NCBI RefSeq assembly: GCF_001189515.2
Contig: NZ_CP012069.2
Location: forward strand, 2,232,001 to 2,296,000
Length of the DNA: 64,000 nucleotides
DNA from: Olsenella sp. oral taxon 807
GTDB lineage: Bacteria; Actinomycetota; Coriobacteriia; Coriobacteriales; Atopobiaceae
Direction: 5' to 3'
The position numbers and the translations under genes were made by a program. How positions within the stretch are numbered: position 1 is the stretch's first letter; every line of letters starts with the position of its first letter. Positions 1 through 64,000 of the stretch are shown piece after piece. The notes beneath the pieces were generated by a model, which was given only the letters and a program-made list of their open reading frames with translations, did no database searches and was not told the DNA's origin.

Positions 1-170
1 TCGTGGACGCACCCCTTGAAGACGCGGGGAAGAAGGGCTTCGGCATCACGAGGATTGAAGGCCTCGAGACAGTCCGAGCCATCCTCGACAGCTTGGACCC
101 CGGCGAGGAAGTAGTTCCTGATGAGGACACCAAGGCATTGGGTGGCAGGGAAAACCGGATAGACCGATAG
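1..170 (+). CDS. C-terminal end of an unrecognised protein (partial)
   Basis: An open frame enters from the left edge and ends at TAG 168-170. The visible tail (about 55 residues) is charged and reads ...FGITRIEGLETVRAIL... followed by an acidic stretch and ...GGRENRIDR. It has no membrane segment, and I recognise no domain in so short a piece. Codon use is GC-rich and gene-like, so it is probably the true end of a gene, but its function cannot be assigned from this fragment. Confidence 0.4.
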   Translation, partial: VDAPLEDAGKKGFGITRIEGLETVRAILDSLDPGEEVVPDEDTKALGGRENRIDR

Positions 171-261
171 GAGGCATGAGAAGGAAGCACCGCATCCCAT
201 GTGCGGCGCCCGCCCGTATGACGAGAAGGACTCATGGTCTAAGCAAGGCTATCAAGAGTTT

Positions 262-399
262 TCAACACCGTGCGGAGGGAAGGCGGCGGCCGTACACGAG
301 CCAAAGCACCACCGCCAAAGGGGCAGCCAGCACGCAGAACACAGGAGTCAGCGCATCGGCCGCACCCCACGCCAGCTCCTCGTGCCAACGCCTCCTCAC
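262..399 (-). CDS. Small holin-like membrane protein
   Basis: A 45-residue product starts at GTG 399, which overlaps the stop of the preceding minus-strand frame (GTGA). It has a charged N-terminus (VRRRWHEELAWG), one hydrophobic segment of about 20 residues (PVFCVLAAPLAVVLWLVYG) and a basic tail. It directly follows a cell-wall-binding endolysin-like remnant, and size, topology and position suit a phage holin or lysis accessory protein. No family match is certain. The alternative is a chance ORF in GC-rich DNA. Confidence 0.35.
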   Translation of the reverse strand: MRRRWHEELAWGAADALTPVFCVLAAPLAVVLWLVYGRRLPSARC

Positions 400-533
400 T
401 TCAGCATCTCGTTCATGCGCCGCCACCTGGCCGCGTAGTTCGCGCCCAAGCGGCATTTGCGTTCCTCGCCGTTGCCATAGTCGCCGCAGGTGACCGCCTC
501 AGGCAACTCGAGAACAGGGCGAGGCCGTTGTCG
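396..533 (-). pseudogene. Endolysin C-terminal (CW_7/Cpl-7-like) repeat remnant
   Basis: The last 40 residues of this minus-strand frame read ...EAVTCGDYGNGEERKCRLG... and finish with a short NEML tail. That is the spacing of the CW_7 (Cpl-7) cell-wall-binding repeat found at the end of phage and bacterial lysozymes (G-x-W/Y-GNG-x-x-R...L...VNxxL). The upstream catalytic part is not recognisable in any frame, so this is a decayed 3' end. With the small membrane ORF immediately after it, it looks like the lysis end of a vanished prophage. Confidence 0.4.
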
Positions 534-569
534 AGAGACCAAGGCTCGGGGCAGTCCCTTGGAGTTTGA

Positions 570-1177
570 CAAGACTGTAATGGGGGATGCGGCCCGACGA
601 GATACGCGGCCCCTCGGCCGCCCCGAGGCAGGACTCCTCCATAGGCACGACCAGGGCAGGGTTGCGATCGGCAAGTTCATGAAAATATCCGGCACGCGCC
701 CGGAGCAGCACGGAGGCACCGGAGTCAAAAGCGACCCCGGTCACGGGAGCCCGACATGCGCGGGAGGAACCTAGGGTCGGCGGCAGGAGCGTGGGCTAGG
801 TAGCGGGGCACCTCAGAGACTGCGACGAGGGCGAGAGGCTGGGGTCGAGACGCGCCACAGGAGGTGGGCAAGTCGCGCGCTCCTGCCCTCAACGTCACAC
901 CGCCCCTCGCACGGGGAGGCAACGGGGACCCCTGGTCGATGACCGGCGCAAATGTGGAGTTCAGGACGGCGGTGGAGGCGGAGCCCGACCCATTGGCCCG
1001 ACATACCGGGGAAATCGACCAGGGATTGGACTATCATGAGGGGATGACATCCAGTCTGCGTCGTGTGTCCGTGGACTTGGGCCGCCCCTCTCTATGGCAG
1101 ATTCTGCAATCGAGCGAGTCTTGATCCAAGTTTCCCACCGCAGCCCCCTCGCTTGATTCAGGTCGACGTTAACAGCC
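570..1177. other. Stretch without a recognisable gene
   Basis: Only short overlapping GC-rich frames occur on both strands, none with a recognisable domain or a convincing ribosome-binding site. The composition resembles the decayed IS DNA elsewhere in the window, so it is probably mobile-element debris. Confidence 0.4.
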
Positions 1178-1189
1178 TCACCGGACGAC

Positions 1190-1393
1190 GTGCGGGTGCT
1201 CGACCGCTCCTACACCGACGGCGGCTGGTGGCTCTTCGACCATAGGATCAACCTCACCGACGAGGTCTTCGCGCTCGCGGGCGAGGAGGCGCCGCGCAGG
1301 TGGATGCGCGTCAGGGACGTCGAGGCCCTGCTCGAGAAGGGAAAGGATCCGCTGGACCTGAGACACCGCACGGGGGACGTTCATCTCGGTTGA
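1190..1393 (+). CDS. Fragment of an unrecognised protein
   Basis: A GTG-started frame encodes 67 residues (VRVLDRSYTDGGWWLFDH...) with good GC-rich codon use through about residue 57. The last ten codons run into the first copy of a direct repeat, and the frame stops at TGA 1391-1393. The body looks like real protein (aromatic, acidic and hydrophobic residues in ordinary proportion). It has no recognisable start signal and no family I know, so it is probably a gene fragment cut by rearrangement. Confidence 0.3.
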   Translation: MRVLDRSYTDGGWWLFDHRINLTDEVFALAGEEAPRRWMRVRDVEALLEKGKDPLDLRHRTGDVHLG

Positions 1394-1444
1394 TAATCCG
1401 CAGTTGTTGATACCGGCCTGAGACACCGCACGGGGGGACGTTCA
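1357..1444. repeat. Two-copy 27/28-bp direct repeat with 33-bp spacer
   Basis: CCTGAGACACCGCACGG is followed by a G run and GACGTTCA at 1357-1383, and again at 1417-1444. The copies differ by one G in the run. The 33-bp interval is unrelated sequence. Repeat and spacer lengths are CRISPR-like, but there are only two copies, no cas gene is nearby, and the first copy lies inside a reading frame. It may be a decayed array end or an insertion-associated duplication. Confidence 0.4.
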
Positions 1445-1667
1445 ACCCAACAGCCCCGTTTTGTCAACTGAGACGGGTCAAGCGATATCAGGGTACTGCG
1501 GAGGTCAGGAGAAGAGCGCAGAAAGTATAGATGAGAGGTTTAGGCATGGGATTAACTTGGATTAACAACGACAGTTTTATCACTAAAGAGCTCTATGCAC
1601 CATTTGTAGTTGAAAAAGATAGCGACTATCTGCCCGACTTATCCAGCCGATACAACATTTTGCTCAA

Positions 1668-2799
1668 CTCTCTGTTAGACCACCGTTGACACGGCCAGCT
1701 TATCCTCCCAGTAGGACCAGAACGGCTGCGGCTCCCTCGCGAGGGCGAACCGCGTGTTGTCGTAGCTCCCCGTCGCCGCCTGGCCCGACAGGGTGTCCGC
1801 CCTGTCGGCGTCCGACCTCCTCGTCTGCTCGTCCCACAGGAACCAGTCGAGGTAGTGGCCGAGCCTCCTCGTCGAGACCCCCCGAGGCGCGCCAGGAAGC
1901 CCTCGGGCCTCGCGTGCATCGCGTCCGCCATGCCGAGCTCGCCGCGCACGGCCTCCCGCGCGGGCGTCGCGTCGTGGCGCGACACGCCGAGCCTGGGGAG
2001 CACCCGGGCGTACCCACGGAGGCCGTCGGTCGAGACGGACGTTCCCTCGCCCACGGCCCCCAGGGCCGAGGCCGTACGCCTCGTCGGTCGGCCGGCCCCG
2101 GTCCGCGACCTCGCAGAACTCGTCGCCGAGGTCGCCCCCCGCAGACCACGCACACCTTGAGGTTCGATATGCCGCGCTCGCGCACGGCGCCGCCGCAGCG
2201 GTGCGGCTCCCGTGGCATCCCCGCCGCCGACCCGGGCCGCCTGCCGGCCGGCGACTCGTCGAGGTACGTGCCGTCGACCTGGCAGGAGACGGTGGGCCCG
2301 CTCCCGGACGGCGCAAGGGCGCGGCCCATGACCTCGCAGAGCCTCATTCGCATGAACCAGGACGTGCCCGGGCACACCCCGCAGGCCCTCGCGCACTCCC
2401 CGGGCGTCCCGCCCGCGCACGCGTGCTCGACGTAGCTCGCCCAGACGTCCTCCCTGAGCTCGGGGTACCCGAGCAGGCCCATGGTCTTGCGCGAGAGGGT
2501 GCGGCCGCAGGACCCGCGGGCCCACCTCTGCGACCCGTCCCTGTCATGCCCCTTGCGCACGAGGTGCGTCCCGCCGCACCTGGGGCACGCGTCCGGCTCC
2601 CCGCCCGCCTCGCCGAGCTCGGCGAGCACCTGCGCGCGCAGAAGCCCTATGAGCCTCCTCCTCTCGTCGACGCCCAGCCTCCTCGCCTCTTGCAGTATCA
2701 TGCCAGGCATCCCGCGTCTCCCTTCGACGTGTTTTCTCGCTGACAACATCGTAGCGGAGACGCGAGGCGTCGTCATGTCAACGGTGGTCTAACAGAGAG
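1668..2799. mobile_element. IS1595-family insertion sequence, copy 1
   Basis: The element is 1132 bp with perfect 24-bp terminal inverted repeats beginning CTCTCTGTTAGACCACCG (1668-1691 and 2776-2799). It is flanked by the 8-bp direct duplication TTGCTCAA (1660-1667 and 2800-2807). Eight-base duplications and a zinc-ribbon transposase are typical of IS1595. The clean duplication dates the insertion as relatively recent, although the transposase frame is broken. Confidence 0.85.
1675..2776 (-). pseudogene. IS1595-family transposase, frameshifted
   Basis: The N-terminal third is in one frame and carries the zinc ribbon CPRCGGTHLVRKGHD...RGSCGR, followed by MGLLGYPEL and SWFMRMRLCEVMGRAL, as in IS1595 transposases. 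The DDE region then jumps between three frames: VDGTYLDES, then DEFCEVADRGR, then STDGLRGYARVLP, and finally HYLDWFLWDEQTRR and LAVSTVV at the end. At least three single-base shifts are needed to restore one product. GC-rich runs occur at several of these points, so part of the damage may be sequence error. Confidence 0.65.
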
Positions 2800-3971
2800 T
2801 TGCTCAAACGGGCACAAAGGTCCGGAGCAGATGAGGAGAGTACCGAGATAATCACCAGATACAAGCAGAAGATCCTTGAGGCACTTAGCAATTATAACAA
2901 AGCAGATATTGCGCAATGCTACACAATAATAGAGGGGCTAATTAAAGACATCGGCCATAATCCCCTTGCGGTCGATACGGTAAAGCAATCGAGCGCTTTT
3001 CCCGGGAAGCTTGGCAGTGAGGTTCAATTCTTCAGGGGAAGAATTGGCAATCCATCTTGCTCTTATGTGGCGAAAGACATGCTTCATTTGCCGAAAAGCC
3101 GAAGAGTGAAAACCGGTAACTATAGGTTCAGCATCCCCGGCAATCCGAGCTTTTACCTTGCAAACTCATCATACGGATGTTGGATTGAGATTGGCTTTCC
3201 TTCCTACATCGAGTTCAACGTCGCTCCCGTTGTTCTAGATGAAACACAGAAAGTTTTCAATCTTGCAGTTTCAGTAAGGGACTTCGATTCGATGAATGAA
3301 TTCGAAAATGACAGGGTTCATTGTTGGCTAAAACTACTCATGTTAAAGATCGCCACGTCGTATCGAATCAACGAAGACAAGAGAACATTCAAATCCGAGT
3401 ATATTATCTCCCAAGCAGTAATGATCTCTTGCAAAAGAATGGGATATGATGGTGTTGCATATTTTTCCAGAAGAGTGTCAGACGAAGCGTTTGCTTTGTG
3501 TGCCATCAATCTCGCCTTGTTTGTTGATTATGATGATGGTGAGTATTCCCCTCTCATCAAGCATATAAAGATGGATAGACCCCTGAACTATTTCGTATTC
3601 AAACAGTTGTGTCAATCATTGAAATACGGAGAGTGTAACTCAAGCTTAAGAACAGTAAACAACCCGTATATAACGAACATAGGAGACTACAGCAAGCAAT
3701 ACCCTTATAGAGAGACGGAGTTTTTCGAGTTCGATAAATTTCTGTTCGCTTCATGGAAAAAGGATGAATCTCCTTGGGGTGTGCCTGTTGAGTAACGCAT
3801 AGAATCAGAAGTACTCGTTTCTTTGTCATACGTTTCTTTAGACGATATGACCCGAACTGAGGGGGTGGAGCCTATTCCGGGTTGGGGCCCCAAGGGAATC
3901 TCCCGTGAGCCGGAATGGTTCCGTTGCGGCAGAGGGGCGCCGAGGTGAAGCCATCATGTGCAGAGGTGACA

Positions 3972-4237
3972 GAGAGGATGTTCTCGCGCGCTAGGCTCAA
4001 GGAGCAGTCCTACGACTCGACACTCTCGGTGCTCAGGCTGTCCAAGAAGTACGGCGACGGGCGCCTTGAGGCGGCGTGCACGCACGCGCTGCCGAAGAGT
4101 GCATCGCCGAGGTACCGGAACCTGAAAGCGACCCTCGACTCCAATCTCGACGAGGAGCCGAAGGTCCCGGAGGAGGAGACGCCCGTCGTCCCGACGGGCA
4201 CGTGCGCGGGGCGGAATACTACAAGGAGCTGGGGTGA
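3972..4237 (+). pseudogene. istA: IS21-type istA, C-terminal remnant
   Basis: The frame reads FSRARLKEQSYDSTLSVLRL, then KYGDGRLEAACTHALP and RYRNLKATLDSNLDEE. This is the C-terminal tail typical of IS21 IstA transposases. Near 4195 the frame slips by one base into ...GAEYYKELG and stops at TGA 4235-4237, six bases before the istB ATG. Everything upstream (HTH and DDE core) is missing, so only the 3' end of an old element survives. Confidence 0.6.
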
Positions 4238-4575
4238 TCGCGATGATCGACGAGGGGATGAGACGCAAGCTGCGCGAGATGGGCATGGGTGAGATAGTGG
4301 AAGCCCTTGGCCTGCAGGAGGCTGACCGCACCTGCATGGGGATGCCCCTCAACGAGCGCGTGCGTATGATGGTTGACCACGCCCACGAGGGCAAGCACTC
4401 CGCGAGCGTGAGGAGGCTCATGCAGAGGGCCAGGCTGCGGTTTTTCGACGCCGACCCCAGCGAGATGATCTACGACGGCCGCTGCATCGACGGGGTCCTG
4501 ATCCGAGAGGCGCTCACCTGACAGTTCATGGACAGAGCGCCCAACGTGATAATCGAGGGATGTACGGGCACCGGG

Positions 4576-4661
4576 AATTATGCTGAGAAACGGATTATGT
4601 CGGGGAACGGGCTGCCGCCGCAGGTCATTCGCTCGCGGCAGCCGCGTCCCTTTGCATAACC
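4576..4661. repeat. RIT left terminal inverted repeat
   Basis: It begins AATTATGCTGAGAAACGG and ends TCCCTTTGCATAACC, and is the exact reverse complement of 7910-7995 over 86 bp. It contains an internal GC-rich inverted pair (GGGCTGCCGCCGCAGG and the CGCGGCAGCCGCG segment) that could serve as recombinase arm sites. Confidence 0.9.
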
Positions 4662-4716
4662 GAAGAATCCTCCTAGCGTTGCATCACCTGCTTTTTCGAC
4701 AATGATAGGAGGACTT

Positions 4717-5957
4717 ATGGCAGATCACACCAACTTGGAGGCCCTGATCTCCGATACCCTGGTCGAGATGAGGAGGCTCGGCTATTCCGAGAACACCATA
4801 ACCGGGCTCAGGAGGATGTTCGCGGCGCTCTCGAGGTACGCCGTCTCGCAGGGACGCAAAGAGTCCGGCGAAGAGCTCGCGATTCGGTTCCCCGATGCGA
4901 AGTTCGGCGTCGAGCTCACCCAGCCCTGCCAGGCAAACCCCGGCGGGAGCTACCTCAAGGCCTGGCTACGGGCGATGCGCGTTCTGCTCGAGATGGGAGA
5001 ATGCGGCCGCGTCTGCAAGCGCATGCCCGGCGATCTCGTCCGAACCGAGCTGCCTGAGGAATCGCGGTCGCTGCCGGGCCCGTCCGACGATGCCAGCCGG
5101 CGGGCTGGGCACTCCGAGTCGACCATCTACTCGCGCAACGGCCGCATCAAGCACTTCTTGATCTTTCTGGCAGGCAACGGCGGGACCGACGCCTCGTGCA
5201 TTACCGAGAGCTCGGCGCACGACTACATCCTCACGAAGTCGTCTAACCACGCCAAGTCGGTGAGGGCGATCCTCACTGCGCTCCGGTGCCTCCCGCGCCA
5301 CCCGCGCCTGGGGGCACGGCGGGACGCGACCTCTCGCCGAGCGTGCCGAATCCCAAGCCCTGCTATGCCCCCGAGCTTCCCTCCACCTGGACGGCGGACG
5401 AGGTGTCGAGGCTGATGAACGGCATCGATCGCGGCAATCCCACGGGGAAGCGCGACTACGCCATGCTGCTCATGGTCGCGAGGCTGGGGCTTCGGGCCTC
5501 AGACATAAAGTCGATGCTCATCTCCGACGTCGGCTGGTCGGCGAGGACGATATCGATCACACAGCACAAGACTGGCGTACCGCTGGAGCTACCGCTGCTC
5601 GACGACATCGGCTGGGCGGTGATCGACTACCTGCGGGAAGGGCGCCCGAAGGCTGCCACGTGCCCGCAGCTGTTCGTTCGCCAGGTGGCGCCCTTCGACG
5701 CGTTCGGCGCAACCGCCAACCTCACCAACATACTCATAAGGCGTGCGCGCGGCGCCGGCATCAGGGCCCCGCGCGACCACAAGACGCTCCACTCCCTGCG
5801 CCATGCGTTGGCCAAGCGGCTCCCGGGGCAGGAGGTCCCGATAGAGGACATATCCCGCATACTCGGGCACGTCGACAGGCGCACTACCAGCATCTACCTC
5901 CGCATGGACGTCGACTCCCTGTCCGCATGCGCGCTCGATCCGGCGGTGATCGCATGA
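4717..5957 (+). CDS. ritA: RIT tyrosine recombinase A (one apparent frameshift)
   Basis: The start ATG 4717 follows AGGAGG at a good distance. The N-terminal half (MADHTNLEALISDTLVEMRR) is a SAM-like core-binding domain. After a slip at the G run 5311-5315 the catalytic half follows, with ARLGLRASD, HSLRHALAKRL, LGHVDRR and IYLRMD, the R-H-x-x-R-H-Y set of tyrosine recombinases. One extra G would give a continuous 413-residue protein. The stop overlaps the ritB start as ATGA. The three Rit proteins are thought to act together on the element ends. Confidence 0.75.
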
Positions 5958-6901
5958 CTTTCGCCAAGATCACGTCCGCCTATGTCGCGGAGAGGAGGGC
6001 GGTGGGCCTCAAGTGCGAGAGGGACGACAGGGTCATGGCGAGGATCGCCGCCTTGCACGGCGAGCTCGGCTGCCCCGAGGACGAGTTGCCGAGGGCGCTC
6101 GTCGAGGCCTGGATCGCGAAGCGCCCCGGGGAGTCGGAGACGACCGGGCTGCGCCGGATCGGACAGGTGCGTGGGCTCGCCAACTACATGATGCGCGCAG
6201 GCTACGACGCCTACGTCGCACCCGGGAGGCGGGGCCGTGCCGACCGCGGCACCTACGAGCCGCACATCTTCACAGACGCCGAGCTCGCATCGCTGTTTTC
6301 CACAGCTGAGGCTATCGCGGGCGGCGATCCGGCCAGCCGGCGCGCGCAGGCCGCGAGGCTGCTCAGACTGCTCTATTCCTCCGGCCTCCGATGCGGGGAG
6401 GCATGCTCGCTGGCCAAGGGCGACGTCGACCTGGAGGCGGGCATCCCGGCGATCCGCCACGCCAAGAACGGCAAGGGCCGGCTCGTCCCACTGCATCCCT
6501 CCATGACCCATATGCTTCGCATATTCCACGACACGGCCGCTTTGCGGCATCCCCAATACGGGGGTCATGGGCTGTTCTGGTCCCTGCCCGAGGGCAGGCC
6601 GATGACCACGGGCTTCGTGTACCGTTTCTTCAGGAAGGCGCTGTGGGCGGCGGGCATATCGCATGGTGGCCGGGGCAGGGGGCCGCGCGTCCGTGACCTC
6701 CGCCTCGCGTTCGCTTGCCATAGGCTGAGGAACTGGGTCAGGGAAGGGGCCGACGCCGATGCCATGATGCCGGTGCTCGCCGCCCACGTGGGCCACGCCG
6801 ACATCCGCCGCGCAGAATACTACCTCCGCCCCGCCGCGGAGATCTGTCCGGGCATGGTCGCACAGGTCGAGCGCGAGTGCGGATGGGTGGTGCCGTCATG
6901 A
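5954..6901 (+). CDS. ritB: RIT tyrosine recombinase B
   Basis: A 315-residue intact frame starts at ATG 5954 inside the stop of ritA. It has an N-terminal core-binding domain (MTFAKITSAYVAERRAVGLK), then LYSSGLRCGEACSL (first catalytic Arg), VRDLRLAFACHRL, AHVGHADIRR and EYYLRP (Tyr). The usual HxxR box reads RDLRLAFACHR, so it departs from the HSLRH pattern of its partners, as is common for the middle member of recombinase trios. The stop overlaps the ritC start as ATGA. Confidence 0.8.
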   Translation: MTFAKITSAYVAERRAVGLKCERDDRVMARIAALHGELGCPEDELPRALVEAWIAKRPGESETTGLRRIGQVRGLANYMMRAGYDAYVAPGRRGRADRGTYEPHIFTDAELASLFSTAEAIAGGDPASRRAQAARLLRLLYSSGLRCGEACSLAKGDVDLEAGIPAIRHAKNGKGRLVPLHPSMTHMLRIFHDTAALRHPQYGGHGLFWSLPEGRPMTTGFVYRFFRKALWAAGISHGGRGRGPRVRDLRLAFACHRLRNWVREGADADAMMPVLAAHVGHADIRRAEYYLRPAAEICPGMVAQVERECGWVVPS

Positions 6902-7904
6902 CCGACGCCGACCTCGCATGCCACGCCACCGACTGTCTGGGACGCCACCCGGCCGGCGCGACCCCGGTCCCAACACGATAGCCTCGTACCGCGACGCGTC
7001 CGGGCTGCCCGTCGACTACTTCGGCGATCATGGCAAGGAGCCGGAGTCGACGTCGACGCCCGATCCGGGCAGACACGCGGTCAGGGGGTTCCTCGAGTGG
7101 CCTGCGGCGCGCGGGAACTCCGACGGCACGGCCGACCGGCGACCTCGCGCGACAGGGGCGCTCGCGGGATGCGCGAGGGGGGAGGGCCCCGCCCGGCTCC
7201 TGCAGTACCAGCAGGTCCTCGCCATGAGGCAGAGGAAGGGGAAATCTGACGCGATGGTCACGCCAGGCAGGGACGGGCTTGCCGCCATCCTCAGGGACCC
7301 TGGGATGTCGACCTCCAGGGGGCGCCGCGACACGGCGCTGCTCACCGTGCCGTGCGACAGCGCCGCGCGCGTGTCCGAGCTCTGCGGGATCACCCTTCGA
7401 GACCTGAGGTTAGACGACCCCGCCGTCGTGACACTGCGCGGTAAGGGCCGCAAGGTCAGGACCGTGCCACTGATGCATGCGACTGCCGGCTTGCTAAGGG
7501 AATACGTATCGGAGGCCTATCCCGGCCTCGGTCCCAGGGACCTCGACAAACCTCTCTTCCCGAACCCAAGAGGCGACCATCTGACCAGGGCCGGTGTCGC
7601 CGACATCCTAGCCAGGCATGCAGACGGGGCGAGGAAGTCCGGTGCCGACATCCCCGAGGGTGTGTCGCCCCACTCGTTCCGGCATCAGAGGGCGATCGAT
7701 CTGCTGGAGTCGGGCGTGAACCTCGTCTACATAAGGGATCTTCTCGGCCACAGGAGCGTCACGACCACCGAGATCTACGCGACCGTGAGCACGGCGAGGA
7801 AGCGCGAACTGCTGGAGAAGGCCGCAACGGCACCCAGGGTCGGGGAATACCCCGACTGGACAGCCGACAAAGACCTCATGGCCTGGCTCAAAGCTCTCTG
7901 CTGA
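6898..7904 (+). CDS. ritC: RIT tyrosine recombinase C (N-terminal frameshift)
   Basis: The expected start ATG 6898 overlaps the ritB stop. That frame reads MTDADLACHATDCLGRHPAG and then stops. A one-base shift near 6950 restores ...GPNTIASYRD and the rest of a site-specific integrase: DSAARVSELCG, GKGRKVRTVPL, HSFRHQRAIDLL, LGHRSVTTTEIYATV. The C-terminus ends ...DKDLMAWLKALC. With one added base the product is 335 residues. The catalytic residues are all present. Confidence 0.75.
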
Positions 7905-7909
7905 TATGG

Positions 7910-7995
7910 GGTTATGCAAAGGGACGCGGCTGCCGCGAGCGAATGACCTGCGGCGGCAGCCCGTTCCCCGACATAATCCGTTTCTCAGCATAATT
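7910..7995. repeat. RIT right terminal inverted repeat
   Basis: It begins GGTTATGCAAAGGGACGC and ends TTTCTCAGCATAATT, a perfect reverse complement of 4576-4661. Its first base lies 6 bp after the ritC stop, so the recombinase gene runs almost into the terminus. Confidence 0.9.
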
Positions 7996-8023
7996 CCCGT
8001 TATGGAAAGTTTTCCATAACGGG
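7996..8023. repeat. 28-bp hairpin at the RIT right junction
   Basis: CCCGTTATGGAAA and TTTCCATAACGGG form 13-bp perfect arms around two bases. It lies between the RIT right repeat and the resumption of istB and has no counterpart on the left side. It may belong to the element, mark an earlier insertion, or be a by-product of integration. Confidence 0.7.
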
Positions 8024-8295
8024 AAGAGCTACCTCGCCTGCCGCATGGTCAAGCAGGCCTGCAGGATGCGCAGAAGCGCGCGCTACATAAGGCTGCCTGA
8101 CCTGCTGATGGAGCGCGACGAGCTTGCCGTCACCGAGCACTCCGACGCCAAGATGCTGAGGAAGTACGCCCGCTACGGGCTACCCGTGATCGACGAGTGG
8201 CTCACGGAGGACGTCGACGACGTGGCCATATGATTCCTGCTGGAGCTGGTGGAGCGCCGCTACACGGACCGGTCAACGGCCCTCTGCACCCAGTC

Positions 8296-8770
8296 CGACG
8301 ACCTCGTGGCGGCCATCGACGCCGCGGCGGGCCACGGGCGCGCCAGGCCCCGGGGGCCACCGGGCGGGCCGCCACCTCTGGGTCCGGGGCCGCCTGCGAG
8401 GCGGCGAGGAGGCCCTCGATGGCGGGCGCGTGCCCGACGTCGCGGCCGGCGAGCGCGACGGGGGCGGGGCCGGCCCGGCGGCCTACGAACGCCTCGCCCG
8501 CAAGGGGGCGAGGCTCCGTGTCGCCCGGCCCGGGATCTCTCGCGGCGCGCGCCGCCGCCGGCCGCAGGTGCTCCCCGGCGGGCTCGCCACTGGACGGGTG
8601 GGGCACGCGTGGCACGCCCAGGCAGGCCGGGCACCTCGCCGAGCGCCCCGGGGCCGGGTGCGCGGGCGGGCGCGCGCCCAGCCGTCAGTCGATGCGCCAG
8701 GCGAGGTTCCCCGCGGCGTCCCCCCGGCCGTGCGGCCCGGGAAGGTGCCGCGGCGGCGGGTCGCCCGACC
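8296..8770. other. Very GC-rich stretch without a recognisable gene
   Basis: Long open frames occur in several registers on both strands, but their products are Arg/Pro/Gly/Ala-rich and match no fold I know. Such frames arise by chance at this GC content. I see only decayed mobile-element DNA here. Confidence 0.5.
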
Positions 8771-9065
8771 CGCGAGCTTGTCCAGCTCGCGAGGGCGGGG
8801 CCGCCTGGGACCGCCGGGCCCGTCCTCCTGCCGCCCGACGCGGGCGGCGCGAGGCTGCTCTTCCAGGTCATCTCGGAGTCCCACGGGAGGCAGTCGCTCG
8901 TGACAACCACCAACCCGGGGTCCGGCAGATGGGGGGCCGCCCTCGGCGACGACCGGACGGCCGTGGCGGCCGTCGGCCGCGTCTGCCACCACGGGAGGCT
9001 GCCCCGGTCCGGGGGCGAGTCGCGCCGCGCCGGGCATGCGCCCGTGTCGGGGAAGGGGGCGGCGC
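8771..9065 (+). pseudogene. IS21-type istB, decayed C-terminal part
   Basis: The frame contains RELVQLARAGPPG, LPPDAGGARLLFQVISESHG, TTTNPGSGRWGAALGDD and GRVCHHGRLPRSGGESRR. This follows the end of IstB proteins (DadGarLLfQvIS..., TTN..f..WG...gDd, aaa.iDRvvHHg, GeSyR). The Walker B aspartates and several conserved residues are lost, and no start or Walker A is present. The same segment recurs at 23032. Confidence 0.5.
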
Positions 9066-9429
9066 GTCGGCGGCGGGGGATGGCGTCGTGCCCCGGGGCA
9101 CCCGTGGCGACGTCGCCGCCCCCGGTGACCCCGGACGCGCGTCGCGTCACGTGTCCGACGACGCCATGCCCTCGGCAAGGTGCGACGGACTCCCCCGTGA
9201 CGGGACAGTCGACCTGTGGATGGAGGAGGTGCGCCGTGACGGCCCCGATGCGCTGGGGTTCGTCTGGTGCGAGGCCGTCCTCCGACCGGATGGCGAGCCC
9301 CCGGGGCCATCGGACTGGCGACCCTCCCGTCTCGGTCGGGCGACCAGGACGGGAGGCACCGGATTTGGGCGACAGACGCCCAAATCCGGTGCGAACTCTG
9401 CTCAAATCCTGGTGCGATTTTTGCTCAAT
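8924..9429. repeat. Degenerate IS21-derived repeat, copy 1 (interrupted)
   Basis: This segment is nearly identical to 23032-23550. It continues, beyond the nested elements at 9430-10590 and 10604-12337, into TTTAACTTGACAAAACAC at 12338-12355. The uninterrupted second copy shows that both elements inserted into this repeat. It holds the end of a decayed istB followed by non-coding DNA. Confidence 0.75.
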
Positions 9430-10590
9430 TCTAACAGTCTAGATAACGGGTGATAAATCTGCTAGGTCGAGCTGTGGAAACGCGCGTCGGTCATGAGCAA
9501 ATGGCGGACCACCCTTTCCGTCTCGGGCCATCTGTCCCGAGCCTGGTTGACCCTGAACAGGTAGACGTACCAGTTCAGGTAGCTCTGCAGGTTCTTCGGG
9601 TCCATGCCCGTGAACCGCCACAGATAGCGCTTCAGCCACGAGCACAGGTTGTTGACGAGCGACATGCGCTCCAGGTACACCGGGTCGCCGACGTCGGCCC
9701 TGTAGGCTTCGTGGGTTCCCTTCACGGCTCTCACCAGGGAGTCGTGCGACTTCTCCTTGTCTCCGACGATGGTCGAGCCCTCCGCTATGTGGGATTGAAG
9801 CCCATCCCTGATGCGCTTGGCCGAGGGCTTGCCGTGCCCGCACACCACCGCGACCGGGTTCTTGTGCACGTCGATCGCGACGGCTATGCAGAGCTTCTGC
9901 TTGGACAGGCCCCGCTTCCGCGCCTCGCCGTAGCCGTGCGCGAGGTCCGTGTCGTTGACGTAGGTCTCGTCGATCCAGACCCTGTCCTTGAGCACGATGC
10001 GCTCCTGGCAGCCGTCGACCGCCGCGAAGATGCGGTGGCGCCACTCCCAGGCGGTCTGGTGCGTCACCCGGCATGTCTCCGCCGCCGCGTCCAGCGGCAC
10101 GTTGAACCTCATGAGGTTGACGAAGCCGACCCAGGTCGCAAGCTCTTTCCTGCAGTGCTCGAGCACGGTTCCCGTGAGCGAGTTGAACCGCGTACCGCAG
10201 CTCTCGCACCGGTACCTCTGCAGCCCCGACTCGCTCCAGCCGTCCCTGGACGGCTCTGCCGCGCCGCAGCTCGGGCACGCGGGGTCCGGTCGGTAGAGTG
10301 CGGCGGCCTCGGCGTAGGTGCCGAATCCGTACTCGTCGCGGCAGCGCCGCTCGTCCACCGCCGCGGCGAGCTCGGTGAACTCGTCGTCAGTCATGGCGGC
10401 CACGCGCGCCGCGCAGGCGTTCTTCTTGGGCATGGCGATTCCCGTCCGCCCAAGCGCCCACCCGATCGGGAATTGTCGCCAAGCAAAGAAACCGGGTGGG
10501 CGCCTAGGCAATTTCTTTGTTGGCGAGACGATGGTATCACGGGACCGCCGGAACCCCGCCCGGGTATCACCCGTTATCTAGACTGTTAGA
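9430..10590. mobile_element. IS1595-family insertion sequence, copy 2
   Basis: The element is 1161 bp with perfect terminal inverted repeats starting TCTAACAGTCTAGATAACGG (9430 and 10590 inward). It is flanked by TTGCTCAAT at 9421-9429 and 10591-10599. It lies inside the degenerate IS21-type repeat, and comparison with the uninterrupted copy near 23541 confirms the empty site. It differs from copy 1 in sequence but shares the target octamer. Confidence 0.85.
9462..10433 (-). CDS. IS1595-family transposase (ISXO2-like DDE)
   Basis: The product is 323 residues from ATG 10433 (MPKKNACAARVAAMTDDEFT). An N-terminal zinc ribbon CPSCGAAEPSRDGW...CESCGTRF is followed by TGTVLEHCRKELATW, then the DDE core with WIDETYVNDTDL, KLCIAVAIDVHKN and IVGDKEKSHDSLV, and ending LQSYLNWYVYLFRV. 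The order and spacing match ISXO2-like transposases of IS1595. A longer frame from 10511 exists, but its extra 26 residues look non-native. The frame is intact, so the element may be active. Confidence 0.8.
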   Translation of the reverse strand: MPKKNACAARVAAMTDDEFTELAAAVDERRCRDEYGFGTYAEAAALYRPDPACPSCGAAEPSRDGWSESGLQRYRCESCGTRFNSLTGTVLEHCRKELATWVGFVNLMRFNVPLDAAAETCRVTHQTAWEWRHRIFAAVDGCQERIVLKDRVWIDETYVNDTDLAHGYGEARKRGLSKQKLCIAVAIDVHKNPVAVVCGHGKPSAKRIRDGLQSHIAEGSTIVGDKEKSHDSLVRAVKGTHEAYRADVGDPVYLERMSLVNNLCSWLKRYLWRFTGMDPKNLQSYLNWYVYLFRVNQARDRWPETERVVRHLLMTDARFHSST

Positions 10591-10603
10591 TTGCTCAATT
10601 TAA

Positions 10604-12337
10604 CCTGACTTCCCGTCACTTCCTTAGCCCACTGGACGCAGGGCCGGATCGCCGCCAGCCCCGAGAACCTGCGCCTAGCTGCTGAAATGCCTTGGCCGTC
10701 GCTTGCGTGCGGCGGCCACATCTGGTATCATGTGGCATAAGGTTTTCATTTATTCCACAGGAGGCGGGCATGTACATCAGCCACGACGTCGTGGACGGCA
10801 ACGAGTACGCGACGGTCGTCAGGTCCGTGAGGGACGGCGCAAGGGTCACGAAGGAGGACCGCGTGTACCTGGGCCGGGTCGTGGACAGGGCGCGCGGGGT
10901 GTACCGGAGCAAGGCCAGGGGCCTGTTCTCCTACGACCTGGCGACGGGCGAGTTCGGGCCCGCGCCGGAGGGCGTCGAGGGGCCGAGGAGGCGCAACGCC
11001 CGCGCCGCTCGCCCGACGCTCGCCGTGTCGTTCGGCGACGCGTTCCTGCTGGACTCGTTCCTGCGCTCGAGCGGGCTGATGGCCTGCGCCGACGCGTGCG
11101 GCCACGCCGAGCCCGACACGGTGCGGGCGCTGCTGGCGTTCTACGTGCTCACCGGCCTCGCCAACCGCCACGCCGGGGACTGGTGGGAGCTCACCTACGC
11201 GAGGCTCCTCTACCCCAGGGCCAGGATGGCCTCCCAGAGGGCCGGCGAGTGCCTGGCCGACCTCGGCAGCGAGGACGCCAAGCGCCGCTTCGTGGGCGAG
11301 TACCTGGCCCTCGTCGGCAGGCGGAGGGAGGCGGCCGCAGGCGGGCGCGCCGACGGCATCCTCATCGACTCCACGGGGCTGCCCAACTCCTGCCGCCTTC
11401 CCGTCACGGCCGTCTCCAACCACAACGGCGAGGTCAGCGAGGAGGTCCGCCTCATCTACGTCGCGCAGCGCGACACGGGCATGCCCCTCTTCTTCCGCCA
11501 CGTCGCCGGCAACGTGATCGACGTCTCCACCGTCACCCGCACCATCGCCGAGCTCAGGGCGATGGGCGTGGACACCAGGTTCGCCGTCCTCGACGCAGGC
11601 TACCACGCGAACGCGAGCGCCGACGCGCTGATGGGCGCGAGGGTGCCCATCCTCGCGAGGATGAGGCCCAACCTCAGGGCCTACAGGGAGGTCGTCGCGG
11701 GGCACCTCGACGGGCTCGAGGCCAGGGAGAACGCGGTCATGCACAATGGCAGGCTCGCGTGCGTCAAGTGCGTCCCCTGCGCCCTCGGCTCCAGGGGAGA
11801 CCGCAGGGGCTACGCCTACCTGTGCCTGGACGCCGCCATGCGCCGCGAGCTCGAGCGCGACGCCGCCAGGAGGGCCGCCGAGGGCGGGCTCTCGGGCGCC
11901 GAGGCCCACGACTCGATGGCCTCGAGGGGCGTGTTCGTGCTCGCCGGCACCAGGAGGATAGCCAGGGGGAAGCTGCTCCCCCTCTACTACGCCCGCGACC
12001 GGATCGAGAAGGTCTTCGAGATCGCCAAGCAGGGCGGCAAGGCCCTGCCCGTCTGCGTGCGGAGCGAGGAGACCTTCAGGGGGCACCTGCTCATGTGCCT
12101 CGTGGCCACCGCGGCGATCAAGATGATGTCAGACGTGCTTGCCTCGCGCAAGACCTCGCTCACGGTCGAGTCGATGCTGAGGATCCTGCACGAGCAGCAC
12201 GCGATAGAGTACGACGGGCGGCTGGTCACCACCGAGCCGGTCAGGAAGATGAACGAGGCGTACAGGGCCTTCGGGATCAGGTGCCCGGACACCATCGGGC
12301 TGCCAGTTGTGGGCTAAGGAAGTGTCGGGAACTCAGG
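10604..12337. mobile_element. IS4/IS1634-type insertion sequence
   Basis: The 1734-bp element has terminal inverted repeats of about 26 bp with two mismatches (CCTGACTTCCCGTCACTTCC on the left, reverse complement CCTGAGTTCCCGACACTTCC on the right). It is flanked by the 5-bp duplication TTTAA (10599-10603 and 12338-12342). It sits in the same degenerate repeat as the second IS1595 copy, 13 bp away from it. Confidence 0.8.
10770..12317 (+). CDS. IS4/IS1634-type DDE transposase
   Basis: ATG 10770 follows GGAGG; the product has 515 residues (MYISHDVVDGNEYATVV). The DDE landmarks are ILIDSTGLPNSC (first Asp), FAVLDAGYHANA (second Asp) and YYARDRIEKVFEIAKQGG (Glu within the Y-x(2)-R-x(3)-E-type signature). 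A helical insert lies between the second Asp and the Glu, as in IS1634/IS4 relatives. The frame is intact and bounded by the element's repeats, so it is likely functional. Long frames in the other registers are its shadows. Confidence 0.8.
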   Translation: MYISHDVVDGNEYATVVRSVRDGARVTKEDRVYLGRVVDRARGVYRSKARGLFSYDLATGEFGPAPEGVEGPRRRNARAARPTLAVSFGDAFLLDSFLRSSGLMACADACGHAEPDTVRALLAFYVLTGLANRHAGDWWELTYARLLYPRARMASQRAGECLADLGSEDAKRRFVGEYLALVGRRREAAAGGRADGILIDSTGLPNSCRLPVTAVSNHNGEVSEEVRLIYVAQRDTGMPLFFRHVAGNVIDVSTVTRTIAELRAMGVDTRFAVLDAGYHANASADALMGARVPILARMRPNLRAYREVVAGHLDGLEARENAVMHNGRLACVKCVPCALGSRGDRRGYAYLCLDAAMRRELERDAARRAAEGGLSGAEAHDSMASRGVFVLAGTRRIARGKLLPLYYARDRIEKVFEIAKQGGKALPVCVRSEETFRGHLLMCLVATAAIKMMSDVLASRKTSLTVESMLRILHEQHAIEYDGRLVTTEPVRKMNEAYRAFGIRCPDTIGLPVVG

Positions 12338-12342
12338 TTTAA

Positions 12343-12640
12343 CTTGACAAAACACAGGAGAAGAGTGCGCCCCTCGCCAGGACCAAGCACGTATGGCCGG
12401 GGAGGGAGGCGAGCCCCGCGGGGGGCGAGAGAGGAGGCGCGCGCTGTCGAAGGAGCGCCCCGGGACCGCCCGCGCCTGCGCGACGAGGGAGGCGTCGCGG
12501 GCGACCTGCGACTGCGGGGCCAGGGACGACGCTGGGTCGGGGCCGAACGCCCTGCGCGGCCGGGTCACGCGCCCGGACGTCCCCCGGACGAGGACGGTCG
12601 CCAGGACCATGCGGGAGCGCAGGGCCGAGATCCCGGGCCA
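12343..12640. other. GC-rich element debris
   Basis: After the end of the nested repeats (TTGACAAAACAC) the sequence becomes highly GC-rich and contains no credible gene. In the plus frame entering the next feature it has an Arg/Gly-rich product that is probably decayed transposase. Confidence 0.45.
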
Positions 12641-12812
12641 CTCCGGCCACGGGCCCGCCAACGCCGTCCCCGGGGGAACGAGCTCGGCGGTCCAGTCGGC
12701 CAAAAGGCAGGCACGAGGGCTCGGTAACTTGGAGTACCTCGAGACCATCATCTACCCGAGACTAGGAAAGCTACGTTTTCCCAGACGTCCCTCTGTGCTA
12801 CCCACTAAAAAC
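12640..12812 (+). pseudogene. ISL3-type transposase, C-terminal remnant
   Basis: The frame reads NAVPGGTSSAVQSAKRQARG then LGNLEYLETIIYPRLGKLRF. This resembles the end of ISL3-family transposases (N...leginslvQ.aKrrARGyrn...f.t.iYl..GkL). Only the C-terminus is visible; upstream homology dissolves into GC-rich debris. It ends where lower-GC intergenic DNA with the next promoter begins, so it marks an element boundary. Confidence 0.45.
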
Positions 12813-12842
12813 CGCGAGGAGCCCAATGTTCTTTGTCGAAAC

Positions 12843-12870
12843 TTGCATATATATTAACATGTGGTATTAT
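12843..12870 (+). promoter_or_regulatory. Promoter of a probably leaderless HTH-NTase operon
   Basis: TTGCAT (12843-12848) and TATTAT (12865-12870) are separated by 16 bp. The ATG at 12879 begins 8 bp after the -10 box and has no Shine-Dalgarno sequence, so the transcript would start at or next to the start codon. Leaderless mRNAs are common in actinobacteria. Confidence 0.5.
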
Positions 12871-12878
12871 ATATACAA

Positions 12879-13580
12879 ATGGAAAACGCGCACGACATAG
12901 CATCCGGTTACACGACCTCGCAGGCGGCGAGGCTCCTAGGCGTAGGCAGGCACGAGGTGGCGAGGCTCGTGCGAAACGGCATCCTCCGCGCCAGGAAAAC
13001 CGACTCCGGCACCCTCGCGATCGATCCCGGCAGCGTGCACACCCACGAGGCGCTCTCGCAGTTCAAGGGTAGGCCATGGAGCCCGCAGACCGCCTGGGCG
13101 GCGCTTCTGGCGATAGGCGGGGACGACGTCTCCTGGCTCGAGTACCACAAGAGGCGGCGCCTGCTCCTGAAGCTCAGGGAGATCGGCGCAGGAGAGCTCA
13201 TCTGGCTCGCGCGGAACAGGATGGAGGCGAGGAGGTACCTTGTATCGCCGTCGTTCGAAGACGACGTGCGGAAGGCGCTCGTGGCCACGGGGATGGCCTC
13301 GGTCCTTGCAAACGACCTCGGACTCGCGTCGACGGCCCCCGTCTTGGATGGGTATGTGGTCGGGATGACTGCGGAGGAGCTAGAGCACGACTTCTTCCTC
13401 GTGGAGGACGCGACGGGCTCGTGCACCGCGAGGTTCGCGAGCGACCTGCCCGATTCACTGGCTGATGCCACAGAGATGCCTGCGGCGGTCGTGGCCGCTG
13501 ACCTGGCGATGTCGGTCGACGCGCGCGAGCGCAGGTGCGGGCTCGACTACCTGGAAGGGCTCCTCGATGGAATGCGCTGA
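12879..13580 (+). CDS. HTH protein, putative antitoxin of a nucleotidyltransferase pair
   Basis: The 233-residue product starts MENAHDIASGYTTSQAARLLG. Residues 10-50 form a MerR/excisionase-like winged helix (TSQAARLLGVGRHEVARLVR, then GILRARKTDSGTLAIDPGSV). The rest is soluble, alpha/beta in character and matches nothing I can name. It overlaps the next gene by 14 bp, so the two are translationally coupled. By analogy with AbiE-type systems it would bind its own promoter and neutralise the partner. A GTG at 12861 is an alternative start but lies in the promoter. Confidence 0.55.
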   Translation: MENAHDIASGYTTSQAARLLGVGRHEVARLVRNGILRARKTDSGTLAIDPGSVHTHEALSQFKGRPWSPQTAWAALLAIGGDDVSWLEYHKRRRLLLKLREIGAGELIWLARNRMEARRYLVSPSFEDDVRKALVATGMASVLANDLGLASTAPVLDGYVVGMTAEELEHDFFLVEDATGSCTARFASDLPDSLADATEMPAAVVAADLAMSVDARERRCGLDYLEGLLDGMR

Positions 13581-14295
13581 ACTGAAGGTATCGAAGCTCA
13601 TGAAGCCATGGGATGTCGTCATAGAGCTCGGAGACGGCCTACCGGAGGGCTCATGGGCGCTCGTCGGCGGGCTCATGACGCAAGCCCACGCGATGATCGC
13701 GGGATGCCAGTCCCGCGCGACCGTGGACGTCGACGTCCTGGTCGACGTGATGGCCTCGACCCCCAACATATCCACCGTGATAAAACAGCTTGAAAGTATG
13801 GGGTTCGCCCTCAAAGAGCCCGGTTTGCGCGGCACCGCCTTCCACCGCATGACGCGCGGAGCACTCGTCGCCGACATCTTGGTGGCCGACCACCTGCCTT
13901 CGGGCAAGGCCAGGTCCGCCAAGGTCAACGGGTGGCCGATGATGGAGATCGCAGGCGGGGCCCAGGCGATCGAGCGGGGCATGGACCTCGCGCTGATCCA
14001 CGAGGACGGCTCGACCAGGATACGCATACCCGACCTCCTGGGAGCGCTCGTCCTCAAGAGCGCGGCATACTGCGCGGACAGACGCGACAGGCGCCGCCAC
14101 CTGGACGACATCGCGCTGCTCGCGAGCCTCGTCACCGACCACAAGGGCTGCATCGAGCGGCTTCACGGATCGGACAAGAGGCGGCTGCGGACGGCCGCGA
14201 GAGCGCTTTTCGACCCCAACAGCAGCTCCTGGACGCGCCTGAACCCCGAGAAGCGCAAGGCGGGGCAGTTCACCCTCGCCGTGCTCACCCGATGA
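13567..14295 (+). CDS. AbiEii/MNT-type nucleotidyltransferase, putative toxin
   Basis: The 242-residue product carries WALVGGLMTQAHAM then RATVDVDVLVD (residues 30-60). The GG and D54-x-D56 pair are the hallmarks of the DNA-polymerase-beta nucleotidyltransferase fold used by AbiEii-type toxins. Downstream, ADILVADHLPSG provides a third acidic site and IRIPDLLGALVLKSAAYCAD is the helical region seen in this superfamily. It starts inside the upstream HTH gene. AbiEii toxins act on RNA or tRNA 3' ends, and the substrate here is unknown. Confidence 0.65.
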   Translation: MECAELKVSKLMKPWDVVIELGDGLPEGSWALVGGLMTQAHAMIAGCQSRATVDVDVLVDVMASTPNISTVIKQLESMGFALKEPGLRGTAFHRMTRGALVADILVADHLPSGKARSAKVNGWPMMEIAGGAQAIERGMDLALIHEDGSTRIRIPDLLGALVLKSAAYCADRRDRRRHLDDIALLASLVTDHKGCIERLHGSDKRRLRTAARALFDPNSSSWTRLNPEKRKAGQFTLAVLTR

Positions 14296-14425
14296 AGGGA
14301 CGGACAAGGGCGCGCGTTCGTCGCCAGGACCACCGATGGGCGCATGCGTGACCGGGTCGCACTTGATTCCGGAAATGCCAGCGAATACGACCTGAAGATC
14401 TCCTCGAACAAAGACGGGTTTGCGT

Positions 14426-15926
14426 CTAGTCATGCAAACGATACCGCCGTGCGCTCGTTGCACCGCTCACCGACACGAACTCAAGCTCCGTTAGCCCGCG
14501 TAATAATACGTTAGTCTGAGAGGTCCCCATTTTAATTCCTTGGGCTATTTCTGCAGTTCTTGAAGGCCCGTTGGCTTCCAGATAATTCAGCACCGCCCTC
14601 TGCGCGTCCGTCAGCGAATCATCGCCGCGCTTCGACGGTCTTCGACGGTCTTCGACGGTCTTCGACGGCGCTTCGCCGGCCGAATCGGCAGAGACGAGCG
14701 GCAGGGTGAGCGTGGTGCGGTCTGGGCCGTAGGCGACCTCGTAGCCCGGCTCGGCGTACCCGGCCCATGCCCAGCCCCCGAAGATCTTGTCCATGCCGCT
14801 GCCCGCGCGCTCGCCGATCTCCACCATCGCGAACATCCTCATCATGGTCTCGTTGCGCGGGTCGGTGCTGCCGGGCTTCTTCGCCTCTTCGACGGGCATG
14901 CGGAAGTCTCCGGGGTTTGCGATGGTGATGGCCTCGTCGTCCCACACGCACACCACGCCGCGTCGGTCGAACCAGTTGGCGTTGGTGAGCGCGTTGACTA
15001 TCGCCTCGCGCAGCGCCTCGTGGGCGGGCGTGTCGTCCACGCGGTCGACGCCGTCCAGGCGGAAGGGCACCTTGAGCGCCGCCTTGAGCTTGTTGTACAC
15101 GCGGAAGTAGAAGTCGTATACGTTGCCCGTCCAGTCGCCCGGCTGGCTGGTGAAGCGGTCCTCCCAGCGCGTGTCGTGGCCCGTCTCCTGTCGATAGTCC
15201 AAGAAGAAGTGCGGGAACTCGTAGGTGATCCAGCGGTCCTCGCCGAACATGAGGAGTCCGGCGCGTGTCGGACGTAGCTCGCCGTTCTCGTTCACGCGCA
15301 GCGCCCCGATGTCGGTGAGGAAGGTCTCGTCGTCGGCCTTGCCCCACACGTGGCCCTCGTTGCGCTGGTCGAATCGGCGTCGATAGGCCGCGACCGTCTC
15401 GCGATTGATGAACTCCACGCGAGCGCTCTCGGCGATGGCTGCGTCCTGGCTCGAGGTGTCGGAGTCGCGCAGCATCGAGAGCACCTCCTCGCGCTTGCAC
15501 TGGTGGTCGCCCGTATGCGTGCGGCGGAAGGTGCCGCCGAAGATGCTGTTGTCGATGTAGACGGGCCTGGTGCAACGGTCGACCCACGGAACGCGAATGA
15601 CCACGATGTCCTTGCCTTCCACGGTCTCCACGGTGGCATCTGCGTCCTTCATGAAGCGGGCGGAGAGCTTGTCCTCGGAGAGCGCCGCGTTCCAGAAGTC
15701 GTCGAGCACCTTCTCGGCCTTCGGGATGCCATGCACTACGAAGCTGCCATCGTCCCTTGCGCTCGGAGACGCCCAGCACGATGACGCCGCCGGCCGTGTT
15801 GGCGAAGGCCGAGACCGTCTCCCACGCGCTGCGCGGAAGCTCGCCCTGCCCGTCACGCCCAAGCGCCTTCTTCGCCTCCAGGCGGTTGCCCTCCCGGTAT
15901 GTCTTGAGTTCGTTGAGGTCGAACAT
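14426..15926 (-). CDS. Schlafen/AlbA-type ATP-binding regulator (one apparent frameshift)
   Basis: ATG 15926 follows GGAGG. The first 45 residues (FDLNELKTYREGNRLEAKKA... to GGVIVLGVSERK) and the remainder (DDGSFVVHGIPKAEKVLDDF...) are the AlbA_2 domain of 'putative DNA-binding' regulators. They lie in different frames, and removing one G from the GGG near 15765 joins them into 499 residues. Later come REAIVNALTNANW (GHKL-like ATPase helix), RMFAMVEIGERAGSGMDKIF and a C-terminal winged helix (LTDAQRAVLNYLEANGPSRT). A 10-bp tandem repeat lies between the last two. Upstream on the same strand is a fragment whose stop overlaps this region. Confidence 0.6.
14631..14670. repeat. 10-bp tandem repeat inside the AlbA-type gene
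   Basis: The unit TTCGACGGTC occurs three times perfectly and a fourth time with two changes. Because 10 is not a multiple of three, gain or loss of a unit would shift the reading frame ahead of the C-terminal winged helix. At the present copy number the helix is in frame with the central domain. Confidence 0.75.
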
Positions 15927-15949
15927 GTAAGCCTCCGTCCGTCCTATCT

Positions 15950-16114
15950 CATTCTTGCTCATCATTTGGCTTTTGCGCCGAGAGAAGCCTATCGGTTAAG
16001 TGGCCGAATATCGCCCTGTCAATCTTGGTCTTCATGATGCGCATGTTGTCGTACCGTTCGGCATTTGCCTGGAGCCACGCTCCAATATCCGTCGAATCTA
16101 TGGAAACACTGATT
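15950..16114 (-). pseudogene. C-terminal fragment of an unrecognised protein
   Basis: The minus-strand frame reads STDIGAWLQANAERYDNMRI, MKTKIDRAIFGHLTDRLL and ends at 15950 inside the region upstream of the AlbA-type start. The residues look like genuine helical protein, but the frame is closed by a stop just upstream (about 16115) and has no start with a ribosome-binding site. It is probably the surviving end of a gene cut by the rearrangement that placed GC-rich DNA at 16115-16330. Confidence 0.35.
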
Positions 16115-16117
16115 TAT

Positions 16118-16427
16118 TCAAGTCTCGCCGGAGTCGCGCAGCAGCGGGATCCGGGCCCTGGCAGCGGCCTGTGCCTGTGCCTGTGCCTGGGCCGTACGCA
16201 TGCGGGCCAGGCGCCCGGGCATCTCCCTGTCCTCCGTGCCCAGCGCCACCGCCGTCTTCGACCCCGCCAAGCCGTACCTCCCGTCCTCGCCCCCCGCCGG
16301 CGGTAGCATGCCACACCTGCAGTCCAATTACTTCGTGGATATTATACTGGTCGGTTACATCCCGATACACAAGATCGGAGAGGGACGGCCTTGCACAGTG
16401 ACCAAGGGAATCGTTCTGATGGCAGAA
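16118..16427. other. GC-rich block with a short minus-strand ORF
   Basis: A 69-residue minus-strand frame (16118-16327) contains four alternating Ala-Gln pairs encoded by a 6-bp tandem repeat (about 16169-16192) and resembles decayed transposase DNA. I cannot name it. The block ends in AT-richer intergenic DNA ahead of the next AbiE-type gene. Confidence 0.3.
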
Positions 16428-16487
16428 GGTTATGCGAAGTCGGTCTACCGCCTGAGCATTCTCATGCCGGCACAACTTCGCATAACC
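16428..16487. repeat. 13-bp inverted repeat sharing the GGTTATGC motif of the RIT ends
   Basis: GGTTATGCGAAGT at 16428-16440 and its exact complement at 16475-16487 enclose 34 bp. The RIT inner repeat ends begin GGTTATGCAAAGG. It could be a recombinase binding site or a coincidence. Confidence 0.5.
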
Positions 16488-16573
16488 GACGCCTTCTCAT
16501 AACGGTGGAAATGAGTGAACACGAGAAAGGAAAGTGGCTGTCAATAGTTATACACTTCTGTTAAACTTCTGCC

Positions 16574-17099
16574 ATGACGCACTTCGACGACATATACGAG
16601 ATAGCGGCGGACAACTATGGCCTCGTCACCTTCGCCGAGGCGCGGGAGGCGGGCGCCACGGGCGGAGAGCTCGGCCGCTGGGTCGCCCAGGGAAGGCTCG
16701 AGCGCAGGGGGCGCGGCACCTATCGCCTCGTGAGGCGCACCCCCACCCCCCTACGACCGCTACGCCGAGGCCGTCGCCCTCGTGGGGCCCGGCTCCGTCG
16801 TGTGGGGCGACTCCGTCCTCGCGATGCTGGACCTCGCCTACGAGAACCCGCCCGTCGTCTACGTCGCGTTCGCGAGGCGCGTGCGAAGGGCGCTCCCCGC
16901 ATGGGTGAGGCTCGTGGGCGAGCACGTGGACGAGCGCACCGTCTACGAGGGCGTGCCCTGCCAGGCGCTCCCCGAGGCGATCCGCGCGTGCAGGGGGCAC
17001 GTCCTTCCCGAGCGGCTCGCAGACGCCGCGCGGGATGCCCGTGCGCGCGGGCTCATCACCAGGGCGGAGGCGGCAGAGCTCGAGGAGGACATGGCATGA
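16574..17099 (+). CDS. AbiEi-type antitoxin (one apparent frameshift)
   Basis: The product starts MTHFDDIYEIAADNYGLVTF. Residues 1-60 form the winged helix of the AbiEi antitoxin N-domain (AREAGATGGELGRWVAQGRL, RRGRGTYRL). The frame breaks at a C-rich run (16742-16752). Removing one C gives YDRYAEAVALVGPGSVVWGD, then LAYENPPVVYVAFARRV and the end at TGA 17099, 174 residues in all. AbiEi proteins repress their operon and neutralise an AbiEii nucleotidyltransferase. The next start codon overlaps the stop as ATGA. Confidence 0.65.
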
Positions 17100-17170
17100 G
17101 CGGGCGCAAGAGGCCCAACAGCAGGCGAAACCTGGACATAGCGAGAGCATTTCACGGGCATGATTACCGC
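17096..17170 (+). pseudogene. Truncated AbiE-type partner gene
   Basis: ATG 17096 overlaps the antitoxin stop, and the first residues are MSGRKRPNSRRNLDIARAFH followed by GHDYRAS. This is the basic N-terminus expected of a toxin partner, but the frame loses any protein character after about 17170 and runs into DNA unrelated to a nucleotidyltransferase. The toxin of this module therefore seems deleted while the antitoxin remains. Confidence 0.45.
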
Positions 17171-17329
17171 GCGTCACGCGACATCCGAGAAGCCAGCATG
17201 CCGCCCATGCGAAGCCACCGCAGACCCGCGCACACCACACCACCAACGCAAGCGCCTCTGTACGCGGCACGCAGGCCCCGCAGTAACCACGCCGAAGTAT
17301 TCCCACGCGCTGCCACCACGCAAGACCCC

Positions 17330-17745
17330 ACCCCATCTCGCCTTGTCCACGAAGACTCGCCCACAGCCCGGTCGGCGCGAGGGCCGCGAAAACGTACCCT
17401 AAGGCCGTCCCGTCACTCGTCTTCGGCCTTGATCGACTCTGCATCGACGTACTCGAACGTTACGTAGTCGCCCAGATCGAGGAAGCGAACTCTTTCAGCT
17501 CTGCCAGCGCCTGCTCCAGGGTAACTCCTTCGATAAGGATGTCTATGTCGCGCGTCGCCCGTGCGCCTATGGTGCGAGCAAGCATGCTCTGCCCCCTTTG
17601 GGGGGAGGAGAGCTTGGGCTGCTGAACACCCGACACAGCAGGCGATGGAGGTAGAAGCCGCAGCGGCGCGTCCCGTATCCATGCTCGAGGCTCTAAACGT
17701 GGCGGTAACCGCCATCTCGTGGGCCTCGGGGGTCTTGTACCCCAT
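17330..17745 (-). pseudogene. AbiEii-type nucleotidyltransferase, multiply broken
   Basis: Pieces in different minus-strand frames spell an AbiEii toxin: MGYKTPEAHEMAVTAT from ATG 17745, then YLHRLLCRVFSSP, then LARTIGARATRDIDILIEG (the D-x-D nucleotidyltransferase site), then YVTFEYVDAESIKAEDE and, after a TGA at 17413-17415, RDGLRVRF. At least three one-base shifts plus the stop are needed to explain it, more than sequence error would comfortably give. ATG 17745 lies one base after the stop of the upstream antitoxin gene. Confidence 0.6.
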
Positions 17746-17746
17746 G

Positions 17747-18357
17747 TCAGGATCCCCCTCGTCCAAACAGGGTCATGCGGACCCGCCCTGCCGCCCTGGC
17801 GCTGCCACAGGCGTCTATAGGGTAGCGGAGCCTACCCTCGTCAAGTCCCGCCTTCCTCGCATCGGCGAGCGCATCGCGCACAAGCGAGGGATCCTCGCCG
17901 AGAAGTACGAGGTCGAGGATCGTCCGCTTGATCCTCGTGACGGGCAGGCCGTTCTTGAAGATGACGTCGTCGCGGAGGAGCTCGCGGGCGGCGAAGGTTA
18001 CGCCTGGGAAGCGGGAGTGCACTCGCTTGGGGCGATCAGAACATAGGGGCTCAGGTAGAAGTCCCCGATGCCATGGATGCTCGCGGCGGTGGTGCCCCCT
18101 GCCACGATGCCGTCCCAGGCGCTTGGCTGGACCCTCTCGTGCGTGAAAAGCGAAGGGGCGGTCAGCTTCCAGATGGCCTCGAGCTCGTCGGTCTCGACCG
18201 AGGGGACGCCCGCCATGCGGTAGGCGTCGTGCATCACGCGCAGGAGCCTGCCTGCGACGCAGGCCTTCGCGAGGGCGTTTCTCGGCACCCCGAGGCGCTT
18301 TACCTGCGCGGTCATGAAAATCCTCTCGGAGGCCGAGAGCTCGCTGGTGGTCTGCAT
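17747..18357 (-). CDS. AbiEi-type antitoxin (one apparent frameshift)
   Basis: ATG 18357 (MQTTSELSASERIFMTAQVK) was chosen because an operator-like palindrome lies within the longer frame from 18414. The winged helix (AQVKRLGVPRNALAKAC, GRLLRVMHDAYRMAG) is followed by SAWDGIVAGGTTAASIHGIG, typical of AbiEi-family proteins. At GGGG near 18030 the frame slips. One more base gives RVHSRFPGVTFAARELLRDD and the stop at 17747, 203 residues. It would autoregulate and pair with the broken nucleotidyltransferase downstream. Confidence 0.6.
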
Positions 18358-18384
18358 GTGGTCGCTTCCATCTATGGTACGGTT

Positions 18385-18401
18385 GTATCGTATTTCGATA
18401 C
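18385..18401 (-). promoter_or_regulatory. Palindromic operator upstream of the AbiEi-type gene
   Basis: GTATCG-TATTT-CGATAC is a perfect 6-bp inverted repeat, 28 bp upstream of the chosen start. AbiEi antitoxins bind inverted repeats in their promoters, which makes this the likely autoregulatory site. Confidence 0.5.
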
Positions 18402-18488
18402 TTTTGTGGCTCATGTTTACCTGACAAGCTTCCTGACGTCTGAGCGTTACTGTTTATATCACCTGACTTTGGTATTTGGCTCCCATTT

Positions 18489-20321
18489 ATGGTGCTATGA
18501 GGCCCCCTTGCAACGCCTCCCGTTGGGCGGGGAGACCTTACCCTCGCCCCGGAGCATCCCGAGCGTGCAGGACGAGATCGCCTTGACGTCGCCCTTGCTG
18601 AGGTTGAAGTGCAGCAGGGGCAGGCCGGTCCTGGCGGCCAGCTCCTCGATGATCGGGGTGCGCCTGGACACGTTGACGTACCTCCTGTCGGAGGCCTGGC
18701 ACACGTCGAGCCCGCGGCAGAGGCCCATCACGTCCTCTGAGGAGTACCGGCCCCCGAGCACCTTGACCTGCAGGAGCCTCACGAGCAGCACCGCTAGGTA
18801 GCAGACGAGGAAGTGGCCGGTGATCGTGCTCTGCCTCTGCAGGTAGACGGGCCTGGCGTCGAGCTCGGACTTCATGACCCTGAAGCTCTCCTCGATCCTC
18901 CAGAGCCGGTGGTAGGTGCCGTACACCTCGCGGGGCGGCATCGAGGTCTCGGAGGTCACGAGCATGTTGTACCCGGCGACCGACCTCGCCTTCCGGATCG
19001 CGTCGTGGTTGAGGGTCGCGACGACCCTGGTGTCCTCCCTGACCTCGCCCTCGCCGTCCACGGGCTCGAAGGTGACGTACCTGGCGCTGTCGCCGTACTC
19101 GGACCTCCTCGCCGCCGCGAGCCTGAGGGCCCTGGCCTTCTCCACCTGCCTGTCGATCTCGCGGGTCTGCTTCCTCGCGAGGGCGGGGCTGTAGGTGACC
19201 ACGCGCCTCTCGGGCAGCGCCACCACCCTCCTCCTCCCGCCGGCGTCCGTGACCCCGTACTCGAAGTCGCCGGTCGACGCCTTGTGGCTGAAGGCGACGC
19301 CGCCCCGCCCGTCGGGCACGTCCTGCCAGCCCTCGTCCGAGAGCGCCCAGGCGCGCTCCCTCGCCGGGAGGGCCTTGACCGACTTCGAGAAGATGTAGCC
19401 GTCGCCTGACAGCACGGCGTCGACGACGTTGTCCGCGCAGTCGGGGCCATTGTCGGCGACGCGCACGGTCCGCCCCGATATCGCGTTTCTCTCCTTCAGC
19501 TGGCTGATGCACCTCTTGAGCTGGGGCCTCTCGCTCTCGTTGCCGGGGAACACGCTCATCGCGATGGGGACGCAGTCGGCGTCGAGGAGGAGCCCCATCC
19601 CCACGATGGGCTCGGGCCTGTGCTCCTTGGAGGGGCCCTTCCTCCCGGGCTGGTCCTCGCGGCCGATCTCGAAGCAGAAGTTGGCGCGGTCGAAGTAGGA
19701 GGTCGTGGTGTCCCGACCGAAGAGGCCGCCCACGCGGGCGTTGTAGATCTCGACCACCTTCTCGTACTCCTCACCCAGGTAGGCGAGGCCGTCGTAGAGC
19801 TGGTCGAGCGTGAATCCCGCCTCGACGCCCTCCATCTGCGGCAGCACGTCGTGGAAGGTCCTCGACTTCGAGCAGGGCGCCACCGCCCGGGCGAGGACCA
19901 GGCAGGAGAGCAGGTCCGCGAGCGAGAAGCGGAAGCCGCTCGGGACCTGCAGGAAGGCGAGGTCGCCCCTGACGCCGAGCGAGTCGTCTATGGCCTTGAG
20001 GGCGAAGTGGCCGAGGTGCCTCTCGGAGGGGGCGTCCGATATCTCGCGGACCCTCCCCCTCTCCCTCTCGGCCCTGCGCTCGGCGTTCATCGAGTCGACC
20101 TCGGACCTGAGGTGCGCGATCGGGTCGGCGATCCCCGACTCCCTGAGCTCGTGCTCGTAGCCCACCGCCCTCACGGACCTGTTGACGGTGTGGCCCCGCC
20201 CGGGGTCCCAGTGGCTCTCGTAGATCTGGAGATAGAGCCCCTTCTTGTTCCTCGTCCTCTTTAGGAAGTAGGCCATCGTCGCCTCCTGTCGGGTGAAAGC
20301 GCTATAACACCATAGCACCAT
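18489..20321. mobile_element. IS1634-type insertion sequence
   Basis: ATGGTGCTATG at 18489-18499 and its complement at 20311-20321 bound a single transposase gene. I do not see a clear target duplication outside them. The element of about 1.8 kb separates the AbiEi-type gene from the IS21-type element. Confidence 0.7.
18495..20276 (-). CDS. IS1634-family transposase
   Basis: ATG 20276 (MAYFLKRTRNKKGLYLQIYE) follows AGGAGG (complement of 20281-20286). The 593-residue product has SYFDRANFCFEIG, MGLLLDADCVPIAMSVFPGN, TVRVADNGPDCADN and YHRLWRIEESFRVMKSELDA, the last being the Y-x(2)-R-x(3)-E-type signature with the catalytic Glu. Length and signature match IS1634. It is intact. A longer frame from 20321 would start in the terminal repeat. 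Confidence 0.85.
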   Translation of the reverse strand: MAYFLKRTRNKKGLYLQIYESHWDPGRGHTVNRSVRAVGYEHELRESGIADPIAHLRSEVDSMNAERRAERERGRVREISDAPSERHLGHFALKAIDDSLGVRGDLAFLQVPSGFRFSLADLLSCLVLARAVAPCSKSRTFHDVLPQMEGVEAGFTLDQLYDGLAYLGEEYEKVVEIYNARVGGLFGRDTTTSYFDRANFCFEIGREDQPGRKGPSKEHRPEPIVGMGLLLDADCVPIAMSVFPGNESERPQLKRCISQLKERNAISGRTVRVADNGPDCADNVVDAVLSGDGYIFSKSVKALPARERAWALSDEGWQDVPDGRGGVAFSHKASTGDFEYGVTDAGGRRRVVALPERRVVTYSPALARKQTREIDRQVEKARALRLAAARRSEYGDSARYVTFEPVDGEGEVREDTRVVATLNHDAIRKARSVAGYNMLVTSETSMPPREVYGTYHRLWRIEESFRVMKSELDARPVYLQRQSTITGHFLVCYLAVLLVRLLQVKVLGGRYSSEDVMGLCRGLDVCQASDRRYVNVSRRTPIIEELAARTGLPLLHFNLSKGDVKAISSCTLGMLRGEGKVSPPNGRRCKGAS

Positions 20322-20587
20322 ATATATATCCTACCAGAGACGCCCTTGTCAAGTCAAGTCCCTGCGCATGAAAATACCAGCTCAAGGCTGGTTTTTACGG
20401 AAGCGGGCCGCGTTCGTGACCCTAAGGTGGCTAGTAGCCCGTTTTGGTACTAGCAATCAGCAAAACCTGGTACCGTCAGTCAGCAAGCCTGGTACTGCAG
20501 GTAAGGTCGTTTGGTACCGCCGGCATCGAACCTAGAGTTCCATGATGCACGCCTGATCCGGGGCGCGCTTCCATGGAAAGGGGCTTG

Positions 20588-22192
20588 ATGCCCATGTCTA
20601 GGAACAAGAGGATCCTCATGTTGCTCGCGAAGGGAGGGGTCAGCCAGTCCGGCATCGCCGCCGCATTGCACGTCAGCAAGCGAGACGTGTCGGCCGGCGC
20701 GAGGGCGCTGCGCGAGCACGGCCTGACGTTCGGCGCCGTCAGCTCCATGGACGCCGACGTCGTCGATGACCTGTTCTTCCCGAGGGAGAGGCGCGGGCCG
20801 AACGGCGCCTGCCTGCAACCGGACATGGAGTCGCTGGTCGAGCGCAAGAAGAGGAACCGCAAGCTCCCGGTCAGGCTTTTCTGGATCGAGCGCTGCGAGC
20901 AGGCTGCGGCTGAGGGGAGGCTGGCGTACGCCTACCAGACGTTTTGCGAGATGTTCGCCGGCGTCGCCGAGAGGATGGGCGCCACCAGGCACTTTATCCA
21001 CGAGGCCGGAGCCAAGTGCTACATAGATTGGGCTGGCGACACCGCCCATCTCACCGACAAGCTGCTGGGAACCAAGACGAAGGTCCACGTGCTCGTCGTC
21101 GTCCTCCCGTTCTCCGGCAGGTTCTGGGCGGAGGGCTTCTGTGACATGAAGCAGAGGTCATGGCAGGAAGGCCAGATGCACGCGTTCGAGGAGTTCGGCG
21201 GCGTGCCGCGCATGTGGGTGCCCGACAACGCCGCCACGGCGACCAACCGCGCCGCCCCGCAGGTCACTCTCGTCAACGAGGAGTACGGGCGCCTCGCCGA
21301 TCACTACGGCGCGGCGATCGTCCCCGCCCGGGTCCGCAAGCCCCGTGACAAGAGCGTTGCCGAATCGGTTGTTGGCCTGGTGGAACGCTGGATAGTCAGT
21401 CCTTCCAACGAGATGGCATTCTACACCATCGACGAGCTCGGCGAATTCTGCGCCGATAGGGTGGCATGGCTGAACTCCCGCCCGTTCTCGGCCAAGGACG
21501 GCTCGCGCGACTCGGTCTTCGAGGAGGAGGAGCGCCCGCACCTGATGCCGCTTCCCGCCGAGCGCTACGAGATGTGCGAGTGGCGAAGTCCCAAGGTCGC
21601 ACCGGATTACCACGTCGTGGTTGACTACATGAGGTATTCCGTGCCGTGCCGCCTGGTCGGGGAGCAGACCGACGTCAAGATGACGTCGTCGACGGTCACG
21701 GTGCTGCACGGCGGGGAGGTCGTCGCGGTCCATCCGCGCCTGCGCGGGCGCAAGGGCCAGTACTCCACGATCGACGATCACATGCCTGAGAACCATGCGG
21801 CGCTCGATAACCCCTGGTCTCCGGAGAGATTCACGTCTTGGGCGAAGCGCATCGGGCCCGAGACCGGCATCGCGATCGGGCGCGTGATGGAGAGCCGCGT
21901 GATCGTCGAGCAGTCGTTCGTCTCCTGCCGCAACATACTGGGCTTGTCGAAAACCTACACGCCGGCATTGCTCGAGCGCGCGTGCGCCAGGATGAACGCG
22001 GCGTCCGCGCTTCCCAGCTACACGGGAGTGAAGAACACGATTCTCGCCATCAGGGCCGCCGATGTGGAGCTTGGCGCTGCCGGCAGGCGCACGCAGCCGG
22101 CCGAACCCGGCGAATTGGTCGATCGCGCCAGGTCGGCGGGGCGCCTACGCGGCGCCGACGCCTACAAGAGGGGCGGTGATCGGCGATGCTGA
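20588..22192 (+). CDS. istA: IS21-family transposase IstA
   Basis: The 534-residue frame from ATG 20588 (behind GGAAAGGGG) begins MPMSRNKRILMLLAKGGVSQ with an N-terminal HTH (SQSGIAAALHVSKRDVSAGA). The DDE core is seen in CYIDWAGDTAHL (D), MWVPDNAATATN (D) and RDKSVAESVVGLV (E). A C-terminal beta-barrel (VVVDYMRYSVPCRLVGEQ) and a basic tail follow. The stop overlaps the istB start by 7 bp. The frame is intact, so the element could be active. Confidence 0.9.
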   Translation: MPMSRNKRILMLLAKGGVSQSGIAAALHVSKRDVSAGARALREHGLTFGAVSSMDADVVDDLFFPRERRGPNGACLQPDMESLVERKKRNRKLPVRLFWIERCEQAAAEGRLAYAYQTFCEMFAGVAERMGATRHFIHEAGAKCYIDWAGDTAHLTDKLLGTKTKVHVLVVVLPFSGRFWAEGFCDMKQRSWQEGQMHAFEEFGGVPRMWVPDNAATATNRAAPQVTLVNEEYGRLADHYGAAIVPARVRKPRDKSVAESVVGLVERWIVSPSNEMAFYTIDELGEFCADRVAWLNSRPFSAKDGSRDSVFEEEERPHLMPLPAERYEMCEWRSPKVAPDYHVVVDYMRYSVPCRLVGEQTDVKMTSSTVTVLHGGEVVAVHPRLRGRKGQYSTIDDHMPENHAALDNPWSPERFTSWAKRIGPETGIAIGRVMESRVIVEQSFVSCRNILGLSKTYTPALLERACARMNAASALPSYTGVKNTILAIRAADVELGAAGRRTQPAEPGELVDRARSAGRLRGADAYKRGGDRRC

Positions 22193-22938
22193 CGGAAGAG
22201 CACTTCGAGTTGTTCAAGGAGTTCCGGGTAAAGGCCATGGGAGACAAGCTTCGCGAGATGGTCGAGGACGATTCCTACGACGCCTATACGTTCGAGGAGC
22301 GAATGGAGATGCTGATAGACGCGGAGGCATCCGCCAGGCGCGAGCGCAAGGTGGCCAAGCTCGTGAAGCAGGCGCGGTTCAAGACGCCCTCGGCATGCGT
22401 CGAGGATATCGTCTACCTGCCGGACCGCAAGCTGTCGAGGGATCGAATCGCGCGCTACGCCGAGTGCGACTGGGTCGAGAAATGCGAGGTCATGGTGATA
22501 ATATCAAAAACAGGTGGGGGCAAGTCGTATCTATGCCAGGCGCTCGGCAACGCCGCATGCCGCAAGCTGATAGAGGTCCGCTACACTCGGCTTGCCGGCA
22601 TATGCGAGGAACTGAACCGGGCGCGTGCAGCGGCGGACGGGAGCTACTACGAGCTCATGGACGGTTTGAAGACGATTCCGCTGCTCCTGGTAGATGACTT
22701 CATGACCACGCCGATAACCACGCAAAACGCCGTCGACCTATTCGAGATAATGGAAGCGAGGGAGAGCTTGGCCGCAACCCTGATCGCCTCTCAGCTGGAG
22801 CCCAACGAGTGGTACCTGCGAATCGAGGGAGAGCTCATGGCCGATTCTATCCTAAACCGCATCGCCACCGGCGCTCGCTACATCGACCTGGAAGGTCCCA
22901 ACATGCGCGAGTATTTCGCAAAGAAGAAGGTTGGGTAG
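22186..22938 (+). CDS. istB: IS21-family helper ATPase IstB
   Basis: A 250-residue AAA+ ATPase that assists IstA. The N-terminal helical domain MLTEEHFELFKEFRVKAMGD is followed by Walker A ISKTGGGKSYLCQAL, Walker B LLLVDDFMTTP and sensor ATLIASQLEPNEWY, ending EYFAKKKVG. The Walker A reads KTGGGKS where GxTGTGKS is more usual, a conservative variant. It is coupled to istA by a 7-bp overlap (ATGCTGA). Confidence 0.9.
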   Translation: MLTEEHFELFKEFRVKAMGDKLREMVEDDSYDAYTFEERMEMLIDAEASARRERKVAKLVKQARFKTPSACVEDIVYLPDRKLSRDRIARYAECDWVEKCEVMVIISKTGGGKSYLCQALGNAACRKLIEVRYTRLAGICEELNRARAAADGSYYELMDGLKTIPLLLVDDFMTTPITTQNAVDLFEIMEARESLAATLIASQLEPNEWYLRIEGELMADSILNRIATGARYIDLEGPNMREYFAKKKVG

Positions 22939-23031
22939 CGGTACCAGATTCAGCTTACTCTCGGTACCGCTCTTTGCTGATCGGCGGTACCAAGCTAGGT
23001 GATTGGTGGTACCGAGAGAGCTTACTACTCA

Positions 23032-23566
23032 GGCAGATGGGGGACCGTCCTCGGCGACGACCAGATGGCTGCGGCAGCCGTCGACCGCGTCTGCCACCAC
23101 GGGGGGCTGCCCCGGTCCGGGGGCGAGTCGCGCCGCGCCGGGCACGCGCCCGTGTCGGGGAAGGGGGCGGCGCGACGGCGGCGGGAGACGGCCCGGGGGA
23201 TGGCGTCGTGCTCCGGGGCACCCGTGGCGACATCGTTACCCTCGGTGACCCCGGACGCGCGTTGCGTCACGTGTCCGACGACGCCATGCCCTCGGCAAGG
23301 TGCGACGGACTCCCCCGTGACGGGACAGTCGACCTGTGGATGGGGGAGGTGCGCTGTGACGGCCCCGATGCGCTGGGGTTCGTCTGGTGCGAGGCCGTCC
23401 TCCGACCGGATGGCGAGCCCCCGGGGCCATCGGACTGGCGACCCTCCCGTCTCGGTCGGGCGACCAGGACGGGAGGCACCGGATTTGGGCGACAGACGCC
23501 CAAATCCGGTGCGAACCCTGCCCGAATCCTGGTGCGATTTTTGCTCAATTTAACTTGACAAAACAC
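23032..23566. repeat. Degenerate IS21-derived repeat, copy 2
   Basis: This uninterrupted copy of the segment at 8924 holds the decayed istB end (RWGTVLGDDQMAAAAVDRV in one frame) and then non-coding GC-rich DNA ending TTGCTCAATTTAACTTGACA. It provides the empty-site sequence for the second IS1595 copy and the IS4-type insertion. Confidence 0.75.
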
Positions 23567-23619
23567 ATCCTCGCGGCAGCGGAGCTCGTGCCGGCGCCCC
23601 TGAGGGCGAGGTCGGAGCC

Positions 23620-23925
23620 CAGGCTCGGGGCGCCCATGCCCGACCTGTCGCGGGCGGGCCCGCCCGTCATCGGCGAGACGGGCCACGTCCCTCCCGACGC
23701 TGACGGCCCGAGGCCGCTGTCCCAGGTGATGAGTGGTCGCCACGAGAGGCGCAGCACGGTCATCGCGACCAACGTCGGGTCTAGCGGGTGGGGTGCCGTG
23801 TCCGGCGACGACAGGCTCGCGGCTGCGGCGATCGACAGGATCGCCCACCACGGTAGGCTCGTGGAGTTCAACGGAGGGAGCAGGCGCATGGACGAGGCGC
23901 TGATGCTCGGAGAGTCGGAGGGATG
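23620..23925 (+). pseudogene. Another decayed istB C-terminus
   Basis: The frame reads GPPVIGETGHVPPDADGPRP, then STVIATNVGSSGWGAVSGDD, AIDRIAHHGRLVEFNGGSRR, which is the second half of IstB with Walker B altered. It is related to, but not the same as, the remnants at 8771 and 23032, so at least three istB lineages have decayed here. No start or Walker A remains. Confidence 0.55.
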
Positions 23926-23949
23926 GGAACGCGGGAGGGCCGGTGCTGA

Positions 23950-24430
23950 AATCAGAAAAAGCTACTTGACGAAACACGTCCACCTGGGCGGCGAGCACGG
24001 GGGCCGACACGCTCCTCCTCGACCTCGCCAGCAGCCACATGGCGTGGAACCAGCGGCGCGGGCGCGCCTCGGGGTGCCGCGTGGCCGTCCCGACCGCCGC
24101 CGAGAGGTGGTGGGAGCACCTCGCGCGCCGCCGGATGCGGTTGCGGCTCGCGACGGGCGAGCACGTCACGCACCCTCACCTCGGGCACACCCAGCCGTCC
24201 GGCCACCTGACCCCCGTCAGGCGCCTCTCGCAGCTCCATCGCCCGGGTACCTGGCCGGCAGGGCGTGGAGGCTGCCCATCCTGCCCATCTCCCCCTGACC
24301 TGCCTGCGCCTCGCGTTGCCCATCGTGCACCCCCGTCTCGGCCTCCGTCCCTCGGTACCGTGATACGACAAGGTGGGAACACATGCCACCTGCGACTATG
24401 AATCACATTGGGGAGCATTTAACTGAAACG
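23950..24430. other. GC-rich debris at the edge of the defence island
   Basis: It begins with TTGACGAAACAC, a variant of the terminal motif seen at 12343 and 23554, and is otherwise free of credible genes. A minus-strand frame with MELREAPDGGQVAGRLGVPE hints at a transposase HTH, but I cannot place it. GC falls sharply at about 24400, where the island starts. Confidence 0.4.
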
Positions 24431-24437
24431 ATACTTA

Positions 24438-25832
24438 CTACGAATGTGAATCATTGCTTGCATAGTGTTCGCTTACCCGCCATCTAGATACATTCATAAA
24501 CGTTGAATCCTCAAATTGATCGAGCACCTCATCAGGCAGCTTAAGTCTTTTCATAATGATTACGTAGGCAATTAATATTTGAGCATCGTGATGATCGACC
24601 ATTTGCTCATACTCGCTGTTGTTCTCCAAAGCGTGTGCGCTCGCATTCCTGAGTTTATTCTGCTCTTTTCGAAAACGCTTCCAATCTGGCACGATCCCCC
24701 TCCCCCATCTGTCGCTCTCTTCGTAAGCGTGGTCAAGCAGCATGGAATAGGAAGGCTGTCTTAGTAAGCCCAGCAGCCCCCGCGCCCTATCCCGGATAGA
24801 TTCATCCGCCACCCTCAGCATGGGGGTAATCAGGCATTCCAAATCCTTCTTATCGAAACACTCATCACACCCTGAACGAGCCAACGACTCGAACATCGAA
24901 CTTGCTGCAAAAAACTTTAGATCAACAGGAATTTTCCAAGATCCCAAAAGAGATACGAGCATCTTACTCGATTGGGACTCATCGCCTTTCATCTCCATCC
25001 ATCGGGTAACCACATCAAAAAGAATAGATTTAATGAGCTGAAATGGTACGGGAACACATTGATAATTTCTTATCGTGTTTCTGGTGAGAAACGAACCTCT
25101 GTGCACTTCAACAGGGCTACCATTGTCTTTGAACTTAACTCTAACCTGACGTATGGAGGTATACGCGCCAAAACAAAAGGATAAGAATGATTGGAATTTC
25201 CACAGCTCACATGACCAAAAATCATCGAGAGAAACCCCGTTCTTATAATCGACGTGAACTGTCGCGTAGGTCGAATACCTGAACCCCTCATGATCACTTT
25301 TTATCTTCCCGATACCAGAGTGAATTGTCATAGCACATCTATCGGATCGGTATACGTCGATGACTTCATTTTGTCTCCCACCCTCTATCACAAGGTTATC
25401 CTCTCGGATTTCCGGGCTAGAATGAAGGCCCAGCCATTTACGGAGACCCTCAATCTCGAAGTCAGCGGTACTTATGGGAATGCTGGGATCAAATTCATCG
25501 TGAGATGACAGCACCGTACTCGCTTCAAGGCTTTCACGGGTGTGTCCGGGAAACGAAAGCCCTACTCTGTTCGAGATGGCGTCGATAAGCAAAAGGTAAA
25601 TTCCATCCTGGGTAATCCCAAAGAGATATTCATACCGGTCAGACTCCATCCCGATTTCACAATGCCCCGTCTCTGCCAATTTGCGGGTCAGGCTGAGGTC
25701 CCCAGAAGGGATCTCGAGATGAACCCCTTTATCCTCAGAAAACTGGCAGAATCCTTCAGCATTATATTTCTTCGCCTTCAAGTCATCCCAGCTACGGTTC
25801 CACAGAGCCGTTTTCCAGACCTTATCTTCCAT
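24438..25832 (-). CDS. ApeA-like HEPN defence protein
   Basis: ATG 25832 follows GAGGTAAGG; an in-frame TTG at 25865 is a less likely start. The 464-residue product has a beta-rich N-terminal half (NAEGFCQFSEDKGVHLEIPS, GITQDGIYLLLIDAI) like the ApeA N-domain and an alpha-helical C-terminal half. The latter contains KLRNASAHALE at about residues 395-400, an RN-x3-H motif that is the catalytic signature of HEPN ribonucleases. ApeA proteins stop phage growth by RNA cleavage and abortive infection. It follows the BREX-like operon on the same strand after a 290-bp gap that could hold its own promoter. Confidence 0.6.
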   Translation of the reverse strand: MEDKVWKTALWNRSWDDLKAKKYNAEGFCQFSEDKGVHLEIPSGDLSLTRKLAETGHCEIGMESDRYEYLFGITQDGIYLLLIDAISNRVGLSFPGHTRESLEASTVLSSHDEFDPSIPISTADFEIEGLRKWLGLHSSPEIREDNLVIEGGRQNEVIDVYRSDRCAMTIHSGIGKIKSDHEGFRYSTYATVHVDYKNGVSLDDFWSCELWKFQSFLSFCFGAYTSIRQVRVKFKDNGSPVEVHRGSFLTRNTIRNYQCVPVPFQLIKSILFDVVTRWMEMKGDESQSSKMLVSLLGSWKIPVDLKFFAASSMFESLARSGCDECFDKKDLECLITPMLRVADESIRDRARGLLGLLRQPSYSMLLDHAYEESDRWGRGIVPDWKRFRKEQNKLRNASAHALENNSEYEQMVDHHDAQILIAYVIIMKRLKLPDEVLDQFEDSTFMNVSRWRVSEHYASNDSHS

Positions 25833-26122
25833 CCTTACCTCAATCTTTGCGTAGCAGTATGACAAAGCAGTATGACAACTATGGCCTGGTACCGGTTCCT
25901 CCTATGTGTTTTGGTTTTCCAGAGATGGTATAGAATTTTATGGTAGTGTGCCTCCTCGACACAACCTCATTCCAAGTATCTGCGTGATCTGTTACCCGGT
26001 CCATCATGGATCCGTTGTACACATCCCCCTTTCGTCAGCTCACCTCCCATGCAAGGATCTGAGAATCAATACTGTTATTATCAGTTCTGATGCGAAAACT
26101 CTGTGTTGGTACCAAAAAGGGC

Positions 26123-27265
26123 TCAGTCCCTGAGCAATATCTTTCCCAGGGCCGTCGCAATGGCATGGACGTCCCCTTCCCCATTGTGCTTCCCCAGCGA
26201 GATGCGGACTGTTTCTTTTGCCTCAGCCTCAGGTAGGCCGATGGCTTTGAGAACATGGGAGACCCTCGTGTTGGCACCATCGCAGGCCGAGCCTGTCGAG
26301 ACCGCGATCTTCATGAGATCAAGCCTGTGCAGAAGCATCTCGCCGCTGGCACCGGCAAAGGACAGGCTCATGAGCCCGGGCAATTGGTTCTCCCCGTTAC
26401 GTCGATACGGCACTCCCAGGGCAGCGAGGTCATCGAGCAAGAGGCGCTCGAGCCGCCCCAGGCGAACGGCGTTAGCTTCGATGGCGTCACAGTTCTCCTT
26501 AAGTGCCACGGCCATCGCAACGATGGAGGCTACGTTCTCGGTACCAGCGCGACGTCCCATTTCCTGGGCACCGCCGTTAGCATAGGGGGCAAGGGGCGTC
26601 CCGTCCTTGATGTAGAGAAACCCTATCCCCTTCGGTCCGTTGAACTTGTGCGCAGAGGCAGAGAGCATATCGACCCCCATGGCCTTCACGTCTATCTCTA
26701 CATGCCCCACAGCCTGAACTGCGTCCGTGTGGAAGATCGCCCCCTTCGAGTGGGCGATGTCACAGAGCTCGCCTATCGGCTGAATCGTTCCAATCTCGTT
26801 GTTGGCGTACATGCAGGACACGAGAGAGCCATCACCCAATGACATTTCGCGCAAGGCATCAAGAGCAATAACTCCTGTTCTGGACACTGGCAATACTGCA
26901 ACCCTATGGCCAATGGCGCTCATGGCCTTGCAGCTGTCTAAAACTGCATGATGCTCGATTTCTGAGGTCACGATTTCTCTCATCATATCGTCACGAAGTG
27001 CAAAGCCCTTAATTGCCCAGTTATCGCTCTCTGTTCCGCCAGAGGTAAAGACAATCTCCCCCGGGTCAGCGTTGATGCAAGATGCAATGGACTCACGCGC
27101 CTCACGCAATGCCCGTTTCACAGGGCGAGAGAAAGCATAGGGCTGAGAGGGGTTGCCGTACTCGTCCACAAGGAATGACGTCATGCTTGCATACGCCACG
27201 ACACTCAGTTGCGTAGTCGCGGCGTTATCGGCGTAGATGTATGAGTTCTTGGACACGCTGCTCAT
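26123..27265 (-). CDS. Cysteine desulfurase (IscS/DndA type) of the BREX-like operon
   Basis: The 380-residue PLP enzyme starts at ATG 27265, whose ATGA overlaps the upstream stop; ATG 27280 is possible. Landmarks are SYIYADNAATTQLS, TSEIEHHAVLDSC, HTDAVQAVGHVEIDV, the PLP lysine in SASAHKFNGPKGIGFLY, and the sulphur-carrying cysteine in VSTGSACDGANTRVSHVLK. It converts cysteine to alanine and hands a persulfide to acceptors. As the last gene of an operon with a PP-loop protein, it would supply sulphur for DNA or tRNA-like thiolation, as DndA does for DndC. A housekeeping role is less likely given the coupling. Confidence 0.85.
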   Translation of the reverse strand: MSSVSKNSYIYADNAATTQLSVVAYASMTSFLVDEYGNPSQPYAFSRPVKRALREARESIASCINADPGEIVFTSGGTESDNWAIKGFALRDDMMREIVTSEIEHHAVLDSCKAMSAIGHRVAVLPVSRTGVIALDALREMSLGDGSLVSCMYANNEIGTIQPIGELCDIAHSKGAIFHTDAVQAVGHVEIDVKAMGVDMLSASAHKFNGPKGIGFLYIKDGTPLAPYANGGAQEMGRRAGTENVASIVAMAVALKENCDAIEANAVRLGRLERLLLDDLAALGVPYRRNGENQLPGLMSLSFAGASGEMLLHRLDLMKIAVSTGSACDGANTRVSHVLKAIGLPEAEAKETVRISLGKHNGEGDVHAIATALGKILLRD

Positions 27266-27462
27266 TGGAACAGTGCACATCCCTCATCCTTAAACTCCTC
27301 GATCTTGTCAAGAAGATCATCGACGCTGCAGTCAAGATAGGCTGCAAGGCAATCGAGGCACAGGACGTCATCGTCGCCCTCCCCAAGCAGTTTCTTCGAA
27401 ATGCCCACCTCGTCCTTCGTGAGCGACTCCTTATAACATGACTTACAGGCTACGTTTTTCAT
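27262..27462 (-). CDS. Small CxxC protein of the BREX-like operon
   Basis: The 66-residue product reads MKNVACKSCYKESLTKDEVG, then LCLDCLAAYLDCSVDDLLDK and ends EGCALFQ. Two CxxC pairs plus two further cysteines suggest a zinc ribbon or a sulphur/iron-sulphur relay. The start lies 20 bp inside brxL and the stop overlaps the desulfurase start, so translation of the three is tightly coupled. That position suggests it delivers sulphur from the desulfurase or stabilises it. Similar small CxxC proteins are widespread and uncharacterised. Confidence 0.7.
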   Translation of the reverse strand: MKNVACKSCYKESLTKDEVGISKKLLGEGDDDVLCLDCLAAYLDCSVDDLLDKIEEFKDEGCALFQ

Positions 27463-28912
27463 AGTAACTACTGTCGGCTTTCAGGTCTGGGATGTCCTTG
27501 CCCCGATACTCGACGTCCATCAGACCAAGTTGCATTCTAATTGTTGCGCGCATCTTGCTTGCACGGCGCAGGCAATACCGACTAAAGTCACGAGGGCTGA
27601 TGTCCTCAGGCCGCTTGACGTTGGGAAACAGAAGTTTGAGGTATGCGGTTGTGATTCGCTTGATCGCTTCCGTATCGCGGGTATCAGCTGCGTCAGGCAC
27701 CAGAACGAGCTTGTCCACGATGGCCCGATATGATGCATCGCTTCTAAGCTCATGGAGAATGGAGCAAAAATACTCAGAGTTAAGCGCCCAACCCGATATT
27801 TTGAGATCATCGTTCATACGCGGTATATCCCAGCCTTTGATGAAGCCATGGAATCGCTCGATCAGAGCTGACTCGTGAAACACGCTCGGTAATTCCTGGA
27901 ACATATCCGTCGTACCGTCTTGGTCCATCACCCCTTTTGAGATGTTACCGCAGAGGATCATTCCAGCAGATGCGGTACCCTCATAGCTCCCGACCGTAAA
28001 CACGCCAGACTCAAGATATCCCTTCAGTGCAGCCCTCATCTCATCGACGTCCGTAAAGGATATCGTCTGAACCTCATCAAGGGTGATGAAATCGTGACCA
28101 GCGACAAGACCTTCCGTATGTCGAGAGATGTCATAAAACATCTTGGCCCTGCTCATCACTCCGCCAGACGAAAGCCAACCGTAACGGCTAACCCTGCCAA
28201 ACAGGTATGATTTGCCCGTGCCCTTTGGCGCCAATTCGATCAGGTTCAACCGCTTCTCACAAAACGGAAGAAGCCTGGTCAGCATGGTAAGCTTTTCTTC
28301 CTCGCTCCTATAGCCACGTGGGTTGTAGTCGATTGCGCCCAAAAGCACGTCAATCCACTCGTCAGTGGTGAATTGATTCCTCACGCCCTTGTAGAAGTCA
28401 AGATTAATGCTATACGGTCTGAAGTTCTTGAAACTGACCAGACGGATCTTTCCGGGCTGCCTTGGAGTCATCTCGTCATCAGGCGGACGGTAGCCAAGCT
28501 CAAGCATACCCCACACCTCACGACCACTCACAAGATCGTCCTTCGCTTGCTCCCAAACAAAATCCTCTATGATTGTCTCTTTCGCAGTAAGACCAAAGTC
28601 TGGGAGTGAGAAGGATACTTCTCCACTTCTGACGTCCACCTCGATGGATATCTTAGCGAGTATTTTGACACGCTCGTTGTCCTTCACGATACGGCTTTTT
28701 ATGGCAATCCAATCACTTTTTCGTGGAATGGACCGCCTGACGAACTCGGTAAGCTCATCGTTGTCAAAATGACCGCTCTCATCTTCGAACCGCCTCAGCA
28801 GCCAGTCCCTCATGAAGGAAGGTAAGCTAAGGGCAGAGAAGAAATTGCTAGTACGAAGATCCTTGTAGACGACCATGTCGTCGAAGTATGTTTTGAGCTT
28901 ATCAGTCATCAT
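27443..28912 (-). CDS. brxL: BrxL-like AAA+ protein without Lon protease domain
   Basis: The 489-residue product begins MMTDKLKTYFDDMVVYKDLR, as BrxL proteins do. An N-terminal domain precedes the AAA+ module: Walker A LAPKGTGKSYLFGR (residues 228-235), GGVMSRAKMFYD and Walker B HDFITLDEVQTI, followed by an arginine-rich lid. Classical BrxL is near 680 residues with a C-terminal Lon-like protease; here only about 90 residues follow the AAA+ region, so the protease is absent. BrxL is a DNA-translocating ring in BREX. The gene lies 6 bp after pglZ. Confidence 0.8.
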   Translation of the reverse strand: MMTDKLKTYFDDMVVYKDLRTSNFFSALSLPSFMRDWLLRRFEDESGHFDNDELTEFVRRSIPRKSDWIAIKSRIVKDNERVKILAKISIEVDVRSGEVSFSLPDFGLTAKETIIEDFVWEQAKDDLVSGREVWGMLELGYRPPDDEMTPRQPGKIRLVSFKNFRPYSINLDFYKGVRNQFTTDEWIDVLLGAIDYNPRGYRSEEEKLTMLTRLLPFCEKRLNLIELAPKGTGKSYLFGRVSRYGWLSSGGVMSRAKMFYDISRHTEGLVAGHDFITLDEVQTISFTDVDEMRAALKGYLESGVFTVGSYEGTASAGMILCGNISKGVMDQDGTTDMFQELPSVFHESALIERFHGFIKGWDIPRMNDDLKISGWALNSEYFCSILHELRSDASYRAIVDKLVLVPDAADTRDTEAIKRITTAYLKLLFPNVKRPEDISPRDFSRYCLRRASKMRATIRMQLGLMDVEYRGKDIPDLKADSSYYEKRSL

Positions 28913-28918
28913 ACCGCC

Positions 28919-31057
28919 TTACATAAACCAATCATCATCATTAGTGGTCGCGGAGCGCTTCTGAACCTCAAATTCGGCGACGCCGATACGGTCGTCTTTC
29001 TCGTAGACCTCGCACGTATAGGTACCGGCCTTCGTCACGCCATCGAAGCGCACGATATGACGGTTCTCATCGACCTTTCGCGCCTCGTAGACCCTGCCGT
29101 TGAGCCGCACAGTGACATTAGCCAAGTGCGAGGTGCTGAAGAGCTCTATTTCAGGCGTTTCCTCGTAACTTGCGTAAGCAACTTTGGTCAAGCAGGTTAT
29201 CTCGACGCTAGCGTCACGCAACGACAGCTCTATAACAGGAACGAGGACCTCTTCCAAGCTCGCGCCCCCATGTACCTCCACACTTGCCTTGCGACCGCCC
29301 TTGAACCGATCGTAATTTGCAAGCACCCAGTAACCGTTCTCTGCTGTAGCGCAGTCTGGCTTCTCATCGATTTCGCTTTCCGGGCAGCATCTGCCGGAAT
29401 GCTCGCCCTTGGTCGTCATCTCCCATTTCGCCTCGCTATTTGCGATCACTGCGAGCCGACTGGCACCATGGTCCGATGCGATAACGATCTTTCGGTACTT
29501 GCGAGCGCTAAGTTGTGTTTGAGCGAATTCAAGCACCTCGTCAAGGATGCTGAGCTCGCGTACGAGATGTATGGGAAGCTTCTCAGATTCGTAGTTGAAG
29601 CGGTCCTCGCCGTTATGCTTGAGCTTGTCGAAGTCTTTCCTGGAGGTCTTGTCGCCTTTCCATTCCTCATAAAAGCTCTTATTCATACAGGTCAGCGTTG
29701 GGAGCGAGGCCCTGGCCACATGCGTGCGCATGCTGAGGCCAAGATCATGCGAGCGTTGTTGGATGTAGCCGAGATACTCAACCCCGAGGGCGTCAACCCA
29801 ATACAATTGAGCGCCTTCACCCTCAGTCTGCTCAACGATGGCGTTCCTCGTGTCAAGAGCGTTGTATGCGCGATTTCCATCCTTAGCAAGCATCACCACC
29901 TCGTCGAGAAAGGACGACTCGATGGTATTCATGAGCTTCTGTCGCTTGTAGCGCGAGAAGTAGCGGTTGAATAGATCGTTATTCCTGCAGGCGAAGGCGT
30001 AGTCGCAGAGGTACTTTCCCAGCGCCGGATATATTGTCTTCAAGTCTGGTGGAATCGCTTGGCTCTCACAGATACTCTCAATGATCGCATCTCTCTCGAT
30101 GACGGTGTTGTCCGTCAGGTAGTGGATCCTCTGCTTGCCCTTCTGCTTCGTCTCGGCAACGTATAGAGCCATGTAGGACTCACTGGCATCGTGCAGAAGT
30201 TGCTTTCTCTCTGAGTAGAGCTCGGGGAACTGCGGAGATTCACAGGGAACGTGTAGTATTGCCCTGGCTATCATTTTCTGGTAGGTCTCGTAGTCAGGTG
30301 ACTTTTCGATCACGAGCTGAAGGTAGGGATTCTTTGTCCCATTGATGAGGACGTTCAGATAGAAACGCCATTCCCGGTATCCAGACTCCTCAAGGCTATC
30401 GTCCTCCAGAAATTCTCGCCAGCATTCTTCGGGGAGAACAGACTCATCAACCCCCGTTATTCTGCCATCCTTCTCGAGGAGCGTGTGGCAAGAACAAATT
30501 TTTTGGACGTTCTTTAGCGACAGTGCCGTCTTTACCCTGACTTCGCCATGCAGACCCTTCTCGAGGTGTGACAGAAATCGCTTGAACCCCTTGTCAGCGT
30601 CACAGGGAATGCTCTCGTCTATGCTCACCACAGAGTAGTCGAGGATCGATTGGACGCTTGTGTAACGCCGCTCGTTGAACTTCCTGTCCGCCTCATTGAT
30701 ACGCCTGATGTCTTCCCTGATACCACGACACACAACGATAAGCTTATGTGGTAGCAGCAGGTCTCTGAGCTTGCCGAGGAGGGTACTGCTGCCTCCGAGG
30801 GCTATGCTCTCACCGACACCGAGCAATATGGTGCTGCTCTCGATTTTCTTAATATCCGTGATGAGTCGGTCCACATCGGGAAAGGAGTCGGTCCTGCAGT
30901 AGTCGCTCACGCGAACGATAGAGAGGCCATTCAATGCCTTGACAACGGATGAGTATTCCGTGTTTCCGTCCGCTAGCACAAAGAATGGATAAGGCATATC
31001 GCTCTTGCGATATGCAGCTATCCTTTTGAGCGCATCAGACAACGAGGAGGGCTTCAT
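28919..31057 (-). CDS. pglZ: PglZ, alkaline-phosphatase-superfamily BREX protein
   Basis: The 712-residue product starts at ATG 31057, overlapping the brxC stop (ATGA). The phosphatase-like core is marked by YWVDALGVEYLGYIQ (421-430, metal ligand Asp), SLPTLTC (about 451-457, candidate nucleophile Thr), VIASDHGASRLAVI (528-531, Asp-His metal ligands) and GEHSGRCC. The N-terminal 400 residues are helical and less conserved. PglZ is the gene shared by all BREX types and is needed for defence in characterised systems. The C-terminal part is an immunoglobulin-like beta domain. Confidence 0.85.
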   Translation of the reverse strand: MKPSSLSDALKRIAAYRKSDMPYPFFVLADGNTEYSSVVKALNGLSIVRVSDYCRTDSFPDVDRLITDIKKIESSTILLGVGESIALGGSSTLLGKLRDLLLPHKLIVVCRGIREDIRRINEADRKFNERRYTSVQSILDYSVVSIDESIPCDADKGFKRFLSHLEKGLHGEVRVKTALSLKNVQKICSCHTLLEKDGRITGVDESVLPEECWREFLEDDSLEESGYREWRFYLNVLINGTKNPYLQLVIEKSPDYETYQKMIARAILHVPCESPQFPELYSERKQLLHDASESYMALYVAETKQKGKQRIHYLTDNTVIERDAIIESICESQAIPPDLKTIYPALGKYLCDYAFACRNNDLFNRYFSRYKRQKLMNTIESSFLDEVVMLAKDGNRAYNALDTRNAIVEQTEGEGAQLYWVDALGVEYLGYIQQRSHDLGLSMRTHVARASLPTLTCMNKSFYEEWKGDKTSRKDFDKLKHNGEDRFNYESEKLPIHLVRELSILDEVLEFAQTQLSARKYRKIVIASDHGASRLAVIANSEAKWEMTTKGEHSGRCCPESEIDEKPDCATAENGYWVLANYDRFKGGRKASVEVHGGASLEEVLVPVIELSLRDASVEITCLTKVAYASYEETPEIELFSTSHLANVTVRLNGRVYEARKVDENRHIVRFDGVTKAGTYTCEVYEKDDRIGVAEFEVQKRSATTNDDDWFM

Positions 31058-34000
31058 TGCCGAGCCTCTTTCTTTGCGATGATCTCAATACCCACCTCGA
31101 CGTTTTCCCTAACGAGTCTCTTGAGATACGTCTTGGCATGAGTCGTGTCCATACCGTCGATGAGGTCGATGGCGGCTTGGTTGGCACCGAGCCGATATTT
31201 CGACTCCGCCAACGAGCGTACAGCGTCACTGACCTGCTTACTGTCGCACCATTGGTAGACGTTCTCAAAGGCATTGCTTTCGAGGTATCTTCTGACCTCC
31301 TCGTTGTCCGTGAGGATCGATCGGTATTTTCCTATCACCTCATGGGAGAAGGCAATCTCCACCCGCTCGTCAGATGACATGAGGCTCAGGAAAACTGGCT
31401 TGTTCTCGAGGTATTTTAGTGCCCCATCGACCTGCTTAATGATGGGATTCTCCTTGTGAAGGATTGCAAAGAACGTACGTGCTGCCTCCCGCTCCTCAAC
31501 GGGGACAAGGGCAAGCAGAGGCGTCTTGTGCTGCTTGGACCAATCGTGGGCATCCTTTGAGTGCGTGCTTTCCTTCCATAGCTTGTGCAGCTGAAATTTT
31601 TTCTGATTCGTCCTGATCTCTTCAGCGTGTTCCTGCACGCTCTTTTCAAATGCGGACTTGTCACCCATGAATGAGGACTTAGGTAGCTTGGCATAGAGCT
31701 TATTGATATCCGCCGCCCCAAATCCATCTGTATACGTAGAATAGATCTCAGCAAAGATATCTTTCTGTCTGTCCAACACATCCTTCAGGGCACCTGCCTT
31801 GGTGACAAGCTGTTCGAGGAAGGCCTCCCTCTTGTCGTGAGAGATCTCGCCATTCTTTGCTATTTCGTAGATACTGGATATCAGCTGCTTGAGATCCGGA
31901 CACTTCTCTATCAGAACCAAATACGGTATCTTTATATATTTTGTGGTCTCGTTCCATTCCCTCATACAGCTTGAGAAGCTGTTCCTCTTCGTGATGAGCT
32001 GATTGCTGCGTTCAACTATGCAGTAGTCAACGAGCAGCTTACGAAGCTCGTTCTCACCGTCCTCCTGATCCCACAGCCAGAGGGCATCACCAGACCCGAT
32101 TTGCCTCTTGACATCAGCAAGGACGTCCTCGACACCTATTGCTTCTGCGACCTTGAGAATCTGCCCGCCTTCAAACGAATGCAGAAACTCTCGCATCGCC
32201 AACGCGCCATTTTCTCTGGTAAAGAGCTTTGTCAGATTGGAAGCTGCGGTCGGAACCTCTTCGAGCATTCTGCCAAAGTCGTTGGTCAGCGCAGGGACGT
32301 TCCCGCTCGCGTTCTTGCTCACAATTTCAGACAGTTTTTCAATGAAGGGATCGAGCGCATTCGTGTCGATGCTCCTAAGGCACCAAATCGGGTAACCAAA
32401 GTTTGTGAGCTCATTGCGAACGCGGGCGGCAGTCGGCTCAACAGATAGGCTATCCGATACCCCGAAGGCCTCATGAGCGAAGTCTACAAAGCGCTTCTGC
32501 TCTTGCGTCATCACCTCGATGTACTCGTCACGATAGTTCCTTACTGGCTTTACCTTATGCTTCATATAGGCGCCAATGAGTTCCGCAAGCCTTTCAACGG
32601 TCATTCTGCCACCGGCATCTCCTGAAGCGCCACTGCCATACATGAAGGTACCGCTTGCATACTCTTTGAGCAGAAATCCAGTCAGGTACGCGTAGAGGTT
32701 ACAGGGCATGAAGCCACGCTCTTCCAGGAAATCATAAATCTCACTTATAGAGATACGCGCGTCCCTGTCGAGACGCTCCTTGATGAGTGCATCAATCTGT
32801 ACCTTCAATTTACTGATGGGAAGACTCTTCAGTTGAGGGTCGTTCCAGTATTCAGGTGTATTTTGCACGCCCAACAAAAGGCGTGAGATGGCGTCTTGCT
32901 GATAGATGCCGCCATACGCCTGCTGTATGCCGACCTTTGCGCCAAACGACAGATTTCTGGATGAAAAAAAGGCTTCTGAGACCTCAATACGATCAAAGGA
33001 GAGGGGGTACCTCTTGATCACCAGGTCCTCAAGAACGCCACTCACCCTCATCGTAGATGCACAGTGCTCCTTGAGCTGCCCGACGTATACATCAAACGCT
33101 CCGTTAGAGACGTCATTCCTCCAATCGGCAAGAACGTCCTCAGCGCTCTTCTTGTGGTTGTCAGCAAGCTTGCCATCTTTGCTCCGCCAGTATTCTTCAT
33201 TGGCCGCAAACGAGGCCCAACGGCCAAAGCGATCCGCGCCGAGCACACTCTCCGACGCGTCTATGAATACAATGTCTTTAGAGTTGGGGTCTGCTGTCGC
33301 CTCTTTTATCTTCTCGCGAATACGTACCTGTTCGTTTTCGTTTCGCGCAAAGCACATGACTGCTCTAGACCTATACGTTTGTCTCTCATTGATGATCTTG
33401 TTGACGGTCGGCCTAAAGTCATCGACGCACGCCAACTTTACCTCGTAGCGTGCCCGTATGGACGGTTTGTACGTGATAGCGGATTCTAGCTGCGCATCGC
33501 TAATCAGACGCGCTGTCCTCGTTTCAGCGAGTCGCTTCCTCCTGATAGCGTCGATTTGGACCTGATCACCCGAGACGGCAGCCGCTGCGTACTCATCACC
33601 TTCTTCGGTTGGCTTAATATACAGGATCCCCATCTTGACAAGCCGGTTATTGGCAACGCTTACTGCGCGGTTGTTCTCCAGGCTATCGTCACCCTCAAAG
33701 GCGAGGTTGAGATTCTTGTCATTGGGTCGAAGAATGCTGACGCTATTGTTGAGTTTCTGACTGATGGCCTGCATCATCAAGATAACCTTAAGAACACGTT
33801 TCTGCTCACCATTCAGCTTGTGCTCGTTGTTCGGATATGTATCAAGAATTGTGGCAACGATAAAGTCGAGATTACTCCTACCGCTCATGAAGGTGTTCTC
33901 GTCAGTGCCCTTCTCGTAGAAGAAGTTCCACAGGAAGTCGATAGTGAGAACATCGCCATTGTCTGGTCCATGCGTGTTAATGAACCACTGAAACGCTTGG

Positions 34001-35226
34001 AGATCATCGGTATCCGGATTCTTTATGAAGTTAAACATGCTCCTCTGGTTTGAGGCGAAGGTCGTAGATATGTACTTGAGGAGCAGGGCCGCCATCGGAT
34101 GGATCGGGAACAGCTTTGTGAGGGCCTTATCAGTGGTTCCAACCACAGCGGCGACCTGCCCGCGCGAAGATGTCATTCGGCTGTTGAGGTCATCGGATAG
34201 TCCTGCCCATTCGTCCTGTGCGGCAGGTCTCACTTTGAGCGCATGTCCAATCAGGTCAAAAGCCACGGAATCGGGCATCTCTATCTCGCGCCTGACGAAG
34301 CGATCGCGCACGATTTTGAACGCCTGATTTCCCTCATCGACAAGAGATCCAGACATATGGGTGACAATCATGAGGTAGAAAGGCTTCTCGTTGGATAGCT
34401 CTGCCAGTTTTTGAAACTCGTCAAGTGTTGTCCTGTTATTCTTGAAGTACGAGGAGAATTCGTCCCAAATGAAGACGATAGCCTTCAGCTTGTTTTGTTC
34501 GATAACGTCCTTGAGCCAAGCGGTGAGGTCATTCATACTGATGTCGAACGTACGGATGCCCTCCCTATCCGCCATGTCAAGGATCTGGCTAATGAGCTCG
34601 TCCGCACCCTGCTCTAGGTTCTCGAGGTGGGCGATAATGTCATCTGCAGTATTGCCTGCAAAGCTGCCGAGTCCCACATATTGAGGCATGCTCATATACA
34701 TGCCAAAGATCTTCTTATGGGCAGAGATCCAAGATGCGATCTTTCCGCGAAGCGTCCTCTCTCCCCTGTAGTCGTACCCTAAGTCATGCAGCGCCTTCGT
34801 AACCTTTTCGAACACGGTCATAACGAGTTTACGGATGGAGTCCACCTCACCAGACCCATAGCAGAATACTGTGACGATATGATCGCCCTTGTGAGCGAGG
34901 AGCTTGTCCCTGAGGTCCGGCTGCCTCTTGAGGTTATCGTATTCGTCGAAATAGGAGTTAAGCTCCTCAGGAGAACACTCCAGGAGGCTCTTGAGCGTCC
35001 ACGCGACCCTCGACTTACCGGTACCGTAGGCGCCCTCTATCCAGATGCCCTTCTTGTCAGTATTGGTCTCCCTGGCAAGCATGCGCTCGGTTGCGCGCAG
35101 CAGGTCAACGAAGGTCTCGTGAGGAAAGGTCCCGTCCCACCGGCTGTTCGGATCGCTGATGGAGTTAGGATTGATCTCCGGATAATAGTTCTCGTCGATA
35201 TCAAAATAGTCGCTGTAGGTATCCAC
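31054..35226 (-). CDS. brxC: BrxC/PglY-type giant ATPase
   Basis: The 1390-residue P-loop ATPase starts at GTG 35226 with AGGAG nine bases upstream, two bases after the brxP stop. It opens MDTYSDYFDIDENYYPEINP; Walker A is IEGAYGTGKSRVAWTL (65-72) and Walker B is KAIVFIWDEFSSYF (about 249-256). The rest is long alpha-helical sequence, as in BrxC/PglY. It probably forms the ATP-driven scaffold of the BREX complex on DNA. No nuclease motif is evident. It ends overlapping pglZ. Confidence 0.85.
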   Translation of the reverse strand: MDTYSDYFDIDENYYPEINPNSISDPNSRWDGTFPHETFVDLLRATERMLARETNTDKKGIWIEGAYGTGKSRVAWTLKSLLECSPEELNSYFDEYDNLKRQPDLRDKLLAHKGDHIVTVFCYGSGEVDSIRKLVMTVFEKVTKALHDLGYDYRGERTLRGKIASWISAHKKIFGMYMSMPQYVGLGSFAGNTADDIIAHLENLEQGADELISQILDMADREGIRTFDISMNDLTAWLKDVIEQNKLKAIVFIWDEFSSYFKNNRTTLDEFQKLAELSNEKPFYLMIVTHMSGSLVDEGNQAFKIVRDRFVRREIEMPDSVAFDLIGHALKVRPAAQDEWAGLSDDLNSRMTSSRGQVAAVVGTTDKALTKLFPIHPMAALLLKYISTTFASNQRSMFNFIKNPDTDDLQAFQWFINTHGPDNGDVLTIDFLWNFFYEKGTDENTFMSGRSNLDFIVATILDTYPNNEHKLNGEQKRVLKVILMMQAISQKLNNSVSILRPNDKNLNLAFEGDDSLENNRAVSVANNRLVKMGILYIKPTEEGDEYAAAAVSGDQVQIDAIRRKRLAETRTARLISDAQLESAITYKPSIRARYEVKLACVDDFRPTVNKIINERQTYRSRAVMCFARNENEQVRIREKIKEATADPNSKDIVFIDASESVLGADRFGRWASFAANEEYWRSKDGKLADNHKKSAEDVLADWRNDVSNGAFDVYVGQLKEHCASTMRVSGVLEDLVIKRYPLSFDRIEVSEAFFSSRNLSFGAKVGIQQAYGGIYQQDAISRLLLGVQNTPEYWNDPQLKSLPISKLKVQIDALIKERLDRDARISISEIYDFLEERGFMPCNLYAYLTGFLLKEYASGTFMYGSGASGDAGGRMTVERLAELIGAYMKHKVKPVRNYRDEYIEVMTQEQKRFVDFAHEAFGVSDSLSVEPTAARVRNELTNFGYPIWCLRSIDTNALDPFIEKLSEIVSKNASGNVPALTNDFGRMLEEVPTAASNLTKLFTRENGALAMREFLHSFEGGQILKVAEAIGVEDVLADVKRQIGSGDALWLWDQEDGENELRKLLVDYCIVERSNQLITKRNSFSSCMREWNETTKYIKIPYLVLIEKCPDLKQLISSIYEIAKNGEISHDKREAFLEQLVTKAGALKDVLDRQKDIFAEIYSTYTDGFGAADINKLYAKLPKSSFMGDKSAFEKSVQEHAEEIRTNQKKFQLHKLWKESTHSKDAHDWSKQHKTPLLALVPVEEREAARTFFAILHKENPIIKQVDGALKYLENKPVFLSLMSSDERVEIAFSHEVIGKYRSILTDNEEVRRYLESNAFENVYQWCDSKQVSDAVRSLAESKYRLGANQAAIDLIDGMDTTHAKTYLKRLVRENVEVGIEIIAKKEARQ

Positions 35227-35228
35227 TG

Positions 35229-37529
35229 CTATTGCTCCTGCCCCACAAACAGCCCAAGAACGTCCTGCGAGGTCTTGTTCTCTCTTAGCTGTATCTTCTC
35301 TGAGTCATGGGTAAATGTCGCGTAGAGGTAATCTGGATAACCGGCAGAAAGCCCATAAACGATCTGTTTCACCGCATCAGAATCAAGGCCAAATAGCCTT
35401 GACGGGCATATTCCGTTTGAGACTATGCTCTCATCGAGCAGCCTGCTGAGCGTGAATTGGTAATATCCGTCACACGCCTCCGCAAACCGGTAAAGAGCGT
35501 AGAGGATAACCCTGTCATCTCTCAATGAGGCCTTGTACCTCGTCAAGCTTGTGATTTGGCGACCCTTCTTTTCGACAGCTCCAAAATTCAGGGCCGTGCC
35601 AAGAGGTAGGTCACAGAGCCTTCCAAATGCCTTGGTAATGGACTTGGCGTCTTTCTCACTCATTCCAGTCTCGCTGAGAAGATCCTCGAGGTACGTGCGC
35701 GGCATCCGTTCGTTAACGGGCATGTTGTCAATGTACCACCGAATCTGAGGGTTTTCGTAGACAAGTTGAATCAATATCAGTCCCCACGCACTATCGCTTT
35801 CCCATCCAATGCGCTTGGTGAGCAGCATAAACTCTGTGACCTTGTTCTTTTCTGCGAGCTGGGCGTCTGATAGGAACCTCTTGAACATGGAGATCTGCAT
35901 CGGCCCAAGTGAGTTGTTCTGAAAGAACTCATCACCCCTTTCGTAAAAGTCACGCACCCACTCATATTTGGGTGCATGATCGGCAAAGGTATTGAGACTC
36001 TTCATGACTCTTCCCCCGTTCTTGGGCAGCTGTAATGAGTGATATAAGAGGCATCCATCTTCGATCTGGCGGCATTTCCCGCACTTCACACAGCGGTCAT
36101 CTATATGTAGTCCACCCTCGAAGCTAATATAGCCATAGGGACAGTTTGCCTCGCACACGCGACAGGCACCACAGTAAGCCACCTTGTGGAAGATCTGCTT
36201 GACCTGCTTGGCGATAGAAGTCTTATTCAGCTCCGCCGATATCCGTGCGACGAGCCCCTCCTTCCGCTGCTCGACATACAGCGAGGTCGGAGGATCAGCC
36301 AAGGTCTTCATCCATTCGGTCCAGGAGGTCTTGGGCTTGGGGATGATCATGTAGAGGTACCCGTCCTTGACCTCCTCGATGTAGTTGGAGACGTTGCCCT
36401 TGATGTCACGTCCGTTCCTGCGGCTAATCCAGCCACCGTTTGTGACGTATGTGTCGATGGACTTGTCATCGATAAGCTCTCGAATCGTATCCGTGTATCG
36501 GTCGATCTCCTTACCGTACGCAGCGTGTCTGAAGTAGTCAGCCTTCCCGCCGCCCATAGGGCAGAGGAGGCATCCGGCGCGTGAGTTGCCCTTTTTATAC
36601 GCGTCGTTAATCGGAAGTGCATTTGCAAAAATGTAGAGCCATATCTCAGCAGAGGACCATTCAAGAAGGGGGTTGAGCGAATACTGTCCACGTTGCTTCT
36701 TGCCATAGTTCTCATATTCGTAATCGGCACGCCTGACGCTCTCCTGCGCCCGAACGCCGACGAAATCAGCACCTACGTAGTCGCCCTTTGCCAACACTTC
36801 GCGAATTTTCAGCGTTTGGGGAGCAGACTTGTGCACGGAGCAGCACCACCGCAGTACGTTTGATGGAGGCCCGAACAACCTCCATGAATCCATCGGGTCG
36901 AAGTGGCTACGAGCCCTATGGAATTCGATTCCGTCTTTCCTGCAAATTGCCTCCTCTTGGTCAATGATCCGATATGTATCGGAAAACTCCATTCCGGTAT
37001 CACCGAAGACAACCATAAAGCTGCTGCGCGGAAGAGCTCGCTTCACCAGTTCAAGTAGGACAACGCTATCCTTGCCACCCGAGAACGCAACGTGAAAGCA
37101 GTCCAATTTATCCTTATAACGCTTGTAGTAGTCATAGATCTTCTTGACCGTGATCTGCTCCACGATGGAGAGTGCATCCTTGTTGCGCTCGACCATTGCA
37201 GGAATATCAACTGCGAGAAGCGTTGTGCCCTGCGGCAACGCGAGGGTTGCGTCCCCATCATCAGCCTTAGTGTGTACAAGCTCGAGAACTGGTGCCTGGC
37301 AAAGTGCCCCACCCTTGATCTTTGCCACCTTGGTTCCCCGGTAGATGTAGTTGCACGCTTCCGACCACATGTACGGAGTCTCGTTTTGCTGGTCAAATCG
37401 CCAGTATTTGTCCATGCCCAAAAGGTTGAGTTCAGCAGCATAGACTGGCCTCGGTTCATTGGACAACTGTGAGATTCGCTCACCCAGAAGGAGCCCGCCG
37501 GTCTCTATGTCATAGGTATAGTCGTACAC
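35229..37529 (-). CDS. brxP: BrxP-like PAPS-reductase/PP-loop protein with Fe-S motifs
   Basis: The 766-residue product starts at GTG 37529. The PP-loop FHVAFSGGKDSVVLLEL lies at residues 150-155, followed by FGDTGMEFSDTYR, LRWCCSVHKSAP and AGCLLCPMGG, the pattern of PAPS reductases and DndC. Further on come two clusters, CGACRVCEANCPYGY (C453, C456, C459, C463) and CVKCGKC plus C493, typical of [4Fe-4S] ferredoxin domains. Such proteins adenylate a substrate and insert sulphur. In type 4 BREX this gene replaces the methyltransferase, so it is the best candidate for a DNA-modifying enzyme. The target atom is unknown. Confidence 0.8.
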   Translation of the reverse strand: MYDYTYDIETGGLLLGERISQLSNEPRPVYAAELNLLGMDKYWRFDQQNETPYMWSEACNYIYRGTKVAKIKGGALCQAPVLELVHTKADDGDATLALPQGTTLLAVDIPAMVERNKDALSIVEQITVKKIYDYYKRYKDKLDCFHVAFSGGKDSVVLLELVKRALPRSSFMVVFGDTGMEFSDTYRIIDQEEAICRKDGIEFHRARSHFDPMDSWRLFGPPSNVLRWCCSVHKSAPQTLKIREVLAKGDYVGADFVGVRAQESVRRADYEYENYGKKQRGQYSLNPLLEWSSAEIWLYIFANALPINDAYKKGNSRAGCLLCPMGGGKADYFRHAAYGKEIDRYTDTIRELIDDKSIDTYVTNGGWISRRNGRDIKGNVSNYIEEVKDGYLYMIIPKPKTSWTEWMKTLADPPTSLYVEQRKEGLVARISAELNKTSIAKQVKQIFHKVAYCGACRVCEANCPYGYISFEGGLHIDDRCVKCGKCRQIEDGCLLYHSLQLPKNGGRVMKSLNTFADHAPKYEWVRDFYERGDEFFQNNSLGPMQISMFKRFLSDAQLAEKNKVTEFMLLTKRIGWESDSAWGLILIQLVYENPQIRWYIDNMPVNERMPRTYLEDLLSETGMSEKDAKSITKAFGRLCDLPLGTALNFGAVEKKGRQITSLTRYKASLRDDRVILYALYRFAEACDGYYQFTLSRLLDESIVSNGICPSRLFGLDSDAVKQIVYGLSAGYPDYLYATFTHDSEKIQLRENKTSQDVLGLFVGQEQ

Positions 37530-37534
37530 CTTGC

Positions 37535-39682
37535 TTATCCTGCGGCATCGCGAAGCACTCGAGCCTGCTCCGTCACTTTCTTGACAAATATCGTCTTCTT
37601 GACCACGAAACCGAGTCTCACAAGATAATCGCCAACTGCGTGTTCTTCCAACTTCAAGGAGCTGTTTGCGAGTACCTGAGCAACTACGTCATTGTAGTCT
37701 CTGTCATCATTTGCGAGACAGATGACTCCCACGTTTGCCGTTCGAGCAGGCGACCCCCCTTTGATGCAGTAGCGCCTACTGAATCGTTTCACATAGCTCT
37801 CGAGGAGGTAGAGATTCCACGGCCGCCCAACGTAAGGAAACGAAGTGAAGCTCGTTATCACCTTTATGGGGGCGACGCCCCCACTGACGAAAAGTGCCAG
37901 GGCATCGTCGATAGCCTCCACATCGAAGTCAATGGTACTATCCTTCACGAACGTATCCCTGTCAACCCGAACCATCGTCTCGAAAGCTACGGGCAGCATT
38001 GCATTGCGTGCTTTCCCAAGCAGCTCTGCCTCAAACTCGTCCATCTCGTCGACGGTCATCGCATCGAGAGTCAGGCAGCGTGCCCGCATCACTTCATTTC
38101 TCGAGAGATTCCCGCCCTTGGGCAAGATGATCTGGCCTTTTCTGTCAAAGGTCCTTGCGAGCACTTGTTGATACAAGGCGTTACGTATCGCCATTTCGGA
38201 GAGCTGGGGGTTTCCACCAAGCGACCGAGTGATGTCGATGGTACCGAGAGAGGCGAAACCCTGCGAGGTGATTTCGCCCGCCACGAAGTTTGGCGCCTCC
38301 TTCAGCTCCAAAGGATCCAAGTTGATGCGACTTACCATCGCATACTCGTTACGCTTGATCAGGACGAACAGCTTGCTCGCTGAGAGGGTAGACTTTATCT
38401 TCTTGTACGGCAAATACGGCAGCCTACCCTTGAGCTCATCAGCGCTAAGCTGCTCATCGTCTGCAAAAGCACGCAGGATCTCATCCTCTATGCTCACGCC
38501 CCCTGTCGTGACGCAGTAATGCTCGTTGTAAAGCAATTTGATTCCCGTAGACCTGATGATCTTCTCTAGAATCTCTGCAGAGTTGACCTTCATATCTGAG
38601 TAATAATCCGGGTTGGCCTCATAGAGCTCCTGATAGTAAAAGATCCTCTGACCAGCCTTGATTGAGTCCTCAAGCAACTGCCGGACCGCTTGTTTAGGCT
38701 CCTCTGCAATGAGATACGTCTTACCACTCCACTCAATCCCGCCGTTTTTTAAGATCACATCAGAGATCGCCTTTTTGCTTGGCGCTTCCTCATCAAAGTT
38801 CTCATGGTACATGTGAGCAAATCTCTTTATATCAATGGTCGAGTCAAGACGTATCCCATTCGGATAGCCCTTTGACAGCGTATCGAGTATTCTTCGTTCA
38901 AGACCCGGGTCGATCGTTCGAGTGGCTTGCCTGGCGCGATCATGACCGTATCCGCCAAGGCGCGACGGGTTGCCCATAGCCTCTATGAACAATATGAAGC
39001 GCTCAAGAGCACCGCTTAGTCGGCTGTATCGCTCATTACTATATGTAGAATTAGTGTCTTTTAGTAGCATTTGAGCGTTCGTTTTGATCTCATGAATATT
39101 CGCGTTGCCGTAGAATATACGCCCCTGATAGCCGTGCGACCTGGCAAACCTCTCAACGGCATCGATTGCAGATGAGTTGCTCACTGCCGCATGCTCCGTG
39201 AGGCCCTTCGACATCATCCACCGCTTGAAGCCATTTGCATCTATTGAATAGACTCGATTTTCAGCTGAGTCAACCTCATTGGAACGAGTGGGGAAGACCT
39301 CATGCTTGGCATCAGTCACAGGTGACACTGTCGGCCTGCGAGTACTGCTACGCCCGCGCAGAGCCGCAGCAATGGCAGAGCAGAATCTTGCAGGGTCACT
39401 TCGGTACAGCCTGACAACCTTTTGAAATAGTATCGGGGGATGTGGTATGCCACTCTCGCCATCAGTCATGACATACTCCATGACGCTGTACTGGTAGCTG
39501 ATGCCAGTGGTGTTGCGAAACGAGTTATCAGTTTGGATCCCATGCAGCTCAGCACGCCGACGAAGAGCTTTCGAGACGTACTCAACAGCTTGGGATCGTG
39601 TCAACCTCCCGTTTTCGACTTGAAGGTAGGCATAAAGCAGTAAGGCTGCCTCCTGTTTGTCAAAGCGCGTTCTAACAGCCAT
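37535..39682 (-). CDS. Large unrecognised first protein of the BREX-like operon
   Basis: The 715-residue product starts at ATG 39682 (MAVRTRFDKQEAALLLYAYL) after GGAAG; a longer frame from 39715 is possible. The N-terminal 90 residues (RLTRSQAVEYVSKALRRRAE, GISYQYSVMEYVMTDG) resemble a helical module I associate with several defence proteins. The middle and C-terminal parts include repeated winged-helix-like stretches (SADELKGRLPYLPYKKIKST). No nuclease, methylase or helicase motif is visible. It heads the operon, 5 bp before brxP, so it probably recognises or licenses the substrate. Function unknown. Confidence 0.7.
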   Translation of the reverse strand: MAVRTRFDKQEAALLLYAYLQVENGRLTRSQAVEYVSKALRRRAELHGIQTDNSFRNTTGISYQYSVMEYVMTDGESGIPHPPILFQKVVRLYRSDPARFCSAIAAALRGRSSTRRPTVSPVTDAKHEVFPTRSNEVDSAENRVYSIDANGFKRWMMSKGLTEHAAVSNSSAIDAVERFARSHGYQGRIFYGNANIHEIKTNAQMLLKDTNSTYSNERYSRLSGALERFILFIEAMGNPSRLGGYGHDRARQATRTIDPGLERRILDTLSKGYPNGIRLDSTIDIKRFAHMYHENFDEEAPSKKAISDVILKNGGIEWSGKTYLIAEEPKQAVRQLLEDSIKAGQRIFYYQELYEANPDYYSDMKVNSAEILEKIIRSTGIKLLYNEHYCVTTGGVSIEDEILRAFADDEQLSADELKGRLPYLPYKKIKSTLSASKLFVLIKRNEYAMVSRINLDPLELKEAPNFVAGEITSQGFASLGTIDITRSLGGNPQLSEMAIRNALYQQVLARTFDRKGQIILPKGGNLSRNEVMRARCLTLDAMTVDEMDEFEAELLGKARNAMLPVAFETMVRVDRDTFVKDSTIDFDVEAIDDALALFVSGGVAPIKVITSFTSFPYVGRPWNLYLLESYVKRFSRRYCIKGGSPARTANVGVICLANDDRDYNDVVAQVLANSSLKLEEHAVGDYLVRLGFVVKKTIFVKKVTEQARVLRDAAG

Positions 39683-39730
39683 TCCCCACTTCCAATTTAA
39701 GAACAGGCCCCACAAGGAAACGAGCTTGAT

Positions 39731-39748
39731 GAATATCGATTGATATTC
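39731..39748 (-). promoter_or_regulatory. Palindrome upstream of the BREX-like operon
   Basis: GAATATC-GATT-GATATTC, 7-bp perfect arms, lies 49 bp before the first start codon of the operon, a typical operator position. The cognate regulator is not evident; hipB lies about 550 bp away on the other strand. Confidence 0.45.
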
Positions 39749-39749
39749 A

Positions 39750-39950
39750 ATTCACTACTGACAGATTCCACGGCATAGCCCGTGTCGCACGTAGGATCCG
39801 TTCGAATACTGACGCCCCTCGCCTCGATGGCCTCTCCCTCCTCGACGCCCAGCTTACCGACTACTTGCCGCATCATGCCATGCGCCTCGTGCTTCCCTCC
39901 GATGTCATCTCTACCTACCAATCACATCATAGCAGGTACACAAAACTCTA
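39750..39950 (-). pseudogene. IS1595-type relic (transposase N-terminus)
   Basis: The minus strand reads KHEAHGMMRQVVGKLGVEEG then EAIEARG, which resembles the N-terminus of the IS1595 copy-1 transposase (a GM[IM]-x(2)-[VA] helix followed by a LGVEE/LGVDE turn). The plus-strand flank AACTCTAACGTCTAATCC resembles a decayed IS1595 end. Only some 200 bp remain, so it is a scar between the BREX-like operon and hipBA. Confidence 0.35.
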
Positions 39951-40196
39951 ACGTCTAATCCTTAAGCTCTCACATAACTTTTGATATGGGAGCTTGAATG
40001 AGTGAACCGCAGCGTACATCCGAAACTTGGACTCAGCAAGCGGGCTGTACCCCCAAGATCGAGGCAAACAAGCATAGGTGCTATCCTGGAGCGCTGTGCC
40101 TCAACCCCACCTGTCACCTCCCGTCTTACGACAAGAGAAACACCGCTCGCGAGGAGCTGGCACATCTCGACAAGGGTGCGCATGGCCAACGCCAAG

Positions 40197-40266
40197 TGCA
40201 GCACACTGCAAAATCCATACCCATTGCAACACACTGCACTATCTGCGATACTTGCAGCACATTGCA
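40197..40266 (+). promoter_or_regulatory. Three-copy operator array upstream of hipBA
   Basis: TGCAGCACACTGCA (40197), TGCAACACACTGCA (40225) and TGCAGCACATTGCA (40253) are near-palindromes spaced exactly 28 bp apart. The last ends 23 bp before the hipB start. HipB-type antitoxins bind several palindromic operators in their own promoter. Confidence 0.75.
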
Positions 40267-40289
40267 CAAGCCTAGGCACAGGACGAACC

Positions 40290-40604
40290 ATGATCATATC
40301 CTCAAGCGTCGAGGCGGGCGCGCTCATAGGCTCGCTGCGCGAAATGCGGAGCCTGAGCCGCAGGGAGCTCTCTGCGGCATCGGGCGTCCCCTTGCGAACC
40401 GTGTACGCGGCCGAAAACGGTGAGCTGCGCAACATGAGCATCGACAGGGTCATCTCGCTCCTGAGCGCCCTTGGGGCAAGCCTTAACGTCGAGGTCGAGG
40501 CGACGAACGCCGACGAGACGCGCGACGACGAAACCAACATCCTGGTGAATAAGGCGGCACGCGGGGCATACGACCTGGCAGACAGCTGGGGGATCGGACT
40601 GTGA
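40290..40604 (+). CDS. hipB: HipB-type antitoxin (XRE HTH)
   Basis: The 104-residue product starts at ATG 40290. Residues 10-65 form an XRE helix-turn-helix (GALIGSLREMRSLSRRELSA, then PLRTVYAAENGELRNMSIDR). The C-terminal tail is acidic and probably contacts the toxin. The stop overlaps the hipA GTG. It would repress through the three upstream palindromes and neutralise HipA. Confidence 0.8.
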   Translation: MIISSSVEAGALIGSLREMRSLSRRELSAASGVPLRTVYAAENGELRNMSIDRVISLLSALGASLNVEVEATNADETRDDETNILVNKAARGAYDLADSWGIGL

Positions 40605-41908
40605 GTAGCGGCATCCGCAAGATGGCGCTCTACATTGCGGGTCGTCTCGCCGGGCACGTTCGGCAGGACGAGAACGGCGCCCTCAGCTTCTCCTATGCCC
40701 CAGACTATCTTGGCGCTCCGGTCTCGCTCTTTATGCCACTCTCGCCCATGACGTACCGCCAGCACGTGGTACGCCCCTACCTCATGGGCCTCCTCCCGGA
40801 CGATCCGACCGTTCGCGCCGATATCGCGGACAGGTATGGCTGCTCGGGCGAGAACCCCTTTGCCCTGCTTTCGCACATCGGCCTCGACTGTCCCGGAGCC
40901 GTACAGATCGTCCCAGAATCGGAAAGGGCACTCATTGACAACCGGGTGGGACACCTCATTGAGCTGTCCGCCAAAGAAATGGAGGACACGATCCGCGTCA
41001 TGCGTCTGAGATCGTCCAGCCCCTGGCAAACCTCTAACGGGCAATCCGAGAGATGGTCCCTGGGTGGAGCGCAGTCCAAGATCGCGTTGCGGCTGACGCG
41101 AGGCACATGGTACCGCTGCGAAGGGGACGCGGCGACCACGCACATACTCAAGCCAGGTGTGTCCGGCTACAAGAACCAGGCGCTCGACGAGCACCTATGC
41201 CTACGGCTCGCCGCCTCGATCGGCCTCCCGGCAGCTCACACGTCCTTTGTGTCCTTTGGCGCCGAGAGCGCCGTCGTGATAGAGAGGTACGACCGCGTGA
41301 CGGGCGATGACGGTTCCGTCACGAGAATTCACCAAGAGGACCTCTGCCAGGCCCTCTGCGTGGACCCAAGCCGCAAGTACGCCGAGCAGGGAGGCCCCTC
41401 TACGCCGGATGTGCTGGCCCTGCTGGCAAAAACGGGCAGACACGCACCGGCCAACCTGAGGACGTTTACGCTCTTCCTGATCTTTAACTACCTCGTAGGC
41501 GCAACCAATGCGCACGCGAAGAACTACTCCCTGCTGTTGGGCACGCGCGGGCTCGCAAGACTCGCGCCGCTCTACGACGTGGCGTCCATTGCGCCCTACC
41601 AGACGCCTGCGCCCAGGCGCCGAAAGCCCCTGCGAGCCGCCATGTCCATAGGAGGCGAGAACCGCTTTGGCAGGCTCGGGCAAGGGCATCTCCGCAAGCT
41701 TGCCGCTGACCCCGCCCTTGCAAACAGCGGCGTAGGATACGATTGGCTCATGGCGTCCGCAAAGCGAATGGCAGAGATGGTACCGGGCGCACTGCGCGAA
41801 GTCGTGCACGAGTCCGCCAAGGATGGACTTGCCGGAATCGAGGTCGTGGGCCCGCTTCTTGAGCGGGAAGTATCCGCAAACTGCAGGCGGCTTCTCGAGA
41901 GGCTATAG
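40601..41908 (+). CDS. hipA: HipA-type toxin with altered catalytic site
   Basis: The 435-residue product starts at GTG 40601. HipA landmarks: WSLGGAQSKIAL (153-162, glycine-rich loop), HILKP (Lys184), VVIERYDR, IHQEDLCQA and LAPLYDVASI (metal-binding Asp). HipA phosphorylates glutamyl-tRNA synthetase to induce dormancy. The catalytic loop, usually D-x-H-x-KN, here reads ATNAHAKNYS with Asn303 in place of the catalytic Asp (codon AAT 41507-41509). The product may therefore lack kinase activity or be an evolved repressor partner. The frame is otherwise intact. Confidence 0.8.
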   Translation: MSSGIRKMALYIAGRLAGHVRQDENGALSFSYAPDYLGAPVSLFMPLSPMTYRQHVVRPYLMGLLPDDPTVRADIADRYGCSGENPFALLSHIGLDCPGAVQIVPESERALIDNRVGHLIELSAKEMEDTIRVMRLRSSSPWQTSNGQSERWSLGGAQSKIALRLTRGTWYRCEGDAATTHILKPGVSGYKNQALDEHLCLRLAASIGLPAAHTSFVSFGAESAVVIERYDRVTGDDGSVTRIHQEDLCQALCVDPSRKYAEQGGPSTPDVLALLAKTGRHAPANLRTFTLFLIFNYLVGATNAHAKNYSLLLGTRGLARLAPLYDVASIAPYQTPAPRRRKPLRAAMSIGGENRFGRLGQGHLRKLAADPALANSGVGYDWLMASAKRMAEMVPGALREVVHESAKDGLAGIEVVGPLLEREVSANCRRLLERL

Positions 41909-42070
41909 GCAGAGGCCGCACCGAGGGCCATCACAGCCATCTGTTGAAGGGCCTGTCGAGACCCACCCTCCCTGGCGAGTTCTCTTATCTCTGCGGGTCA
42001 AATACGTCGGCGGGGTGTCACCTGTCGTCTTGATTGTCAGATTTTTTCCTTGAGACAAGTCTACCGGACA

Positions 42071-42111
42071 GATGGTTAAATTTGGGAGTATCACTACCAA
42101 ATTTAACCATC
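42071..42111. repeat. 15-bp perfect inverted repeat
   Basis: GATGGTTAAATTTGG (42071-42085) and its exact complement (42097-42111) enclose 11 bp. It is AT-rich, unlike nearby GC-rich DNA, and lies about 80-120 bp upstream of the ATPase remnant. There is no U-run, so an operator or a replication/recombination site is more likely than a terminator. Confidence 0.75.
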
Positions 42112-42194
42112 TCATTGTTGCGTGACGCACTAACCTCCAAGGAAGGGGTCACCTCATATATATCCACCGCGAAATCGAAGGCACAGTCGATGCC

Positions 42195-42749
42195 ATGCTC
42201 AGCCAAGGCAAGATGGCGCTGGTCACCGATGAGCGCCAGGTTGGCAAGACGACACTCAAGGAGCACCTTGGCGATCGCTTTGGCTATGTCTCGATGGAGA
42301 CGCCTCGCGACTACGTCCTTGCCAAGCAGGATGCTACGCTCTTCTTCGAGTCGAAGAGCCTGCCCCTCATCATCGATGAGGTTCAGCGCGTTCCCGAGTT
42401 ATTCTCATCAATGAAGTGGATTGTCGACCAAAGCGAAGAGAAAGGTCGCATTGTCCTTACGGGATCTCAGGCATACCACCCCATGAGCGCGGGCGCGAAC
42501 CCTCTCAACGTGTGGTTTTACCACGATTCCAAGAAGCGCGAGATAGACCCGGTCATCCAGGAGGGACACGTCCTACACCCCGCAGAGATAAAGACCAACG
42601 TAACGGTCGGCACGGACGCCGTCAAGAACTTCAGCTGTCTTGAGGCCATAGAGGGCTATGGGGTCGGATTCGGACACGTCATCTGCCAGACGCAGGAACC
42701 GTATTACGTTACCAGGGGAGTGCAAGCCATACCCGTGTGGGCGATATAG
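42195..42749 (+). pseudogene. AAA/DUF4143 ATPase with internal deletion
   Basis: The N-terminal part has KMALVTDERQVGKTTLKEHL (Walker A, usually GPRQVGKT) and LPLIIDEVQRVPELFSSMKW (Walker B), then VLTGSQAYHPMS. It then jumps to WFYHDSKKREIDPVIQEGHV, the C-terminal PD-(D/E)xK-like part of DUF4143 proteins. About 150 residues of the middle, where the lid and HTH should be, are missing. Homology also extends upstream of ATG 42195 (IYIHREIEGTVDA) without a visible ATG. It is an in-frame deletion remnant, probably non-functional. Confidence 0.6.
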
Positions 42750-42818
42750 CTCATGGGGTACGTAGTTTCTCTCGCTTGGTGAGGGCGAAAGCAGCATTGG
42801 CAGTCGATAGCATATTGC

Positions 42819-42919
42819 CAAGGCATCGCAAAACGACGTTTTGGTATGCCGCAAAACGAAGAAAATAATTTCGCAATACGTCTTCTATACTGTTCGCAAA
42901 ACAGAGAGATACAAAATGC
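42819..42919 (+). promoter_or_regulatory. Orphan copy of the ATPase promoter cassette
   Basis: The 101 bp share 96 identities with 49061-49161, including TATACT and the first ATG, but no ATPase gene follows. Instead it is fused to the 3' end of a truncated regulator gene on the other strand. CAAAACG-A-CGTTTTG is a perfect 15-bp palindrome in this copy. Confidence 0.65.
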
Positions 42920-43227
42920 TTCGGATCAAGATACGTATCTCGCCAGTAATCGCAGACACCTTCCTCGTCCATGATGCTCAACTTGAGTGTCCATGCATAA
43001 CGGCCTGCAAGGTATGGCGGATAAACGTCCAGTTTCTTTGCAATCCTGTCTAACAGTTCAGGGCGTATCCCTTCGGCCTTGATGGCCCGACGGATCGTCT
43101 TGTCGGTCTTGCCAATATCCCTGTCTGCGCCAAGCCTGCGGATGCTCCAGCCCTGTTTGTGTATTACCCATTTGAACCATTCAGGGTCAAGTTTCTCGCC
43201 GGAAACATCGCTGTACTCATTGTCCAT
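42917..43227 (-). pseudogene. Truncated HTH regulator
   Basis: ATG 43227 follows GGAAGAGG. The frame gives MDNEYSDVSGEKLDPEWFKW, then HKQGWSIRRLGADRDIGKTD and KTIRRAIKAEGIRP (an XRE-like HTH), ending ...TYLDPKHF at the promoter cassette. The following residues to 42751 are merely translation of that repeat in reverse. It is therefore a regulator that lost its C-terminal half when the cassette was fused in. Confidence 0.6.
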
Positions 43228-43228
43228 G

Positions 43229-43861
43229 ACCTCTTCCTGTCTGTCGCGAAGGTCGCGCTCGTGAGGTGCTGGCGGCGCGTCAGCCCGGTGACGCCGTCCC
43301 AGGGCGTGAAGCCCAGGCCCACGTACTTGCCGATGGCAACAGATCCGCCCGGACGCCACGAGCTCGCGCGTAGGGTCTGGCGCAGAACTCGCGGTGAGTA
43401 CGCCCTCGCCGTTCGCGTAGTAGTGCGCCCAGAGCCATGTGCGGTTGTCATTGTTAGGGTCGGTTAGAACTCCGCCGGCGCCCAGCTTGCAGACGCTTGC
43501 ACTGCTGGTCGTAGAGGGTACGAAGCCGTCCGTTCCGCCGACGAGACGGTTGCAGCTGTTGAACATGAGGCTGCCCGAGAGCCCCGTGTTGCTGAAGCTC
43601 GTAGCGTAGATCGTCTCCAGGCTACCGCAGCTCGTGAACATCTGATTGGCGCTTGTCACGCCGGAGAGGTTCTCGGTCTCCACGGTCACGCCGGTGTGGC
43701 CCGCGATCTGCGCGAAGGTGAAGGCATCGGCCTCGGGCGCCACCTGCATGCGTATGAGCTCGGCTCCCGCTTCGATTGAGCACGCCGGAGACGCCCGCGC
43801 ACTGGTATACCTCGTCGATGATGGAAACGTAGTTCTTTGCGAATGCGATGCTGTTGGACAT
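43229..43861 (-). pseudogene. Phage capsid / BspA-like fusion remnant
   Basis: From ATG 43861 the frame reads MSNSIAFAKNYVSIIDEVYQ, as at the start of phage major capsid proteins. A frame slip leads to ELIRMQVAPEADAFTFAQIA (capsid interior), and then to MFTSCGSLETIYATSF and MFNSCNRLVGGTDGF (BspA/DUF285-type repeats). Near 43390 another slip leads to KYVGLGFTPWDGVTGL. It is a shortened, frame-damaged prophage structural gene. Confidence 0.5.
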
Positions 43862-43873
43862 GGGCCGGCCCCC

Positions 43874-44080
43874 CTATTTCTCATCGCTGTCGTCCAGGCC
43901 GGCGAGAGTGCGGCAGCGCCTCATGGTCTTGCCCTCATCTGAGCTCGTGCCCGCATTGGGGAGCCCGGTCTTGCCGCCCTGCGCCCTGGCGGGAGCGTCG
44001 GCAAACAGCCAGGACTCGGCCTCCTCGAGCTTGTCGACGTCGTTTTCATGCTCATCCAGGATTACACGTGTGGCCTTCAC
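43874..44080 (-). CDS. Phage scaffold-like C-terminal fragment
   Basis: The frame gives MKATRVILDEHENDVDKLEE, then ESWLFADAPARAQGGKTGLP and a charged end DDSDEK. It sits immediately before the capsid start, where phage scaffold or capsid-assembly genes lie. It has no ribosome-binding site of its own and is likely a remnant of that gene's 3' end. The assignment rests on position and composition. Confidence 0.4.
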   Translation of the reverse strand: MKATRVILDEHENDVDKLEEAESWLFADAPARAQGGKTGLPNAGTSSDEGKTMRRCRTLAGLDDSDEK

Positions 44081-44164
44081 GTTTGCAGGTTTTTCTCTGC
44101 CGATGCCCGCTCAACCGTTCGTCGAAAAAGTTGGGTATATTATTGATGTTTTCTGGAGGTTTTT

Positions 44165-44980
44165 ATGGGTGGTAAGATGGCATATATAGAAGGGCTAGCT
44201 GATGCTGGGCAACGTCTTTATGACGCTTATTCCACCGTCATGACCGAGGCCAACCTATCGGGCGTTCTCGACGCTATTCTTGGTGCAAACCGCTTCGACT
44301 ATCCTCAGACAACTGCTCGCGACCTCATAAACCGCATCGTTCTTGGCAGCTACCCAAACGAAGCAACCATCAAGGCGAATTTCATCAACGGCATCCTCCT
44401 GCCGCAAAGCCCAAAGACGGTCTCGGTATTTGAGCTTCCCATAGGCAAAAGCCGCGTGGACATGTGCAAGATCAACGGTCACAGCGCGGCATATGAGATC
44501 AAGACGGACCTTGATACTTTCTACCGTCTGGAAGGCCAGCTCAAAGACTACTTCGACGTTTTTGAGACCGTGTACGTTGTGACATCGGAAGCACGGTGGC
44601 GCGAATTGCCTGATTACGTTCCCGAGGCGTGTGGCATCTACTCCTATAGGCAATGCGAAGATGGCACCTACAAGTTCTGCGCCCGCAGACGGGCCATTAA
44701 GAGCAGCGAGCTTGATTCTGAAAAACAGCTCTCCGTAATGCCCAAACAGTTCCTCTGCTCCCTTTTCGGAAAGGAAGGGAGGAGGGTCTCCAAGACCTCG
44801 CTAATCCGAAGTTGCCTAGAAGAGCACGATGGACGGGAAATTAACCATCTCTTCAAGCGGTATCTCCAACAGCGTTATGGCTGTTACTGGAATAGGTTCC
44901 GCGAACTCCAGCCGGAGATATACGAGATTGACTACCAGTGGTTCTACCGTTATGGACTTAGCCCGCAGGCAATCTACTAG
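44165..44980 (+). CDS. sce7726-family protein, PD-(D/E)xK-like
   Basis: ATG 44165 follows GGAGG. The 271-residue product has LGSYPNEATIKANFINGILL, then GKSRVDMCKINGHSAAYEIKTDLDTFYRL. The D...E-x-K arrangement (RVDMCKI / YEIKTD) is that of a PD-(D/E)xK nuclease fold and is the signature of the sce7726 family. Its stop overlaps the stop of the convergent sce7725 gene. The two families often neighbour each other, which suggests a two-part defence or repair unit; biochemistry is not known to me. Confidence 0.75.
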   Translation: MGGKMAYIEGLADAGQRLYDAYSTVMTEANLSGVLDAILGANRFDYPQTTARDLINRIVLGSYPNEATIKANFINGILLPQSPKTVSVFELPIGKSRVDMCKINGHSAAYEIKTDLDTFYRLEGQLKDYFDVFETVYVVTSEARWRELPDYVPEACGIYSYRQCEDGTYKFCARRRAIKSSELDSEKQLSVMPKQFLCSLFGKEGRRVSKTSLIRSCLEEHDGREINHLFKRYLQQRYGCYWNRFRELQPEIYEIDYQWFYRYGLSPQAIY

Positions 44981-45807
44981 ACGAACCCCGGCCTGCTCAT
45001 TGCGAGCTGTTGGATATATCTGACAAGCGTGTACTTTATCCACTCGGCGAAGGTGTAGCCCTTTTCATGTCTCCGATACTTATCGGTAATTGCCGCAAGG
45101 GCAAGACAGGTATCGTCTTGAGCGAGCTCAGTATCAGCCAGCATGTGCTCGACAACATCCCAAAAACCATTAGGACCGAGGTCGTAGTCATCCTTGACAT
45201 AAATCTTGAATCCATTGACCTTGCCATCGTACATAATCGCAAGAGCACGACCCTTATTCGCGCCTCTGTCAGGCAGGTTGTCTCGAAGTCCGCCATAATC
45301 GCCCACGCCATCGAAGCCATAGTTTCTGTAGACATCGAGATGGGTGTTATCAATAAGATTCGTCACCTCTCCGTCCTTGCAGTTCTTGAAGTCTTTGCCC
45401 GTGAGCTCCCTACGTCGCGGCGAGCAGAGTGCGACTGTTTGGGCAGGAAGGTTCAGGTTCTTGAGTCTCCTGCATTCCACGGGTTTGGAGCGGATTGGCT
45501 GCTCGTTGAAGTCGTAGATGAGGCAGTCTCCGTCACGCAACACCTGCTTTGCGACATTTTCGTAGCCATCTATATCGTCGAATCTAAGTGCGATTCTCTG
45601 AGACGGATTGTCTCGTCTCAGGTCATTGGCTAGCGATACGACCTGTTCAGGCGAGAGCACGTCATCCATTCCCTGCTTTACAGCGATGACGGGTATGAGG
45701 TGCGGATAGGCAGCGATGCCCAAGACCTTCCCGCAATACAGATTGAGGTCCCTATTCAGGCGTAAGACAAGCTCAATCTTACCCGCATCATAATGGTATT
45801 TACCTAG

Positions 45808-47158
45808 GAAAGCGATGATAAAGTCGCCGATCCCGTCCCTTCGGGACCAGCATGGGTGATTTTTGACGTGAGGAGGGCTCCAACGCCCCCAAGCGGGCTA
45901 CGCCGGTCTCCGGGGGCCATGCCGCAGCCTCCCAGACCATGGCGGGACGGCCAGCGGTAGGCTATGCCGCGGCCGGCGCCCCACCCTCCGCCCTCCGTCG
46001 CCGCTCCTCGAGCCTCTCGCGTTGCAGGGCTATCCTCTCCGCCGACAGCGCGAGGGGCGGCCCGCAGAGCCGCCGTCCCCGCCTCGCGATCATGCAGCCG
46101 GCTGCGGCGACGGCGGCGAAGGCCTGGTTGGACACCTTGGCGAGCCCCTTATAGCGCGTCTTCCGCAGCCCGAATATGTCCTTGACCCAGTGGAAGACGT
46201 GCTCGACGACACTGCGGGCGGCCGACTTGGCGGCCTCTGCGACCAGGTCGTCCTCGCCGACCTGCGAGCGCCTCTTGGCGACGATCCACTCGACGCCGGA
46301 GAGGGAGGGGTCGCCGGCGACCTCCGGCCTCCTCCCGACGCCGACGTAGCCGGCGTCGGCCCAGACGCGCTCGTCACCCTCGCGCACGAGGTCGGGGACC
46401 TGGTCGAGGTCGTGGACGTTCGCGGCGTCCATGCGCACCGAGTGCGGCACGCCCGTCTCGGCGTCCACGCCCACCCCGAGCTTGTACCCGAAGTGCCAGT
46501 TCTGCCCCTTCTTGGCCTGGTGGGCGTCGGGATCCCGCGCGCCGTCGGCGTTCCTCGTCGACGACGGGCTCTCGATGAAGGTGGCGTCCACGATGGTGCC
46601 CCGGCTCACGGCGAGCCCTCCGTCCGCGGCGGACCCGAAGGCCGAGGAGACCATGGCCTCGCCGACCCCGCAGCGCTCGAGCAGGTGGCGAAACTTGCAC
46701 AGGGTCGTGGCGTCGGGGACCTCGAAGGGCGCCACGCCGACGAAGGAGCGCATCGTCGCGGAGTCCCAGACCTGGTCCTCGCACTCGCGGTCGGAGAGGC
46801 CGAAGCAGACCTGCACCATGTACATGCGCAGCAGCACGAGGTCGTCGACCCTCGGCCTGCCCATCGCGGGGCCGGCCCCCCTCGCCCCGGCGTCGGCCCC
46901 GCGGGCCTCCCTCACGAGGGCGAGCCAGGCGTCCCAGGGGCAGGACTTGGAGAGGCGGTCGAGGAACCGGGAGCGCCTGGTCTCGCGCTTCCGTCCCATG
47001 CCCATCTCGACGTCAGAGAATGTGAGCTGTGCCATGCGGATACCCCCAACCTAGTCGCCAACGACCTCGAATTATATCATATCCGCAGGTAGGAGGTATG
47101 GATGGACAGCGATCCGCCCCTGTCCCGGGCTTCTCGGCGGGACTTTATCATCGCTTTC
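45808..47158. mobile_element. IS5-family insertion sequence
   Basis: The 1351-bp element has 18-bp perfect inverted repeats GAAAGCGATGATAAAGTC and the target duplication CTAG at 45804-45807 and 47159-47162. The YTAR-type 4-bp target matches the IS5 subgroup. It splits the sce7725 gene, whose frame is exactly restored on removal. Confidence 0.9.
45962..47035 (-). CDS. IS5-family transposase
   Basis: The 357-residue intact frame starts MAQLTFSDVEMGMGRKRETR. It has the DUF772-type N-domain (LVLLRMYMVQVCFGLSDREC, DATTLCKFRHLLERCG) and the DDE core GTIVDATFIESPSS, VWADAGYVGVGRRP and VVEHVFHWVKDIFGLRKTRY with the catalytic Glu. An Ala/Arg-rich tail follows. It is probably active. Confidence 0.9.
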   Translation of the reverse strand: MAQLTFSDVEMGMGRKRETRRSRFLDRLSKSCPWDAWLALVREARGADAGARGAGPAMGRPRVDDLVLLRMYMVQVCFGLSDRECEDQVWDSATMRSFVGVAPFEVPDATTLCKFRHLLERCGVGEAMVSSAFGSAADGGLAVSRGTIVDATFIESPSSTRNADGARDPDAHQAKKGQNWHFGYKLGVGVDAETGVPHSVRMDAANVHDLDQVPDLVREGDERVWADAGYVGVGRRPEVAGDPSLSGVEWIVAKRRSQVGEDDLVAEAAKSAARSVVEHVFHWVKDIFGLRKTRYKGLAKVSNQAFAAVAAAGCMIARRGRRLCGPPLALSAERIALQRERLEERRRRAEGGAPAAA

Positions 47159-47482
47159 CTAGGTCACACCTAAAGTAGTCAACGAGGACATCCCTTTCCG
47201 GGAACAGATCCGCAATGCCCTGCAACGTAACATCGCGTTCGGTGCTTTGATCAGTGATTCTATAGCTACGAACGACCCCATCATTGCAACGCTGCTTGCG
47301 TTTAATCGGAGCCCCGGTTTCAGGGTCAACCAGATCGTCGCATTTGTGCGTCTCCTTGATGATCTCGACGAGCGGCATCATGTCAGAGCGAAGATACCCA
47401 TGTTTCTGAAGCTGCTTCATGGCCGAAATCTCGTAAGGTCGATTCTTCATCGCAATGACGTACATAAAGCGAGCCTCCACTA

Positions 47483-48562
47483 CTAGAATCGGTCCTTGAT
47501 GTAGTTGAACTCATTAAAGCCGATGTGACGGTCATGCTGAAGGAAGGCAACGATGATACCTGGCGCAACACCCTGTCCAGCGGCAAACTCCTTGATGTTG
47601 GCGCTTGAGAAGCTGTCATCGCTTACGAACTGCCCATAAGCAGCAGAGTCAACGAAGAATTCGCGAGCATAAGCGTTTGCCCTGATATCTGCCTCGTCTT
47701 CGCTTTTCAGCTCATCGGTATCCTCCATGGATACCCCAGTCTTCTTGAGGTCAAAGCCGTCTAGAAGATGCCCGAGCTCATGGCATATGGCAAACCATGC
47801 GTCACCATGGGTCTTGTATCGCCCACTGATATAAATGGTCGGATGCCCCTCGTAGGACGTCAGCGCACCACGTACCTTCGCGTTGCCGATGGCCTCATGG
47901 TACACGAGATAAACGCCGACCGAGTTAAGCAGCATGCGACAGCTCTTGAGCGATGCGAAGAAGTCAGTGTTTGAAGCAACGTCCTTGAGCATTGGCAGCA
48001 CGCTACGAAGCGCGTCTTCAGAGTATTCTGGCGAGCCTTCAACATCGTTCTGCTCGGCAACCTCTTCCTCGCAGAGCTTAAGCCATACCACGACTGCCTC
48101 GTCCTCGCCACCGTCCTGCATGAACTCGATACCGCCCGGAATGGCATACCGATAGCGATCGAATTTCGACACGCCAAGCAGCTTAAGCATGCTAATAGCC
48201 TGTTCAACGAGGGGACGCCCTCCCATCCCCAGAGCCTCCCTAAAGTGAAAACGCTGCGAGATCGTCTTGAGGTCCAGCCCTTCAAGCTCGTGCTCTTCCT
48301 TTTCCCTTGCCAGATACTCTTGGTACTTCACCTCATAGTTAAGCCAAAAACTGGCCGGCACATCTGGCATGAGCTTTTCGAGCTTCAAGGCCATTTCCTC
48401 AGTGAGCCTCGTCTTGCCATTGAGCATCTTGGAGAGGTGCCTCTCGCTGACGCCGATGCGCTTTGAGACTTCCTTCTGGGTTAGACCGCGCGAATCCAAG
48501 TACTCCTTGATGACTTCGCCGGGTGCAACGATAAATCCACTCACATTACTCACCTCTCTCAT
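47483..48562 (-). CDS. HigA-type antitoxin with ImmA/IrrE protease domain
   Basis: The 359-residue product starts at ATG 48562, overlapping the higB stop (ATGA). An XRE helix-turn-helix (GEVIKEYLDSRGLTQKEVSK, RHLSKMLNGKTRLTEEMALK) is followed by a linker and a zinc metallopeptidase domain with HExxH in AWFAICHELGHLLDGF. Such HTH-ImmA fusions act as antitoxins or as proteases that remove repressors. Here it is paired with the upstream toxin. The stop is 17 bp before the sce7725 start. Confidence 0.8.
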   Translation of the reverse strand: MREVSNVSGFIVAPGEVIKEYLDSRGLTQKEVSKRIGVSERHLSKMLNGKTRLTEEMALKLEKLMPDVPASFWLNYEVKYQEYLAREKEEHELEGLDLKTISQRFHFREALGMGGRPLVEQAISMLKLLGVSKFDRYRYAIPGGIEFMQDGGEDEAVVVWLKLCEEEVAEQNDVEGSPEYSEDALRSVLPMLKDVASNTDFFASLKSCRMLLNSVGVYLVYHEAIGNAKVRGALTSYEGHPTIYISGRYKTHGDAWFAICHELGHLLDGFDLKKTGVSMEDTDELKSEDEADIRANAYAREFFVDSAAYGQFVSDDSFSSANIKEFAAGQGVAPGIIVAFLQHDRHIGFNEFNYIKDRF

Positions 48563-48879
48563 CGCTCGTGGTAGTCCGTTATGTCCTCGATACGAATTGC
48601 CGTAATTGTCGACAGGTCCTCCTGGTCATAGTCACCGATTGGCCTGATCACCAACCGCTTGTTTCTGCTTACATCGATACCCCAGCATCCCTCCAGGTTG
48701 CCCGTGAGCTTGTGCCGTCGGGGTGGCGGTAGATGCGTTATCTCGCTGAGGTTCGAAGCAACGCGCAGGTCAGACATGCGACGAGTGAGCGTCTTGGCTA
48801 TGTCCCCGTGCTTCCTGGCTATGAGGCGAGGGTCCTCCAGAACCTTCTTCATCGCATTGTTGGCGTATTCGATATCCAT
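48559..48879 (-). CDS. higB: HigB/RelE-superfamily toxin
   Basis: ATG 48879 follows AGGAGG; a GTG at 48885 overlaps the Shine-Dalgarno and is unlikely. The 106-residue product has ARKHGDIAKTLTRRMSDLRV, HKLTGNLEGCWGIDVSRNKR and LVIRPIGDY, the killer-protein/HigB pattern of ribosome-dependent mRNA interferases. It is coupled to the antitoxin by a 4-bp overlap, toxin first as is typical of hig modules. Confidence 0.75.
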   Translation of the reverse strand: MDIEYANNAMKKVLEDPRLIARKHGDIAKTLTRRMSDLRVASNLSEITHLPPPRRHKLTGNLEGCWGIDVSRNKRLVIRPIGDYDQEDLSTITAIRIEDITDYHER

Positions 48880-48907
48880 TGGCACCTCCTAGCGGAAGGA
48901 TAACATG

Positions 48908-48926
48908 ATTGACCTCATAAGTCAAT
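48908..48926 (-). promoter_or_regulatory. Operator/-35 of the hig operon
   Basis: On the minus strand ATTGAC-N7-GTCAAT overlaps the -35 sequence TTGACT, which is followed after 16 bp by TTATCC. A repressor here would block RNA polymerase, as expected for autoregulation by the HTH antitoxin. Confidence 0.5.
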
Positions 48927-48954
48927 TCTTGAGATATGTCAGCACGTCGCCGAT

Positions 48955-49061
48955 TGCAAAGGGTAGTGTCTGCTATGGACGAGTTCTCTTATGGAATGCT
49001 CAAATACGATGCCTACATCCCGCGCATCCTCGACCGCCACGTCGCCTTCGCGCTTGAGGAC
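48955..49061 (+). repeat. Duplicated 5' end of the DUF4143 ATPase gene
   Basis: These 107 bp repeat 49159-49265 almost exactly (two substitutions). They include AMDEFSYGMLKYDAYIPRIL and run straight into the promoter cassette of the full gene. The duplicated start leads into a short frame ending soon after the junction, so it is a dead partial copy. Confidence 0.8.
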
Positions 49062-49161
49062 AAGGCATCGCAAAACGACGCTTTGGTACACCGCAAAACG
49101 TAGAAAATAATTCCGCAATACGTCTTCTATACTGTTCGCAAAACAGAGAGATACAAAATGC
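49061..49161 (+). promoter_or_regulatory. Promoter cassette of the DUF4143 ATPase
   Basis: TATACT (49128-49133) lies 24 bp before ATG 49158. No good -35 is seen. GCAAAAC occurs three times (49070, 49093 and 49137 regions), a possible operator series. The same cassette occurs at 42819. Confidence 0.6.
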
Positions 49162-50480
49162 AAAGGGCAGTGTCTGCTATGGACGAGTTCTCTTATGGAA
49201 CGCTCAAATACGATGCCTACATCCCGCGCATCCTCGACCGCCACGTCGCCTTCGCGCTTGAGGACTTTGGCGGGGTGAATATCAGAGGACCGAAGTATTG
49301 CGGCAAGACGTGGACCGGGTACGCGTTCGCGAACTCGGCAACCGTCGCCATGAGCTCCGAGGGCGCAACGCCAAGCCGGGACATGATAGAGGCGGCACCC
49401 GAGCTCGCCTTGCGAGGCGCCTCTCCGCACCTCATCGATGAATGGCAGGAGGTGCCGCAGCTATGGGATATGGTGCGTGCGGCTATCGACGCCAGTGGCA
49501 AGGAGCGTACCTTCGTCCTCACTGGCTCCTCAACCCCTCGCGAGCAGAGGCCCGCACACAGCGGCATCGGCCGCATCGAGCGACTGCACATGAGGCCGAT
49601 GACACTACTTGAGTCGGGTACGTCGTCGGGCGAGGTGTCCATACGGGCGCTGTTCGCCGGCAAGAGCCCGCAGGCAATGGCGCCCAAGATGGACGCCGAA
49701 AAGCTCGCCGGTCTCGTCGTGCGCGGCGGATGGCCGGGCAACCTCTCGACACCGGGCACTCGCGCAGACAGACTCGCGCGTAATTACGTCGAGTTGTTCC
49801 TCGGGGAGGACATGCACAAGATCGACAGCGTGCGGCGCGACCCCGCAAAGATGCGCCGACTTATGCTGTCCTACGCACGCAACGCCGAGCAGGCGGCGAC
49901 ACCGAAGACCCTCATCCGCGGCATGACGGCGGAGTCTGGCGCCGAGCCACTGGCCAAGGAGACGGTGGATGACTACACGTCCGTGCTCGAGGACACGTTC
50001 ATTCTCGAAGAAATCGGCCCCTGGGCGCCTCACCTGCACTCCCCTTTGCGCATAAGCAAGAAGCCCAAGTACCATTTCGTTGACCCCTCCATCCCGGCCG
50101 CCCTGCTGAGGCTGACACCCGAAAAGCTACTCGGCGACTTCGAAACGTTCGGATTTTTGTTCGAGTCACTGTGCATGCGCGACCTCCTTGTCTACGCGCA
50201 GTCGCAGGACGGCGACGTATACTTCTATAGAGACCGCGACGACCTGGAGGTGGACGCCATCATAGAGGCGGCGGACGGAGCCTGGGCAGGCATTGAGGTG
50301 AAGATCGGCCACAACCAAGCGGAGAAGGCAGCGGCGAACCTGCTGCGCCTCTCGGACAAGATCAGACGCGCGGGAGGGAGGCCCCCTGCGTTCCTGCTGG
50401 TGCTGGAAGGCCTAGGCGACTACGCCTACCGTCGCACCGACGGGGTGTACGTGGCGCCCATTGCAGTCCTTGCCCCATAG
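49158..50480 (+). CDS. AAA/DUF4143 ATPase
   Basis: The 440-residue product has NIRGPKYCGKTWTGYAFANS (P-loop G-x4-GKT), SPHLIDEWQEVPQLWDMVRA (Walker B) and TFVLTGSSTPREQ (sensor). The DUF4143 C-terminal half follows, with FLFESLCMRDLLVYAQSQDG, YFYRDRDDLEVDAIIEAADG and IEVKIG (PD-(D/E)xK-like). The start ATG 49158 is supported by the promoter; ATG 49179 is an alternative. These ATPases are common accessory genes of unknown function. The 5' end is duplicated upstream. Confidence 0.75.
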   Translation: MQRAVSAMDEFSYGTLKYDAYIPRILDRHVAFALEDFGGVNIRGPKYCGKTWTGYAFANSATVAMSSEGATPSRDMIEAAPELALRGASPHLIDEWQEVPQLWDMVRAAIDASGKERTFVLTGSSTPREQRPAHSGIGRIERLHMRPMTLLESGTSSGEVSIRALFAGKSPQAMAPKMDAEKLAGLVVRGGWPGNLSTPGTRADRLARNYVELFLGEDMHKIDSVRRDPAKMRRLMLSYARNAEQAATPKTLIRGMTAESGAEPLAKETVDDYTSVLEDTFILEEIGPWAPHLHSPLRISKKPKYHFVDPSIPAALLRLTPEKLLGDFETFGFLFESLCMRDLLVYAQSQDGDVYFYRDRDDLEVDAIIEAADGAWAGIEVKIGHNQAEKAAANLLRLSDKIRRAGGRPPAFLLVLEGLGDYAYRRTDGVYVAPIAVLAP

Positions 50481-50568
50481 ATCTGCAAAAGCTCGCCCAT
50501 CGGCACTTTGCGGGAGGATGCTGGCAAGCTCGTGAGTTGAGCTTGTGAAAAGCCTGCGCGCGCCCATT

Positions 50569-50665
50569 GTCGCCGGCAGGCGCGTCAAGGGTCGCCGGCA
50601 CGCCCGTCAGGAGGGCGTCGGCAGGCACGTCAGGAGGGCGTCGGCAGGCACGTCAGGAGGGCGTC
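50569..50665. repeat. 22-26-bp tandem repeats at the end of the exonuclease gene
   Basis: Four successive units of the form GTCGGCAGGCACGTCAGG plus a short G-rich tail occur, the last two identical 23-mers (50617-50639, 50640-50662). The stop codon of the minus-strand exonuclease lies in the last unit, so copy number could alter the 3' end but not the protein. Confidence 0.7.
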
Positions 50666-51351
50666 GCCTCCTGCGCCTTGAGGGTCGCGAGCAGCTCCGC
50701 CAGGCCACCGCAGCTCTCGCCTATGCTCGACGAGCAGACGGTGCCCTCCCTGGGCCCGTCCAGCTCGGCCTCGACCCGCGCACGGTGGCTCGCACACTCG
50801 CCGGAGGCCATCATGAGGAAGATCTCGGTCGTGACCTGTGCGTCATAGAGGGCGCGGTGCGCGGAGAGCCTGTCGTTGGCGATGCCGCACCAGTCTGCGG
50901 CCCTGCCGAGAGACACGCACCCCTTGCCCATGCCCATGAGGCGGGGGTAGATCCTCTGGATGTCCAGCCACCTCGTGGGGAGGGAGGGCTCGATGCCCTT
51001 GACGGCGCACTCCCTGGCGATCTGCCTGCGGTCGGTGTCGCTCCACGTGACGATGCGGACCCTGCCAGCCCCCATCCACTCGCCCAGGGCCCCCAGCACC
51101 TCGCCGAGCGGCCGGGCGTACGCCACGTCCTCGCTGCCGATGCCGGTCATCCTGCGAACGTTCCCAGAGACGCCCGAGGCGAGGGTGGGCCTGACCATGT
51201 GGCTGAACTCCCCCGCGACGGTACCAGCGGCATCCACCTTCACGGCGCCGACCTCTATGATCTCGGTGACAAGGCCGCCCTTTCTCCGCTTTTTGGGCAC
51301 GTAGGTGAACTCCAGGTCGATGATGACGTTACAGTCGTACAAAGCGCTCAC
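50653..51351 (-). CDS. DEDD-family 3'-5' exonuclease (DnaQ-like)
   Basis: GTG 51351 was chosen because GGGAGGGGGAG lies just upstream; ATG 51378 is in frame. The 232-residue product has VIIDLEFTYVPKKRR (Exo I, D-x-E), MTGIGSEDV and RIVTWSDTDRRQIARE (Exo II), and SAHRALYDAQVTTEIFL (Exo III, H-x4-D). These four acidic residues and the histidine define DEDDh exonucleases that trim DNA or RNA 3' ends. It stands alone, with the tandem repeat at its 3' end. Confidence 0.75.
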   Translation of the reverse strand: MSALYDCNVIIDLEFTYVPKKRRKGGLVTEIIEVGAVKVDAAGTVAGEFSHMVRPTLASGVSGNVRRMTGIGSEDVAYARPLGEVLGALGEWMGAGRVRIVTWSDTDRRQIARECAVKGIEPSLPTRWLDIQRIYPRLMGMGKGCVSLGRAADWCGIANDRLSAHRALYDAQVTTEIFLMMASGECASHRARVEAELDGPREGTVCSSSIGESCGGLAELLATLKAQEATPS

Positions 51352-51378
51352 GGTCTCCCCCTCCCTCGTGTCCGGCAT

Positions 51379-51741
51379 GCGACGCTGGTGATGCGCCAGG
51401 CACCGGTATCTCTCATCACCTGGACACAGTGTGTCCATCGCCGGTGCCCGCCATTCAGACAAGGGGAGACTCGTTCGCACAAAGTAACATTGCCCCTCGC
51501 GGCCTTTGGCGAGGCGCGCGACATGACGAGGCCGGCCCCGTGGGCTGTCCTGCCGCCGGGCCACGGGACCGTCACGCGATCACTGCGATGTCCCGGGCCT
51601 TCGCACCGGTTGAGGTCTGCTCAGGCACAGAGCCATGACGCACCCCACCTCGCCGCCGTCGCGAGTGCACTCGATGATCTGCCCATCGGCGTTCTTATCC
51701 CAGCGGCTGGGCCGGTGCGAGCATAGAGTGCGACCTCCTGC
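51379..51741. other. Intergenic stretch with no recognisable gene
   Basis: Only short frames without recognisable domains occur. The segment separates two genes transcribed on the minus strand and presumably contains the exonuclease promoter and the end of the LysR transcript. I see no clear terminator. Confidence 0.4.
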
Positions 51742-52647
51742 TCAGGGCGCAAAATGGTCCTCTCTTCCGCACACGGCAAACACAGCTCGCAGCTGATCCA
51801 GAAAGCGCTTTGCGATAGGAGTGAGGGTCTGGCGCCTGCCCCAGGCCAGGCAGAGCGGAACCTCCAGCGCCGGTGAAAGCGGTCGGAACACGAGCCCGCT
51901 TTCCGATGAGGTGTCGACCAGCCCGTCGAGCGCCAGGAGGTACCCCAGGCCCTCCTTGACGAACACTGAGCCGTTATAGGCAAGTCGAAAGGAGCCCTCG
52001 AGGCGGAGCTCCCCGAATCTCTCCTTTGCCCACGGGCGGATATCGCCCTCCCAGCTCTGCTCGGAGCAGAACAGCGGCAGCCCGACCAGATCGCCCACAC
52101 GAATGCCCTCGCGCCCAGCAAGGCAATCATCTTTCCTCATCACCAGCCCAAAGTAATCCACCTCAGGAAAGAGGAGATGCTCGTACTTCCTCTCATTCGG
52201 AAGCCCGCACAGAACGGCGAAGTCCAAAAGCCCCTTGTCCAGCCCCTCCGTCACCTGCTCCGTGTCTCCGCTGGTTATGTGATAGCGCAGGTCGGGATAG
52301 CGATCCTTCAACCTCTTTATCTCACGCGCCAGGTAGCGGATCTGGTAGGATTCCGCAAGGCCAAGGTACAGGTCGCCGCCCGTAACCTCATCGAGCGACA
52401 GGAACTCCTGCTCGATCTTATCCACCATGAGGAGGAGATCCTCCGCCCGGTCGCGCAGCAACGCACCCTCCTCCGTCAGGGAGATGCTGAAGCTGTGCCG
52501 CGTGAAGAGCCTCTTGCCGAGCTCGTCCTCAAGCGCCCTCAGCGCCTTGGAGAGGGTCGGCTGCGTGACGTGCAGGCCTCCTGCGGCCCTCGTCATGTTC
52601 CCCTCCCGCGCGACCGCGAGAAAGTACCGAAGGGTTCGTATCTCCAT
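51742..52647 (-). CDS. LysR-family transcriptional regulator
   Basis: The 301-residue product has the N-terminal winged helix MEIRTLRYFLAVAREGNMTR, AAGGLHVTQPTLSKALRALE. A periplasmic-binding-like effector domain follows (GGDLYLGLAESYQIRYLARE, LDFAVLCGLPNERK). It is divergent from the SDR-hydrolase operon across 123 bp, the usual layout for a LysR protein controlling its neighbour. The intergenic region contains TTCACTATAA-type AT-rich elements suited to LysR binding. The inducer is unknown. Confidence 0.85.
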   Translation of the reverse strand: MEIRTLRYFLAVAREGNMTRAAGGLHVTQPTLSKALRALEDELGKRLFTRHSFSISLTEEGALLRDRAEDLLLMVDKIEQEFLSLDEVTGGDLYLGLAESYQIRYLAREIKRLKDRYPDLRYHITSGDTEQVTEGLDKGLLDFAVLCGLPNERKYEHLLFPEVDYFGLVMRKDDCLAGREGIRVGDLVGLPLFCSEQSWEGDIRPWAKERFGELRLEGSFRLAYNGSVFVKEGLGYLLALDGLVDTSSESGLVFRPLSPALEVPLCLAWGRRQTLTPIAKRFLDQLRAVFAVCGREDHFAP

Positions 52648-52770
52648 GGCGAATGCCCCTTGTCGTCAAGATATGCGTAACAGGAGTGTCATGATATTCA
52701 CTATAACCATTAGCACAAGCTCTCGCAAGGGCGTAGCCTAGAGGTAGGTCAAGCGAAGGAGACGCACAGC

Positions 52771-53541
52771 ATGAAGGAGAAGATGCTGGAAGGCAAGGTG
52801 GCAATCGTGTCGGGCGCAAGCTACGGCATGGGGCAGACGATGGCGGAGCTGTTCGCGAGCGAGGGCGCGAAGGTCATCATGACGGCACGGGGCAAGGGGA
52901 AGCTCGACGAGGCAGTCAGTCAGGCCAGGACCAAGGGCTATGAGGTGAGCGGCGTTGTCGCGGACAACAAGAACCTGGACGATGTGAAGAACGTGATACA
53001 AACCGCCCTCGACGCGTATGGTGATCTGGACATTCTCATCAATAACGCGGCGATCGGCGAACAGAGGATGATCGATGAGACGGATGACGAGTGGCTGGAG
53101 CACGTCTATCAGACCAATGTGTTCGGCCCGTTCCGCTTTATCCGAGAGGCCCTGAAGGTGCTCCTTCCGAAAAATGAGGGCTGCATCATCAACATCTCCT
53201 CCGTCAACGGCGAGCGTCCGTTCTGCGGGGCGGCCTACACCTCCTCGAAGGGCGCGATCAACACGCTGACAAAGAACGTGGCAATGCGGCTGATCGACAC
53301 CAACATCCGCATCAACGCGGTGGCTCCCGGAGCGACCGTCACGCCGGCACACCTTGCGAACAAGGCGGGAGAGCAGCCCGGCGGAGCACGGATGCTCGAA
53401 TACAGCAAACACTTCGTCTACTTCCCAGGCCCAGAATGCGACCCGGCGGACCAGGCCAATGCCTGCCTGTTTCTGGCTTCCGACCTTGGGAGGCATGTCA
53501 AGGGGCAGGTGCTTCAGGTATGCAACGGGGCATTCCTGTGA
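52771..53541 (+). CDS. Short-chain dehydrogenase/reductase
   Basis: The 256-residue product has the NAD(P) Rossmann motif IVSGASYGMGQTMAELFASE, ILINNAAIGEQRM, and the catalytic Ser...Tyr-x3-Lys in NISSVNGERPFCGAAYTSSKGA. The C-terminus INAVAPGATVTPAHLAN forms the substrate lid. It is followed 75 bp later by a hydrolase on the same strand. The pair under a LysR regulator suggests catabolism of a hydroxylated or ester compound; the substrate is not evident. Confidence 0.85.
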   Translation: MKEKMLEGKVAIVSGASYGMGQTMAELFASEGAKVIMTARGKGKLDEAVSQARTKGYEVSGVVADNKNLDDVKNVIQTALDAYGDLDILINNAAIGEQRMIDETDDEWLEHVYQTNVFGPFRFIREALKVLLPKNEGCIINISSVNGERPFCGAAYTSSKGAINTLTKNVAMRLIDTNIRINAVAPGATVTPAHLANKAGEQPGGARMLEYSKHFVYFPGPECDPADQANACLFLASDLGRHVKGQVLQVCNGAFL

Positions 53542-53616
53542 TGGGTGCGACGCCCATCCAAGTGCTCGAAGATAACGGAAGAGACAGGACGACAGGAAGA
53601 AGGGCGGAGGTGCCAG

Positions 53617-54618
53617 ATGATGCAGACAGAGGAGCTGCAGCTGACAACGGAGTGGGACAAGACCTTTGAGAAGAGCGAACTGGTAGACCACAGCAAGGTG
53701 ACGTTTGTCAACCGCTACGGGATCACCCTCGCGGCGGACCTGTACGTACCAAAAGACGCGTCCGAGAGGCTCCCGGCAATCGCCGTCTCGGGACCATTTG
53801 GGGCGGTGAAGGAGCAGTGCTCCGGCCTGTATGCCCAGACGCTGGCGGAACGGGGATTTCTGACCATAGCCTTTGACCCCTCCTTCACCGGCGAGAGCGC
53901 AGGCCATCCCCGGTACGTAGCCTCCCCCGACATCAACACGGAAGACTTCCAGGCGGCCGTCGATTTCCTGTCTGTGCAGGACCGTGTCGACCCAGAGCGC
54001 ATCGGCATCTGCGGTATCTGCGGATGGGGCGGCATGGCGCTCAACGCGGCTGCCCTTGACACGAGGGTCAAGGCGACAGTCGCATCCACAATGTACGACA
54101 TGACCCGCGTCAACGCGAACGGCTATTTTGACTCGGAAGACAGCGAGGAGGCCCGCCACCAGAAGAAGGTGGCGCTGAACGCGCAGAGGACCACAGACTA
54201 CAGGGCCAAAAGCTACGCGCTGGGAGGGGGCGTGGTTGATCCACTCCCAGACGACGCACCCTTCTTCGTGAGGGACTACTACGACTACTACAAGACGCGG
54301 CGCGGGTATCATGCAAGGTCACTCAACTCCAACGGCGGCTGGAACGTCACTGGCTGCATGTCCTTCATCAACCAGCCGATCCTGAAATACAGCAACGAGA
54401 TCCGCAGCGCGGTGTTAGTTGTGGCCGGCGAGAAGGCGCACTCACGGTACTTCAGCGAGGACGCGTTTGCCAACATGACGAGGGGAAGCGACCACACCCA
54501 GAACAAGGAGCTGGTGATCGTTCCGGGCGCGGTGCACACCGACCTCTACGACGGGGGCGGGAAGGACGCCATCCCGTTCGACAAGATTGCGGCGTTCTTC
54601 GAGAGGCAGCTGAGGTGA
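53617..54618 (+). CDS. Alpha/beta hydrolase with Cys at the nucleophile elbow
   Basis: ATG 53617 is preceded by GGAGG. The 333-residue product has FVNRYGITLAADLYVPKDAS, LPAIAVSGPFGAVKEQCSGL, AFDPSFTGESAGHP and IGICGICGWGGMALNAAALD. In the last, the nucleophile elbow G-x-S-x-G is G-I-C-G-W-GG, so Cys is the probable nucleophile, as in dienelactone hydrolases and YcjY-like proteins. A late Asp and His (VVAGEKAHSRYF; VPGAVHTDLYDG) complete the triad. It belongs with the SDR upstream. Confidence 0.8.
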   Translation: MMQTEELQLTTEWDKTFEKSELVDHSKVTFVNRYGITLAADLYVPKDASERLPAIAVSGPFGAVKEQCSGLYAQTLAERGFLTIAFDPSFTGESAGHPRYVASPDINTEDFQAAVDFLSVQDRVDPERIGICGICGWGGMALNAAALDTRVKATVASTMYDMTRVNANGYFDSEDSEEARHQKKVALNAQRTTDYRAKSYALGGGVVDPLPDDAPFFVRDYYDYYKTRRGYHARSLNSNGGWNVTGCMSFINQPILKYSNEIRSAVLVVAGEKAHSRYFSEDAFANMTRGSDHTQNKELVIVPGAVHTDLYDGGGKDAIPFDKIAAFFERQLR

Positions 54619-54654
54619 GACGACGTACCGAACTCGCGATGGCTTTTCTGCTGT

Positions 54655-54925
54655 ACCTTGGGGGCGTTTGTATACACTATTGAGTTGTGGGTGGCCCCGG
54701 GGGGCCGCGATAGTGTACACAGATGGGAGGATCGGGGCTCTCTGCGCCAGTTTTGGGCGTTTGTGTACACTGTTGTGTCGCGGGCGACCCCGTGTGACCG
54801 TAATAGTGTACACAAATGGGCTATGAGGGCCTCTCCGCGCCGGATTGGGGTGTTTGTGTACACTGTTGGGCTGCGCGTCGCGTGTCGCGGGCGACCCGTG
54901 GTGCGCGACGATGGGAGACCGGCAT
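54655..54925. repeat. Intergenic palindromic repeat cluster A
   Basis: TTTGTATACACTATT and TTTGTGTACACTGTT alternate with inverted forms ATAGTGTACACAGATG and ATAGTGTACACAAATG, giving two hairpins of about 65 bp and a third half-unit, spaced about 100 bp. It lies between convergent genes. It looks like a multi-copy REP-like intergenic family. Confidence 0.7.
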
Positions 54926-54955
54926 AATATCCAAGCACACCCGCCCATGGACTCG

Positions 54956-56113
54956 CTACGCCAGCATCGCTGTCAAGGCAACGAACAGCGCGCTCGCTGC
55001 GATCAGGCCGAGGATGATGGCCCAGGCAGCGGGATGGGCAAAGTTCATCGTCCAGCCAATGCCAAAGCGCTTGGGCAGAAACAGGCTCGCGTCATCGCGG
55101 TTGAGGTAGAGGATGCCGAGCTTCCAATGCTCGTCGTCATCCCTGAGCAGCGGGGCCTCCTTCCTCATGCGACCGAACACGCGCGAGCCCCCCTGCCCGT
55201 ACACAAACGACAGGACGACCATGCCCATGAGCACCGGAACGCAGCAGACGGCAAGGAGGGCACCTGCCTGGGCAAGTCCCAAAAGACCCGCTGCAGAGAG
55301 CGTAAGCAGAATGCCCGTGGCGGCATCGGTGAGGATGCCCGCTACGAGCACAAAGACGCTCTGTGCACGAGCGAACAGGCCAAAGGAGAGTGCCGAGGTG
55401 GCGGGCGCGGCAGGATCGACCGGACGTTTTGAGCGCAGGATGGCCCAGTGGACGAGCGTGAGGCCAAACGCCATGAACACCTCTGTCGCCACAGGAAGAC
55501 CAACGGCGCTCGCGAGCGTCTTGGGCACATAGCGGTCCACGTTACCGGCAAGATCGGCGTGCAGGGGAATCATGTCGGGCATATGGGGGAAGAGCGCCAG
55601 GCCAAGCACGATGGTCCCGAGGATCACGGGCAGGTACAGCAGGCTCCAGGCGAGCGGTATAGCACGAGGAACGTCCTCTTCTGCCAGGACGGCGGCGGAG
55701 ATACAGCGCGTCGCCTGCCAGCCCTCGCTTCTCTTGAGGGCAAGGACCCGCCTGCGGCAGCACAACATGAGGACAAAGGACGCGACGACGGGAACCAAAG
55801 GAACGACGCCGAGCAGGCAGGTGAGGATGGTTGAGGCATCGCCACCACCTGGCCGGGGACCACCGGCGGCATCCTCCCTGAGGAGGGTCCCTCCCAGCAC
55901 GCAGGCAACGACCGAGAGCGCCGTCACGGCGAGCATGGCGATCGCATAGCACCTCCTGAGCCCCCTGATGCGCGGGTCATCCTGCGCCTGGACGGGCACG
56001 GTGACGGCAAAGCTGTCATCTTGGCGCATGAGGTAGGGTGTGGAGGCGAGAAGCGCCCCGGTCGCGAGGATGGTGACAGACAGCGTGACGATGGTAACGA
56101 CGTGGGACTCCAT
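54956..56113 (-). CDS. Multi-pass membrane protein (DUF1648/DUF5808-like)
   Basis: The 385-residue product starts at ATG 56113 behind AGGAGG, three bases after the GntR stop. It has about ten hydrophobic segments (for example TLSVTILATGALLAS, LLGVVPLVPVVASFVLML). MPDMIPLHADLAGNVDRYV resembles the DUF1648 'P.H.n..G..d......' motif, and HWKLGILYLNRDDASLFLPKR matches the DUF5808 end. In Gram-positives such proteins follow YtrA-type regulators and are linked to antimicrobial-peptide or cell-envelope stress responses. It is the last gene of the operon. Confidence 0.65.
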   Translation of the reverse strand: MESHVVTIVTLSVTILATGALLASTPYLMRQDDSFAVTVPVQAQDDPRIRGLRRCYAIAMLAVTALSVVACVLGGTLLREDAAGGPRPGGGDASTILTCLLGVVPLVPVVASFVLMLCCRRRVLALKRSEGWQATRCISAAVLAEEDVPRAIPLAWSLLYLPVILGTIVLGLALFPHMPDMIPLHADLAGNVDRYVPKTLASAVGLPVATEVFMAFGLTLVHWAILRSKRPVDPAAPATSALSFGLFARAQSVFVLVAGILTDAATGILLTLSAAGLLGLAQAGALLAVCCVPVLMGMVVLSFVYGQGGSRVFGRMRKEAPLLRDDDEHWKLGILYLNRDDASLFLPKRFGIGWTMNFAHPAAWAIILGLIAASALFVALTAMLA

Positions 56114-56116
56114 GGC

Positions 56117-56635
56117 TCATGCCTCCTGCGTGGTCTGAGCATCAACGAGGCCCTCCGGCCCCGACGACGACCCCTTGACTCGGCGCCGCCCGTCAGCGTC
56201 GAGTCCCAAGACGCGCACGTCGCGCGCAACCCCCGCAGCGTCGGTATCAGCGAAGGCGCGAGCCGCCTGGCGTTGTGCCACCACGACGAACTCCTGCTCC
56301 GTCCCGCCCCGCGCGCAGTGCTCGAGCGCCAGGCGATAGAGGGCTCCGGCCATCTTGTCGGCACTGGCCACGATCCTCTCAGGAGTGGCATCCTGCTGAA
56401 AGTCGGCGACACAGGCACCCGCACGGCCGCGCATAAGCAGGTGCCCCTCGTCGCGCAAGAGGGCATATGCCTTGTGCACAGTGTGCAGGTTCACCCCCAG
56501 GTCGCTCGCGAGCGCCCGCACGCTGGGAAGCCCGTCTCCGGGCCTCAGCTCGCCTCTCGCTATGGCGGCCACCACCTGATCACGAATCTGCTGGTAGATG
56601 GGACTAGAAGAGGCCTGATCGACATACAGCACCAT
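56117..56635 (-). CDS. GntR/YtrA-family regulator
   Basis: The 172-residue product has an N-terminal winged helix MVLYVDQASSSPIYQQIRDQ, PGDGLPSVRALASDLGVNLH and VHKAYALLRDEGHLLMRG, typical of GntR proteins. The short C-terminal helical domain without a large ligand-binding fold is the YtrA type. Such regulators repress ABC-transporter operons that contain them. A matching palindrome lies at the operon promoter (59106-59124). Confidence 0.85.
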   Translation of the reverse strand: MVLYVDQASSSPIYQQIRDQVVAAIARGELRPGDGLPSVRALASDLGVNLHTVHKAYALLRDEGHLLMRGRAGACVADFQQDATPERIVASADKMAGALYRLALEHCARGGTEQEFVVVAQRQAARAFADTDAAGVARDVRVLGLDADGRRRVKGSSSGPEGLVDAQTTQEA

Positions 56636-56691
56636 ATGACGTCCTCCTGACTTCTCCCTTCTTTTCCGTCTCTCTCCCGCCTATCACGGGC

Positions 56692-58317
56692 CTAGCGATC
56701 GGCAAGCGACGTCCTCTCTGCGCTCCTCTTGAGCAGCGCGGCCACGACAAGGACGACCAGCGCCCAGGCGACCCCAGCGCCGACACCCCCTGCCCCGAGC
56801 GTCAGCGTGCCTCCCGCCAGCACCACCGCCATGCCCACCCCGACCGTGATGAGCACACTCGTCGAGCGCTTCACGGGCTCGTACTCGCTCGACCAGTCGA
56901 AGCGAGGTCTCTTCACGTCCACGAACACCCCGAGGCACGAGCTGATCGCGCCGCCCGACAGGGGCGCGACGACGCACAGGAGGGCCTCAAGCGGGCCACG
57001 GGCAAAGCAAAAGGCGACGACAAGGCCAGCCACCAGAGAGGCCGCACAGGTGAGCGCGAGGTTGAGCGCCATCTTCGAGCGCACGATGATCGCGTCCGCG
57101 ACGGGGGCGGTCTGCATGACCCAGCGAGAGCTCCCCTCGAGGGACACCGACGAGGCGCTGATAGACGTCATGGCCGTGCAGAAGGCGAGCGCCCAAGGAA
57201 GCATGAGCGTCGCTACCTTGGCGAGCTCCTCTCCCCCGGACTTGGACACGCCCATCGTACCGGCCACGGCGCCAGGTCCGAGCACAGCTGCCACGATCGC
57301 GATGACGATTGTCAGCGCCGGGCCAACTGCGGTGTTGACGAAGTAGATGGGCGTCCCCACCCACAGGCGCAGCTCCTTGAGCGTAAGGGCGACAAGAGGC
57401 GTTCGGGGCGCGTGCGCGAGGTCCCGTGTATGTCCTGAACTTGCGAGCCCGAAGCGCGCGGCGGCGCCCGACGAGAGGAGCGCGTTCATACCCAAAAGCT
57501 CGTGCGTGAGCACGCCAAGCGCCACCCACGCGAGGACGATGGAGCCTCCCGCGTACAGGCAGAACATCACTGCATCGCCCGCAAGAGCCTTGGCCGCCCA
57601 TGCGGCAGGTGGCCAGACAAGCCCCATGGCACGTCCCATGGCACGTCCAAGCGTCGCGAAGGCCTCCCCGCCCATGACGGTGGAGTCACCTGCCTGACGC
57701 GAGGCGGCCGAGATCCCAATGACCAGCGCCACCGTCGCCAACGCACCCAAAGCGCTGAACACTCCCTTGGCAAAGGGCGTGCGAGAGGCAACCCAGGCCA
57801 CGCAGAACGAGAGCGCAAGGGCAAGGGCTATGGGGATGAGAGGTGCGAGAACGAGCACGACCGCTGCCACCGCGACGGTAGCGGCAGGCGCGCCCACCGC
57901 CGCGATGTACCTCTCCATGATGGGCGCTCCCATGACCAGCGAGGTCGCAAGGCCCATGCCGTAGAGCGGAGCCACGCGGGAGACGACCACCTGCCAGAGA
58001 GGCACAGGCATTGTCACCACCAGGTCGAAGTCCTTGAAGCCAAAGAGCAGACCGTTCGCCTTGATGAAGGTGGTAACGGCACAGCCGAGGGACACCGCCG
58101 CCACGGCGATGCTCGGCAGGGCATCGGTCGCACCGATATGTACCAGCGCTGAGGCGACCGACCACGCATTGGCGACGATGAGGACGGCGAGCAAGATGGC
58201 TCCGAGCACCGAGATCACGAGACGTCCCCTCTCGCGGGCATCGCGCGAATGCAGGAGGCGCCCTATACCGAACGCCCCATAGGCCTGGACCTTCACGAGC
58301 GCCGCGAGGCTACCCAT
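56692..58317 (-). CDS. ABC transporter permease
   Basis: ATG 58317 overlaps the ATPase stop by 8 bp. The 541-residue product has about 12 hydrophobic segments, for example VISVLGAILLAVLIVANAW, GAPAATVAVAAVVLVLAPLI and PIYFVNTAVGPALTIVIAIV, and no substrate-binding domain. It is the membrane partner of the upstream ATPase. With a YtrA-type regulator and ABC-2-like topology, export of a peptide or lipid is more likely than import. Long frames on the opposite strand are shadows. Confidence 0.75.
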   Translation of the reverse strand: MGSLAALVKVQAYGAFGIGRLLHSRDARERGRLVISVLGAILLAVLIVANAWSVASALVHIGATDALPSIAVAAVSLGCAVTTFIKANGLLFGFKDFDLVVTMPVPLWQVVVSRVAPLYGMGLATSLVMGAPIMERYIAAVGAPAATVAVAAVVLVLAPLIPIALALALSFCVAWVASRTPFAKGVFSALGALATVALVIGISAASRQAGDSTVMGGEAFATLGRAMGRAMGLVWPPAAWAAKALAGDAVMFCLYAGGSIVLAWVALGVLTHELLGMNALLSSGAAARFGLASSGHTRDLAHAPRTPLVALTLKELRLWVGTPIYFVNTAVGPALTIVIAIVAAVLGPGAVAGTMGVSKSGGEELAKVATLMLPWALAFCTAMTSISASSVSLEGSSRWVMQTAPVADAIIVRSKMALNLALTCAASLVAGLVVAFCFARGPLEALLCVVAPLSGGAISSCLGVFVDVKRPRFDWSSEYEPVKRSTSVLITVGVGMAVVLAGGTLTLGAGGVGAGVAWALVVLVVAALLKRSAERTSLADR

Positions 58318-59095
58318 TGCGCACCTCCCTCGCAAGCTCCAAGAACACCTGCTCGAGGCTCTCGTCGCCTCGCACCTCCTCAGTCGGCCCAACGCGCACG
58401 ATCCTGCCGCGTCTGATGATGGCCACCTCGTCGCAGAGCTTCTCGACCGTGTCGAGCACGTGGCTCGAGAGGAAGATAGCCCCGCCGCGCGCGACGAACT
58501 CTTGCATCATCGTCCTTAGCTCGTAGGCCGCCTCGGGGTCAAGGCCGACGAAGGGCTCGTCGAGCACGAGCAGGCGCGGGTCATGCAAGAACGCGCCGAC
58601 CAGCACGAGCTTCTGCCTCATACCGTGCGAGTACGCAGAGACGAGCTCGCCGAGACGCCCATCGATGCCGAGGCGACCGGCATAGTGGGCGATGCGCTCG
58701 CGACGCTCCTGTACGCCCACCCCAAAGAGGTCAGCCACGTAGTTGAGGTACTGGCTCCCGGTGAGGAAGCCGTAGACGTCGGGATTGTCGGGCACGTAGG
58801 CAACCACGCGCTTACAATCAACGGGATCGCTGCGCACCGACCTGCCACAAATACGGATGTCACCCTCGTTAAAGGCGAGCGCCCCCACTATGGAGCGGAT
58901 GAGCGTCGTCTTGCCCGCCCCGTTGTGGCCGACGAAGCCAAAGACGCTGCCTGCCCCCACGGACAGCGAGACACCGTCAACAGCCCGCCTACCACCATAG
59001 CTCTTGGCGTACCTGTCCACGACGAGGATGGGCTGTTCCCCACCGGCCCACCCGGCTGTCGCATATCTACTATCACCATTCTGCGTTGCTCCCAT
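58310..59095 (-). CDS. ABC transporter ATP-binding protein
   Basis: ATG 59095 follows AGGAGG. The 261-residue product has Walker A GFVGHNGAGKTTLIRS, signature SAYSHGMRQKLVLVGAF, Walker B PRLLVLDEPFVGLDPEA and H-loop IFLSSHVLD, the usual order of ABC exporter ATPases of the drug/peptide class. It is first in the operon, with permease, GntR and membrane protein following. The promoter palindrome is just upstream. Confidence 0.85.
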   Translation of the reverse strand: MGATQNGDSRYATAGWAGGEQPILVVDRYAKSYGGRRAVDGVSLSVGAGSVFGFVGHNGAGKTTLIRSIVGALAFNEGDIRICGRSVRSDPVDCKRVVAYVPDNPDVYGFLTGSQYLNYVADLFGVGVQERRERIAHYAGRLGIDGRLGELVSAYSHGMRQKLVLVGAFLHDPRLLVLDEPFVGLDPEAAYELRTMMQEFVARGGAIFLSSHVLDTVEKLCDEVAIIRRGRIVRVGPTEEVRGDESLEQVFLELAREVRNG

Positions 59096-59105
59096 CGTAC
59101 CTCCT

Positions 59106-59124
59106 GTTCTATAACGAATAGAAC
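59106..59124 (-). promoter_or_regulatory. Palindromic operator of the ABC operon
   Basis: GTTCTAT-AACGA-ATAGAAC, a perfect 7-bp inverted repeat, lies 11 bp upstream of the ATPase start. It is the kind of site bound by YtrA-type GntR repressors, and the regulator is encoded two genes downstream. Confidence 0.65.
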
Positions 59125-59236
59125 AACGGTCATAGGGTAGCACAACCAAGCCCACATGCGTTCAAGGCAAGTGCGCAGTGACCACATGGGCGAAGGGCTG
59201 CGGGCACCCAACGCCATCTGGCAGGTAACGGAGGGG

Positions 59237-59822
59237 TTACAGACGGGTACCGATGGGACTGTCCGAGACGGACCACATGGCCCTACAGAGCTTCGTGTAG
59301 AGTACGACAGAAGCGATAAGGTCGGTAACGAAGAGCAGGTGCAGCACGATGAGGCTGATCATCGTGCCATGCTCGATAGCACCCTCCCTCTGCGCTCTCA
59401 CCGCCGCAGCGATGCAGTACGACGACGTGGCAAGCAGCGGTGCGAAACCGACTGCGGCCATAACGGCAACCTGAAGGGGAATGAGGATGAAAAGCCCGGG
59501 TACCACCGCCAGCCCAATGGAGATGAGCGCACCACCAAAAAAACCCGAACAGGTAGAACGGTATCATACAGATCTTGAGCACCATGCCCCAGAGCGCCAG
59601 ACCAGACGCACTTCCTTCGTTTCGACCCAGGTAGGCATTGACCATGTTCGCGACACTGACAAGTAGCAACGCCCCAGCCCACACACCCAGTGCCCCTAGG
59701 GTCCAGTCGGGCAAAAGCCTACTGTCTTCACCAGCAGCCTGAACCGAAGAGAGCACAAGTACGCTGCTGTAGACCACCGCGAGCAGGGCGAGCGATAGGA
59801 CGGCTCTCACGACCTTGGGCAT
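59237..59822 (-). CDS. Small multi-pass membrane protein (one apparent frameshift)
   Basis: ATG 59822 follows AGGAGG. The first part (MPKVVRAVLSLALLAVVYSS, LLVSVANMVNAYLGRNEGSA, ICMIPFYLFGFF) and the last part (GALISIGLAVVPGLFILIPL, SLIVLHLLFVTDLIASVVLY) are in different frames. They are separated at a run of seven A (complement T) near 59537. Removing one base gives a 194-residue protein with five or six membrane segments. Function unknown. Confidence 0.6.
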
Positions 59823-60004
59823 GGCACCTCCTGACGATGCGAGCCGACCGCAACGCGACCGGCGCGATTCCCACGACATCATCATTATAGTGGCATGCAG
59901 GTGTCGCGACTGCGACATATGCCACGATGCGCGGCCACGAGTGGACTACATCACGCTAGCGGGTCGCCTCAAGTCTCTCGACCTGGGTTGCGTCGGTTTT
60001 TGGT

Positions 60005-60352
60005 GAGACCCAACGTGAAGAATGCGGTTTTACGTGAGGTCCAACGCACAGAGTGCGTCTTTCCGTGAGGGCCTGCAGCCAGAGTGCGGTTTTACGTGAG
60101 GTCCAACGCACAGAGTGCGCTTTTCCGTAGAATGCGCTTTTCCTCACCTGGGCAAATGTCGAGCCGGCTCACGGAAAAGCGCAGTCTGCGATTGTGGCGT
60201 CACCAAAAAGCGCACTCTGTATGCGGCAGTCACACACAATGCGTCTTGCCGTGAGGCGCGATCGCAGAATGTGGTTTTACGTGAGGTCCAACGCACAGAG
60301 TGCGGTTTTACGTAAGCCACCGGGTGCAGAGTGCGCTTTTCCGTGAGGAGTT
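60005..60352. repeat. Intergenic repeat cluster B
   Basis: About nine copies of a unit like AGAGTGCGGTTTTACGTGAG occur in both orientations, several joined as GTGAGGTCCAACGCACAGAG. It fills the gap between two minus-strand genes. The family differs from cluster A in sequence but not in style. Confidence 0.75.
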
Positions 60353-60361
60353 GCAACCATG

Positions 60362-60802
60362 CTAGCGTGCGGGTGGTTGGGTGTCGCCGTCTACGTTACC
60401 CGTACCGCTTGCGTCACCCGCACCCTCACCCTCCCGTGCGTCCCGCTTCGAACGAGGCGTATCGATGTCGACCCCTGCGGCCCTCATGATCGCTCTCACG
60501 TTCATTTTGGCCCGGTTCACGACCAAGTACAGGATGAGACTCGCCAGCACCGAGACGACGAGGACAGCAACACCGACGACTAGGGCCCAGGCGGGCCCGT
60601 CCCGATAGGCCTGCCAGTAGGCGAGAAGGGCACCGACGGCTACGAGGGAGTAGGCGATGCGCTTCCACGCCTCCATGCGCATGATGGCGCGCACCTGCAG
60701 GTCTGCCTCCTTGATAAGGGTCTCCCTCCTCGCGGGGAGAGAGGCGCCACGTCCCTTGGACGTCGCCCCCTTCTCGTGTGACCCAGCCTCTGTGCTCCTC
60801 AT
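60362..60802 (-). CDS. Small two-span membrane protein
   Basis: ATG 60802 has GGAGG 13 bp upstream (eight bases between). The 146-residue product has a basic N-terminal third (MRSTEAGSHEKGATSKGRGA), two membrane segments (RIAYSLVAVGALLAYWQAY and WALVVGVAVLVVSVLASLIL) and a hydrophilic C-terminus rich in Asp, Gly and Arg. I recognise no family. Earlier in-frame ATGs run into the PTS terminator region and are not credible. Confidence 0.5.
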   Translation of the reverse strand: MRSTEAGSHEKGATSKGRGASLPARRETLIKEADLQVRAIMRMEAWKRIAYSLVAVGALLAYWQAYRDGPAWALVVGVAVLVVSVLASLILYLVVNRAKMNVRAIMRAAGVDIDTPRSKRDAREGEGAGDASGTGNVDGDTQPPAR

Positions 60803-60853
60803 GTGCGCAACCTCCACCCCTGCCCTCTCCTTATGGATGCCTCCAAACGCCCG

Positions 60854-60892
60854 CAAAAGGAGCGGGGCCGGACCTGTGAGCCGACCCCGCCC
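60854..60892 (-). terminator. Intrinsic terminator of the PTS operon
   Basis: On the minus strand GCGGGGTCGG-N9-CCGGCCCCGC forms a GC-rich stem with one mismatch, followed by CTCCTTTTG. It lies about 110 bp after the IID stop. The T-run is short, so efficiency may be moderate. Confidence 0.6.
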
Positions 60893-60998
60893 CGTATCTA
60901 GCGTCTCTACCATGCTCGCCAGTCCAAAGACCTCAAGACCGCCACCACGATTGCTCAGGATCATCGCGACTGGCACAGGCAGGTGCGATTGACAGCCA

Positions 60999-61904
60999 TT
61001 ACCCTCCGTAGCTCAAACCCGGGTTGAAGAAGCCGACGAGCACACCCACGAGGGCCACGCCGACGAGGATGAGCATGACGGGGATGACACCTATCTTCTT
61101 CTTGGTCATGAGCCACCAGCACAGGTACACGAACAGGAAGTTGAGCAACTTGGGATAGATGCCCGAGCCAAAGACATTAAGCGTGACTCCCTGCTCCCCC
61201 GCAGCCTCGAGCGCCTGCTGCGTGACGGTCGAGTTACTCGACCACAGCACGCCGTCAAACGAGCCCAAGCCTGGAAGCTGCAGTGCGGTAGAGATGGAGA
61301 TCCACGTCGCGGCAACGGCGCCGATGACCATCGTGCCGACCATGACGATGGCGCTGCGCAGCGCCTGAGACTCGGGGCCGACCAAGGCCTGCACGGCGGA
61401 GCCGCCAAGCTCGTAGCCTCGGTTGTAGGCGAGCTTCATGCCAAAGTACATGAGGAGGTTCCATGCCACGATGTAGAAGAGGGGGCCGAGCACGGAGCCT
61501 CCACTCGAGAGCCCAAGGGCGATACCCAGCAAGATGGGGATAAAGGTACCGACGACGATGGAGTCCCCGAGTCCCGCCAAGGGACCCATCAGGCCGGCAC
61601 GGATGCCGTTGATGGTCTCGGCATCGATGTGCTCGCCATTGGCGCGGGCCTCCTCCAGACCGGTCGTGAGCCCGATGACCATGGTGCCTATCTGCGGCTC
61701 GGTATTGAAGAAGGTCGTGTAGGTGCTGAGGGCCTCTATCTTTTCCTCGTCCTTCTCGTAGAGGTCATCAACGATGGGAAGCATCGCAACCAGGTAGCCG
61801 AAGGTCTGCATGTGCGCCTGCGAGAAGCAGGTGAGGTTGCCGTAAGACCAGTTCCTGAACGCCTTCTTACGTGCCTTGGGGGAGATCTTCTTTGTCTCTG
61901 CCAT
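60999..61904 (-). CDS. PTS mannose-family IID component
   Basis: The 301-residue product begins MAETKKISPKARKKAFRNWS and shows NLTCFSQAHMQTFGYLVAML, GLTTGLEEARANGEHIDAET and GLMGPLAGLGDSIVVGTFIP, the core motifs of EII-D (ManZ type). C-terminal membrane segments include LLNFLFVYLCWWLMTKKKIG. With IIC it forms the membrane channel. The start is two bases after the IIC stop. Mannose-family PTS carry mannose, glucose, amino sugars or sorbose; I cannot choose from sequence. Confidence 0.9.
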   Translation of the reverse strand: MAETKKISPKARKKAFRNWSYGNLTCFSQAHMQTFGYLVAMLPIVDDLYEKDEEKIEALSTYTTFFNTEPQIGTMVIGLTTGLEEARANGEHIDAETINGIRAGLMGPLAGLGDSIVVGTFIPILLGIALGLSSGGSVLGPLFYIVAWNLLMYFGMKLAYNRGYELGGSAVQALVGPESQALRSAIVMVGTMVIGAVAATWISISTALQLPGLGSFDGVLWSSNSTVTQQALEAAGEQGVTLNVFGSGIYPKLLNFLFVYLCWWLMTKKKIGVIPVMLILVGVALVGVLVGFFNPGLSYGG

Positions 61905-61906
61905 GA

Positions 61907-62770
61907 TTAGATGTCCTCCTCTTCCTCGTCACCAGCAGCTCCCGCAGCCGCCGCGACGGCGGGGCGAGCGGCCTTCGCCTGCTCTATCTGGTACTTGATA
62001 AGTGCGAAGAACGACGCGACGATGGCGCAGGCTATCAGGTTGAGATGCATGCAGGCGGCAAGCGTGAAGCCAAAGGCGAAGGTCAGCCAGTCAAGCGATT
62101 TGGTGATGACCTGCTTGCAGAGGATCGCAACACCGACGGTCGGGAGGAGCGATCCCACGGTGAACAGCGTCTTCATGGCGACGCCATCCATGGGCATGTA
62201 CTCCTTCATGAGGTCAACCATCTGAGCGCCCGCCATGCAAATGATGAAGGTCGGGATGAAGGAGAACAGGATGTGCGAGACCCACGGGTAGACGAAGTCG
62301 ACCAACGGCAGCGTGCGCTTGATCTTCTTCCAGTCCTTTGACTCCAGCGCCTTCCAGCCGATGGACTGCCACACGAGGTTGAGCGTCGCGGTACCGTAGA
62401 AGAGGACCGTACCGAGAGTGCCGACCGCCGCACCAAGGGTTGCCGCCATGGAGGAGGCAGCCACAGAGCTCGGGTCGAGGTTGTTCGCGTGAATGGCAAG
62501 GATCGAGAGGGGGATGCCGATGTAGGTGACGGCGCGCACGTCAGCCGACACGGTTCCGCCGGGGGTGACGAGCGCGATGTAGACGATCTGTATGGCGGCG
62601 CCAACGATGACGCCGGTTTGGACGTCACCCAAGATCAGTCCCACGACCAGACCGCCCACCAAGGGGCGCCCGAGCGTGTAGTTACCGACGGTCGTGCCGC
62701 CCATGCCGGGCAGGGACGCCAGGCAGGCACACAGTCCAAGCAACGCGGCCTGCAGATAGTTAATCTCCAT
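61907..62770 (-). CDS. PTS mannose-family IIC component
   Basis: The 287-residue membrane protein has MEINYLQAALLGLCACLASL, GRPLVGGLVVGLILGDVQTG and GAAIQIVYIALVTPGGTVSA, the EII-C (ManY type) pattern with the PGG-T-SAD motif. Its cytoplasmic tail is Ala-rich and ends in an acidic run. It lies between IIB and IID and is the translocating subunit. Confidence 0.9.
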   Translation of the reverse strand: MEINYLQAALLGLCACLASLPGMGGTTVGNYTLGRPLVGGLVVGLILGDVQTGVIVGAAIQIVYIALVTPGGTVSADVRAVTYIGIPLSILAIHANNLDPSSVAASSMAATLGAAVGTLGTVLFYGTATLNLVWQSIGWKALESKDWKKIKRTLPLVDFVYPWVSHILFSFIPTFIICMAGAQMVDLMKEYMPMDGVAMKTLFTVGSLLPTVGVAILCKQVITKSLDWLTFAFGFTLAACMHLNLIACAIVASFFALIKYQIEQAKAARPAVAAAAGAAGDEEEEDI

Positions 62771-62824
62771 AAGCTCTAAGCCACCTTTCCACTACGTCAT
62801 GAGCGAACTGCCAGTCTAGCGGGG

Positions 62825-63322
62825 TCACTTGACATCGAAGCGGCTGCGGAACTGCGGCCACTCGCCGATGGACTTATCCTTGAGCAGCGCGAACTCAACG
62901 GTATAGCCTGCCTTGGTGATGTCCTCGAGGGCCTGCGCCTCCTCGGGCGTGATCGACTGGTTGTTACCGAGCTTGATGGCGCCAGGACGGTCGTTGCAGG
63001 GACCGATGATGACGCGATCGATGTCGGAGGGCTTAAAGCCGTAGTCGACGAGGATCGTCTTCATGTCAAGGGGGTTCTTGGTGATGAGAAAGTACTTGGT
63101 CTTGCTGGCAAGTACCTTATCCATGCTCTCCTTGAAGTGCTCAAGCGTCCAGACGAAGACCTTCTTCTCGGGCGCCGCTCCCTTGTAGGCAGCCTTGAGC
63201 ACGGGGTTGTTCGCCGCAGCGTCATTCACCCCAATGATGCCGTCGCAGGGGTACTCGAGCGCCCAGCGCGTGACGGTCTGTCCGTGGATGATGCGGTCGT
63301 CAACTCGAACAAATGAGATCAT
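62825..63322 (-). CDS. PTS mannose-family IIB component
   Basis: ATG 63322 follows GAGGAAGC; a longer frame upstream is not supported. The 165-residue product begins MISFVRVDDRIIHGQTVTRW, where His13 is the phosphorylated histidine (RVDDR-x-x-HGQ). VFVWTLEHFKESMDKVLASK and ITPEEAQALEDITKAGYTVE follow the EII-B fold. It passes phosphate from IIA to the sugar. Confidence 0.9.
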   Translation of the reverse strand: MISFVRVDDRIIHGQTVTRWALEYPCDGIIGVNDAAANNPVLKAAYKGAAPEKKVFVWTLEHFKESMDKVLASKTKYFLITKNPLDMKTILVDYGFKPSDIDRVIIGPCNDRPGAIKLGNNQSITPEEAQALEDITKAGYTVEFALLKDKSIGEWPQFRSRFDVK

Positions 63323-63441
63323 TGCTTCCTCTTTTCCTCGTGATCCTTGGTACTGATACCTATGCCCACACAACTATGCAAAGGCCGGACTGCCACATGC
63401 ACGTAAGGAGCCTGCGGTCAGCCCGACCACGACGCCCCAGC

Positions 63442-63867
63442 TCAGAGCTCCTCGTCCTCGTCGCCACCAAGGTCGAGCACGAACTCGCGGATGGCGGCCT
63501 GGCCCTCGCTAATGACCATCTCCTTGAGTGTCTGGTCGTCATTGTCCGCCTCCAGCGCGGCGGTGATGACCATGGGAACGTTCGCGCCACCGAAGACGGT
63601 CGTCCTGTCGATGTGACCTGCCTCCGTCAACACGTCCATTGCATTGGTGAGGGGCGAGCCACCGATGATGTCACCAAACAGGAAGATGGTGTCATCCTGC
63701 CCGATGGGCGAGATGGTCTTCTTGAGCCTCTCGGTGTAGACGTCAGCGCCCATGCCGTCCTCAAGACTGCAGCTGAGGACGTCATCCCTGTCTCCTGCCA
63801 GCATCCTGATAACGCTGTGCAGACCGGGGGCGAATGTTCCGTGGCTTACGACTAGCAGGTAACGCAT
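63442..63867 (-). CDS. PTS mannose-family IIA component
   Basis: The 141-residue product begins MRYLLVVSHGTFAPGLHSVI; His9 is the phospho-acceptor. IFLFGDIIGGSPLTNAM and TVFGGANVPMVITAALEADN are the conserved EII-A (ManX type) motifs. It is the first gene of the operon. A 119-bp gap separates it from IIB, longer than the other gaps, and could hold a processing or second-promoter site. Confidence 0.9.
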   Translation of the reverse strand: MRYLLVVSHGTFAPGLHSVIRMLAGDRDDVLSCSLEDGMGADVYTERLKKTISPIGQDDTIFLFGDIIGGSPLTNAMDVLTEAGHIDRTTVFGGANVPMVITAALEADNDDQTLKEMVISEGQAAIREFVLDLGGDEDEEL

Positions 63868-64000
63868 AGGGGACCCTCCATCTCTTTCGTGGATCAGGAC
63901 AGCACGGCACGCGCGTCACGAGAGACATGCAGACATCCTCGCGACTGGACACGTAATGTGTACAGTACAGTATAGCACTTGTGCAGGGTTTATGAAGACG
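63868..64000 (-). promoter_or_regulatory. Upstream region of the PTS operon
   Basis: On the minus strand TATACT and the symmetric stretch TACTGTACTGTACA lie about 90 bp before the IIA start, and GGAGGG precedes the ATG. No sigma-54 -24/-12 element of the Firmicutes mannose-operon type is evident. The right window edge may cut off more of the control region. Confidence 0.4.

What the first reader, a model, noticed from the sequence alone, without database searches (positions are those of the whole stretch)
26123..39682. Type 4 BREX-like operon with a built-in cysteine desulfurase
A continuous minus-strand operon encodes an unknown 715-aa protein, a PP-loop/PAPS-reductase protein with Fe-S motifs, BrxC, PglZ, a BrxL-like ATPase, a CxxC mini-protein and a cysteine desulfurase. 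BREX type 4 is defined by a PAPS-reductase gene in place of a methyltransferase. The desulfurase, coupled by start/stop overlap, gives the PP-loop enzyme a sulphur source, as DndA does for DndC. This suggests that self-DNA, or another nucleic acid, is marked by sulphur rather than by methylation. The link between this layout and the chemistry is inference.
Basis: partly seen in the sequence, partly recalled or inferred. Interest (0 to 1): 0.88.

Follow-up and report, generated by a model that had tools for sequence, protein, structure and literature searches.

The report
Sulphur-marking BREX-4 operon with DNA-reading subunit
This is an intact anti-phage operon of a known kind (type 4 BREX, which marks DNA with sulphur), already reported with a built-in cysteine desulfurase; the new part is that its 'unknown' first gene and a tiny cysteine protein are near-universal partners in this branch, the first looking like an exchangeable DNA-reading subunit and the second like a piece of the sulphur enzyme.

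Summary
The seven-gene minus-strand operon is real and intact, and it is a type 4 BREX system: brxP, brxC, pglZ and brxL all match type-4 profiles. The headline is not new. Type 4 BREX has been reported to make phosphorothioate DNA, and its desulfurase and small zinc-finger protein were published in January 2026 (PMC12839542). My survey of 85 brxP loci agrees: desulfurase in 57 of 67 loci complete downstream. Two things appear unreported. (1) The first gene, 'P7', is not stray. A homologue lies upstream of brxP in 84 of 85 loci; the exception is cut by a contig end. P7 has a conserved tandem winged-helix core plus 0-4 recombinase core-binding-like modules and other swapped DNA-binding domains. 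It evolves fastest of all components, so I propose it is the target-recognition subunit. (2) The CxxC mini-protein is present in 67 of 67 loci, including all 10 without desulfurase. It carries an invariant fifth cysteine at its tail, and in phages it is fused to a BrxP-like enzyme, so it is probably a working partner of BrxP. The DNA-sulphur chemistry of this strain was not tested.

The parts
37535..39682 (-). P7: 715-aa DNA-binding subunit (N-terminal helical domain; recombinase core-binding-like module at residues 145-235; tandem winged-helix core from about 259; conserved FPxxGxxWNxxLLESY motif near residue 616)
   Evidence: Homologue upstream of brxP in 84/85 loci; AF2 model pLDDT 89.5; Foldseek/VIA matches to SelB tandem winged helices and VchIntIA/XerA core-binding domains
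35229..37529 (-). brxP: PP-loop (SGGKDS) sulphurtransferase with APS-reductase-like cluster cysteines, a 2x[4Fe-4S]-type cysteine block, and a C-terminal region taken to be DUF4007/BrxA-like
   Evidence: PADLOC BrxP 763 bits; second BrxP model over 517-760; PAPS_reduct E 9e-29; invariant cysteines over the surveyed loci
31054..35226 (-). brxC: 1390-aa ATPase of the type-4 kind
   Evidence: PADLOC BrxC 965 bits, full length; weaker SspC matches
28919..31057 (-). pglZ: type-4 PglZ, alkaline-phosphatase-superfamily effector with conserved D422, T456, D529, H530, H596
   Evidence: NCBIfam NF033445 BREX_PglZ_4 391 bits, cut-off 140; near-invariant residues over 76 aligned sequences
27443..28912 (-). 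brxL: ATPase without a detected Lon protease domain
   Evidence: TIGR02688 411 bits, cut-off 329; Pfam BrxL_N and BrxL_ATPase
27262..27462 (-). mini: 66-aa protein, CxxC...CxxC plus an invariant tail cysteine (GCxLF)
   Evidence: Present in 67/67 loci complete downstream; five-cysteine pattern in 71/71; fused to phage BrxP-like enzymes
26123..27280 (-). cysteine desulfurase, class I (IscS/NifS/SspA/DndA)
   Evidence: Aminotran_5 E 1e-72; SspA/DndA about 401 bits; PDB relatives incl. SspA 6m4j and DndA 3vax

Best explanation
The operon is a complete type 4 BREX anti-phage system that marks self DNA with sulphur, most likely as phosphorothioate, and restricts unmarked phage DNA. Proposed working: the desulfurase takes sulphur from cysteine (family knowledge); the sulphur reaches BrxP, possibly through the tail cysteine of the mini-protein (inference, about 0.4); BrxP activates the DNA phosphate with ATP and inserts sulphur, with BrxC as the loading ATPase (published for type 4 BREX as a whole, inferred here); P7, a tandem winged-helix protein with interchangeable DNA-binding modules, chooses or reads the DNA sites (inference, about 0.45); PglZ and BrxL carry out the restriction side (published for BREX in general). 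Shown here: gene content, intactness, conservation and predicted domain make-up. Not shown: any activity. The confidence given is for the system and its chemistry, not for the roles of P7 and mini.
For: Type-4-specific profiles for brxP, brxC, pglZ and brxL, two of them above NCBI's curated cut-offs. Same gene order in genome loci of many phyla. Desulfurase in 57/67 and mini in 67/67 loci complete downstream. The window desulfurase is 35-63% (median 55%) identical to those of 55 other BREX-4 loci, against 32-39% to the three other homologues of its own genome, so it seems to travel with the operon. Catalytic PglZ residues and BrxP ATP-loop and cluster cysteines are near-invariant. P7: present wherever the upstream side is visible, one core copy per genome in 19 of 20 whole genomes, DNA-binding fold, module shared with an AAA protein beside an McrBC gene, fastest divergence. 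Mini: one copy in each of 20 genomes, five conserved cysteines, phage fusion to BrxP-like enzymes. Literature: PMC12839542, PMC11931770.
Against: No activity, modification or phage data for this strain. The survey was seeded with BrxP close to the window (37-56% identity; best 80 of 130 kept), so the near-universality of P7 and mini holds for this branch only: the distant Methanosphaera type-4 operon (28% BrxP) shows neither P7, mini nor desulfurase. Several loci are near-duplicates. Fast divergence of P7 would fit an invader sensor as well as a specificity subunit. 33 of 82 long P7 proteins have no detected core-binding-like module. The mini fold matched nothing significantly and its weak matches are mostly HTH proteins. 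Mini-like proteins also occur behind an alpha-galactosidase gene without BrxP.
Confidence: 0.8

Rival explanations
1. P7 is an invader sensor or effector-control subunit rather than the site-choosing subunit of the modification: its modules recognise phage DNA or phage DNA-bound structures and switch on PglZ.
For: Fastest-evolving component with near-random N-terminal modules between close relatives; the literature assigns such fast-evolving domains to sensing. DUF4007 already offers a BrxA-like DNA-binding unit.
Against: All fused modules recognised so far are DNA-binding kinds (core-binding-like, RNAP alpha CTD, sigma-70 region 4, HARE-HTH), and P7 sits first, directly upstream of brxP. Neither point excludes sensing.
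Confidence: 0.35
2. The mini-protein is an HTH-type transcriptional regulator of the operon, as its published description suggests, and has no part in sulphur chemistry.
For: Described as a small zinc-finger protein similar to HTH regulators; the AF2 model is three-helical and its weak structural matches are mostly HTH proteins.
Against: Fused in frame to the C-terminus of phage BrxP-like enzymes in two lineages; invariant tail cysteine beyond the presumed Zn ligands; present in all 10 loci that lack the desulfurase. Foldseek E-values are all 0.75 or more.
Confidence: 0.3
3. BrxP acts on another substrate (RNA or a thio-base), or is a sulphate-assimilation reductase, and the operon does not make phosphorothioate DNA.
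For: The PP-loop domain is nearest in solved structures to APS reductase 2goy, with the same CC...CxxC cysteines.
Against: No ECG motif of that enzyme, extra ferredoxin-like and C-terminal parts, BrxP profile 763 bits, and published phosphorothioation by type 4 BREX in other bacteria.
Confidence: 0.1
4. The desulfurase is a chance neighbour with a general iron-sulphur role.
For: Absent from 10 of 67 loci and from 44% of published taxa; housekeeping enzymes can substitute.
Against: 57/67 loci across phyla in the same position, with start/stop overlap in the window; closer to other BREX-4 desulfurases than to own-genome paralogues.
Confidence: 0.07

Closest known systems
BREX type 4 (brxPCZL; Yuan et al. 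2024 as cited; Rakesh and Krishnan 2026, PMC12839542)
   Same: Same four core genes, same desulfurase and small zinc-finger protein.
   Different: The main text of PMC12839542 describes no component like P7 and calls the zinc-finger protein a frequent companion of the desulfurase; here mini is independent of the desulfurase and P7 is near-universal in this branch. Figures and supplements of that paper could not be read.
Ssp systems (SspABCD with SspE or SspFGH)
   Same: Cysteine desulfurase (SspA), PAPS-reductase-like SspD, ATPase SspC and a DNA-binding SspB counterpart; profile matches to SspD and SspC are weak but significant.
   Different: No SspE or SspFGH; PglZ and BrxL instead; BrxP carries extra ferredoxin-like and C-terminal parts.
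Dnd systems (DndABCDE, DndFGH)
   Same: Desulfurase feeding a PP-loop sulphurtransferase; DndA-like desulfurase.
   Different: DndC match weak (26 bits); no DndD or DndE counterpart in the operon.
HsdS-type specificity subunits of type I restriction-modification
   Same: Works-like comparison only: a DNA-reading protein with variable recognition modules on a conserved frame beside conserved enzymes.
   Different: No homology shown (one weak Specificity_I match, E 0.0098, among 78 P7 relatives); P7 is built from winged helices and core-binding-like modules.

Membership tests
BREX type 4 | PAPS-reductase-like BrxP in place of a methyltransferase | tested here: met
   PADLOC BrxP 763 bits over residues 2-762; no methyltransferase among the seven genes
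BREX type 4 | Type-4 PglZ | tested here: met
   NF033445 391 bits, cut-off 140
BREX type 4 | BrxC ATPase | tested here: met
   PADLOC BrxC-PglY 965 bits, residues 3-1385; the general NCBIfam BrxC model is far below its cut-off
BREX type 4 | BrxL | tested here: met
   TIGR02688 411 bits, cut-off 329; PADLOC BrxL 742 bits
BREX type 4 | DUF4007/BrxA-like part (often fused to BrxP) | tested here: inconclusive
   C-terminal 517-760 matches a 265-aa PADLOC BrxP model; no Pfam DUF4007 match was listed
BREX type 4 | Phosphorothioate in host DNA and phage exclusion | not testable with these tools
   Needs mass spectrometry and phage assays; reported for other strains in the cited literature
Ssp system | SspE or SspFGH restriction partner next to SspABCD | tested here: not met
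   None among the operon genes
Dnd system | DndD and DndE beside DndC | tested here: not met
   No such match among the operon genes
Sulphate-assimilation PAPS/APS reductase | Catalytic cysteine in an ECGxH-type tail | tested here: not met
   No ECG in BrxP; no further invariant cysteine fits it
Class I cysteine desulfurase | PLP-binding lysine (SxHK) and active-site cysteine loop | tested here: met
   SAHK and STGSAC in the window sequence; lysine motif in 55/55 relatives, cysteine motif by a simple pattern in 45/55
Tyrosine-recombinase core-binding (SAM-like) fold, P7 residues 145-235 | Structural match over the domain | tested here: inconclusive
   2a3v Z 7.5, rmsd 3.1, 81 aligned; XerA-type Z 7.1-7.2; Pfam Phage_int_SAM_5 and _1 hit 6 and 5 of 78 relatives at E up to 0.05. 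Z is below the tool's caution level of 8

The most novel reading that the evidence does not exclude
Sulphur-based BREX has a previously unrecognised exchangeable specificity subunit (P7), in which a conserved winged-helix frame carries swapped arrays of DNA-binding modules that decide which sequence is phosphorothioated; and the universal mini-protein is a sulphur carrier with a tail cysteine, a partner that some phages carry as a BrxP-mini fusion, perhaps to thiolate their own DNA and escape.
Probability: 0.3. Interest if true: 0.78.

Novelty: new variant of a known kind. Interest (0 to 1): 0.58.

Why it matters
How type 4 BREX chooses which sites to mark is open, because it lacks the methyltransferase that carries this information in other BREX types. 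A conserved, modular, fast-changing DNA-binding gene beside brxP makes the question directly testable: swap its modules and read the phosphorothioate motif. The mini-protein gives a concrete candidate for the step between desulfurase and sulphurtransferase. The phage BrxP-mini fusions suggest that some genes filed as phage 'PAPS reductase' metabolic genes may be DNA-modification genes.

Tried and rejected
P7 against Pfam, PADLOC, NCBIfam, PHROGs and PDB sequences: no family. BrxP alone and the PglZ pair found no relative in viral contigs; the BrxP pair worked. BrxP search of the phylum mostly returned ordinary PAPS-reductase-like proteins and was not used for counts. PglZ_4 over 396 genomes of the class: only the window's genome above cut-off; P7 found in 1 of 396 genomes of the phylum. 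Structure and sequence searches for mini gave no significant match. An ORF upstream at 39962-41194 (-) was rejected as a chance frame opposite a hipA-like gene.
Full report
Observation. The minus-strand operon at 26123-39682 is there as described. All seven ORFs are open and full length, and neighbours are separated by at most 6 nt or overlap. The desulfurase frame starts at 27280, but an ATG at 27265 overlaps the mini stop codon as ATGA.

Identity. BrxP, BrxC, PglZ and BrxL match type-4 BREX profiles over most or all of their length, PglZ and BrxL above curated NCBI cut-offs. Catalytic positions are kept: SGGKDS in BrxP, and D422, T456, D529, H530 and H596 in PglZ. The PP-loop domain of BrxP aligns with APS reductase 2goy, including its CC and CxxC cysteines (that these bind the cluster in that enzyme is my own knowledge), but BrxP has no ECG motif, so it is not a sulphate-assimilation enzyme. 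Eight further invariant cysteines (453-493) look like a two-cluster ferredoxin block.

What is already known. PMC12839542 (January 2026) states that type 4 BREX replaces methylation by phosphorothioation, reports the cysteine desulfurase in 255 of 457 taxa as a possible sixth core component, and notes a small zinc-finger protein that often accompanies it. PMC11931770 lists brxPCZL among phosphorothioate-making gene families, citing Yuan et al..

Survey. An alignment of six BrxP proteins (A4) was used to scan one genome per species; the best 80 of 130 confirmed loci were kept. With the window and four IMG/VR loci this makes 85. Iterated profile searches gave: P7-like gene in 84, BrxC 81, PglZ 77, BrxL 75, mini 71, desulfurase 60. 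The one locus without P7, L107, begins 174 nt before the brxP frame. Of 67 loci with at least 1.3 kb after brxL, 67 have mini and 57 the desulfurase. The sampling was by BrxP similarity and did not use P7 or mini, but it covers the window's own branch only; near-duplicates are included (for example L062 and L114). In 20 whole genomes mini occurs exactly once each, and the P7 core once each, apart from a second P7 relative in one. P7 was not found in 395 other genomes of the phylum, so the operon is probably a horizontal acquisition here (inference); transposase genes lie on both sides.

P7. Long forms run from 454 to 1456 aa. A C-terminal core of about 460 aa is shared; before it stand 0 to 4 copies of a module of about 100 aa (0 in 33, 1 in 22, 2 in 22, 3 in 3, 4 in 2 of 82 proteins) and, in many, an N-terminal domain. 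The AF2 model of the window protein has mean pLDDT 89.5 and pTM 0.65. The core reads as a run of winged helices: best match SelB C-terminal fragment 1lva, Z 8.3, rmsd 8.6 over 198 residues, a level that supports the domain type more than a relation. The module at 145-235 resembles core-binding domains of tyrosine recombinases (2a3v Z 7.5, rmsd 3.1, 81 aligned), and Pfam integrase SAM-like models hit several relatives. Other P7 proteins carry RNA polymerase alpha CTD, sigma-70 region 4 or HARE-HTH-like parts. The same module forms the N-terminus of an AAA protein beside an McrBC gene in one of these genomes. P7 diverges fastest: in 47 locus pairs with 65-80% BrxP identity the medians are BrxL 84.5, mini 79, BrxC 68, desulfurase 63, PglZ 53, P7 core 47, P7 N-terminal part 27; L060 and L081 share 90% in BrxP but 27% in the P7 N-terminal part. 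A conserved enzyme set with a variable, modular DNA-binding partner is what a specificity subunit would look like, but an invader sensor would look alike.

Mini. Cysteines C6, C9, C35 and C62 are invariant in 62 aligned sequences and C38 is nearly so; a five-cysteine pattern fits 71 of 71. Four of them can bind zinc; the fifth lies near the C-terminus in GCxLF. In phage contigs a BrxP-like enzyme without the C-terminal BREX part is fused to a mini domain, in two lineages 58-59% alike; in the first lineage a second BrxP-like gene and a separate mini often follow. Contig L066 is a phage by its exonuclease, helicase, endolysin, tail-fibre and reverse-transcriptase genes, with a DNA methyltransferase close by. 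The fusion ties mini to the sulphur enzyme. A sulphur-carrier role is a proposal; the structure model gave no significant match and the published reading as an HTH-like regulator stays open.

Mechanism, with shown and inferred steps apart. Shown: gene set, conservation, motifs, predicted folds. From family knowledge and literature: the desulfurase makes a persulphide, the PP-loop enzyme adenylates and thiolates the DNA phosphate, PglZ and BrxL act in restriction. Inferred: mini hands sulphur to BrxP (about 0.4), P7 selects sites (about 0.45).

Limits.

Noticed in passing
L066 10001-13538 (also L063-L065, L067, L069-L071, L158-L165, L167): Phage contigs encode BrxP-like PP-loop/ferredoxin enzymes without BrxC, PglZ or BrxL nearby; one is fused in frame to a mini domain, often followed by a second BrxP-like gene and a separate mini. 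PHROGs files them as PAPS reductase metabolic genes. Phage PAPS reductases have been linked to escape from Dnd (PMC10945359, citing others).
   Followed up: partly
window 24438-25865 (-): Protein with an ApeA N-terminal domain (PF18862, E 3e-19) directly downstream of the operon, so a second anti-phage gene may lie here.
   Followed up: no
window 18495-22938, 40601-41908, 44165-44980, 45962-47035: Transposase and IS21-type genes, a HipA-like gene and a PADLOC 'cll' match flank the operon, as in a defence island with mobile elements.
   Followed up: no
L033 11500-23420 (Treponema saccharophilum plasmid): BrxP-like part, separate DUF4007 gene, BrxC/SspC-like ATPase, class-V aminotransferase, helicase, ATPase and phospholipase-D-like gene in one row: a different sulphur-marking type of system.
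   Followed up: no
L154 4998-5270, L155 4752-4991: Mini-like proteins with the same tail cysteine lie directly behind an alpha-galactosidase-like gene with no BrxP nearby, so the family has other contexts.
   Followed up: partly
L173 5852-8008, L174 5873-7930: In more distant type-4 loci the gene upstream of brxP differs: L174 has two core-binding-like modules and a HARE-HTH-like part, L173 an unrelated frame with a weak RAMA match; both could be stand-ins for P7.
   Followed up: partly
L172 4656-10010: A brxP gene interrupted between its N-terminal and main parts by what look like two copies of one 450-aa ORF, probably insertion elements.
   Followed up: no
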